36,461 nucleotides of DNA from positions 1-36,461 of the forward strand of contig JAITVH010000094.1 of assembly GCA_031285905.1 (NCBI GenBank), read 5' to 3'. This document shows positions 1 to 36,461 of the stretch, one piece after another (position 1 is the stretch's first letter; every line of letters begins with the position of its first letter). The position numbers were made by a program, and so were the translations under genes. The notes under the pieces are model-generated. The model did not search any database and was not told the DNA's origin. It saw nothing but the letters and a program-made list of their open reading frames with translations. This DNA is from Prevotella sp. GTDB lineage: Bacteria > Bacteroidota > Bacteroidia > Bacteroidales > Dysgonomonadaceae.

Positions 1-1
1 C

Positions 2-1147
2 CTCCTTATCGGAGCGGGAAATTCTCTGCAAGGGGGAATCATGCAGAATTTCGAAGGATTTGCATCCAATTCTTGTTTCTTCTGGACAGGGCGTACTAGC
101 GAGGCCTATAAAGGTTACCGTAAAGGGCGCTGGTGGAGCATGAACCTGCGTGATGTACAACTGATTAGACAAAAGGCTCAATCTGTAGAGTATATATCCC
201 CTGTCCTATTTATAGGCGGTGGAGAAAAAAATGCTGTCAGAGGCCGGAAGTCCGGAACATACGATGTGAGGGGCGTATATCCCGACCATTTCAAGATAGA
301 AGGTATGCACATTATATCGGGCAGATTGTTTAATGAACTGGATATCAACGGAAGCCGTAAAGTATGCCTGATAGGAACAGAAGTATATGAAACACTTTTT
401 CAGCCGGGAGAAAATGCCATCGGGCAATACATAAGGGTAAACGGAATCTATTTTCAGGTAAGCGGTGTTATACGTCCAAAATCCAAGGCCTCGATAGGTG
501 GTGATGTCGAAAGTTCCATTTTCTTACCTTTCTCTACTACTCAACGGGCATTCAATCAGGGGCAGGATATTTATTTTATGGCATGTACTGCTAAGCCCGG
601 TTATCCTGCAACCACTGTGGAAGAAGAAATAAAATCGATAGTGAAAGCAGCTCATGACATTTCGCCAACTGACGAAAAAGCGATGGGAAGCGTCAATATA
701 GAAAAACAATTCATGATGTTTACGAATCTTTTCAGAGGAGTTGACATTCTGACATGGCTCGTTGGTATTGGAGCATTATTATCAGGAATAATCGGTATCA
801 GTAACATCATGTTGGTAACCGTACGTGAACGAACAAGGGAAATCGGCGTACGGCGTGCAATAGGAGCCAAACCAATATCAATTATGATCCAAATATTAAG
901 TGAAAGTTTTGTATTGACAGCAATAGCTGGTATATCAGGACTGATGTTCGGAATAGGTATTTTAGTTATTATAGATGAGGCAATGGCTGGAATGGCTGGA
1001 GATAATATGCTCATTCCACCTTTTGTTTCCTTTAGCATAGCCATTATCGCTTTACTGATAATTGTATTTTCCGGAGTATTAGCCGGGCTGATGCCTGCGA
1101 TGAGAGCATTAAAGATTAAAGCTATAGATGCAATCAGAGAAGAATAA
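2..1147 (+). CDS. MacB-type ABC transporter permease, 5' partial
   Basis: The reading frame is open from base 2 through the ATG at 41 without a stop, so this is the C-terminal 381 residues of a protein that begins outside the window. The first in-window residues (LLIGAGNSLQGGIM) continue a MacB-type periplasmic core domain. The C-terminal third has the FtsX/MacB permease signature: a membrane segment near GVDILTWLVGIGALL, the cytoplasmic motif VRERTREIGVRRAIGA, then two further hydrophobic segments, ending in a short basic tail. Family knowledge: such permeases drive a mechanotransmission-type efflux or export system with a periplasmic adaptor and TolC. The adaptor and TolC genes follow on the same strand. 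The substrate cannot be told from sequence; antibiotic, peptide or siderophore efflux are all possible. The ATPase is presumably encoded upstream. Confidence 0.9.
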   Translation, partial: LLIGAGNSLQGGIMQNFEGFASNSCFFWTGRTSEAYKGYRKGRWWSMNLRDVQLIRQKAQSVEYISPVLFIGGGEKNAVRGRKSGTYDVRGVYPDHFKIEGMHIISGRLFNELDINGSRKVCLIGTEVYETLFQPGENAIGQYIRVNGIYFQVSGVIRPKSKASIGGDVESSIFLPFSTTQRAFNQGQDIYFMACTAKPGYPATTVEEEIKSIVKAAHDISPTDEKAMGSVNIEKQFMMFTNLFRGVDILTWLVGIGALLSGIIGISNIMLVTVRERTREIGVRRAIGAKPISIMIQILSESFVLTAIAGISGLMFGIGILVIIDEAMAGMAGDNMLIPPFVSFSIAIIALLIIVFSGVLAGLMPAMRALKIKAIDAIREE

Positions 1148-1231
1148 TTTTTGAATTTATCTATAGTTATAAAGTTGAAAATGCAAAGTTGAAAGTTGAA
1201 AATCGACGGAATCAAAAAATATAGAGAAAAG

Positions 1232-1262
1232 TGTAACCTTTGTTACTTTTTAGTTAAAATAT
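1232..1262 (+). repeat. 31-bp direct repeat, copy 1
   Basis: Identical base for base to 1390-1420. Its 5' half contains the perfect inverted repeat GTAAC-CTTT-GTTAC and its 3' half is T/A rich. It also contains TTTG at 1239-1242. A TATTATTG sequence 22 bp further on (1265-1272) is one base off the Bacteroidota TAnnTTTG element, so the copy could be part of a promoter and operator. The function is inferred. Confidence 0.75.
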
Positions 1263-1270
1263 TATATTAT

Positions 1271-1337
1271 TGTCATGCTGAGGGACGAAGCATCTCTTTC
1301 TCTATAGGGGAGATCCTTCGTTTCACTCAGGATGACA
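1271..1337. repeat. REP-like palindromic intergenic element
   Basis: The left arm 1271-1296 (starts TGTCATGCTGAGGGACGAAG) is an imperfect inverted copy of the right arm 1310-1337, which ends CACTCAGGATGACA. The loop is about 13 bp. The core TGTCATcCTGAG...GGATCTC is a sequence I recognise as a widely scattered intergenic palindrome in Bacteroidota and other bacteria. It would form a long RNA hairpin in a permease-adaptor transcript. There is no clear T-tract, so it is not a classical terminator. Confidence 0.75.
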
Positions 1338-1389
1338 GAGAGAAAATAAAAAGCTAAGAGATAGCGGCTATCAGCTAATAGCTGGGAAC

Positions 1390-1420
1390 TGTAACCTTTG
1401 TTACTTTTTAGTTAAAATAT
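1390..1420 (+). repeat. 31-bp direct repeat, copy 2
   Basis: Identical to 1232-1262, with the same GTAAC-CTTT-GTTAC dyad. It ends 32 bp before the adaptor start codon, the position expected for a promoter/operator of the adaptor-TolC pair. TTTG at 1397-1400 is followed after 17 bp by TATAAATG, a poor match to TAnnTTTG. Confidence 0.75.
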
Positions 1421-1452
1421 AAATGATAGAAAAATTGTAAACTAATAATGAT

Positions 1453-2589
1453 ATGAAAAAGATTCTCAGAATTGTTTTGCTTGTGATACTGGGGCTTGTA
1501 GTACTAGGCACATTCTATTTCCTTTGGCAAAAATCGCAGCCCAAGGAGGTTGTATATGAAATTGTTACGGCTGAAACCGGAGATATAGAAAACACTTCGG
1601 TAGCAACAGGTAAAGTATCTCCCCGTGACGAGATTCTTATTAAGCCACAGATCTCGGGCATTGTATCGGAAGTCCTCAAAGAGGCAGGTGATCTGGTAAA
1701 GGTCGGCGATGTGATAGCTACCGTAAAAGTAGTTCCGGATGTTTCACAGCTTAACGCAGCTGAATCGCGCGTAAATGTGGCTGACATCAGCCTGAAACAG
1801 ATTAAAGCAGAATATGACCGACAAAAAGAGTTGTTTGATAAAAGGATTATATCCAAAGAAGAAATGGAAACCACCGAAGCCGGCTATAAGAAAGCTATAG
1901 AAGAACTGGAGACTTCGAAAGACAATCTGGACATCATCAAAACCGGTATATCCAAAAAGACAGCACAATACAGTAATACACAAATACGCTCGACAATCAC
2001 CGGAATGATACTGGATGTCCCTATCAAAGCCGGAAACTCAGTAATCCAGGCTAACACTTTCAACGATGGTACTACCATTGCTACGGTAGCCGATATGAAT
2101 GATATGATCTTCATCGGTAAGATTGACGAAACAGAAGTAGGGCGTGTGCATACGGGGATGCCGATCAAATTATCTATTGGTGCTATCGAAAACCAGAAGT
2201 TCGATGCTAACCTTGAGTATATTGCGCCAAAAGGTGTGGAAGAAAACGGAGCTATCCTATTCGAGATAAAAGCTGCTGCAAGTATCCCTGATTCAGTGAC
2301 AGTGAGAGCGGGATACAGTGCAAATGCAGAAATAGTCTTGGCTAAAGCTGAAAAGGTACTTACAGTACCTGAAAGTACCATCGAATTCAGTAACGACTCG
2401 GCCTATGTGTATCTGCTCAAGGATTCGACAGAGCATAAGCAGGTATTTGACAAGAAACACATCAAACTGGGACTATCAGATGGTATAAAAGTAGAGGTGA
2501 AATCGGGACTGGCTACCGGAGAAAAGATAAGAGGCAATGTGATGGCTGATAAACCGAAAGAAGTGACTGTTGAGCAACAACTTAATTGA
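1453..2589 (+). CDS. Efflux periplasmic adaptor subunit (HlyD/MacA type)
   Basis: A 378-residue membrane fusion protein that would bridge the ABC permease and the TolC channel across the periplasm. Residues about 5-25 form one N-terminal hydrophobic anchor (LRIVLLVILGLVVLGTFYF). Then come a split lipoyl/barrel-sandwich domain (motif PQISGIVSEVLKEAGDLVKV, about 66-85, returning around 182-196), a charged alpha-helical hairpin (about 100-175) and a beta-barrel domain (about 200-290). The C-terminal membrane-proximal domain includes VLTVPESTI. The length and domain order fit MacA-like adaptors. TolC begins 9 bp downstream and is surely co-transcribed. The 305-bp structured gap upstream suggests possible separate control from the permease. 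The transported substrate is unknown. Confidence 0.92.
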   Translation: MKKILRIVLLVILGLVVLGTFYFLWQKSQPKEVVYEIVTAETGDIENTSVATGKVSPRDEILIKPQISGIVSEVLKEAGDLVKVGDVIATVKVVPDVSQLNAAESRVNVADISLKQIKAEYDRQKELFDKRIISKEEMETTEAGYKKAIEELETSKDNLDIIKTGISKKTAQYSNTQIRSTITGMILDVPIKAGNSVIQANTFNDGTTIATVADMNDMIFIGKIDETEVGRVHTGMPIKLSIGAIENQKFDANLEYIAPKGVEENGAILFEIKAAASIPDSVTVRAGYSANAEIVLAKAEKVLTVPESTIEFSNDSAYVYLLKDSTEHKQVFDKKHIKLGLSDGIKVEVKSGLATGEKIRGNVMADKPKEVTVEQQLN

Positions 2590-2598
2590 TAAACATCT

Positions 2599-3930
2599 AT
2601 GAAGAGAATTATAAGTCTGACAGTTATATTTACATTGGTTGCTATTTACACACAGGCGCAAGGTAAATGGACATTGCGACAATGTGTGGATTATGCTGTG
2701 GAAAATAATATAGACCTGAGACAACAGGCCCTCGATATAAAGAGTGCGGAAATAGATCTGAGTACGTCTAAGAATAGCCGGTTGCCGGATCTGAATGCAG
2801 ATGTAGGGCAACGGTTCAGCTTCGGGCGCTCGACATTGGCAAACAATGTGACCGAATCGGTCAATTCCTCCAACACATCATTCGGTATTTCAACTTCAAT
2901 ACCTGTCTTCACTGGCTTTAGGATACTCAATCAGATTAAATCCAATGAATTCAGATTACTAGCTGCCACCGAAGGGTTGAGAAAAGCACAAGAGAATCTG
3001 GAACTGCAGGTAGTATCATATTACTTAGATATCCTGTTCAAGAAGGAAATACTGAAAGTTCACCAGGAACAGTTATCATATACGATAACTCAGGTGGAGA
3101 GAACCGATATTCTGGTAAAATCAGGAAAAGTACCTGAATCGCAACTATATGATATAAAGGCACAACAAGCCAGCAATGAATTGAATGTGACAATGGCCAA
3201 TAACGACCTGTCGTTATCATTACTAAACCTGTCGCAGGCTTTGAATTTACCGTCTTCAGATAGCTTCGATATAGAAGAACCGAACCTGGATAATGCAATA
3301 GAAGACAATATTGAAAGCGTTCTGCCTCCCGACCATGTGTACCAAATGGTATTAGGGATCAAACCTCACGTAAAAGAGGCCGAATATAACCTCGAAAGCA
3401 GCAGGAAAAATCTGAAAGTAGCTCAGGCCGGCTACTGGCCTACTCTTAATTTGGGTGGCGGTTATGGTACATCATACCAAAGTACATCTAACTGGGATAA
3501 TCCAAGTTTTGGTACTCAGATGAAGAATAATGCTTCGGAATATATCAGCCTGGGATTAAGCATTCCCATATTTAACCGCTTCCAGACACGTAATCAGGTA
3601 AGATCTGCACGTTTGAGCATCAGCAATAGCGAATTAGTTCTGGAAAATGTAAAACTGGCTCTGTATAAGGAAATTCAGCAGGCATACCAGAGTGCGACTT
3701 CAGCACAGGCAAAATATGGAGCTACCCAGAAATCGCTGGAGGCAGCAGAAGAGTCATTTAAGTATGCCCGTGAACGATATGATGTGGGTAAATCCACTGT
3801 ATTTGAATACAATGAAGCTCAGACTAAATTATCGAGTAGCAGATCGGAACAAGTGCAAGCGAAATATGACTTTATATTTCGTGCCAAAATCCTGGATTTC
3901 TATCAAGGTAAAGAGATCGATATCGATTAG
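2599..3930 (+). CDS. TolC family outer membrane efflux channel
   Basis: A 443-residue outer membrane factor with a cleavable signal peptide (MKRIISLTVIFTLVAIYTQA). It has the internal duplication typical of TolC: two OEP repeats, about 30-220 and about 245-435, each rich in long amphipathic helices. Recognisable TolC-family elements include WTLRQCVDYAVENNIDLRQQ near the N terminus and SLGLSIPIFNRFQTRNQV in the second half, with a C-terminal helix EYNEAQTKLSSSRSEQVQAK. Family knowledge: it would trimerise into the channel-tunnel that completes the export complex with the adaptor 9 bp upstream and the MacB-type permease. A strong hairpin and T-tract follows the stop codon and ends the operon. 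Confidence 0.93.
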   Translation: MKRIISLTVIFTLVAIYTQAQGKWTLRQCVDYAVENNIDLRQQALDIKSAEIDLSTSKNSRLPDLNADVGQRFSFGRSTLANNVTESVNSSNTSFGISTSIPVFTGFRILNQIKSNEFRLLAATEGLRKAQENLELQVVSYYLDILFKKEILKVHQEQLSYTITQVERTDILVKSGKVPESQLYDIKAQQASNELNVTMANNDLSLSLLNLSQALNLPSSDSFDIEEPNLDNAIEDNIESVLPPDHVYQMVLGIKPHVKEAEYNLESSRKNLKVAQAGYWPTLNLGGGYGTSYQSTSNWDNPSFGTQMKNNASEYISLGLSIPIFNRFQTRNQVRSARLSISNSELVLENVKLALYKEIQQAYQSATSAQAKYGATQKSLEAAEESFKYARERYDVGKSTVFEYNEAQTKLSSSRSEQVQAKYDFIFRAKILDFYQGKEIDID

Positions 3931-3963
3931 AGAAAAGGAAGTTTAGTGTTCTCCATAATGATT

Positions 3964-4006
3964 AAAGCCCTGTAAACAGAATATTGTTACAGGGCTTTCG
4001 TTTTTT
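3964..4006 (+). terminator. Rho-independent terminator of the efflux operon
   Basis: A perfect 12-bp stem AAAGCCCTGTAA (3964-3975) pairs with 3987-3998 around an 11-base loop, followed by CG and six T residues (4001-4006). It lies 33 bp after the TolC stop, between convergent genes. In the reverse direction only three T residues follow, so it is mainly a plus-strand terminator. Confidence 0.88.
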
Positions 4007-4023
4007 ATATCAGTTTAGCAGTA

Positions 4024-4887
4024 TCATACTCCCAGCATGAAACCAATGATGTATGTGTTGACTTTAGGGCCTTTTCCCTTTTCGAACATGGAGTATGGCG
4101 AATAATACCCATACACTGCAAAATTATCGAATCCGATTTGCGCTCTAAGGCGCAGGTCAAATGTACGCATATTGAGATCGCGTCCCATATTCTGAACGAT
4201 CTTCTTTCCGTCTTCATAATACTTAACCTGCGACTTGGAATAATACTTGAAAAACAATACCGGCCCGGCCGAAATATGAAACTCATTGCTGGTCTGGAAC
4301 TCAAGCATCAGAGGAACAGTAATGTAATAAGATAATAACTTGGTAGATTTATAATCCACACCTTGTGGAGCGCGCTCGAAGAATGTGAGACCATCCCTTT
4401 TTGTCAAGGCGGCATTTTCGTCAAAGTGATAACGTGACCATTCTGTACCTATTCCACTTACCAGAAGCAGGTTGTTGCTAAATTGCTTGTGCCAGTCGAT
4501 AAGATTAAGCGTAAAGTTATGCGATGTACTCATTTTGAGGCTACCATATGGAATATCATCGCTATCATAATTCATAAAACCCATACCAATACCAGTCCAG
4601 TGAGGATCGAGGTATCTCTTATTCTTATTCTTTTTCCACGAAAATATGACATTATAGGATGAACCGTCATATAGTACACTGCTGGTCTGAGGGTCGTCAT
4701 GTTTCTCTACTATCCGTTTTTCGGTTTCGGTAGTTATAGTAGTCGTCTTACCGGTTTCAGGATCTGTTGTTGTTGACGTTGTCACTGTTTTTATTATTGT
4801 ATCCTGAGGTAGGACCTCGATTGCATTTACAGCCTTTAGAGAGTATATGCACAAAAATGGTAATAATAAGAATAATGTTCTTTTCAT
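4024..4887 (-). CDS. Predicted outer-membrane beta-barrel protein of ECF operon
   Basis: A 287-residue exported protein that I cannot assign to a named family with confidence. It has a signal peptide (MKRTLFLLLPFLCIYSLKAV). A short Thr-rich, charged segment follows (about 33-60, TTSTTTDPETGKTTTITTET). From about residue 75 there are alternating hydrophobic/polar strands with many aromatic residues, ending in VNTYIIGFMLGV. A PorT-like/OMP_b-brl eight-stranded barrel is the best guess from composition. It is the last gene of a four-gene minus-strand operon and starts 4 bp after the preceding stop. It may be an envelope component whose expression or state is tied to the ECF sigma factor at the head of that operon. 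Confidence 0.7.
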   Translation of the reverse strand: MKRTLFLLLPFLCIYSLKAVNAIEVLPQDTIIKTVTTSTTTDPETGKTTTITTETEKRIVEKHDDPQTSSVLYDGSSYNVIFSWKKNKNKRYLDPHWTGIGMGFMNYDSDDIPYGSLKMSTSHNFTLNLIDWHKQFSNNLLLVSGIGTEWSRYHFDENAALTKRDGLTFFERAPQGVDYKSTKLLSYYITVPLMLEFQTSNEFHISAGPVLFFKYYSKSQVKYYEDGKKIVQNMGRDLNMRTFDLRLRAQIGFDNFAVYGYYSPYSMFEKGKGPKVNTYIIGFMLGV

Positions 4888-4891
4888 AGTG

Positions 4892-5374
4892 TTATTGTAT
4901 TTTTAATCGTTTGTTATTTACATATATAAACAGGTCTTTGAGTTTACGTAGTTCATAGTCTAAATGACCTGACGGGAAATCCCCCCTGAGGTAAACCAGC
5001 GTCAATTTTCCTCCTTTATTTTTATACAGGATAAACTCATTGGCATGCTTCGGGCTTTTACCCAGATAGTATGAGGCAGATTCAATCTGTCCGTTTTTTT
5101 TGACTTCAGAAATAATGACCTTGTCTTTCTTATCCGAACCTACTGCATCCAAGATTTCTTTCTCTAGCTGTTTATCATAATTAATGATCAGGCTTTTGTA
5201 AAAGTTTATATTGCTTCCTTGTGAAAGGATATCAGTCGATAATTGTACTAATACCGAACCTTCCTGCTTTCCATATTTATCAAATATGCTGTTGATATTC
5301 AGATGCTCCTGGGCAAGCATATGTGAAGCAGCTATTTGAAAAACACAAAATAATATGATTAGTCTCTTTTTCAT
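4892..5374 (-). CDS. Small exported protein of unknown function
   Basis: A 160-residue protein with a clear signal peptide (MKKRLIILFCVFQIAASHMLA, predicted cut after about residue 21). The mature part is basic and mixed alpha/beta, with no cysteine and no visible catalytic motif. The segment GKLTLVYLRGDFPSGHLDYE is the most recognisable block. It resembles small Bacteroidota families such as DUF4252/DUF6108 that sit downstream of an ECF sigma and anti-sigma pair, but I recall this from memory and have not checked it. It lies 10 bp after the putative anti-sigma gene and 4 bp before the barrel gene, so it is co-transcribed and probably periplasmic. Confidence 0.68.
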   Translation of the reverse strand: MKKRLIILFCVFQIAASHMLAQEHLNINSIFDKYGKQEGSVLVQLSTDILSQGSNINFYKSLIINYDKQLEKEILDAVGSDKKDKVIISEVKKNGQIESASYYLGKSPKHANEFILYKNKGGKLTLVYLRGDFPSGHLDYELRKLKDLFIYVNNKRLKIQ

Positions 5375-5384
5375 AGTTTCTTAT

Positions 5385-5816
5385 TTATTCAGTGAATGAT
5401 TCCAGAATATCAATCTGAGAGCTGATCACATCTTCATTTATATCCGAAATACTTTCAATAGAATTCAACGCTTCACTATTGATAGTCTTTATATCTGTTT
5501 TCTTCTGACCATCAATATATACAATAGATTTGGCATCCAGATTCTGCATAGGCAGATAATAGAATATCCTTATACACATTACCAGAGCAATGCTGGCGGC
5601 AACACTGGCTATCACATAGAATGGAATTCTCCTCTTCCTTTTAGGTTTAACCGGTATCTCCTTTCTTTCTGCTGAGAAGAAATTGAACAAAGGGATATAT
5701 GACTTATATTGTTCTTCGATATCCTCTTGTAAAAAGTATTCCCGCAATATCCTTTCCTCCTCAAGCGATGTTTCGCCCTCAAAGTATTTATCTAATATCT
5801 TATCCAGATCATTCAT
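5385..5816 (-). CDS. Single-pass membrane protein, probable anti-sigma factor
   Basis: A 143-residue protein with an acidic, helical cytoplasmic N terminus (MNDLDKILDKYFEGETSLEE), a basic stretch (KPKRKRR) and one membrane segment (about 68-90, FYVIASVAASIALVMCIRIF). A short periplasmic tail of about 50 residues follows. The sigma factor stop codon and this ATG are one base apart, so translation is coupled. Position and topology match the short anti-sigma proteins paired with ECF sigma factors in Bacteroidota. No zinc-binding HxxxCxxC motif is visible, so it is not a ZAS-type anti-sigma. The role is inferred from context. Confidence 0.7.
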   Translation of the reverse strand: MNDLDKILDKYFEGETSLEEERILREYFLQEDIEEQYKSYIPLFNFFSAERKEIPVKPKRKRRIPFYVIASVAASIALVMCIRIFYYLPMQNLDAKSIVYIDGQKKTDIKTINSEALNSIESISDINEDVISSQIDILESFTE

Positions 5817-5817
5817 C

Positions 5818-6324
5818 TTATATAAAGGTTGCGTTATTAATCTTTAAGAACTTATCGCGGACAGTTTTTCGCGCCCGTGAAAGATTCACTCTGACAGCAG
5901 TTTCTTCTGCACCTATAATTTGAGCTATTTCATTCAATTCATATCCATCAACATCCCTCATCATTATTACTCTTTTTTGAGTTTCAGGCAGAGAGTTTAT
6001 TATCCCTCTGATGATGGCCGCATTGTCTTGCTGTTCAGTATATACGTATGGAGTTAGTGTATTATCTGCAATGCTCACATTATCGAGAGATATATCATAT
6101 CTCTCTGCCCTCAACTTATCAATACAAATATTCTTTAAAGTCTGCATGGCAAATCCCCCTACATTCGGATGATTACCGAGCTGATGCCTGGCGCTCCAGA
6201 GCTTCAAAAAAGCTTCCTGAACAGCATCTTCAGCTTCGGTTTCATCTCTGAGCATGTTTCTCGCCTGATATTGCATCTTCTGGCGAAAAGGCATCACTGT
6301 AGATTTGAATTTCTCTAACTCCAT
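5818..6324 (-). CDS. ECF-type RNA polymerase sigma factor
   Basis: A 168-residue sigma-70 family protein reduced to regions 2 and 4. Region 2 (about 10-75) contains the core-binding and -10 recognition block with DETEAEDAVQEAFLKLWSAR. Region 4 (about 108-160) carries the helix-turn-helix GYELNEIAQIIGAEETAVRV followed by NLSRARKTVRDKF. It heads a minus-strand operon with a probable anti-sigma gene, a small exported protein and a barrel protein, so it most likely directs transcription of its own operon and other envelope genes. The upstream region shared with the divergent winged-helix gene is AT-rich, and I found no convincing TAnnTTTG element for it. Length is normal for the family. Confidence 0.93.
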   Translation of the reverse strand: MELEKFKSTVMPFRQKMQYQARNMLRDETEAEDAVQEAFLKLWSARHQLGNHPNVGGFAMQTLKNICIDKLRAERYDISLDNVSIADNTLTPYVYTEQQDNAAIIRGIINSLPETQKRVIMMRDVDGYELNEIAQIIGAEETAVRVNLSRARKTVRDKFLKINNATFI

Positions 6325-6584
6325 TTATTCAGATAACGATAAAAGATCAAAATTGTAACATGGAAGTGCAATTTTTTATAAATCCTCTGTTTACAATATA
6401 AAAGTAATAAAAGTGTTATTAATTTATCGATATTATCATATTTCAGGTTGTATTATCTTTACTTTAAAAAAAGCTTTAATCAGATGATTAATATATGGCA
6501 TTTACTTACATTTACACTTTATGATAAATAAAAATGATATTAATTGTGATTTTTGGATAGTGTATATTGACATATGATAGTGGC

Positions 6585-6815
6585 ATGAATAAAAGTAGAA
6601 ATATTATGCTTAAAAAGATTATAAAACAAGATGCTAGATATATTTCTAGTTTGCTATCAAAAAGAGGAAAGATAGCGATATCCGAATTAATAGGATTAAC
6701 TGAGTATCGCGAAGAATATATATATATGACACTAGGCTGGTTATCATGTGAAAATAGAATCTATTTTCATGAGACAAATGAACATGTATATATAGAACTA
6801 GCAAATGAAAAATAA
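6585..6815 (+). CDS. Small winged helix-turn-helix protein (DUF2582-like)
   Basis: A 76-residue protein from the ATG at 6585. An in-frame ATG at 6606 (69 aa) is an equally possible start, and a TTG at 6567 is less likely. The core matches my memory of the DUF2582 winged-helix family: an N-terminal helix (ISSLLSKRGKIAISEL), a recognition helix region (TEYREEYIYMTLGWLSCENR) and a beta wing (IYFHETNEHVYIEL). The block 'YMxLGWLxxExxI' is the characteristic feature. It is divergent from the ECF operon and followed by about 850 bp of AT-rich non-coding DNA. Family members are presumed DNA-binding, but targets are unknown. Confidence 0.72.
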   Translation: MNKSRNIMLKKIIKQDARYISSLLSKRGKIAISELIGLTEYREEYIYMTLGWLSCENRIYFHETNEHVYIELANEK

Positions 6816-7496
6816 ATAAACCCCATAATATATAAATTAAGAAAATATAGGATAAAGTTGAGTCTCAATGTTATAGATTTACTTTGATAAATAGTATTTA
6901 TCAGGTATTATAATTCTGCAACTTTAACAGTCATAAATTAACTAATATGTGTTATAATTCTATTTACATATTCTGCTTGATAAATTATACATCCTCTATT
7001 TTTTTAATATATATCCGTAGATATTTTAAAATATACCCATTAATACAAGACTTTATTCGATAACAATCATATAATAAAAGAATATAACAGAAAAACAACG
7101 TGTTATTATTATCAAATTTTAAAGTTATTATATCATTTATTTTACTTTATTCCCCATTTTTATTTTCTTAATTTGTATCTATTGACAAATAAAAGTTTAA
7201 AACTTAATATTTATCAAAAATTAGCCCTTTAATAAATAGAATACCAATTAAGATAAAACCTTAAATTATAAAATAATAATTTGATATAGCAATATAAACA
7301 CGAATAAGAGCAAGTGTTTTAGCTAATTTACTATAGTTTAAAGTAAGTTTTTCATAAAAGAACTTATTTAAGATTCTACCAATTATCAAATAAAATGTCC
7401 ACGAACTAATCTATTATATATGCACTTGAGAGAAAAAAACACTTTATATTACCCCATCTTTTCTTTTGAAAATTTGGAAGTTAAGTGTATTTTATT

Positions 7497-7515
7497 AGAG
7501 AGAGAGAGAGAGAGA
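7497..7515. repeat. (AG)n dinucleotide microsatellite
   Basis: Nineteen bases of uninterrupted alternating A and G, directly visible. It lies about 160 bp upstream of the first PUL gene and 51 bp upstream of a terminator-like hairpin. Such tracts can change length by slipped-strand mispairing. Confidence 0.9.
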
Positions 7516-7566
7516 TTAGAATATAAAAAAATAATAATACTAAAAAAGAATTATTTACATAATTCT

Positions 7567-7611
7567 AAAAGCCTTGCTTTCGATTAATTGTAATCGAGAG
7601 CAGGGCTTTTT
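7567..7611 (+). terminator. Orphan terminator-like hairpin upstream of the PUL
   Basis: The 20-base arm 7567-7586 (AAAAGCCTTGCTTTCGATTA) pairs with 7591-7610 around the loop ATTG. All positions are Watson-Crick except two that form G-U pairs in RNA. The 3' arm ends in TTTT plus one more T (7611). It is too far from the winged-helix gene (about 750 bp) to be an obvious 3' end for it, and lies 65 bp before the first PUL start codon. It could end a small RNA or act as an attenuator in the PUL leader. Confidence 0.8.
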
Positions 7612-7675
7612 GTGCTATACTATGAAAAATTTTGTAAACCACTTAAATCCGACAGTTTATTAATTGTTATTAAAA

Positions 7676-8992
7676 ATGAGAAAAATGAAAAATGCATTTG
7701 TTAATCTGTTTTTGATACTTTTCAGTATCATGTGCCTGGTTTCCTGTGGCGATTCCGATGACGAAAAGGGTGGAGAGGAATATAATCCATCCAAGCCAAC
7801 AGAATTATTATCATTTTACCCTGACTCAGGAAAATACCTGGAAAAAGTGATACTAATAGGTAAAAATTTTGGAAACGATCCTTCAAAAATTAAAGTCTAC
7901 TTTAATAGCAGACGTGCAGCTGTAATTGGCTCTACGGGCAGCCGGATGTATGTACTCGCTCCTCGCCTACCTGGCGACACATGCGATATATCAGTAGTTG
8001 TAGGTAAGGATTCATTGATATATCCCGATTTTTTCAGATATAAAACATCCGTAACAGTGACGACTATAGCCGGAAACGGCAACAAGGATGGGAATGCTTT
8101 CAAGGAAGGCCCATTTGGAGAGGCTGTTATACAACCTCGATATGTCTGTGTTGACAAAGACGATAATGTATTTGTAGTCAACAGGGTGGAAAATGCATAT
8201 CACGTACTCAGGGTTGATGAAGAAGCCAGTGAAATATCTGTTGTAGCACGAGGAGTAGTTGCCAATGTACCCGCTGCAGCCCCCGAAACGGGAATAATAA
8301 GTTTCCCTACCGAAACTACGGTTGGATCATTCTACACTCTTGATCCTCAGGAATTTTGGGCACCTAGATTCCGTGAAATGAGGTGGCCTGAAGGTTCTTC
8401 TCTACCCGCAAACGGATGGAAACATAGTATGGTTGTAAACCCTGATGACGGATACATATATACACGTTATTACTATGGAGAAATAGTAAGAATACATCCC
8501 AAATCTTTTGAACTAGAAGTTCTATACAAATCCCCGCAAGGAGACAGTTTTGGATTGACATTCAACCCACTACGACCTAACATTCTATACATATCCATGT
8601 GGGGGAATGCCGGTGTGAATGCTCACAGTATATGTTCTATGGATGTAACTGACCCAGAAAATACCTTCCAAAGAATATCCAGTTCTAATATAGCAGGGGG
8701 ACATCGTGATGGAGAACTATCCATAGCCCAGTTTAGAGACCCAAGCCAGATATTCTGCGATGCCGATGGTAATATGTATATAGCAGATAGTGGAAACCAT
8801 TGCATAAGAAGGATTACGCCTGAAGGGATGGTAGAGACTACACTTGGAATGCCGGGTACCAGAGGCTGGAAAGACGGTAGCAAAGAAGAAGCATTATTCA
8901 ACGTTCCTACAGGAATTGGTATCAGTTCCGATGGATCAGTTTATGTCGCTGATTTCGACAATGCCCGAATAAGAAAACTTTCTATCAACTAA
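7676..8992 (+). CDS. IPT/TIG and NHL-repeat surface lipoprotein of the PUL
   Basis: A 438-residue lipoprotein from the ATG at 7676. An in-frame TTG at 7664 and an ATG at 7685 are alternatives. The signal peptide ends in the lipobox LVSC (Cys24), followed by GDSDDE, an acidic stretch like the Bacteroidota lipoprotein export signal, so surface exposure is likely. Residues about 40-125 form an IPT/TIG Ig-like domain (SFYPDSGKYLEKVILIGKNF). The rest is a beta-propeller-like region with clear NHL repeats near the C terminus (GNMYIADSGNHCIRRITPEG and GSVYVADFDNARIRKLSIN). Family knowledge: IPT/TIG-NHL lipoproteins in PULs are candidate surface glycan-binding proteins. It is the first gene of the operon and lies 18 bp before the SusC-like gene. 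Confidence 0.85.
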   Translation: MRKMKNAFVNLFLILFSIMCLVSCGDSDDEKGGEEYNPSKPTELLSFYPDSGKYLEKVILIGKNFGNDPSKIKVYFNSRRAAVIGSTGSRMYVLAPRLPGDTCDISVVVGKDSLIYPDFFRYKTSVTVTTIAGNGNKDGNAFKEGPFGEAVIQPRYVCVDKDDNVFVVNRVENAYHVLRVDEEASEISVVARGVVANVPAAAPETGIISFPTETTVGSFYTLDPQEFWAPRFREMRWPEGSSLPANGWKHSMVVNPDDGYIYTRYYYGEIVRIHPKSFELEVLYKSPQGDSFGLTFNPLRPNILYISMWGNAGVNAHSICSMDVTDPENTFQRISSSNIAGGHRDGELSIAQFRDPSQIFCDADGNMYIADSGNHCIRRITPEGMVETTLGMPGTRGWKDGSKEEALFNVPTGIGISSDGSVYVADFDNARIRKLSIN

Positions 8993-9010
8993 TCACTAAA
9001 AAAATAATCA

Positions 9011-12000
9011 ATGATGAAATATATCATATTTATAATAGGTTTATTATTGTCGGCAATCACTTTAACCGCACAGACCTATACGATGGGAGGAACAGTTTAT
9101 GACGAGCTGGGCCCTCTAACTGGAGCTACCGTTCATATCAAAGAAAAAGTTACAATAGGTGCAGCAACAGATGAAAACGGAAAATTCACAATTAAAGCTG
9201 AACGAGGAGATTGGCTGGTATTCCGTTTTATCGGTTATGAGCAAGTGGAATATCTGGTAACTGAAGAGAAAAAAGACCTTGAAATACGCTTTACTGAATC
9301 AGCAGCGCAATTGGATGAAGTTGTTGTAACAGCTATGGGTACTCAAAGAAAAATATCATCTCTTGCAGCTGTTACATCGGTAGACGTAAAAGAATTACAG
9401 CAGCCGGTGACTTCCGTTGCCAATTTGCTGGGAGGACGCGTAGCCGGAGTAATTTCAACTATGACAAGTGGTGAACCAGGAAAGAATATTGCAGAATTCT
9501 GGGTGCGTGGTATCGGTACATTCGGAGCCAATGCTTCGGCTTTGGTGCTCATCGACGGACTGGAAGGAGATATCAACACAATCGATCCAGCAGACATCGA
9601 AAGCTTTTCCGTCTTGAAAGATGCTTCAGCTACTGCTGTTTATGGTGTAAGAGGAGCCAATGGAGTTATTCTGGTCACAACTAAACGCGGAATAACTGAT
9701 AATATACAAATTACCGGTCGTGCTACTTTTTCAATTTCACATTTGAAAAAACTTCCTAAATACTTACGTGCACATGACTATGCCAAACTAGGAAATGAAG
9801 CACGGAGTGTTCGTGGAGAAGAACCGCTCTATACAAATGTTGAAATGGATATCATACAGAATAACCTTGACCCTGACATGTATCCGGACGTAAACTGGCA
9901 AGATGAAATTATGAAAAACACTTCTCTTGGACAAAAGTTTTATGTGAGTGCGCGTGGTGGAGCAAAAGTTGCCAGATACTTCATCAGCTTAAACGGTGGG
10001 CATGAAGGTGCTGCATATAAAGTAGACAAAAATAGTCCATATAGCTCTAATGTAGGTTATAACACTTATGGCTATCGTGTCAATGTAGATCTTAGTCTGA
10101 CTCCTACTACTGAAGTCTATTTTGGTAATGACGGTTTCCTATCTGTACAAAATGAACCGGGCGTAGCTAATACTGATTATGTCTGGGCAGCACAAGCAGC
10201 ATTCAATCCTCTACTATTTCCTGTTCGTTATTCTAATGGGCAATCTCCTGCTGTAGGAGTGGATGCAGGAACTTCGCCTTATGTAATGATTAATCAGATG
10301 GGACGCCGAACCAGCCAATCATACAAAGGAAAGGCTACTCTAGCCCTCAATCAAAAACTAAATATGATAACCGAAGGATTGAATATCAGAGTCCAAGGCG
10401 CATATGATATTCAAAGTTATTTTTATGAACGTCGTACTATCCGGCCAGCTCTCTATGAGGCTGTCAGTAGAAACCAGCAAGGAGAACTAGTCACCATTGA
10501 GCGGGTGGCTTCTCAGGCTGCCGGACATGGTGCTAGTACAAATCAGTATCGCAAATACCATCTGGAAAGTACACTCAACTATGAACGGGTATTTGCCGAA
10601 GACCATCGCGCATCAGCACTTGTTTACTACTACATGAGTGACGAAAAATGGGCAGATGAAGGACTTGGCTCCAATCTTAATTCGATTCCTAAACGCTATC
10701 AGGGGATATCCAGCAGGCTGACTTATGGTTTCCGCGATACTTACCTGGTTGACTTCAACTTTGGATATACCGGTTCCGAAAACTTTGAACCCGGGCATCA
10801 ATTCGGATTCTTCCCTTCAATTGCAGCTGGATGGATTCCTACAGGATATGAACTTGTAAAAGAAAAATTTCCATTTATTGATGTATTAAAATTTAAGGCA
10901 TCGTATGGTACTGTGGGGAATGACCGCCTTGCCGGCGACCGTCGTTTTCCTTACCTGACCAGAGTAACCAGAATGAGCGCATATGCCTGGGGATCATATC
11001 CTGTAGAAGGATTGGTTGAAAGTTTCACCGGAGCAGATAATCTTTTATGGGAAAAAGCCACTAAGTTCAATGTTGGTTTGGAAACAGCGTTTCTATCTAA
11101 CAAAATAACGTTCAATCTGGACTTCTTTAAAGATAAACGTGACAGGATCTTCCAACAACGCGTACAGGTGCCTATTTATGTAGGATTAAGTACCATGCCG
11201 TATAGTAATGTGGGAGCAATGGAAAGTCATGGAGCAGATGGGAATTTCTCTTTTGATCATAATTTCAATAAAAATCTTGGATTCACTCTCAGAGGTAACT
11301 TCACATTTTCTAAAAACAATGTAAAAGCTTGGGAAGAGGCAAATCCCAAATATGCCTATCAGGAAATATCAGGTTATCCATTTGGCCCAATCCGTGGCCT
11401 ACAGGCACTTGGCCTTTTTAAAGATCAAAAAGATATAGAGACCAGTCCTGTGCAAACATTTGGAGAATATATGCCTGGTGACATAAAATATAAAGACGTA
11501 AATGGAGACGGACGCATTGATGACGACGACAGAGTTCCTTTAGGATTTACTAACAATCCTCCGATGTTGATGTATGGTTTTGGAGGTGAATTCAGATACA
11601 AGCAATTCTCTCTGGGTGTGCTCTTCAAAGGTACAGGCCGAACCGACTTTGTACATGTAGGTTGGGGTAATGAACTGGGATATATACCTTTTGCTGATGG
11701 AAAGATGGGTAATGTATTAGATTTCGCTAATGACCCTAAGAATCGATGGATACCGATGGATTATGCCATTGCAAATGGCATAGATCCTAAATTAGCTGAA
11801 AATCCTAATGCCCTCTTCCCGAGACTTAAATACGGGACTAACTCTAACAATCAGCGATTATCCGACTTCTGGATGGGTGATTCACGTTATTTGCGTTTAC
11901 AGGAGGTTACTCTTAATTATAACCTGAGAGAACCATTCCTTACCAGAATGGGCATAAGAGCTATTGATATACAATTAGTTGGAAATAATCTTGCGGTATG

Positions 12001-12100
12001 GGGTAAAGTAAAGGAATTTGACCCCGAACAAGCGGCTTCTAACGGACGCGCATATCCGATTCCATCAATTTATACAATACAATTGTACGTTCATTTCTAA
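9011..12100 (+). CDS. SusC-like TonB-dependent outer membrane receptor
   Basis: A 1029-residue TonB-dependent transporter for oligosaccharide uptake. A signal peptide (MMKYIIFIIGLLLSAITLTA) is followed by a carboxypeptidase-D regulatory-like domain (about 25-97, GGTVYDELGPLTGATVHIKE). Then comes the plug domain with the SusC signatures LDEVVVTAMGTQRK, LLGGRVAGV and VLKDASATAVYGVRGANGVI (about 97-225). The rest is the 22-stranded barrel, ending in IPSIYTIQLYVHF with a terminal aromatic. There is no N-terminal STN domain, so it is not the kind that signals through an anti-sigma factor. It pairs with the SusD-like lipoprotein 18 bp downstream. Substrate specificity is not readable, but the neighbouring rhamnosidase points to a rhamnose-containing glycan. 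Confidence 0.97.
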   Translation: MMKYIIFIIGLLLSAITLTAQTYTMGGTVYDELGPLTGATVHIKEKVTIGAATDENGKFTIKAERGDWLVFRFIGYEQVEYLVTEEKKDLEIRFTESAAQLDEVVVTAMGTQRKISSLAAVTSVDVKELQQPVTSVANLLGGRVAGVISTMTSGEPGKNIAEFWVRGIGTFGANASALVLIDGLEGDINTIDPADIESFSVLKDASATAVYGVRGANGVILVTTKRGITDNIQITGRATFSISHLKKLPKYLRAHDYAKLGNEARSVRGEEPLYTNVEMDIIQNNLDPDMYPDVNWQDEIMKNTSLGQKFYVSARGGAKVARYFISLNGGHEGAAYKVDKNSPYSSNVGYNTYGYRVNVDLSLTPTTEVYFGNDGFLSVQNEPGVANTDYVWAAQAAFNPLLFPVRYSNGQSPAVGVDAGTSPYVMINQMGRRTSQSYKGKATLALNQKLNMITEGLNIRVQGAYDIQSYFYERRTIRPALYEAVSRNQQGELVTIERVASQAAGHGASTNQYRKYHLESTLNYERVFAEDHRASALVYYYMSDEKWADEGLGSNLNSIPKRYQGISSRLTYGFRDTYLVDFNFGYTGSENFEPGHQFGFFPSIAAGWIPTGYELVKEKFPFIDVLKFKASYGTVGNDRLAGDRRFPYLTRVTRMSAYAWGSYPVEGLVESFTGADNLLWEKATKFNVGLETAFLSNKITFNLDFFKDKRDRIFQQRVQVPIYVGLSTMPYSNVGAMESHGADGNFSFDHNFNKNLGFTLRGNFTFSKNNVKAWEEANPKYAYQEISGYPFGPIRGLQALGLFKDQKDIETSPVQTFGEYMPGDIKYKDVNGDGRIDDDDRVPLGFTNNPPMLMYGFGGEFRYKQFSLGVLFKGTGRTDFVHVGWGNELGYIPFADGKMGNVLDFANDPKNRWIPMDYAIANGIDPKLAENPNALFPRLKYGTNSNNQRLSDFWMGDSRYLRLQEVTLNYNLREPFLTRMGIRAIDIQLVGNNLAVWGKVKEFDPEQAASNGRAYPIPSIYTIQLYVHF

Positions 12101-12118
12101 ATAAAAAAGATCTATATA

Positions 12119-14113
12119 ATGAAACAAATATCTATTATATTATTATCACTGTCGCTGGCGTTCACTTCCTGCGATTATCTCGATGTGGATAATTATTTCA
12201 GCGATGAGATGAAGTTAGACTCTGTTTTTGCTTCGAAACGTAATGTGGAAGCATATCTTTGGGCCACTGCCAGCTACATGTACGACGAAGGACAGATTTA
12301 TCAAGGCAGTCAGGAAAGTCCCGGCCCTTTCGCAACCGATGAAGCATTCACCATGTTCAGTACCGGAAGTGGCTATAATGGTTTACGGTTTGTGATGGGA
12401 GAAATATCTGCCTCCAATATGTACTCATTCTATTCAGCATATGGAGAGGCATACAGGGTTATACACAAGTGTAACACATTGCTTAATCGTATAGGAGAAG
12501 CTCAGGATATGACTGCCGTTGAACGGGCAAAAGTAATAGCCGTTGCCCGGTTTCTCAGGGCATATAATTACTATAAACTCTTACTTAACTTTGGACCTCC
12601 GGTCTTGGTAGGGGACGAAGTAATGCCGTCTAATGAAAGCCTTGAATATTACGACCGTCCGCGATCCACATATGATGAGGCTGTAGAATATATATGTAAT
12701 GAATTCGAAGAAGCATCTGTCAATTTGCCAGTCACCTTATCACTAACAGAATTCGGCCGCCCGACAAAAGGTGCTGCATATGGACTCATTGCCCGCATTC
12801 GTTTAATCCATGCCAGTCCATTATATAATGGAGGACAAGCTGCACTCACATCTTTTGGCACATGGAAACGTAAAACAGACGGAGTAAATTACGTCTCGCT
12901 AACATATGATGAAAAACGATGGGCTATTGCGGCAGCGGCGGCAAAGCGAGTAATAGAACTTAAAAACGCAGGAGTTCCTGCATATAAGCTTTACACAACA
13001 GAAGCTGACTCAGAAACATTACCTCTGCCTGAAGGGATTACCCATGACCTCGATTATTATGAACCATGGCCCGTAGGTGCAGCAGGAATAGACCATTTCA
13101 AGTCCTATTCCGAAACATTTACAGGAGAGGCAGTTTTACCTACTAACCCCGAATATGTATGGGCTAGACGAAGTTCAGTTTGGGCAGACTTGACCCGAAT
13201 GTCATTCCCTACTAAGAACGGAGGATGGAACGGTGCTGCTGTAACACAGAAAGTGGTAGATGCTTTTTATATGCGTGACGGACGATCAATTGATGATTCC
13301 AGTGCAGAATTTCCTTATTCCGAACAAGGATTCTCAGGTGAGCAAAAGATATTTTCAGGTTATCGCCTCAATAGTGGCGTCTACAATATGTATGTCAATC
13401 GGGAAATGCGTTTTTATGCATCTGTAGGTTTTAGCGAATGTTACTGGCCAATGACTTCAGCAACATCAGCAGGTCACTATAATCAAACAATAACTTACTA
13501 TTTTGACTCCCCTAACGGAAGACAATCAAACTCTGTTGACTATACACCGACAGGATATGTGATCAAAAAGTTTATCCATAAGGATGATGCTTGGGATGGC
13601 ACCAATGCCAGACGTATGGAGAAAGCATTTCCGATGATCCGTTTAGCTGATATCTTGTTGATGTATGTTGAAGCTCTTAATAATCTGACCCAACCACATT
13701 CAGTAGAAATTGGTGGTGAAACAGTCACTATGAATCGTGATATCGAGGAAATGCGACTGAAATTTAATCTTATACGCCATCGGGCTGGCTTACCCGGACC
13801 GTCTCAGGCAGAACTACAGAGCCCTGAAACAATGCAAAAATTGATTGAGAAAGAGCGTATGATTGAATTACTATGGGAAAATCATCGTTTTTATGATGTT
13901 CGCAGATGGGGTATTTACGAGCAAGTTGAGAGTGAGCCTATTATGGGAATGAATGTTGACAGTAATAAGGATGGTTATTACAACCGGGTTATTCCTAATA
14001 CGTCACGAATTGGTAACCGTGTAGTTAACAAAAAAATGGTACTGTTACCTATCCCATTAGCAGAAGTACGCCGATTGCCGTCATTTGACCAAAATCCGGG
14101 ATGGGAATACTAA
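12119..14113 (+). CDS. SusD-like nutrient-binding outer membrane lipoprotein
   Basis: A 664-residue RagB/SusD family protein, on the long side for the family. The lipobox FTSC places the lipidated Cys at residue 18, followed by DYLDVDNYF, a typical SusD start. The N-terminal SusD-like domain shows the TPR-like helices (VARFLRAYNYYKLLLNFGPP) and the C-terminal RagB/SusD domain contains IEKERMIELLWENHRFYDVR. These are the two most diagnostic blocks. Family knowledge: it sits as a lid on the SusC barrel at the cell surface and captures oligosaccharides. It starts 18 bp after the SusC stop and is followed 21 bp later by another surface lipoprotein. Confidence 0.96.
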   Translation: MKQISIILLSLSLAFTSCDYLDVDNYFSDEMKLDSVFASKRNVEAYLWATASYMYDEGQIYQGSQESPGPFATDEAFTMFSTGSGYNGLRFVMGEISASNMYSFYSAYGEAYRVIHKCNTLLNRIGEAQDMTAVERAKVIAVARFLRAYNYYKLLLNFGPPVLVGDEVMPSNESLEYYDRPRSTYDEAVEYICNEFEEASVNLPVTLSLTEFGRPTKGAAYGLIARIRLIHASPLYNGGQAALTSFGTWKRKTDGVNYVSLTYDEKRWAIAAAAAKRVIELKNAGVPAYKLYTTEADSETLPLPEGITHDLDYYEPWPVGAAGIDHFKSYSETFTGEAVLPTNPEYVWARRSSVWADLTRMSFPTKNGGWNGAAVTQKVVDAFYMRDGRSIDDSSAEFPYSEQGFSGEQKIFSGYRLNSGVYNMYVNREMRFYASVGFSECYWPMTSATSAGHYNQTITYYFDSPNGRQSNSVDYTPTGYVIKKFIHKDDAWDGTNARRMEKAFPMIRLADILLMYVEALNNLTQPHSVEIGGETVTMNRDIEEMRLKFNLIRHRAGLPGPSQAELQSPETMQKLIEKERMIELLWENHRFYDVRRWGIYEQVESEPIMGMNVDSNKDGYYNRVIPNTSRIGNRVVNKKMVLLPIPLAEVRRLPSFDQNPGWEY

Positions 14114-14134
14114 CTAACTAAAAAAATTATACCT

Positions 14135-15070
14135 ATGAAATTCAAAAGTATTATAATAATAGTTGTTCTTATTTTGGTGTCAGTATCCTGCAACCAATAT
14201 GAAGTTTTCGAGAAAGAACAATACAAGAATGTATTTGCATTAATCAGTTCAAACGACAATATTTTTCAAAAATATTTCGATCTGAGAAGAACTGAATCTA
14301 TAGGATACATATCATTTTCGATGGGAGGAACTAATCCGACAAGTAAGGATTTAACAATTAATATTATTGAAGATCAGTCCTACATAGATAATTATAACAG
14401 AGCTTACTATGACATGGACGTATTGAAATATGAGAAGACCTTACCCACAAGCAAGTATGATATAGAAGCTCTCCAATGCATAATACCTGCAGGTAAGTCC
14501 GGAGTCCAGATACCCATTCGTATTCGTCCGGAAGGACTATCTCCTGATTCATCTTACTTTATTGCGGTGCGTATCGATACTTATTCAGATTATGAGCTTA
14601 ACCCTGATAAAAGTTATTTACTCTATCGTGTACGAATCAAAAATTATTGGGCTCAGGGAGACGGAAACACTTCTTATGTATTAAGAGGACTACGTAAACA
14701 GGAAGGGCAAACAGAGATTCAGATGCCGGGAGCAAAAATCATGCATCCTTTAACGAAAAACAAGGTTCGGATTATGATCGGCACAGAACCGTATAAATCA
14801 GATATAGCTACTTTCAATAAATCAGCAATTGTTCTGGAAATACATGATGACAACAAAGTGACCATCACTCCATATAGGAATGCAAATGTAACTCAAATAG
14901 ACGGCGATCCTGATTTTCCGAATATTTTCCGAACAGAGGATGATGGATTTAAGACCTATAAGACTTTCTTGTTACGTTACAATTATGTAGTTAATGGCAT
15001 CACCTATGAAATGAAAGAAGAATTACGTCTTCAATACAATGAAAGTGATGAAGAAGTCATAGAAGAATAA
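14135..15070 (+). CDS. DUF4361-like lipoprotein, putative surface glycan-binding protein
   Basis: A 311-residue lipoprotein with lipobox SVSC (Cys19) followed by NQYEVFEKEQ. The N-terminal half has the beta-sandwich pattern of DUF1735-type PUL proteins: SIGYISFSMGGTNPTSKDLT and then CIIPAGKSGVQIPIRIRPEG, where the block 'xxIPAGxxxxxIPIxI' is common. The C-terminal half resembles DUF4361/BT_3044-type proteins, with the conserved YWAQGDGNTSYVLRG and a final YEMKEELRLQY. Family knowledge: such proteins follow SusD in many PULs and bind glycans at the cell surface. It is fourth in a tight operon (21 bp from SusD, 17 bp to the next gene). No catalytic motif is seen. Confidence 0.8.
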   Translation: MKFKSIIIIVVLILVSVSCNQYEVFEKEQYKNVFALISSNDNIFQKYFDLRRTESIGYISFSMGGTNPTSKDLTINIIEDQSYIDNYNRAYYDMDVLKYEKTLPTSKYDIEALQCIIPAGKSGVQIPIRIRPEGLSPDSSYFIAVRIDTYSDYELNPDKSYLLYRVRIKNYWAQGDGNTSYVLRGLRKQEGQTEIQMPGAKIMHPLTKNKVRIMIGTEPYKSDIATFNKSAIVLEIHDDNKVTITPYRNANVTQIDGDPDFPNIFRTEDDGFKTYKTFLLRYNYVVNGITYEMKEELRLQYNESDEEVIEE

Positions 15071-15087
15071 TTTAATAATTTAGAAAG

Positions 15088-16149
15088 ATGAAAAATTTTA
15101 CTGATAAAATAATAATATTGTTTCTTCTCACACTTGTTCTAACAAGTTGTGACGATTATGACAGAACAGAGGTAGTACCTACTATTTTTGTAGATCATCC
15201 ATCGTTAGACCTATTCGTCGGAGATGAGATCCAACTTGGAGTAAATCCAAAGGATGGATCATCATATACTTGGGAAAGTACAACTGAAAATGTAGCCACA
15301 GTCTCAAACGGATTAGTAAAAGCTGTTGGTGAAGGTACTGCCGACATCTATGTGAGAAAGGGTGATATTTATACTATAGTACCTGTTACAGTAGCTGTTA
15401 AAATCCCTTTAACTGGTATTGAATTGAGTACGGATAAGCTGGAGTTATTTCCGAACAATCAAGTACAGGTTCTGGTAACAGATATACCAGAAAACGCAAA
15501 TGATGTCCCCAGAACAGACTTCTTGTGGTGGACTGATAATCAAGATGTTGCAATCCCTACGTCTAATGGTAAAATCACAGGAGTTGGAGAGGGAATTACC
15601 ACCGTTTATTATCGTAAGGGTACATTTATCAAATCTGTTATTGTTGATGTGGCAACTTCACGTCCGTTCAAAGGGCCACATATCCTCTCTAAAGAAAATA
15701 TATTAACCCTTGAAGCGCGTAACTTCGATTTTGGAGGCAAAGGTTATGCATATCATGACGATGCAGGTAATTCCGGCGGATCAAGTTATAGAGCCGATAA
15801 CGGTGATAACAACAGTCCGGACGTTGATATCGAAGGCGGTGGAAATATTGGATATGCCAATGCTGGCGAGTGGTTACTATACACAGTAGAAGTACATGAT
15901 GCAGGAACATATCTGGTACAATTACAAGCCTCTGGTAATGGCGGAGACGGATATTATCATATCGAAGTAGACGGAGAAGACCAAACCGGTCAGTTATCAG
16001 TTCCGGCTAACGGAAGCTGGAGTAATTGGACATGGTATCCTAGTACTCCTGGAGAATTGACACTCACTGAAGGGAAACATAAAATTAAGCTTTATATTGA
16101 TAAATCAGGATTCAATTTTTATAAATTGAAATTTGAATTTAAGAACTGA
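15088..16149 (+). CDS. BIG2 and CBM6-like surface lipoprotein
   Basis: A 353-residue lipoprotein (lipobox LTSC, Cys21) followed by DDYDRTE, an acidic surface-export-like signal. Residues about 30-105 and 108-190 are two bacterial Ig-like (BIG2) repeats, each ending in the typical A/T-V-G-E-G-T block (VKAVGEGTADIYVRKGD and ITGVGEGITTVYYRKGT). The C-terminal domain (about 205-352) is a CBM6/CBM35-like carbohydrate-binding module: LEARNFDFGGKGYAYHD, then NIGYANAGEWLLYTVEV, and a final HKIKLYIDKSGFNFYKLKFE. It has no catalytic domain, so it is a likely glycan-capture protein. It is the last gene of the SusC operon and is followed by a hairpin terminator. Confidence 0.87.
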   Translation: MKNFTDKIIILFLLTLVLTSCDDYDRTEVVPTIFVDHPSLDLFVGDEIQLGVNPKDGSSYTWESTTENVATVSNGLVKAVGEGTADIYVRKGDIYTIVPVTVAVKIPLTGIELSTDKLELFPNNQVQVLVTDIPENANDVPRTDFLWWTDNQDVAIPTSNGKITGVGEGITTVYYRKGTFIKSVIVDVATSRPFKGPHILSKENILTLEARNFDFGGKGYAYHDDAGNSGGSSYRADNGDNNSPDVDIEGGGNIGYANAGEWLLYTVEVHDAGTYLVQLQASGNGGDGYYHIEVDGEDQTGQLSVPANGSWSNWTWYPSTPGELTLTEGKHKIKLYIDKSGFNFYKLKFEFKN

Positions 16150-16181
16150 GGTTTTCATAAATTAGATTCGTAATTTGGGGT

Positions 16182-16215
16182 AAGAGCCGGTATCTTTAAA
16201 TGGATATCGGCTCTT
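16182..16215 (+). terminator. Hairpin ending the SusC/SusD operon
   Basis: The 13-base arm AAGAGCCGGTATC (16182-16194) pairs with 16203-16215 with one G-T pair and an 8-base loop. A T-rich run (CTTATATCTATTATTTTAT) follows. It starts 33 bp after the stop codon and separates the SusC operon from the rhamnosidase gene. Confidence 0.75.
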
Positions 16216-16253
16216 CTTATATCTATTATTTTATCTATATAGATAACGTACTA

Positions 16254-16289
16254 TTGGGAGATATTTATCAACCATAATTTATATATTTG
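16254..16289 (+). promoter_or_regulatory. Putative Bacteroidota promoter for the rhamnosidase gene
   Basis: TATATTTG at 16282-16289 is a perfect match to the Bacteroidota -7 consensus TAnnTTTG, 57 bp before the start codon. A TTG at 16254-16256 lies 25 bp upstream, a few bases longer than the usual 19-21 bp spacing, so the -33 part is weak. The element lies after the upstream terminator, supporting separate transcription of the rhamnosidase. Confidence 0.5.
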
Positions 16290-16346
16290 CATATGCCCTG
16301 CATAATTTTCATGGTTCAATAAAGAATAACCTAAAATATCTATTTT

Positions 16347-19010
16347 ATGCGAAAAATATTCAGTTATCCCATTCTTCTTATATTAGCATTATATATGCTG
16401 GTAAGTTGTGATAATCCTATAACAATAAAAGACTTAAAATGTGAAAATCTTATCAATCCAAATGCGATAGACAATATTCATCCTCATTTTAGCTGGAAAA
16501 TCCAGTATAAAAAAGTCCAGATGCAACTTGTTTCGTATGAAATTCAAGTTGGGACTGATAGTCTCGAATTATTAAAAGATCTCGCTGATTTATGGGATTC
16601 GGGCAAGATAATTTCCGAATCCTCTATCATGATTCCTTACGCAGGAAAAGAATTATCATCCCGTACGTTATGTTATTGGAGGGTTCGTGTATGGAATGAA
16701 AAAGAAGAAGTATCCGATTGGAGTGATATTGCACGTTTCGGAACAGGTATTATTGAAGATGACTCCATACAAGGATGTTATATCGGACTACCAATTGAAG
16801 CTGGTAATATACAAACCCCTCTATTGAGAAAGAAATTTAGCTTAGATAAAATAAGTACATCTTTTTTACATGTTAATTCCTTAGGTTATCATGAGGTGTA
16901 TGTAAATGGCAAAAAGGTAGGGAATGATGTACTCTCCCCTGCTGTTTCGCAACTGAATAAAAGATCGCTTATTGTCACCTATGATATAACATCATATCTC
17001 AATAAAGGAGATAACGATCTCGTTTTATGGCTAGGTAGTGGATGGTACAAGAAAACAACTTTTGGCGCAGCTTATGATGGGCCTTTGGTTAAAGCTCAGT
17101 TAGATATTCTGGAAAGTGGAAACTGGAAAACATTGTTATCTACAGATTCATCTTGGATGGGCACTCAGACCGGATATAGTGATACCGGCTCATGGAGGCC
17201 GCATCAATTTGGTGGAGAAAGAGTGGACGCAAAATTAAATCCAAAGGATTTAACCTATGATGTGCTAGACAAACTATCATGGGTTCCTATTGTCGAAATT
17301 TCTGTACCAGGGCATACAGTCTCACCTCAAATGACACAATCGAATAAAACACAAGAGACAATTACTCCCAAAGAGATAAAACAAATAAATGACAGTACAT
17401 GGTTTGTAGATATGGGTAAGGCTTTAAATGGTTGGTTTGAAATAAAACTACCAAATATATCAACAAATCAACAAGTTTTAATTGAATATACAGATTTTCT
17501 TGAAAACGATGGAAGTTTTATTGATCAGGGACAAAGTGACATCTATATTGCCTCCGGCGATGGTAATGATATATTCTGTAATAAATTCAATCATCATGCA
17601 TTCCAATATGTTAGAATTTCGGGGCTTAAAAAAGAACCGGATAAAAAATATATGAAAGCTTATCTTATTCATACAGATTTTGACGGTAGCTCAACTTTTG
17701 AATGTTCTGATACGGATATAAATGCCATTCATAACCTGATTCAATATACAATGAGGTGTCTTACTTTTAGCGGCTATATGGTCGATTGCCCCCATTTCGA
17801 GCGTTTGGGTTATGGTGGTGATGGAAACTCATCTACCGAATCGCTCCAAATGATGTATAACGTATCCTCTGTCTTTATGAATTGGCTACAAGCATGGGAG
17901 GACAGTATGCGCGAAGGAGGCAGCCTTCCGCATGTTGCTCCAAGTCCTTATTCAGCAGGAGGAGGCCCTTACTGGTGTGGCTTTGTAATAATGGCTCCAT
18001 GGCGGACTTATGTTAATTATAATGATAAAAGACTAATTGAAAGGTACTATCCTCTAATGAAAAAGTGGTTGGAATATGTCGAAGAATATACAGTGGATGG
18101 AATTTTGAAACTCTGGCCAAATACAGAATATCGTAATTGGTATCTGGGGGATTGGCTGGCTCCTACAGGAGTCGATACAGGAGCTGAGTCTTCGATTGAT
18201 CTGGTGAATAACTGTTTTATCAGTGAATGCTTTGCTACCATGGAAAAGATAGCCGATGTATTAAATATACCGGAAGATGCTGAAAAGTTTGCCAAACGTA
18301 GAGACGATCTGAATAAGCTTTTACAGGAAAAGTACTTCGATCCAGATAAGAACATTTATTCCACAGGCTCTCAACTGGATTTGTCATATCCAATGTCAAC
18401 AGGAATAACTCCTCAATCGCTATATGATAAAGTAAAAGAACAATTATTTAAACGGACTAATGAAAATTATAACGATCATATTGCATGCGGATTAGTTGGC
18501 GTCCCTATACTCACAAAATGGGCTATAGAGAATAATGCTGTGGATTTTATGTATTCGATGTTAAAGAAACGCGATTATCCGGGTTATCTACACATGATAG
18601 ACAGAGGGGCTTCTACCACATGGGAATATTGGAGTGCAGAAAGAAGCCGGATTCATAATTGTTATAACGGTATTGGCACTTGGTTTTATCAGGCATTAGG
18701 AGGGATCAGGCTCGATGAAGAAAATCCCGGGTACAGACATATATTCATAGAACCACAAATACCGGATGGAATGACATGGGCAAAGACATCTCTAGAATCT
18801 CCATATGGAACAGTTTCGACAAACTGGAAATTAGAATCCGGAAAGTTTAAGATGGAAGTAGTATTACCCATCGGATGTAAAGCCACTGTCATTTTACCGG
18901 AAAATGCTCAGGATTACAAACTGAATGGGAATAATTTAGATGAAGGATCATCATTTGGAATCAACAACGGAAAACATCTTATTGAAGCTTCTTTAATACC
19001 CGCTAAATAA
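16347..19010 (+). CDS. GH78 alpha-L-rhamnosidase lipoprotein
   Basis: An 887-residue glycoside hydrolase that would release terminal alpha-L-rhamnose. It has a lipobox LVSC (Cys21), so it is membrane-anchored. Domain order matches GH78: an N-terminal Ig-like segment (about 30-130), the beta-sandwich Bac_rhamnosid_N domain (about 150-325, HVNSLGYHEVYVNGKKVG), a second beta domain (about 330-440), the (alpha/alpha)6 catalytic domain (about 445-780) and a C-terminal beta-sandwich. The catalytic-acid region is DCPHFERLGYGGDG (480-493) and the second catalytic motif is ASTTWEYW with Glu760. The Phe in DCPHFERLG replaces a commoner Arg. It has its own likely promoter after the terminator of the SusC operon and is the only glycoside hydrolase in the window. 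Confidence 0.95.
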   Translation: MRKIFSYPILLILALYMLVSCDNPITIKDLKCENLINPNAIDNIHPHFSWKIQYKKVQMQLVSYEIQVGTDSLELLKDLADLWDSGKIISESSIMIPYAGKELSSRTLCYWRVRVWNEKEEVSDWSDIARFGTGIIEDDSIQGCYIGLPIEAGNIQTPLLRKKFSLDKISTSFLHVNSLGYHEVYVNGKKVGNDVLSPAVSQLNKRSLIVTYDITSYLNKGDNDLVLWLGSGWYKKTTFGAAYDGPLVKAQLDILESGNWKTLLSTDSSWMGTQTGYSDTGSWRPHQFGGERVDAKLNPKDLTYDVLDKLSWVPIVEISVPGHTVSPQMTQSNKTQETITPKEIKQINDSTWFVDMGKALNGWFEIKLPNISTNQQVLIEYTDFLENDGSFIDQGQSDIYIASGDGNDIFCNKFNHHAFQYVRISGLKKEPDKKYMKAYLIHTDFDGSSTFECSDTDINAIHNLIQYTMRCLTFSGYMVDCPHFERLGYGGDGNSSTESLQMMYNVSSVFMNWLQAWEDSMREGGSLPHVAPSPYSAGGGPYWCGFVIMAPWRTYVNYNDKRLIERYYPLMKKWLEYVEEYTVDGILKLWPNTEYRNWYLGDWLAPTGVDTGAESSIDLVNNCFISECFATMEKIADVLNIPEDAEKFAKRRDDLNKLLQEKYFDPDKNIYSTGSQLDLSYPMSTGITPQSLYDKVKEQLFKRTNENYNDHIACGLVGVPILTKWAIENNAVDFMYSMLKKRDYPGYLHMIDRGASTTWEYWSAERSRIHNCYNGIGTWFYQALGGIRLDEENPGYRHIFIEPQIPDGMTWAKTSLESPYGTVSTNWKLESGKFKMEVVLPIGCKATVILPENAQDYKLNGNNLDEGSSFGINNGKHLIEASLIPAK

Positions 19011-19030
19011 CAGTCTCATTTATTTATATA

Positions 19031-19063
19031 AAAAGGAGTTGTTTTAATGAAACAACTCCTTTT
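19031..19063. terminator. Bidirectional terminator between convergent genes
   Basis: A perfect 14-bp stem AAAAGGAGTTGTTT (19031-19044) pairs with 19050-19063 around the loop TAATG. T-runs are present on both exits: TTTT within the 3' arm for the plus strand and five T residues for the minus strand. It lies 20 bp after the rhamnosidase stop and 4 bp from the stop of the convergent gene. Confidence 0.88.
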
Positions 19064-19067
19064 CTAT

Positions 19068-22000
19068 TTAGTCTTCAATAATTACCCTGAAACCGACATT
19101 AAATACGCGCTGCCAAGGATAATAGGCTTTACGTGTATAGGCTGTGGAGAACTTAGGCCGATCTAAATATGAGCCACCACGTACCACTTTATATTCCGAA
19201 TGTTTTTTTGACTTTTCAGAATATGGATATGGCAGGTAATCCGAACATGTCCATTCAGCAATATTTCCATGCATACTATATAATCCGAAAGGATTTGCTT
19301 CATACAATTTTGAATCGACCTGATTCATATTTCCGTCATCCACACTTGCTTCTTTTGGTAAATAATTATAGTAGGGAAACCAGAAATCATTTTTGGACAT
19401 TGGTTGTGGATCGATTCCACTAACCGCCATATTGCTCAACTGTGCATCAGCCATGTTTTCATATTTCGAGAAATCTGTATTGCGGTCACCATACCAAAAA
19501 TCAGAATCGCTACCTGCACGACAAGCCCATTCCCATTGAGCTTCTGTTGGCAGAGTAATATTAAGGCCTGTTTTTTTACTTAATTTTTCACAATATTCTA
19601 ATGCATCCTCATAGCTCACCCTGATAACCGGTTGCTCCGGTCGATTTGCTTCATACCCTGGCCGCGTATGATCTTTCCAGAACTGATCGACATAACGACT
19701 ATCGTGTTCAGGAACAAGTGCTTTATACTGGTCATTGGTAATTTCGATCTCACCCATCCAGAACGATTTGTTAATCTTTACCTTTGATATAGGGGAAACA
19801 TCTGACTCTCTGGTATTACTTCCCATTACAAATTCTCCGGCAGGAATCCGAACGAAGTTGATCTTCACTCCTGAAGCTATTTCTATTTTCTTACGGCTTT
19901 CTTTTTCATCCGACAACATCTTTTCTATCTTATCTTTTCCGAATGGCCACCCTTTCACCTTTATTTCTCTGGTTTTCATAGGTTCCATTTTCTTAGGACT
20001 TTCAGGCTCCGGTTTACCTTTAGTCTTGAGATAACCTGCATAGTCTTCTATCTCTTTCCTCCAGTCAACACCTGACTCGTTAGCGTATTTATCATTTAAC
20101 TCAATTCTACGCTCATATTGATTGAATCCCTTATATGGAAATCCATCATAATTTATGGCATCGAAATATCCCTTATCTGGAGCATTGTAATCTATCCAGT
20201 TATATAGGCTGCGCCATTCTTCTTCTGTCAGTTCCACATTATAATGTCCCTTTTTGAGCATACGAACCAACTCGCTTGTATTCGGATGATATTCATAAGG
20301 TTGGAGTACAGGCATGTCCGCTTCCGGCCCCTGTCGGCGCACATATGGATGTAATGCCAAGTAGGAAGTTCCAAATCCCATCTTATCTTTTTCTCCTCCA
20401 TTCAAATTCATTCCCCCTTTTTCACCATTATGGCACGAAACACAAGCTCTGTCGAGGATAGGTTGTACCTCCAGATCGAATGTAAATGATCGGACTCCTC
20501 CCTCCGGCATTGTTAGTCTCATCGGTGCTTTTTGAGATGCCGCCACCCGTTTTGGAATCGGTATCTGATTTTGGTCTTCATGACACCCCACGCACGATAC
20601 TATTTCGCCCGGCATTCCTGTAAACCAGCTACGCATCCATTGCACGGCAGCACCATCCTTATCTAACGGCTGAATAGAGATAGGCGTATTGGCCGGAACC
20701 TTAAAAATCACAGAGCCATCTTCTTCAATAGGTACAGTACCTAGCAGACGTTTTATATCCCATCCGCTTTGGATGCCTTGTGCATAATGATCAGACCGCG
20801 TATTAAGGTAAGCATATTCATATCCATGGATACGCAATTCCTTAATAGTCCCCTTGGGCACTCCCCGCAATCCTTCACCTTCATATATATCCTGAATAAA
20901 TACCGTAGCTTCTTTTTCATCCAATTTTACCCTGTCGGGGATAGCAGGCGGTATTTCTGTCTTGCGAACAATAATAGGACTGATAAAACCTTCCCCCTCC
21001 TGTTTCATAAGGCAAGTTACATTGTCAAATACATCCACCAGGTACATACCCCATAGATCATCAGGGCTAAGTTTGGCAGTAACCAGAAAATATTTATCAT
21101 CTAATGGATAAGGCTTAATAAACTGAGGCCAAACACCATTTACCAGTTCATCTTTTATTTCCGGTATTATTTCCCTGTTCCTGTGCGGTATTTCCTGGAT
21201 CATTCCCTGTACTCCTTTACGGGCTTTCATAGGATCGAACAGAATAATACGTCCCGAACGGGCTATCCCATGATGTCCCGAGATGATACCTACAAATGCA
21301 GATGAATGCCCGGGTAGAGGTTGCATATCGAAAGTACTGTTGGGGAACATTTCCCCGCTTCCAAATAATGCTTTATTTTCTGTCCCATCTGGATTCATAT
21401 GCATCACCATCCGCGAAAAATAATGGGTAAGATCAGTATATTCCCATCGAGTGTACATCACCCTTCCATTATGCATTATCACAGGATTCCAGTTAGCATC
21501 CTGATCAAATGTCAGACGGCGCATATTATCTTTCGCAGGATCATACAATACCATATTACCTACAGGATCACCCCCATTAACACAAGGAACCCCATGATAA
21601 CCGATATTGGAATTCACAATAATGCGTCCATCCGGGAGATATGTGCCATCATAAAATTCCAATTCAGGCTCTTCAGTTTTCATTAATGGCTTGAAACCGC
21701 TTCCATCTAACTTTACTTCGAATACATTCCAGCGATTATCCGGCATAATGGATGTAAACATTACGCGGTCACCATCCCAATGAAGTTTTAGATCAGCAAT
21801 AGAAGCCGAATTTGCAGGTTTAAAGACTGAGCGGGTTTCAATATCTCCCCGTAGGTTTATTAGTTCGACTATATCTGCTCCATGTCCCTTACGCGATGCT
21901 GATTGCTGATTACTCCAGTTGTTTGCCTGTGTACCAAGTTCCGGAGCCATTGCTGTACGTGCATTAGCTCCCAGTTTAAATCTTGCAGCAATGATCTTAT

Positions 22001-23063
22001 CCCCATCTAGCAAAGAATTTCCCAAAAGAATAGTGCGTTTAATATCCAATGCCTTTTCGGCTGATAGTAAAGCTGTTTCATCAGAACGATAGATACCATC
22101 AAAGCCTTTCCTCACCAATTGTTCCAGTTCGTCCATCATTGGTTGGTACTTAGAAACATTATATCCCTTATTCTTCTGCATATCGATAAATGCGAGCCGT
22201 ATTGCTTCAATGTTCAACCAATCCAGATCGTTTTGGATAGCTATAATACGCGATGCATTTTCAAATAACTCCAGGTAAGAACGTATTTGTTTATCTTCAT
22301 CATTACCCAATTCTGCCTGATTGAAAAGATGGCGAAAATAGCTACTATCTTTAAGTTTAGATATAAGCGATAATGATGCATCTTTTTCATATGAAATACC
22401 AGGAGAAATCAATAAAGTTTCCAGCTTACCTGAATTTCCTACAAGGGCATTTAACTGATCAGGATAAAGTTTCAGCAATTTGTCTGCGTCCTCTTTTGGA
22501 TATGTATTCAGAACCGAGAAATAGACACTTCCGGTTTTGGATTCATTATCTATACCGACTTCCGCCTCGAAACGGGCAAACTGTTTATTTATATCAAAAA
22601 TCATTATCCCATCGGAATGGCAAAACATACCATGTTCATAAGTCTTATCACCTATGGAAATAGGTTTTCCAAAATGATTCACATTTTTTCGGACACTTGC
22701 TTCAGTCGAATGTTTGTAGACAGGTTCAAGTTCATCCAGCCAGACCGATGTACCGTCTGTCTTGATCAAGCGGACATTTGTCCAGACACTCCAATCCCAG
22801 CTTCTCCCATCGGGACCACCAGAGGTTACAAGTACCAGTTTATCCTGTCCTTTTAGATCTGCAACAATTGTTTCCGGCTTCTGTCCTGCCTTGATCCATG
22901 ATGACCGAATTGGCATATTAGCCTTCTTGAGAGTTGTACGTATTTTAGATTTCTCTTTCACATAGGCATCTATCCAATTATCAGTCTGCATTTGCTTTGA
23001 TTGAGCAAATATGCAGAATATAGTAAGAAAGAAGAGTGATATTAAGCTGACAAGTTTTTTCAT
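19068..23063 (-). CDS. NPCBM / hydrazine-synthase-alpha-like / FGE-fold multihaem exported protein
   Basis: A 1331-residue exported protein (signal peptide MKKLVSLISLFFLTIFCIFA). Residues about 45-190 look like an NPCBM carbohydrate-binding module (ISIGDKTYEHGMFCHSDG). A helical linker follows, then a propeller-like region about 340-700 (HWDGDRVMFTSIMPDNRWNV, RVMYTRWEYTDLTHYF) resembling hydrazine synthase alpha (HzsA) homologues. Two c-type haem motifs, CVGCH (824-828) and CVSCH (874-878), come next. About 1065-1331 is an FGE/SUMF1 fold: IPAGEFVMGS, LPTEAQWEWACRAG, HGNIAEW and RGGSYLDRPKF (from 1295). The two catalytic cysteines expected after RGGS are missing (Asp and Ser sit there), so formylglycine formation is unlikely. 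It is the last gene of the IclR operon, 32 bp after the cupin gene. True hydrazine synthesis is not implied. The function is unknown, and the assignment of the middle region is from memory of the family. Confidence 0.85.
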   Translation of the reverse strand: MKKLVSLISLFFLTIFCIFAQSKQMQTDNWIDAYVKEKSKIRTTLKKANMPIRSSWIKAGQKPETIVADLKGQDKLVLVTSGGPDGRSWDWSVWTNVRLIKTDGTSVWLDELEPVYKHSTEASVRKNVNHFGKPISIGDKTYEHGMFCHSDGIMIFDINKQFARFEAEVGIDNESKTGSVYFSVLNTYPKEDADKLLKLYPDQLNALVGNSGKLETLLISPGISYEKDASLSLISKLKDSSYFRHLFNQAELGNDEDKQIRSYLELFENASRIIAIQNDLDWLNIEAIRLAFIDMQKNKGYNVSKYQPMMDELEQLVRKGFDGIYRSDETALLSAEKALDIKRTILLGNSLLDGDKIIAARFKLGANARTAMAPELGTQANNWSNQQSASRKGHGADIVELINLRGDIETRSVFKPANSASIADLKLHWDGDRVMFTSIMPDNRWNVFEVKLDGSGFKPLMKTEEPELEFYDGTYLPDGRIIVNSNIGYHGVPCVNGGDPVGNMVLYDPAKDNMRRLTFDQDANWNPVIMHNGRVMYTRWEYTDLTHYFSRMVMHMNPDGTENKALFGSGEMFPNSTFDMQPLPGHSSAFVGIISGHHGIARSGRIILFDPMKARKGVQGMIQEIPHRNREIIPEIKDELVNGVWPQFIKPYPLDDKYFLVTAKLSPDDLWGMYLVDVFDNVTCLMKQEGEGFISPIIVRKTEIPPAIPDRVKLDEKEATVFIQDIYEGEGLRGVPKGTIKELRIHGYEYAYLNTRSDHYAQGIQSGWDIKRLLGTVPIEEDGSVIFKVPANTPISIQPLDKDGAAVQWMRSWFTGMPGEIVSCVGCHEDQNQIPIPKRVAASQKAPMRLTMPEGGVRSFTFDLEVQPILDRACVSCHNGEKGGMNLNGGEKDKMGFGTSYLALHPYVRRQGPEADMPVLQPYEYHPNTSELVRMLKKGHYNVELTEEEWRSLYNWIDYNAPDKGYFDAINYDGFPYKGFNQYERRIELNDKYANESGVDWRKEIEDYAGYLKTKGKPEPESPKKMEPMKTREIKVKGWPFGKDKIEKMLSDEKESRKKIEIASGVKINFVRIPAGEFVMGSNTRESDVSPISKVKINKSFWMGEIEITNDQYKALVPEHDSRYVDQFWKDHTRPGYEANRPEQPVIRVSYEDALEYCEKLSKKTGLNITLPTEAQWEWACRAGSDSDFWYGDRNTDFSKYENMADAQLSNMAVSGIDPQPMSKNDFWFPYYNYLPKEASVDDGNMNQVDSKLYEANPFGLYSMHGNIAEWTCSDYLPYPYSEKSKKHSEYKVVRGGSYLDRPKFSTAYTRKAYYPWQRVFNVGFRVIIED

Positions 23064-23095
23064 GCTAATTTAAGCTAACTATTTATTCTTATCTT

Positions 23096-23800
23096 TTAAA
23101 GTGAACATCCCGGATTGGTAAAACGCAATCCGGCCCCATCATGGTAAGAAGCCCATTCATCTACAATTGCCCCTTCAGAACCAGCCATCAGGAAATGAAA
23201 ACTTTCCAACTCCTTGAGGCTTATCACCTCTCCTACTTTCTGAATCACATAATTCTTGCTCTTTGTTACCCCATGCTTTTCAGGTATCTTGGGGGCATCA
23301 GATGTTTGTTCTCCTATTTCAGAGAAATTATATGCCCATCCTTTTGTTACCATCCACGCTTCGTGTTTGGCCGGATATTCAGTTTTCACATGAGCATGTT
23401 CCGGAATCATCTGATCAGGCAGAAGATATATTGCATGTGCAAAATAACCATGCTTATCATCATTGATCCAGAAAACACCTCCCATACCAACATTCTCGAA
23501 GTCTCCCAATCCAAAATCAGTAACCCACATATCTTTCTCCAATAAAGGGGTGAACGGATAGTTGTAAAACTCAAACATATCCTTATATGCTTTCATTGCT
23601 ATATCCTGATTGAATTTACCATCTGTATAAAAGTCTGCATTTGTATATTTTTTCTTATAGGACTTTTCTCCTTGATCATTAGACTTAACATTTTCTGCTA
23701 TCCGCTTATCATTAGTAGATTTACCATTATTATCTGAGCATGCTGCAAATAAGGTTATAATCAGAATAATAGGAATAAGGTATTTTACCGGGTTTTTCAT
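23096..23800 (-). CDS. Cupin-fold lipoprotein, possible sugar isomerase-like
   Basis: A 234-residue lipoprotein with lipobox LFAAC (Cys21). After a charged linker, residues about 60-234 form a cupin-like domain with the metal-site motif PEHAHVKTEYPAKHEAW, giving HxHxxxE as in cupin motif 1, and a later ESFHFLMAG supplying a further His as in motif 2. The C-terminal block WASYHDGAGLRFTNPG is distinctive, and I associate it with a Bacteroidota cupin family resembling D-lyxose isomerase-like proteins. A lipid-anchored location is odd for an intracellular sugar isomerase, so a periplasmic or surface role is more likely. It lies between two haem-motif genes (37 bp after one, 32 bp before the other) in the IclR operon. 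Confidence 0.75.
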   Translation of the reverse strand: MKNPVKYLIPIILIITLFAACSDNNGKSTNDKRIAENVKSNDQGEKSYKKKYTNADFYTDGKFNQDIAMKAYKDMFEFYNYPFTPLLEKDMWVTDFGLGDFENVGMGGVFWINDDKHGYFAHAIYLLPDQMIPEHAHVKTEYPAKHEAWMVTKGWAYNFSEIGEQTSDAPKIPEKHGVTKSKNYVIQKVGEVISLKELESFHFLMAGSEGAIVDEWASYHDGAGLRFTNPGCSL

Positions 23801-23837
23801 TGTTATAATATTTAGTGTTTAAAAAAGGCATTTATTA

Positions 23838-25619
23838 TTATAAAGAGTTCACATATTCACTCAGAGCTTCTATCTCTTTATTTGATACTTTCTTATCTTT
23901 TATTCCATGTTTATGAACAGAAAACACTTCTTTCATTGTACCTGCCCGCCCATCGAACAGATAAGGAGCAGTACGCCATACTTCCTTTAAGGTGGGAGTA
24001 TCCCATCCGGCTTCAAACTCTATATCATTGCCAATACGATGCATTTTCAGGTCTGTGTAATATGGCCCGCTGTGACATGCTCCACAATCAAGCTTCTCAA
24101 AAACTTTTTTGCCTTCCTTAGCCTTTTCTGAAAGTTCTCCATTTATTAAATATGGGCTCGGTACAGGACGAAGCGACTTCAGATAGTCATCTACACATGC
24201 CGCACTTTCTTCATCGATATCATAAAACTGAATGTGTTTATAACCTGCCCTGACAGCTATCTCTGCCGAATCGCGTATTCCCGAGATCATGCATTTTGGT
24301 GTCACATGACTAAATAGCAGGCTTTTGCAATTTTTCGGATTGCCAATCCCATCATTCATCAAATCCCAATTCATTCCATCCATACGTCCGTCTCCCGGAT
24401 GACAACCATTACAACTTTGCCAGTTTTGGAAACATTTAGCGGCATCGTTAAAATATTTTTCGCCCAGGTTTTCCCGGGTCTCTACTCTATTAGGGTTTAT
24501 ATTAATATGGTTGACTTCATATGAATCTGTATCTACAAAATTCAATATATCTGAGAAATAAGTAGGAATAATTAATTGATTACTGAATAATGCAATAGCC
24601 CGGGGGCCATTTCCTTCTATTGGAATTCTCGTACGAATACCATATAAAAATGTGAGATCATAATCTAATTTCTCTTTATCAGGATAAGCCAGAAATTTCT
24701 CCAGCATTTTCTTATGATCTATTATACTTATATCGTGCGTTCCGGAATGTGCAATATATATTTGATCATTATCGCATGAGATGCCCCATACACCGGCAGC
24801 TCCCCTCTCTGGTTCGTCCACAAGAACAGCCCCTAGAAATTCCTGTTTGTCCACTTCAATTATGCTGAATGCACTTGTATTCATCCAGCCCTGTTGTAAC
24901 TGAGAGGTAGGAACCGTATAGCGCCCAAGGTTATGTGTTACATATATATATTTTCCATCAGGAGTAATACAAATACCTCGGAGGGCATTACTACCATTGG
25001 CCAATTGTATATCTTTTATTTTCTTGAAAGATTTTATATCGATAACAGATACACAAGAGGCAACATAGTCAAGATCAGCCCGTTGAGCAGGTAAATAATT
25101 AGTAACAAATAAGTATTTCCCGTCTCTACTAAAAATCATTTCTTTAGGCTCCCTCAATACTCCTACTGTTCTTTCTATTTTATTTGTTGCCAGATTGATC
25201 TCTGATACAGTATTTGAAAACTGATTAGCAACATATATATATTGCTTATCAGGACTTAATAAGGGGAAAGTTGTGCCGGATCCTGTCGGAATTGTTGTTT
25301 CTATATTTCCTCTTTCCAGATCAAGTATCTGTAAATGTCCCCATGAACCAAAAGTGGTTATGTATGCCTTGTTCTCATTAACAGTTATACCTGTTGGGGC
25401 TTCCGAGAGTGAATATGATTTTATAAGAGTTTTCCCATCAGGCAAGTATTTATCTATTTGCATCGTTCCTTTTTGAACCATGAAAAGTTCTCCGACTTCA
25501 TTTATGACTATATTTGTTGTGAAAAAAGGAGAATTAGAATATTTGTATTTTGCAGATATTAAGAATATAGCAAAACATATAATAATCTCATTTATAAGAA
25601 CATATTTCACTTTTTTCAT
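23838..25619 (-). CDS. YncE-like beta-propeller fused to di-haem cytochrome c peroxidase-like domain
   Basis: A 593-residue exported or membrane-anchored protein with an N-terminal hydrophobic segment (about 6-23, YVLINEIIICFAIFLISA). Residues about 35-390 are a YncE/YVTN-type beta-propeller with repeated blades such as LSPDKQYIYVANQFSNTVSE and ITPDGKYIYVTHNLGRYT. The C-terminal 200 residues carry two c-type haem motifs, CNGCH (403-407) and CGACH (512-516). They also contain the cytochrome c peroxidase/MauG-like block WDTPTLKEVWRTAPYLFDGR. Family knowledge: this module reduces peroxide or oxidises substrates through two haems. It starts 12 bp after the IclR stop, so it is the first structural gene of the operon. 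The electron partner is unknown; the CxxCH protein two genes on is a candidate. Confidence 0.88.
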   Translation of the reverse strand: MKKVKYVLINEIIICFAIFLISAKYKYSNSPFFTTNIVINEVGELFMVQKGTMQIDKYLPDGKTLIKSYSLSEAPTGITVNENKAYITTFGSWGHLQILDLERGNIETTIPTGSGTTFPLLSPDKQYIYVANQFSNTVSEINLATNKIERTVGVLREPKEMIFSRDGKYLFVTNYLPAQRADLDYVASCVSVIDIKSFKKIKDIQLANGSNALRGICITPDGKYIYVTHNLGRYTVPTSQLQQGWMNTSAFSIIEVDKQEFLGAVLVDEPERGAAGVWGISCDNDQIYIAHSGTHDISIIDHKKMLEKFLAYPDKEKLDYDLTFLYGIRTRIPIEGNGPRAIALFSNQLIIPTYFSDILNFVDTDSYEVNHININPNRVETRENLGEKYFNDAAKCFQNWQSCNGCHPGDGRMDGMNWDLMNDGIGNPKNCKSLLFSHVTPKCMISGIRDSAEIAVRAGYKHIQFYDIDEESAACVDDYLKSLRPVPSPYLINGELSEKAKEGKKVFEKLDCGACHSGPYYTDLKMHRIGNDIEFEAGWDTPTLKEVWRTAPYLFDGRAGTMKEVFSVHKHGIKDKKVSNKEIEALSEYVNSL

Positions 25620-25631
25620 AGTATTATTATT

Positions 25632-26417
25632 TTATTTTCTGGAATAGCCCAACTCGGATGAAATCTGATATGCAATTTGTCTTATACATTTCGCAGAAGA
25701 ATGTATCGTTTCCTTATCCAACCTATCTTTAGGCCCTGAAATCCAAATCGCACCACAAGGATGTCCTGTAAAATTGAAAATGGGCGCACCGACACATATT
25801 ACTCCACTCAATTCTTCCTCATTATCTAATGCATATCCCAAGATACGCACTTTTTCCAGTTCCTCAAGATATTCTTCTTTGCTTTGTATTGTCTTTTCAT
25901 TATACTTCTGAAAAGTCATATATGACAGATAGCGATCACGGGAAATATTAGGAAGATAAGCCATTATAGCTTTTCCGGGAGCAGAGCAATGTAGTTCAAA
26001 TGGTTTACCTGGTGACAGCACAAAACGAAAGGCATGGTTACCCTGCGCCTGTTCTATAAAAATACCTTTTTCTTCTCCTAATACGCCAAAACAGGCAGTT
26101 TCCTGAGTCATATCGCGTAGCTCCCTCAAGCGGGGAAGCACTGTATCCAACAGATTGTGCTCATTCAGAGCCTGATAACCTAAACTTAGCAGCTTATGAG
26201 ATAAACGATAACGTTTAGTATCATTATTATATATAAGGTAATCCAAACGAACTAGTGTATTCAGAATACGGTATGCCGTAGTCTGGGAAATATCTAATAT
26301 ATCTTTGATTTCTTGTAATGATTTTCCTGCAGAATAATTAGATAAATATTCTAAAACACTAATCCCCTTTTCAAGGTTAGGTACTTTATAGTTTTGATTA
26401 TCATCTATTTTTTCCAT
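25632..26417 (-). CDS. IclR family transcriptional regulator
   Basis: A 261-residue regulator from the ATG at 26417. A GTG at 26438 would add seven residues but would overlap an inverted repeat, so the ATG is preferred. The N terminus holds the winged HTH (SVLEYLSNYSAGKSLQEIKD, then ISQTTAYRILNTLVRLDYL) and the C terminus the IclR effector-binding domain, with hallmark blocks LHCSAPGKAIMAYLP and GYALDNEEELSGVICVGAPI. Family knowledge: these bind small aromatic or sugar-derived effectors and usually control adjacent catabolic genes. It is 12 bp upstream of the cytochrome c peroxidase-like gene and clearly heads that operon. Three inverted repeats upstream are candidate operators for autoregulation. 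Confidence 0.92.
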   Translation of the reverse strand: MEKIDDNQNYKVPNLEKGISVLEYLSNYSAGKSLQEIKDILDISQTTAYRILNTLVRLDYLIYNNDTKRYRLSHKLLSLGYQALNEHNLLDTVLPRLRELRDMTQETACFGVLGEEKGIFIEQAQGNHAFRFVLSPGKPFELHCSAPGKAIMAYLPNISRDRYLSYMTFQKYNEKTIQSKEEYLEELEKVRILGYALDNEEELSGVICVGAPIFNFTGHPCGAIWISGPKDRLDKETIHSSAKCIRQIAYQISSELGYSRK

Positions 26418-26432
26418 ATCTGAAACTACAAT

Positions 26433-26446
26433 TTCCACATTTGGAA
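26433..26446. promoter_or_regulatory. Inverted repeat at the IclR start, candidate operator
   Basis: TTCCA-CATT-TGGAA is a perfect 5-bp inverted repeat. It resembles the half-sites TTTCCA/TGGAAA of known IclR operators. It lies 16 bp upstream of the preferred IclR start codon (26417), where binding would block transcription or translation. The function is inferred. Confidence 0.45.
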
Positions 26447-26483
26447 TATTATTCCTGTTTTTTATTAAAGGTAAAATAGTTTC

Positions 26484-26504
26484 TGATAAACAGGTATTTT
26501 ATCA
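26484..26504. promoter_or_regulatory. Palindrome upstream of iclR-type gene
   Basis: TGATAAA-N7-TTTATCA, perfect 7-bp arms. It lies about 70-85 bp upstream of the regulator start codon, in the promoter region of the minus-strand operon. It is candidate operator DNA; AT-rich composition makes chance occurrence possible. Confidence 0.45.
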
Positions 26505-26523
26505 TTTGTTTTTTTGTTAAATA

Positions 26524-26542
26524 TGTTTTATAGCATAAAACA
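26524..26542. promoter_or_regulatory. Second palindrome upstream of iclR-type gene
   Basis: TGTTTTAT-AGC-ATAAAACA, perfect 8-bp arms with a 3-bp spacer. It lies about 110 bp upstream of the regulator start codon and 20 bp from the preceding palindrome. The pair may be operator sites for the operon. Confidence 0.45.
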
Positions 26543-26578
26543 AATTGGATATTTAAATGATAAGGCTTTGATAGATAT

Positions 26579-26610
26579 AAAAAACTACCCATCTCTGTTG
26601 AGACGGGTAG
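26579..26610 (-). terminator. Terminator of the universal stress protein gene
   Basis: On the minus strand, CTACCCGTCTC pairs with GAGATGGGTAG (11 bp with one mismatch) around a 4-base loop and is followed by TTTTTTAT. It begins 25 bp after the stress-protein stop codon. Confidence 0.8.
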
Positions 26611-26634
26611 AACTTAAATGTATATTTGATAACT

Positions 26635-27756
26635 TTATCCTCTAAGAACAAGTAAAGGTGTATCTGAATGGAAAAGCATTTTACGAGAGATACTAGGGCT
26701 AAACATACGAGCAAAAATATTCCGCTTACTTGTAGTCAGAGCCAGTATCTCAACACCATCGCTCTTGATATATTCATCCAGACTCTTCAGCATATCATCT
26801 GTATCAATTAGCCTATAATCAAGATTTAACGATGGGTATTGCTTCGAAAAATATGCTTTAATTCCTTCCATCTTTATCTCATCCCACTTATCACTCTTCT
26901 TTACAGATATATGGGTCAAAGAAATCTTCATCTCTCCAAATGGAGCTAATAATTTAGCTAACAGATCAAAGGATATTAAGTCACGTTGACTAAAATTTGT
27001 AAGGAAAGCAATATTCTTCACCTGCCTTATATCTGTGAACGGAGTATTCTCAGGAATTGCAATTAAAGGAACATGTGTCATTTCAATCACTTCAGCTGTC
27101 ACACTTCCTATCAGATCGGCATCTTTCTGATCTTTCCCCCTTGTGCCCATAACGATAAGGGTAGGCTTGTATTCCTTAGTAAAAGTCACAATCTCTTCCT
27201 CAGGCAAGCCTTCTTTCAATACATAAGAATAGTTGATCGCGGGGAATTCTCCTTGTGATACCTTTTCGTCAATCGTATTGCATAACTTCTGAATGTTTTC
27301 TTTTACCCTCTCTATAATATTCCTGAATTCCTTTTCTTCTTTCCCCTGGTATGCAAAAGCCTCTGCCATAGGCAATGCTGTAGGATAATAAGGATTAAAA
27401 TAGACATGAAGTATTTTTACCTTAGCATTCAGGTCACGGGCAATATTAAATGCGATACGGCAGGCCTTGATAGAATAATCCGAAAAATCTACAGGGACTA
27501 ATATACGAGCACGCCCGTCGTCTGTCCTATATGTTTCTTCTTCATCGTAACTAAACAAGTGACGACTCTCTACAACATTCAATGCTTTTGGAAGGTCTGA
27601 TTCCTTTATACGAATACGTACTCCCGCCGATATCCCCGGGTTATTAATATCCACATCGTTTATATGAACTTCTATATTCTCACTTTCCAATACGTTTTTT
27701 AGTATCTGAGCTTTCTCATTTGTGTGAATGGCAAGTGTAACTAGCTTATCTTCCAT
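26635..27756 (-). CDS. DUF2007-like domain fused to tandem universal stress protein domains
   Basis: A 373-residue cytoplasmic protein. Residues 1-70 look like a DUF2007 'putative signal transducing' domain (AQILKNVLESENIEVHIND, SAGVRIRIKESDLPKALNVV). Residues about 82-235 are a first UspA domain (RILVPVDFSDYSIKACRIAF), with the ATP-binding motif G-2x-G-9x-G-S complete at 204-218 (GTRG then GS). Residues about 245-373 are a second UspA domain (NIAFLTNFSQRDLISFDLLA) in which this motif is not recognisable, so it likely does not bind ATP. Family knowledge: tandem Usp proteins bind ATP and modulate stress survival. A small HTH gene lies 82 bp upstream on the same strand, with a hairpin between them. 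Confidence 0.88.
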   Translation of the reverse strand: MEDKLVTLAIHTNEKAQILKNVLESENIEVHINDVDINNPGISAGVRIRIKESDLPKALNVVESRHLFSYDEEETYRTDDGRARILVPVDFSDYSIKACRIAFNIARDLNAKVKILHVYFNPYYPTALPMAEAFAYQGKEEKEFRNIIERVKENIQKLCNTIDEKVSQGEFPAINYSYVLKEGLPEEEIVTFTKEYKPTLIVMGTRGKDQKDADLIGSVTAEVIEMTHVPLIAIPENTPFTDIRQVKNIAFLTNFSQRDLISFDLLAKLLAPFGEMKISLTHISVKKSDKWDEIKMEGIKAYFSKQYPSLNLDYRLIDTDDMLKSLDEYIKSDGVEILALTTSKRNIFARMFSPSISRKMLFHSDTPLLVLRG

Positions 27757-27794
27757 AACTTTATATTTTTGCAGATTATTATACTATCCTTTTT

Positions 27795-27827
27795 AAAAAG
27801 AGATGAACACTTTCGGCATCCATCTCT
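27795..27827 (-). terminator. Hairpin between HTH and stress-protein genes
   Basis: On the minus strand AGAGATG (27827-27821) pairs with CATCTCT (27805-27799) around a 15-base loop and is followed by TTTT. The stem is short, so it may only partly terminate the HTH transcript. Confidence 0.5.
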
Positions 27828-27838
27828 CTATCCTTTCT

Positions 27839-28093
27839 TTAGACCTCCTTTGGCTCCATCATTTCCAAGGCCATATCCAAAATAGTAGTGTCATCCAACG
27901 AAACATAACCTCCATCCGGGCCGGGTTCTATATGAATACCACAACTTTGTCCTTTCTCATAACTATGTCCTCCAAAATAATTCCACACTGTCTCAACTGG
28001 GACTTCTAAACTCTCGGCTATTTTGCGTATGCTTCCATCTGGTAAACCGTCTTTGATTTTGCGAAGCTCTGAAAATTTAATAACTTTAGTCAT
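27839..28093 (-). CDS. Small helix-turn-helix protein
   Basis: An 84-residue soluble protein. Residues about 18-42 read as a helix-turn-helix (DGSIRKIAESLEVPVETVWN), with the pattern of a sequence-specific DNA-binding helix pair. The C-terminal half (about 45-84) contains a Gly-rich turn and a predicted helix (IHIEPGPDGGYVSLDDTTIL). I do not recognise a named family for the C-terminal part. Its position directly upstream of the universal stress protein suggests it may regulate that gene or be co-expressed with it. A putative promoter lies about 45 bp upstream. Confidence 0.7.
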   Translation of the reverse strand: MTKVIKFSELRKIKDGLPDGSIRKIAESLEVPVETVWNYFGGHSYEKGQSCGIHIEPGPDGGYVSLDDTTILDMALEMMEPKEV

Positions 28094-28136
28094 ACTCTCT
28101 AAGTTTTTAAATGGTACTTTGATTAGGAATATGTTC

Positions 28137-28167
28137 TAAAGTTATAAAATTCTTTTCTGAAAAACAA
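28137..28167 (-). promoter_or_regulatory. Putative promoter of the HTH gene
   Basis: On the minus strand TTG (28167-28165), a 20-bp spacer, then TAACTTTA (28144-28137) matches the Bacteroidota TTTG/TAnnTTTG layout with one mismatch in each element. It lies about 45 bp upstream of the start codon. Confidence 0.35.
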
Positions 28168-28176
28168 TGAATTTAG

Positions 28177-28869
28177 TTAAGGAATATCGAATAATGCACT
28201 ATAAACCGCAATAAATATAATGGTCAGGAAGATTACACCTATTAATATATGGGCCCTATCTTTTCCATATACAGGGACTTTCAATTCTTCTTTAGGTACT
28301 TTTAATATATATTGGCGAGAGGTTAAATATATATAATACACCACAAAACCTATAATTGCCCCCCAGGCAGCGCCACCAACTACATCTGAAATAAAGTGCA
28401 CACCAAGGTATATACGCGAGTAAGCAGTCACAGATGCCCAAAGTATCATCGTTAGTGTAAGATATCTGTACCGGAAGAGCAGAGAGGTAAAAACAACGAT
28501 ACCAAAGCCATTTGCTGCATGATTGGATATAAAACCATAACGCCCTCCCCTATAATTATTTACTATTTCTACCACGCCTGAAAAATCGGGATGATGTGTA
28601 GGACGATATCGCTCAAAAAAAGGCTTTATCATTTGCGCAGATATATAATCGCATAAGAAACCGACTAAAGCAGCACAAATAAGCAATACTAAAGCTTCTT
28701 TCCATTTCACCTTATACACAAATACACCCAACGCAGCTATTACCAACGGCAACCATATAAGCTTTCCGCTGTATATCCACATGAAAGTATCCCAATAAGC
28801 TGTATGATGCTCGTTTAGCCAAAGGAAAAGATTCCTTTCATAAGGCAGAATCTTTTCAACAGGACTCAT
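28177..28869 (-). CDS. PAP2 family membrane phosphatase
   Basis: A 230-residue integral membrane protein with about five or six hydrophobic segments. It carries the full three-part PAP2 signature: KxxxxxxRP at 82-90 (KPFFERYRP), the second motif as S-N-H (115-117 in FISNHAANGF) in place of the usual S-G-H, and SRxxxxxHxxxD at 151-162 (SRIYLGVHFISD). The conserved Arg, both His residues and Asp are present, so it is probably active. Family knowledge: substrates include undecaprenyl pyrophosphate, phosphatidylglycerol phosphate or lipid A phosphates, and these cannot be separated here. It lies 35 bp after batE and may be the last gene of that transcript. Confidence 0.9.
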   Translation of the reverse strand: MSPVEKILPYERNLFLWLNEHHTAYWDTFMWIYSGKLIWLPLVIAALGVFVYKVKWKEALVLLICAALVGFLCDYISAQMIKPFFERYRPTHHPDFSGVVEIVNNYRGGRYGFISNHAANGFGIVVFTSLLFRYRYLTLTMILWASVTAYSRIYLGVHFISDVVGGAAWGAIIGFVVYYIYLTSRQYILKVPKEELKVPVYGKDRAHILIGVIFLTIIFIAVYSALFDIP

Positions 28870-28904
28870 GAATATATGTTTTTATAATATTATGCAAGGT
28901 CTGT

Positions 28905-29735
28905 TTATATAATTTCTATTTTTTCTCTTTGTATCCAGCCAATGCTGCCATTATCAATTTCAATTTCGAGCCAGTTCCGGTCTTCTTTTGTTATATACAC
29001 TTTGGTACCGGCATGTAGTGTGAAAATCTCTTTACTATTCATATCAGGCGAACTTAAAACAGAAGCAGAGCCTGTCATCACAATTGCAGTATCCCGATAT
29101 TCAACTTTAGCCTTTTGCCTGTATGAAAATACATTAGCAAATATAACAATAACAATTGAAACAATGCCCATATAAAAAGACGCTTTTTTCATTGATACAT
29201 AACGACCAAAGAAGAATGCGACCAAGCATAACATGAAAAGAAGGAAAGCTCCTATTGCAATATTTGCCCAATCATTGGAATTGAACAAGTTTTGAACCGC
29301 GGTAAACCAATTACTAAGAAAGAATGTATCTGCTACTAATATCTTATCTTCGATTTTAGTCATCAGGAATTCAATATTATGGCGAATATCCCTGTCTCCC
29401 GGATCCAACAATAAAGCTCTTTCATAATAAAGGCGGGCTTCTGCCAATTCGTTCATCCTGAAATGAGCATTCCCCAGATTATAATATAAATCGGCAGATT
29501 CAAGCTCCTTAGCTTTCTGCTCTTCCATTTCAGCTTCCAGTAGTGAAATTGCAGACCGGAAATCAGCCGCATTGTAAGCTTCTACAGCCTTTGTATTTAC
29601 GGATTCTTTATTCTCTGCAATATCAACTGTAGCATTGATTGTATCATTACTTATGGAAGGAATAGAATCCTGCGCATAAGAAACCTGATATATCGTGAAT
29701 ATAAATAGGCAAGATAATAATATCTGTTTCATCAT
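28905..29735 (-). CDS. batE: BatE-like TPR and SH3 membrane protein
   Basis: A 276-residue protein with a signal-like N terminus (MMKQILLSCLFIFTIYQVSY). TPR helices span about 48-125, with the canonical SADLYYNLGNAHFRMNELAE and ARLYYERALLLDPGD. Two membrane segments follow (about 157-179 and 186-204), then a C-terminal SH3b domain (about 215-276) with SVLSSPDMNSKEIFTLHAGT and a final GSIGWIQREKIEI. This architecture is that of BatE of the Bacteroides aerotolerance operon. It follows batD by 12 bp on the same strand. Family knowledge: the Bat proteins are proposed to form a periplasmic-facing complex supporting oxidative-stress tolerance. The exact biochemical role is not settled. Confidence 0.9.
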   Translation of the reverse strand: MMKQILLSCLFIFTIYQVSYAQDSIPSISNDTINATVDIAENKESVNTKAVEAYNAADFRSAISLLEAEMEEQKAKELESADLYYNLGNAHFRMNELAEARLYYERALLLDPGDRDIRHNIEFLMTKIEDKILVADTFFLSNWFTAVQNLFNSNDWANIAIGAFLLFMLCLVAFFFGRYVSMKKASFYMGIVSIVIVIFANVFSYRQKAKVEYRDTAIVMTGSASVLSSPDMNSKEIFTLHAGTKVYITKEDRNWLEIEIDNGSIGWIQREKIEII

Positions 29736-29747
29736 CCCTGGTTTATA

Positions 29748-31586
29748 TTATTTATTTACTTTTTTAATTGTACTCTCCATCTTTCCTATAGCATCTACCG
29801 TATTATCATATAACTTATCCATGTCACCTGATGCAGAAGGTGAATAACGGGCAAATTCGCCGGTATCGAGTATATCGATAAATTGTCCGATCAGGTCATC
29901 CCCAACCCCATATCCACGTAGTTCTGCTTCTATATTCTCACGATTCAGTTCAGCTACAGGGATCAACAGTTTATCACTCAGATATCCCCAAACAGCTCTT
30001 AAAACTTCTTCGTAGAAGTTATCCTTATTTTGAGCCTGCATATATTTATTAGCCAGTTTGAGACGCTTAGTTGCCACTTTATTGGCCTTCTTGGTTCTCA
30101 TTCTTGCTATATCGGCATTTGCCTTAATCTGTTTTCTATAGACTATAGTAAATATTATTAAAAGCAATAATGGAATAATATACCATAATATATATGTCAA
30201 TGAACTAAAGAAAAAGTTCTGAGGATTTTTAAATTTAAAGTCTCCGGTTTTCAAATAACGTATATCCTGAGCAACCTTCACTTCACTCTGGCTTGAATAG
30301 CTGGTTGATACATTCGAACCTGCATTTGGATCCCTTGCCACATCCAGTTCATAGACAGGAGAAGCAAGAGTCTTGTAAGAATTACTTTTCGTGTCGAAAT
30401 AAGAAAACTCAATAGGAGGAATAGTATACTTACCCGGATGGCGCGGAATAAACATATATTCTATTGACTTAGTTCCCGATAATCCATTTTCAGTAATTTT
30501 GAAATCATTTTTCACCTGAGGATCGTATGTCTCCATATCCTTAGGGAATTTTACTTCCGGATTTTTTATCAGTTTCATATTACCGGCACCCTTGATATTG
30601 AGTTTAATAGTAACAGCCTCATTGGCTGTCACACTTTGCGAAGAGATTGACGGTTCAAATGTAAAGTTACCCACCCCACCGGAGAAACCCGATGGTTTGC
30701 CTTCGATAGGTAATGGAGAGACATCTACTACTACAGGTGTAGTCTTCAACGTCTTCTTTGCTTCAGTCATTACTTCACGAGTACCAAAAAAATCACGTAC
30801 CTTACGGCCTGTACTTACTTCAAAAACAATTTCCATTGTTCCGGAAGGTATAGTTATCTTACCCGAACGTTGTGGAAACATTAATGATTTCTTTACATCT
30901 ATTGTATAGTAATTCCTGCCATTATAGTGTTCCATGTTAAATTGACGGTTAGCCGGAAGATCAACCTCTTCACTCATAAACCCTTCGAATTCGGGGAATT
31001 GAATTTTACCCACATCCCTTATATTCAACACTGTATAAAAACGAAAAGTAACAATAACAGCTTCCTGTTCTTTTACTTTCGTTTTGGAGAATATAGCTCT
31101 GACAAAAGCATCATCGGCACTGACATTTCCTCCGGTAGAGGTAGAGGAAGTTGCTTGTGGTTGCTGTCCGGGTTGCTGTTCATCTGCATTTTTATCAGGA
31201 GGTAAAACTTTTATTTTCGCTGTGTTGGAAGTATAATTCTTTCCGTCTACTCTTATACTTGCTGCCGGTAATGTAAAATCACCTTCTTCTTTTACCAACA
31301 GAACATATGTATAAGTCACATTCCTATCGGAAGTAGACTTGCCATTTACTGTAGACGAACTGAACATTTGTGTAACGGTGGGCCCATAAAGCACATCAAA
31401 TCCTTTTATCTCATCCGGAATTTCGGGCGTATCGCTTGCCTGGCCTCCCCTCAGTATATATTTTAACTGAATCTGAGCTCCCTTTACGCTAGTATTAGGT
31501 ACACTGATAACAAATGTGATGTCATCAGCAAATGCATTAGAAATACTTATGAATAACAATAGTAATAAAAAATAATACTTTTTCAT
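29748..31586 (-). CDS. batD: BatD oxygen-tolerance protein
   Basis: A 612-residue protein with a signal peptide (MKKYYFLLLLLFISISNAFA). A long extracytoplasmic region made of Ig-like beta domains carries the BatD motifs EIKGFDVLYGPTV, IFSKTKVKEQEAVIVTFRFY and GKITIPSGTMEI. A low-complexity linker (about 135-160, QQPGQQPQATSSTSTGG) interrupts the first two domains. One membrane segment lies at about 462-482 (SLTYILWYIIPLLLLIIFTI), with a basic cytoplasmic tail of about 127 residues. It lies between a truncated paralogue upstream and batE downstream. Family knowledge: BatD acts with the VWA proteins BatA and BatB. The length is normal for the family. Confidence 0.93.
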   Translation of the reverse strand: MKKYYFLLLLLFISISNAFADDITFVISVPNTSVKGAQIQLKYILRGGQASDTPEIPDEIKGFDVLYGPTVTQMFSSSTVNGKSTSDRNVTYTYVLLVKEEGDFTLPAASIRVDGKNYTSNTAKIKVLPPDKNADEQQPGQQPQATSSTSTGGNVSADDAFVRAIFSKTKVKEQEAVIVTFRFYTVLNIRDVGKIQFPEFEGFMSEEVDLPANRQFNMEHYNGRNYYTIDVKKSLMFPQRSGKITIPSGTMEIVFEVSTGRKVRDFFGTREVMTEAKKTLKTTPVVVDVSPLPIEGKPSGFSGGVGNFTFEPSISSQSVTANEAVTIKLNIKGAGNMKLIKNPEVKFPKDMETYDPQVKNDFKITENGLSGTKSIEYMFIPRHPGKYTIPPIEFSYFDTKSNSYKTLASPVYELDVARDPNAGSNVSTSYSSQSEVKVAQDIRYLKTGDFKFKNPQNFFFSSLTYILWYIIPLLLLIIFTIVYRKQIKANADIARMRTKKANKVATKRLKLANKYMQAQNKDNFYEEVLRAVWGYLSDKLLIPVAELNRENIEAELRGYGVGDDLIGQFIDILDTGEFARYSPSASGDMDKLYDNTVDAIGKMESTIKKVNK

Positions 31587-31646
31587 TAGCCAGTTTATTC
31601 TGTTTATATCGTTAGTTTATACAATTCAAGTACAAAAATAATAACT

Positions 31647-32498
31647 TTATATTGCTTTCCACTCCTGTATGCTTATAATTGCACCATTCATTTTCAATCG
31701 GCGATCTAAACTGACAGTTTCTTCATATTCCTGTCCCCAGATATTTCGCACAATAGTTCCTGTAGGTATTTCATACCGCAATATAATTTCCCCTTCAGGT
31801 ATTTCCACTCGCCCTTCTCTTTCAGGTTGAAGAATGAGTGTCCGCAAATTCACAGCTTTATAAATCTTTTCATTCATTTCCTTCTCTTTAAATTTCTGTC
31901 GATCAGGAGTTACATTTACAGCATAAAAGCCTCGCAGAGGAGGAAAATCTATATTTATAATTCTGTTTATTTCAGTAGTAGTATAAAGCGTATAAGTAAG
32001 CGTCAATGTATCTGAGATATTCATTGTTGTTTTAGAAACAGTAGTTTCAACAAAGGTATCAATATTTTCAGTCAGCTTTTCTAATGATTTAACCTCAATT
32101 TTATAATCCTCTGCCTTATACTTTTTATTATTTATTTTTACTTCTACTTTTGGTAGATGATATGTTCCTGCTGACTTTCCGGCTTCAAGATAATAAGTGG
32201 AAGTAGAATTATAGATAGTGTGCCGCTTACCATTTTTAAAAGATGTTTGAGTCGATGCCGAAACCGAAGGCCCGTAAATAATATCAAAACCCTCTATATT
32301 TTTTATTATGATGGATTCGTTTACTTCAATATCCGATTCGATAATATAGTCCAGCCGGAACTGTTCTCCTGTCATCACCGATTCCGACGCTTTTGTTCTG
32401 ATTTTGATATTTTGACTGAATATTGACAGAAAAGGGAATAGTACAACTAGCAGCATGAATAACCGCCTCCTTATGTAGCTATATCCTATTTTATCCAT
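31647..32498 (-). CDS. Truncated BatD-like paralogue without membrane segment
   Basis: A 283-residue exported protein with an N-terminal signal or anchor (about 12-29). It aligns by eye with only the first half of the neighbouring BatD: GFDIIYGPSVSAST matches GFDVLYGPTVTQMF, VETTVSKTTMNISDTLTLTY matches the 'IFSKTKVKEQEAVIV' block, and GRVEIPEGEIILRYEIPTGT matches GKITIPSGTMEIVFEVSTGR. It ends before the later Ig-like domains, transmembrane helix and cytoplasmic tail of BatD. Its ATG overlaps the batC stop codon by one base (TAATG), showing translational coupling. The frame has no visible lesions, so it looks like a functional shortened paralogue and not a decaying copy. Confidence 0.85.
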   Translation of the reverse strand: MDKIGYSYIRRRLFMLLVVLFPFLSIFSQNIKIRTKASESVMTGEQFRLDYIIESDIEVNESIIIKNIEGFDIIYGPSVSASTQTSFKNGKRHTIYNSTSTYYLEAGKSAGTYHLPKVEVKINNKKYKAEDYKIEVKSLEKLTENIDTFVETTVSKTTMNISDTLTLTYTLYTTTEINRIINIDFPPLRGFYAVNVTPDRQKFKEKEMNEKIYKAVNLRTLILQPEREGRVEIPEGEIILRYEIPTGTIVRNIWGQEYEETVSLDRRLKMNGAIISIQEWKAI

Positions 32499-33331
32499 TA
32501 CCAGTCCTTATTTTGTTTTTTATTTCTATCCTGTTGTTTTTTACGTTCTTCCGCTTTTGCTTGTTTTACCCGTTCCTGTGTTTCTTTTTCGTCCTGTTCT
32601 ATAGCCTGTAAAATCTGCTGGATATTATCCTGCGACATTTGGTTTTCCTGAGGCTGCTGATCTTGCTTATCCTTCTTAGGATCTTTATTTGGATCCTGCT
32701 TAGGATCTTGTTTCGGATCTTCTTTTTGATCCTTATTCTGATCTTGCTTTTGGTCTTGTTTATTATCCTGATTCTGATCCTGATCTTCTTTATCTTTCAG
32801 TATTTTTTGTACTACAGCCAAATTATACCGCGTATCATCATCAGCCGGATTGAGACGTAATGCATTTTTATATGCTTCCATCGACATTTTCAGATTATCC
32901 GCCTGCTGTCCGCCTCCTTGTTGCTGTTGTTGTGGTACCTGTTGTCCTTGTGCCTGCATTTGGGCTGCAGCCATAGGGCCCGGATTCTGAGCTTTCTCAT
33001 TAGCTTTCTTTTTCAGGAAAGTATTACCCATATTACTCCATGCAGCACTCATTTTACTTTTATCCTCATTCTCCAGTGTAAGGTAATGTTGATATTCTTT
33101 AAGTGCTTCATCCCATTTTTGTTGCTTATAGAAACTGTTAGCCAAATTATATGAAGCCTCCTTCGAACTGGCATTTTCTGCTATTGCCTTTTCATATTCA
33201 CCCTGTGCTGTACCATACAGTTGTTCGTTATATGCTTTATTACCTGAGCGTATTGCTTTTCTTACTGCTTTTTGAGCAGATAAACCTACTGTAACAAACG
33301 CTAATAATGTTATAATTATTATTCTCTTCAT
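32498..33331 (-). CDS. batC: BatC-like TPR protein with charged Gln/Asp/Lys repeat region
   Basis: A 277-residue exported protein (signal peptide MKRIIIITLLAFVTVGLSA). TPR motifs (about 28-100 and 150-175) include GNKAYNEQLYGTAQGEYEKA and AYKNALRLNPADDDTRYNLA. A Gln-rich insertion lies between them (AAAQMQAQGQQVPQQQQQGG). Residues about 178-230 are a low-complexity run of DQ/NK/DP units (KQDQKQDQNKD, KQDPKQDPNKDPKK), followed by a short charged helix (IEQDEKETQERVKQAKAEER). Family knowledge: BatC-like TPR proteins lie between batB and batD and probably scaffold the complex. The batB gene lies 51 bp upstream and the BatD paralogue overlaps its stop. The repeat could act as a flexible linker or spacer. 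Confidence 0.9.
   Translation of the reverse strand: MKRIIIITLLAFVTVGLSAQKAVRKAIRSGNKAYNEQLYGTAQGEYEKAIAENASSKEASYNLANSFYKQQKWDEALKEYQHYLTLENEDKSKMSAAWSNMGNTFLKKKANEKAQNPGPMAAAQMQAQGQQVPQQQQQGGGQQADNLKMSMEAYKNALRLNPADDDTRYNLAVVQKILKDKEDQDQNQDNKQDQKQDQNKDQKEDPKQDPKQDPNKDPKKDKQDQQPQENQMSQDNIQQILQAIEQDEKETQERVKQAKAEERKKQQDRNKKQNKDW
32657..32793 (-). repeat. Imperfect tandem repeat within batC coding sequence
   Basis: Repeated GATC(T/C)TG-type units with roughly 12-base spacing. On the coding strand they give KDQ/QDQ/KDP-type tripeptide or tetrapeptide repeats in BatC, about residues 180-225. Units differ by point changes but keep the frame, as expected for a slippage-prone coding repeat. Confidence 0.7.
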
Positions 33332-33382
33332 TCTTTTTCAGATCATAGACTCACCGGTAAACTTTGCCAACCGGCTCATAAA

Positions 33383-34411
33383 TTATTTAAACAATCTTAT
33401 ATTCCTGAATATCCGGTTTTTCTTATCAAAGATACATACTTCCAGCAGCAGTAAAGCAAATACGATCCATGCGAATATATAAAACTTTTCATCATATTCA
33501 GAATAAGCTATTCCATCCATTTCTTTCTGCTGTAATTTCTCGAGTTCTGCCTGCAAACTACGCAATGCACTATTTGAATTATCTGCATGGGCATACAGGC
33601 CTTTTCCAGCTTTAGCTATCTGGCGACACATTTCCTCATTCAGTCTGGAGACTACAGGTTGTCCTTGTGTATCGCGTTTTACCTGTGATGAACCTTCGAC
33701 TAATGGCACTACTGTACCCTCGGTTGTACCGATGCCCACTACATTCACGTGTACACCCTTTTCTGCAGCATTTGCTGCCGCCTGCTCAGCATTCCCTTCA
33801 TGACTTTCACCATCTGTTATCAACACAATTGCACAATCAATATCAGGATCATTAGAAAAACAACTCATACTTATATCTATCGCGCTTCCAATAACAGTCC
33901 CTTGTACAGGTACCAGGCTCGGATCAATTGTTTCGAGAAATAATTTGGCTGACTGATTGTCCGGTGTAAGCGGTAACTGAATAAAAGCCTCACCTGCAAA
34001 TACTACAATGGCAACCTTATCTCCCCGGCGCTCATCGATGATACGAGTCAGAATCTGTTTGGCCTTTGCCAAACGATTCGGCTTAATATCTTCTGCCAGC
34101 ATAGAATTAGACACATCGATAGCGATTACAAGCTCTATCCCTTTTTTATCAATCTTCTCTACCTTTGTTCCAAACTGTGGACGCGCCAATATAATGATGG
34201 CAAAACCGATAGCCACTAAAGTAATCCAGAACTTGAGGTATGAACGTTTTAATGAAAGTTCAGGCATCATTCTCTTTACTAACGCCAATGTACCTAATTT
34301 CTCAACACTTTTTCGTTTACGAATGTTCAACAGGATAAAACCTATTATCAGAACCGGAATCGTAAAGAACAGATATAGAAATTCAGGATTTGCAAATCTA
34401 AATACATTCAT
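33383..34411 (-). CDS. batB: BatB VWA-domain membrane protein
   Basis: A 342-residue protein with an N-terminal pair of membrane segments (about 10-30 and 60-78). A von Willebrand factor A domain (about 92-295) follows, then a C-terminal membrane segment (about 312-330, KFYIFAWIVFALLLLEVCIF). The metal-ion-dependent adhesion site is intact: Asp99, Ser101 and Ser103 in AIDVSNSMLAED, with TPDNQSAKLF and LITDGESHEG further on as the later MIDAS elements. Family knowledge: BatA and BatB are partner VWA proteins of the aerotolerance system. batA lies 87 bp upstream and batC 51 bp downstream. Confidence 0.93.
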   Translation of the reverse strand: MNVFRFANPEFLYLFFTIPVLIIGFILLNIRKRKSVEKLGTLALVKRMMPELSLKRSYLKFWITLVAIGFAIIILARPQFGTKVEKIDKKGIELVIAIDVSNSMLAEDIKPNRLAKAKQILTRIIDERRGDKVAIVVFAGEAFIQLPLTPDNQSAKLFLETIDPSLVPVQGTVIGSAIDISMSCFSNDPDIDCAIVLITDGESHEGNAEQAAANAAEKGVHVNVVGIGTTEGTVVPLVEGSSQVKRDTQGQPVVSRLNEEMCRQIAKAGKGLYAHADNSNSALRSLQAELEKLQQKEMDGIAYSEYDEKFYIFAWIVFALLLLEVCIFDKKNRIFRNIRLFK

Positions 34412-34498
34412 AGTTAATTATATCTAGCCTCATCATCGTTTTCATTATTAAAGTAGAAAAGGCATATATTTTCAATTTTGTAATACTTAACTCAACTT

Positions 34499-35488
34499 TT
34501 ATGGTATATTTCTGAATACTGTACGCCTCAAAAACAACTCAAAGCCCATCAAAATCAGTGCCCAGATAGCAAATGGCATGAAAAGCTCTTTACGCTTGGT
34601 GATTGTATTCACACTGATATGGTACTTTTCCATTTCATTAATATCATCGTATATCTCCTTCAGGCTTGTTACATCCGTGGCACGGAAATACTTGCCATTG
34701 GTAAGTGATGCTATTTCAGTCAGCGTACGTTCGTCAAAGTCTCCTTCCACATTCATTGTCTGCATACCGTATGGCGTCATTATACGAGCTTTTGCTGTTC
34801 CTCGTGAACCCACCCCAATAGTATAAACACGAATTCCATACGATGCTGCCAACTCTGCTGCTGTCAGTGGAGCAATCTGTCCCCGATTGTTGGAACCATC
34901 TGTCAACAGTATTACTACGCGCGACTTTGAATTACTATCTTTCAGTCTGTTTACTGAGTTTGCCAATCCCAATCCAATAGCTGTACCATCTTCTATCATA
35001 CCGAATTTTACTTCATTCAGCAAATTCAACAATACACGATGGTCTGTGGTTAATGGACATTGTGTAAAACTCTCTCCTCCGAAAATAACCAGCCCTATAC
35101 GGTCATTTTTCCTATCATTTATAAATTCAGCCGCCACCTTTTTTGCCGCTTCGAGACGGTTAGGAGAAAAGTCTTCTGCCATCATGGTTCCCGAAATATC
35201 GAGTGCCATCACGATATCGATCCCTTCCGAGTTGGAGATATCGGATGAGTTGATACTTTGCGGACGCGCCAATACAATTATTATCAGGGCAAGTGCTGCA
35301 ATACGTAACAGAAAGGGAAAATGCCGCAAGTAAACTCTGACGCCCGTAGGCGCTTTATCAAAAGCAAAGCTTGAAGACATTTTAAAGGTTGCCTGCATCC
35401 TCCTCAACTTTACTATATACCATACAATTAATGGTATCAATAGTATGAGTAACAGCAGGTTTTTGGGGTTAGCATATACTACTTCCAT
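34499..35488 (-). CDS. batA: BatA VWA-domain membrane protein
   Basis: A 329-residue protein with two N-terminal membrane segments (about 10-27 and 58-75). A von Willebrand factor A domain (about 88-285) follows, then a C-terminal membrane segment (about 303-322). The MIDAS motif is DISGTM: Asp97, Ser99 and Thr101, where Thr stands in for the usual second Ser of DxSxS. A Thr hydroxyl could still ligate the metal. Other VWA elements are VVILLTDGSNNRGQIAPLTA and GIRVYTIGVGSRG. It starts 16 bp after the stop of the upstream membrane-protein gene and precedes batB. Family knowledge: a core component of the Bat system. Confidence 0.93.
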   Translation of the reverse strand: MEVVYANPKNLLLLILLIPLIVWYIVKLRRMQATFKMSSSFAFDKAPTGVRVYLRHFPFLLRIAALALIIIVLARPQSINSSDISNSEGIDIVMALDISGTMMAEDFSPNRLEAAKKVAAEFINDRKNDRIGLVIFGGESFTQCPLTTDHRVLLNLLNEVKFGMIEDGTAIGLGLANSVNRLKDSNSKSRVVILLTDGSNNRGQIAPLTAAELAASYGIRVYTIGVGSRGTAKARIMTPYGMQTMNVEGDFDERTLTEIASLTNGKYFRATDVTSLKEIYDDINEMEKYHISVNTITKRKELFMPFAIWALILMGFELFLRRTVFRNIP

Positions 35489-35504
35489 ACTTTATCTTAA
35501 TCTT

Positions 35505-36461
35505 TTAGCTTTGTTGTTTATTTTCTTTTTCACTATTGCCTATATCTGTAGAGTTCTCCTGAACCTCTGCTCCTTCTTTTTGTTCTTCGAGTGTAGGCCG
35601 CTCTTCTTGTTTAGTCTGATTTACAAAAAGATAAGCATTTACCAGACTCAAATCATTTTCATCTGCAAACGGTGTATACTTTGCAAATTTTACCAAATCA
35701 GCCAGATGTAATATCTGCGACAGGCTATCTGTTGCCGACCTTGTGTCTGTAGCCAGATGCACTGCGCCGATAATATCTTCCGAGATCATTTCGGGTGCAT
35801 CTATATGGAAACGCCCGTCAATATATTGGCGGAGAATATCTGTAAGTTCAGTATAGTATTCTTTTTCCATACCTTTCTGCCATAGTTTAGACGCTTTGAG
35901 CTTATCCAGCCCATCCAGCGCCACCACATGTGGAGGTAGTACCACTTTCGGAGTAAAGTAATAACCCTTTTTCTTTTTCCTCAGAATAAAGTATACGGCA
36001 GCTGCTATTAATGCCAGTAACAGAATGATCAGCAAAGGAATATAAATATACTCCAGATAATCCTGCCAGACAAATTGTGCTTTCTGAATATCTTTGATAT
36101 CTGATATTTGCAACTGGACAAAATCAATGGAATCAGTCTCCATATTTTTCAGTTTCTCCAGATAGACCAATGTAGTATCAGATAGTTGCGGTGCGGAAAC
36201 TTTCAGCCCCAAATCGTTTGTTTTCAGTGTATCGGGCCCATCAATCACCTGCATATACGGGATATGGTAAAGTGTGGAATCGAACGAAGTGACAAGATAT
36301 TTCTGACTGATAGTCATTACTTCTGTCATTACTGTATCCGGCCTGAACATTTCCAAAACTTCTATCCCCGTTATTAATGTATCAGGATATATAGGGAATA
36401 TTATATCCCGCCCTTTGGGGGCTATGACTTCGACATCGATAACTGCCTGTTCGCCTATCAG
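35505..36461 (-). CDS. Bat-cluster membrane protein upstream of batA, 5' partial
   Basis: The frame is open from the end of the window, so the N terminus lies outside; 318 residues are visible. The first visible residues (LIGEQAVIDVEVIAPKGRDI) belong to an extracytoplasmic beta domain. A membrane segment follows (YIYIPLLIILLLALIAAAVY), then a basic stretch (LRKKKKG) and a cytoplasmic helical tail ending in an acidic, low-complexity C terminus. Topology and position match the uncharacterised protein that precedes batA in Bacteroidota Bat clusters. The stop lies 16 bp upstream of batA. The function is unknown; a role in the Bat complex is inferred from linkage. Confidence 0.82.
   Translation of the reverse strand: MIGEQAVIDVEVIAPKGRDIIFPIYPDTLITGIEVLEMFRPDTVMTEVMTISQKYLVTSFDSTLYHIPYMQVIDGPDTLKTNDLGLKVSAPQLSDTTLVYLEKLKNMETDSIDFVQLQISDIKDIQKAQFVWQDYLEYIYIPLLIILLLALIAAAVYFILRKKKKGYYFTPKVVLPPHVVALDGLDKLKASKLWQKGMEKEYYTELTDILRQYIDGRFHIDAPEMISEDIIGAVHLATDTRSATDSLSQILHLADLVKFAKYTPFADENDLSLVNAYLFVNQTKQEERPTLEEQKEGAEVQENSTDIGNSEKENKQQS

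Follow-up and report, generated by a model that had tools for sequence, protein, structure and literature searches.

Homologues of hydrazine synthase alpha and beta-gamma in a Bacteroidales operon near sugar-handling genes

What is the job of two c-type haem proteins that are encoded, together with a cupin lipoprotein and an IclR-family regulator, in one short run of genes in a Prevotella genome? The run lies in contig JAITVH010000094.1 of Prevotella sp. GCA_031285905.1, of which we analysed positions 1-36,461, a stretch of 36,461 nucleotides that we call the window. An earlier reading of the letters alone (the sequence-only reading) had described four genes on one strand, and had proposed that MauG/CCP-type haem modules serve there as a redox system for modifying or sensing a glycan or its aromatic decorations.

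The gene layout is borne out by the ORF coordinates: four minus-strand ORFs are separated by 12, 37 and 32 bp, and all features given below are on that strand. The first gene, P0004 (25632..26438), does encode an IclR-family regulator (IclR_C 4.9e-39, HTH_IclR 1.1e-9). Its start is a GTG at 26438; the alternative in-frame ATG at 26417 is where the sequence-only reading ended the locus, which thus spans 19068..26438 or 19068..26417.

The proteins of the run

P0003 (23838..25619; 593 aa) matches two chains of the hydrazine synthase (HZS) of Kuenenia stuttgartiensis (PDB 5C2V) in the order beta then gamma along its length (5c2v_B 6.4e-25, 5c2v_C 8.6e-13), and a profile search placed the HZS beta/gamma match at 2.6e-24 and 8.1e-22. 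Its best NCBIfam match is NF052342 hydrazine_BC (6.6e-25), at 87.4 bits far under the cut-off of 1250. We read P0003 as a fused homologue with an HZS-beta-like propeller, at about residues 94-364 (24528..25340), followed by a diheme gamma part. The surface-layer propeller 1l0q outscores 5c2v_B on the propeller part (5e-30). A single-sequence fold model was poor (pLDDT 43.9), and both parts are assigned by sequence. The sequence-only reading had passed over the propeller, the beta-then-gamma match and the further genes that adjoin the run in most relatives.

P0001 (19068..23063; 1331 aa) combines an NPCBM module (residues 105-184, 22512..22751; 3.4e-23), the HZS_alpha middle domain (3e-37) and an FGE-sulfatase domain (residues 1069-1327, 19083..19859; 2.6e-43), all well over the Pfam cut-offs, in agreement with the NPCBM-like module and FGE fold reported before. 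Between the two outer modules, residues 351-971 (20151..22013) form an HZS-alpha fold core, which matches 5c2v_A as a whole fold across its three domains (propeller, haem alpha-I and haem alpha-II). The HZS_alpha family (PF18582) had matches in none of 14 control genomes. The C-terminal module reaches 149 bits against a cut-off of 23.3 and also matches PorK/GldK. An active formylglycine-generating enzyme, whose active-site residues are a pair of cysteines, is ruled out by the loss of that pair, Cys being present in 0/66 and 1/66 rows at the two aligned places.

Each of the two proteins has two CxxCH motifs, where the sequence-only reading had put them. In P0003 these are CNGCH (residues 403-407, 24399..24413) for haem gamma-I and CGACH (residues 512-516, 24072..24086) for haem gamma-II, with each C, C and H kept in 50/50 rows. 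In P0001 they are CVGCH (residues 824-828, 20580..20594) and CVSCH (residues 874-878, 20430..20444), aligned with the haem alpha-I and alpha-II motifs of 5c2v_A, respectively. Since two CxxCH occur in all 66 alpha ORFs and all 50 beta-gamma ORFs, the motifs are not there by chance. It is important to note that the residue counts take in every ORF above the length limits (1000 aa or longer for alpha, 540 aa or longer for beta-gamma), including the window itself and one locus fetched twice. The alignments were picked by hand for spread: A1 holds 27 beta-gamma rows from the 50 ORFs, A2 holds 31 alpha rows, and A3 holds 30 of those with L064 excluded. Both P0001 and P0003 are putatively exported, as judged by eye from their N-terminal segments.

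The cupin P0002 (23096..23800) is closest to the D-lyxose/D-mannose isomerases (7nzo 1.1e-9, 2y0o 9.9e-7), over a domain at 23111..23539. H135, H137, K145, E147 and H202 are each conserved in 53/53 rows, and the HxH, E and H, which it shares with those isomerases, we take to be metal ligands of the D-lyxose-isomerase type. In contrast to the isomerases, P0002 has a lipoprotein-like N-terminus (a lipobox-like FAAC, read by eye), in line with the cupin lipoprotein proposed earlier, and its match to them is only about 1e-9.

Co-occurrence of the pair and the longer operon of relatives

In a survey of the order at E 1e-60 or better, covering 393 genomes sampled evenly from a larger group, 20 genomes have beta-gamma and 19 have alpha; all 19 have both (Fisher p 1.9e-31, without correction for descent). 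The twentieth beta-gamma genome, G439, carries an alpha of 28% identity beside a partial beta-gamma match. Hosts of the pair span 13 families, a patchy distribution, and in the window's own family a P0001 relative at E 1e-60 is present in 4 of 101 genomes. By computation, then, P0001 is homologous to HZS alpha and P0003 to HZS beta-gamma, the two have four CxxCH sites between them, and they go together from genome to genome.

There are 24 loci that have alpha without beta-gamma in the stretch retrieved. When the genomes of 12 of these were checked, 11 had beta-gamma elsewhere, while in that of L045 no beta-gamma was found anywhere. In some assemblies such an alpha accompanies an operon (L048 with L057, L053 with L035), and some alpha copies cluster with SusC/SusD, GH2, alginate-lyase or GH29 genes. 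The extra alphas may be interchangeable alpha subunits.

The neighbourhood of the pair was read in 74 loci found by P0001 peptide patterns (74 of 84 pattern matches kept), so that all counts are conditional on alpha. The loci are mostly titled Parabacteroides, Bacteroides, Tannerellaceae or Rikenellaceae, and many are cut by contig ends. Using tblastn with the proteins of Parabacteroides gordonii DSM 23371 (L042), we found beta-gamma in 50, the cupin in 52, CcsBA in 54, a small protein F9 in 51, DhaK in 50, DhaL in 51, LsrF in 52, a chorismatase-like protein in 47, a P0004-type IclR relative in 43 and the propeller protein F10 in 30. In 40 of the 74 loci, beta-gamma, cupin, alpha, CcsBA, F9, DhaK, DhaL and LsrF stand together, all on one strand. 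The sequence-only reading thus withstands the check that it had set itself, namely that the set be conserved together in other genomes.

CcsBA was named by its Cytochrom_C_asm and ResB domains, DhaK by Dak1 and DhaL by Dak2. The LsrF of the operon scores 470.6 bits against an equivalog cut-off of 297. Its alignment with the LsrF of E. coli extends over 285 residues (2.6e-108), and the Lys of KTYY is kept. F9 matched no family in the domain scans and reads by eye as a small VOC-like protein; its H8, H62 and E103 are conserved in 41/41 rows. The chorismatase-like protein reaches 89.9 bits with the FkbO/Hyg5 model, under its cut-off of 325, and a relative of it is found, with another CcsBA, in an imelysin/DHOR cluster of the same genome; the operon genes therefore need not all act in a single pathway. 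Among the transport genes counted, SSS occurs in 7, SusC in 9 and SusD in 3 of the 74 loci, too rarely for any of these types to be called conserved. The scan of the operon families revealed no electron partner.

The cytoplasmic part of this operon is optional. LsrF is present in 10 of the 393 genomes, nine of which, at 69-86% identity, all carry the alpha/beta-gamma pair; the tenth (43% identity, two stops) is without it. Ten of the 19 alpha genomes have no LsrF match. When six pair-bearing genomes were checked for DhaK, it was present in the three that have LsrF and missing from the other three, so that DhaKL-LsrF behaves as a detachable module. In the window genome neither DhaK nor LsrF was matched, in an assembly that is 88% complete, so their absence is not proven. 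Its contig 94 does carry a CcsBA (65% identity), clustered with a NapC-FGE gene.

The window genome also holds a second type of locus. On its contig 110, an alpha without NPCBM or FGE modules and a beta-gamma adjoin genes for an FGGY kinase, a zinc dehydrogenase, DeoC, two DUF6905 proteins, an SGL/NHL protein and an F10-like propeller, and genome G315 (L105) has nine genes identical in kind to this set. Other divergent pairs (L106, L107, L108 and L111) show no kinase or DeoC in the stretch read.

We also followed up the proposed link to a rhamnosidase PUL. The convergent rhamnosidase gene near the run is real, yet a conserved functional tie is rejected, given that GH78 occurs in only 2 of 97 loci, the window being one of the two. 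Counts for a 6-deoxy-sugar theme over the same loci by tblastn (GH95 in 4, GH29 in 2, GH78 in 2, GH2 in 9) are raw counts, and we make no claim from them. The 97 loci include two fetched twice (L009/L014 and L010/L067). Among the queries behind these four counts, Pfam supplied the names of the L012 GH29, L047 GH2 and window GH78 ones only; inspection by eye gave those of the GH95, GH43 and GH16 queries and of one GH29 query.

Candidate functions of the haem complex

The nearest known system is the anammox hydrazine synthase, which has the same alpha fold in three domains, a propeller plus diheme, and four c-type haem sites. In Ca. Scalindua japonica its beta and gamma are fused, as in P0003 (PMC12758564). 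P0001 differs in its added NPCBM and FGE modules, and the locus in its gene order (beta-gamma, cupin, alpha) and, in relatives, its kinase and aldolase neighbours. The residues differ as well. At the place of gamma-His144, P0003 has Ile445, and Ile is found in 50/50 beta-gamma rows. There is no Tyr at 829-833 of P0001 to correspond to alpha-Tyr591; the position four after the motif His, reached by counting as the alignment ends at CxxCH, is Asn in 66/66 rows. His940 of P0001 is invariant (66/66), one residue off the place aligned with His772, the distal ligand of haem alpha-II. Where gamma-Cys165, which makes a third haem bond, and gamma-Asp168 would align, the pairwise comparison with P0003 has a gap, which is not decisive.

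That the pair is a true hydrazine synthase, or forms another N-N or N-O bond, seems to us extremely improbable. In its favour are the whole-fold match of alpha to 5c2v_A and the fact that P0003 matches beta and gamma in order; against it are the loss of His144 and Tyr591 and scores of 44.4 bits for NCBIfam hydrazine_alpha (cut-off 800) and 87.4 for its beta-gamma counterpart (1250).

MauG and the bacterial diheme cytochrome c peroxidases share two CxxCH and a related diheme part with the gamma of P0003, which scores 22.6 bits with CCP_MauG (PF03150) and weakly matched CCP structures. The complex might accordingly be a protective peroxidase or a nitric oxide or nitrogen-oxide reductase, the diheme gamma destroying peroxide or NO and the other genes being accessory, a role that would suit the hosts, which are mostly known anaerobes. 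We consider this unlikely. The CCP_MauG score is below the curated cut-off of 25.6, and P0003, unlike MauG and CCP, has its diheme part fused to a propeller and is found with alpha; the constant alpha partner, DhaKL, LsrF and the isomerase-like cupin would be left unexplained. The gamma-His144 place is equated with the inter-haem Trp of CCP and MauG in PMC12758564, and it is this place that is invariably Ile in the P0003 family. Hence the generic MauG/CCP label is set aside in favour of a nearer kinship with HZS, and the residues of the P0001/P0003 family, as read from the alignments, fit neither known chemistry.

Co-located pairs of an HZS-like alpha and a fused beta-gamma have been described before. 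The part of PMC12758564 available to us places clades I-IV of such pairs in Planctomycetota, Desulfobacterota and others; in clades I-III the key HZS residues are likewise lost, but the His144 place holds Trp, as in CCP and MauG, where the P0003 family holds Ile. As neighbours it names FG-GAP/CRTAC1 and ABC substrate-binding genes; Bacteroidota are mentioned there only as co-cultured bacteria and in a beta-gamma tree. In PMC10732223, hzs-like genes of Phycisphaerae are reported and a wider enzyme family with other substrates is suggested. The sequence-only reading knew of no described system with this set. Nor did our searches of the open-licence literature, supplementary files being outside its scope, turn up the exact gene set, an alpha with NPCBM and FGE modules or an operon of cupin, CcsBA, DhaKL and LsrF; some of these proteins may be listed in the supplementary tables of PMC12758564 or overlap with its clade IV or beta-gamma tree. 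What appears new is therefore that alpha and that operon, the homologue pairs being already known.

The reading we prefer, and hold to be about as probable as not, is that these genes make up the periplasmic core of an operon for carbohydrate conversion, in which a complex carries out redox conversion of a sugar or ketose. Once exported, P0001 and P0003 would assemble into this tetraheme complex. Its NPCBM and FGE-fold modules would hold or place the carbohydrate, and the cupin lipoprotein, its metal ligands kept, might isomerise a sugar in the periplasm. The complex would then oxidise the sugar or ketose, or reduce it, with electrons passing through its haems. In complete operons, where CcsBA would attach the haems, the cell would import the product, DhaKL would phosphorylate it, the VOC-like protein would perhaps rearrange it, and an LsrF-type aldolase/thiolase would cleave it. 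In the window genome the product may be used otherwise, the operon may be decaying, or DhaK and LsrF may be encoded in DNA that the incomplete assembly lacks. The carbohydrate theme derives from the fully conserved cupin ligands, an LsrF over its cut-off, and the second pair with its FGGY kinase, zinc dehydrogenase and DeoC, and mainly from the fact that a kinase and a DeoC-superfamily aldolase adjoin the pair in both types of locus. Of the function first proposed, an IclR-led c-type haem redox system with a carbohydrate theme is thus retained, while nothing here speaks for aromatic decorations or sensing.

A more specific form of this carbohydrate reading would have the operon handle a 1-deoxy dicarbonyl such as AI-2 (DPD) or a relative. 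In the Lsr (AI-2) pathway the corresponding steps belong to LsrK, LsrG and LsrF; here DhaKL would stand in place of LsrK and the VOC-like protein in place of LsrG, LsrF would give DHAP and acetyl-CoA, and the haem complex would make or remodel the dicarbonyl. The LsrF score above its equivalog cut-off, the LsrF alignment and the invariant F9 residues, in a protein found at most loci, are consistent with this. We nevertheless think it improbable, since no LsrK, LsrG or LsrB family was recognised among the eight operon proteins scanned, LsrF homologues may act on other substrates, and F9 is VOC-like by eye. Nor do we find it probable that the complex is a maturation or sensing device, modifying another exported protein as MauG does, or sensing a glycan through NPCBM/FGE with IclR as the read-out. 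FGE-fold modules do occur in secretion proteins (the PorK/GldK matches), IclR heads the run and some alphas lie near glycan-degradation and SusC/SusD genes, but the operon proteins scanned include no recognisable sensor partner or substrate protein with a quinone cofactor, and DhaK and LsrF belong to the neighbours that differ least from locus to locus.

A possible second job for the hydrazine synthase architecture

Hydrazine synthase has been described as unique to anammox bacteria (PMC12607021), and the relatives recently reported were assigned no job (PMC12758564, PMC10732223). Our results suggest that the architecture seems to have a second job, in gut and other anaerobic bacteria, near sugar-handling genes. 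As a tentative extension, to which we give much less than an even chance of being right, it could be a general periplasmic tetraheme machine for small polyhydroxy-carbonyls, which in Bacteroidales would feed DhaKL-LsrF cleavage of a sugar-derived or AI-2-like dicarbonyl through interchangeable glycan-docking alphas that share one beta-gamma, with anammox HZS a derived, nitrogen-using branch.

The operon suggests that gut anaerobes possess a dedicated c-type cytochrome system. Because cultured Bacteroides and Parabacteroides, among them P. gordonii DSM 23371, carry the pair in a compact operon alongside a kinase and an aldolase, an alternative function of the fold becomes accessible to genetics and substrate feeding.

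Other gene clusters of the window

Two further gene clusters are found in the window. The first, a polysaccharide utilisation locus (PUL) at 7664-19010, encodes an NHL/TIG protein, SusC, SusD, a BT_3987-like protein, a CBM6/Big2 protein and a GH78 rhamnosidase. The second is an aerotolerance-type BatA/BatD/TPR/VWA cluster (28905-35488), fairly near which lies a universal stress protein gene (26635-27756).

Further alpha loci

A second pair of genes resembling the alpha and beta-gamma subunits of hydrazine synthase (HZS) is carried on contig 110 of the window genome (L013:3783-14490), where its companions encode an SGL/NHL protein, two DUF6905 proteins, an FGGY kinase, a zinc dehydrogenase and DeoC. 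The HZS-like alpha of L112 adjoins a gene for a 783-aa protein with eight CxxCH motifs and TPR repeats (L112:4457-6808). At L045, L047, L048 and L053, alpha is clustered with SusC/SusD, GH2, GH88-like or alginate-lyase genes, and beta-gamma was not found within the stretches of these four loci that were read. The stretches of L064 and L087 begin within alpha, which is followed by a GH127-like gene scoring slightly below its Pfam cut-off.

Clusters with the putative haem-attachment protein CcsBA

On contig 173 of the window genome, a single cluster (L123:3098-11437) encodes imelysin, a DHOR diheme protein, CcsBA and a Rid-domain protein related to the chorismatase-like one; the same two-gene pair as in this cluster adjoins a divergent alpha at L119. 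On contig 94 of this genome, a gene row (L091:8155-14916) encodes CcsBA, a TIM barrel resembling xylose isomerase, an oxidoreductase of the Gfo/Idh/MocA type and, joined to an FGE domain, a NapC/NirT protein with four CxxCH motifs. This NapC-FGE gene is matched in 60 of 101 genomes of the family Dysgonomonadaceae, and the row possibly constitutes a quinol-linked periplasmic sugar redox module.
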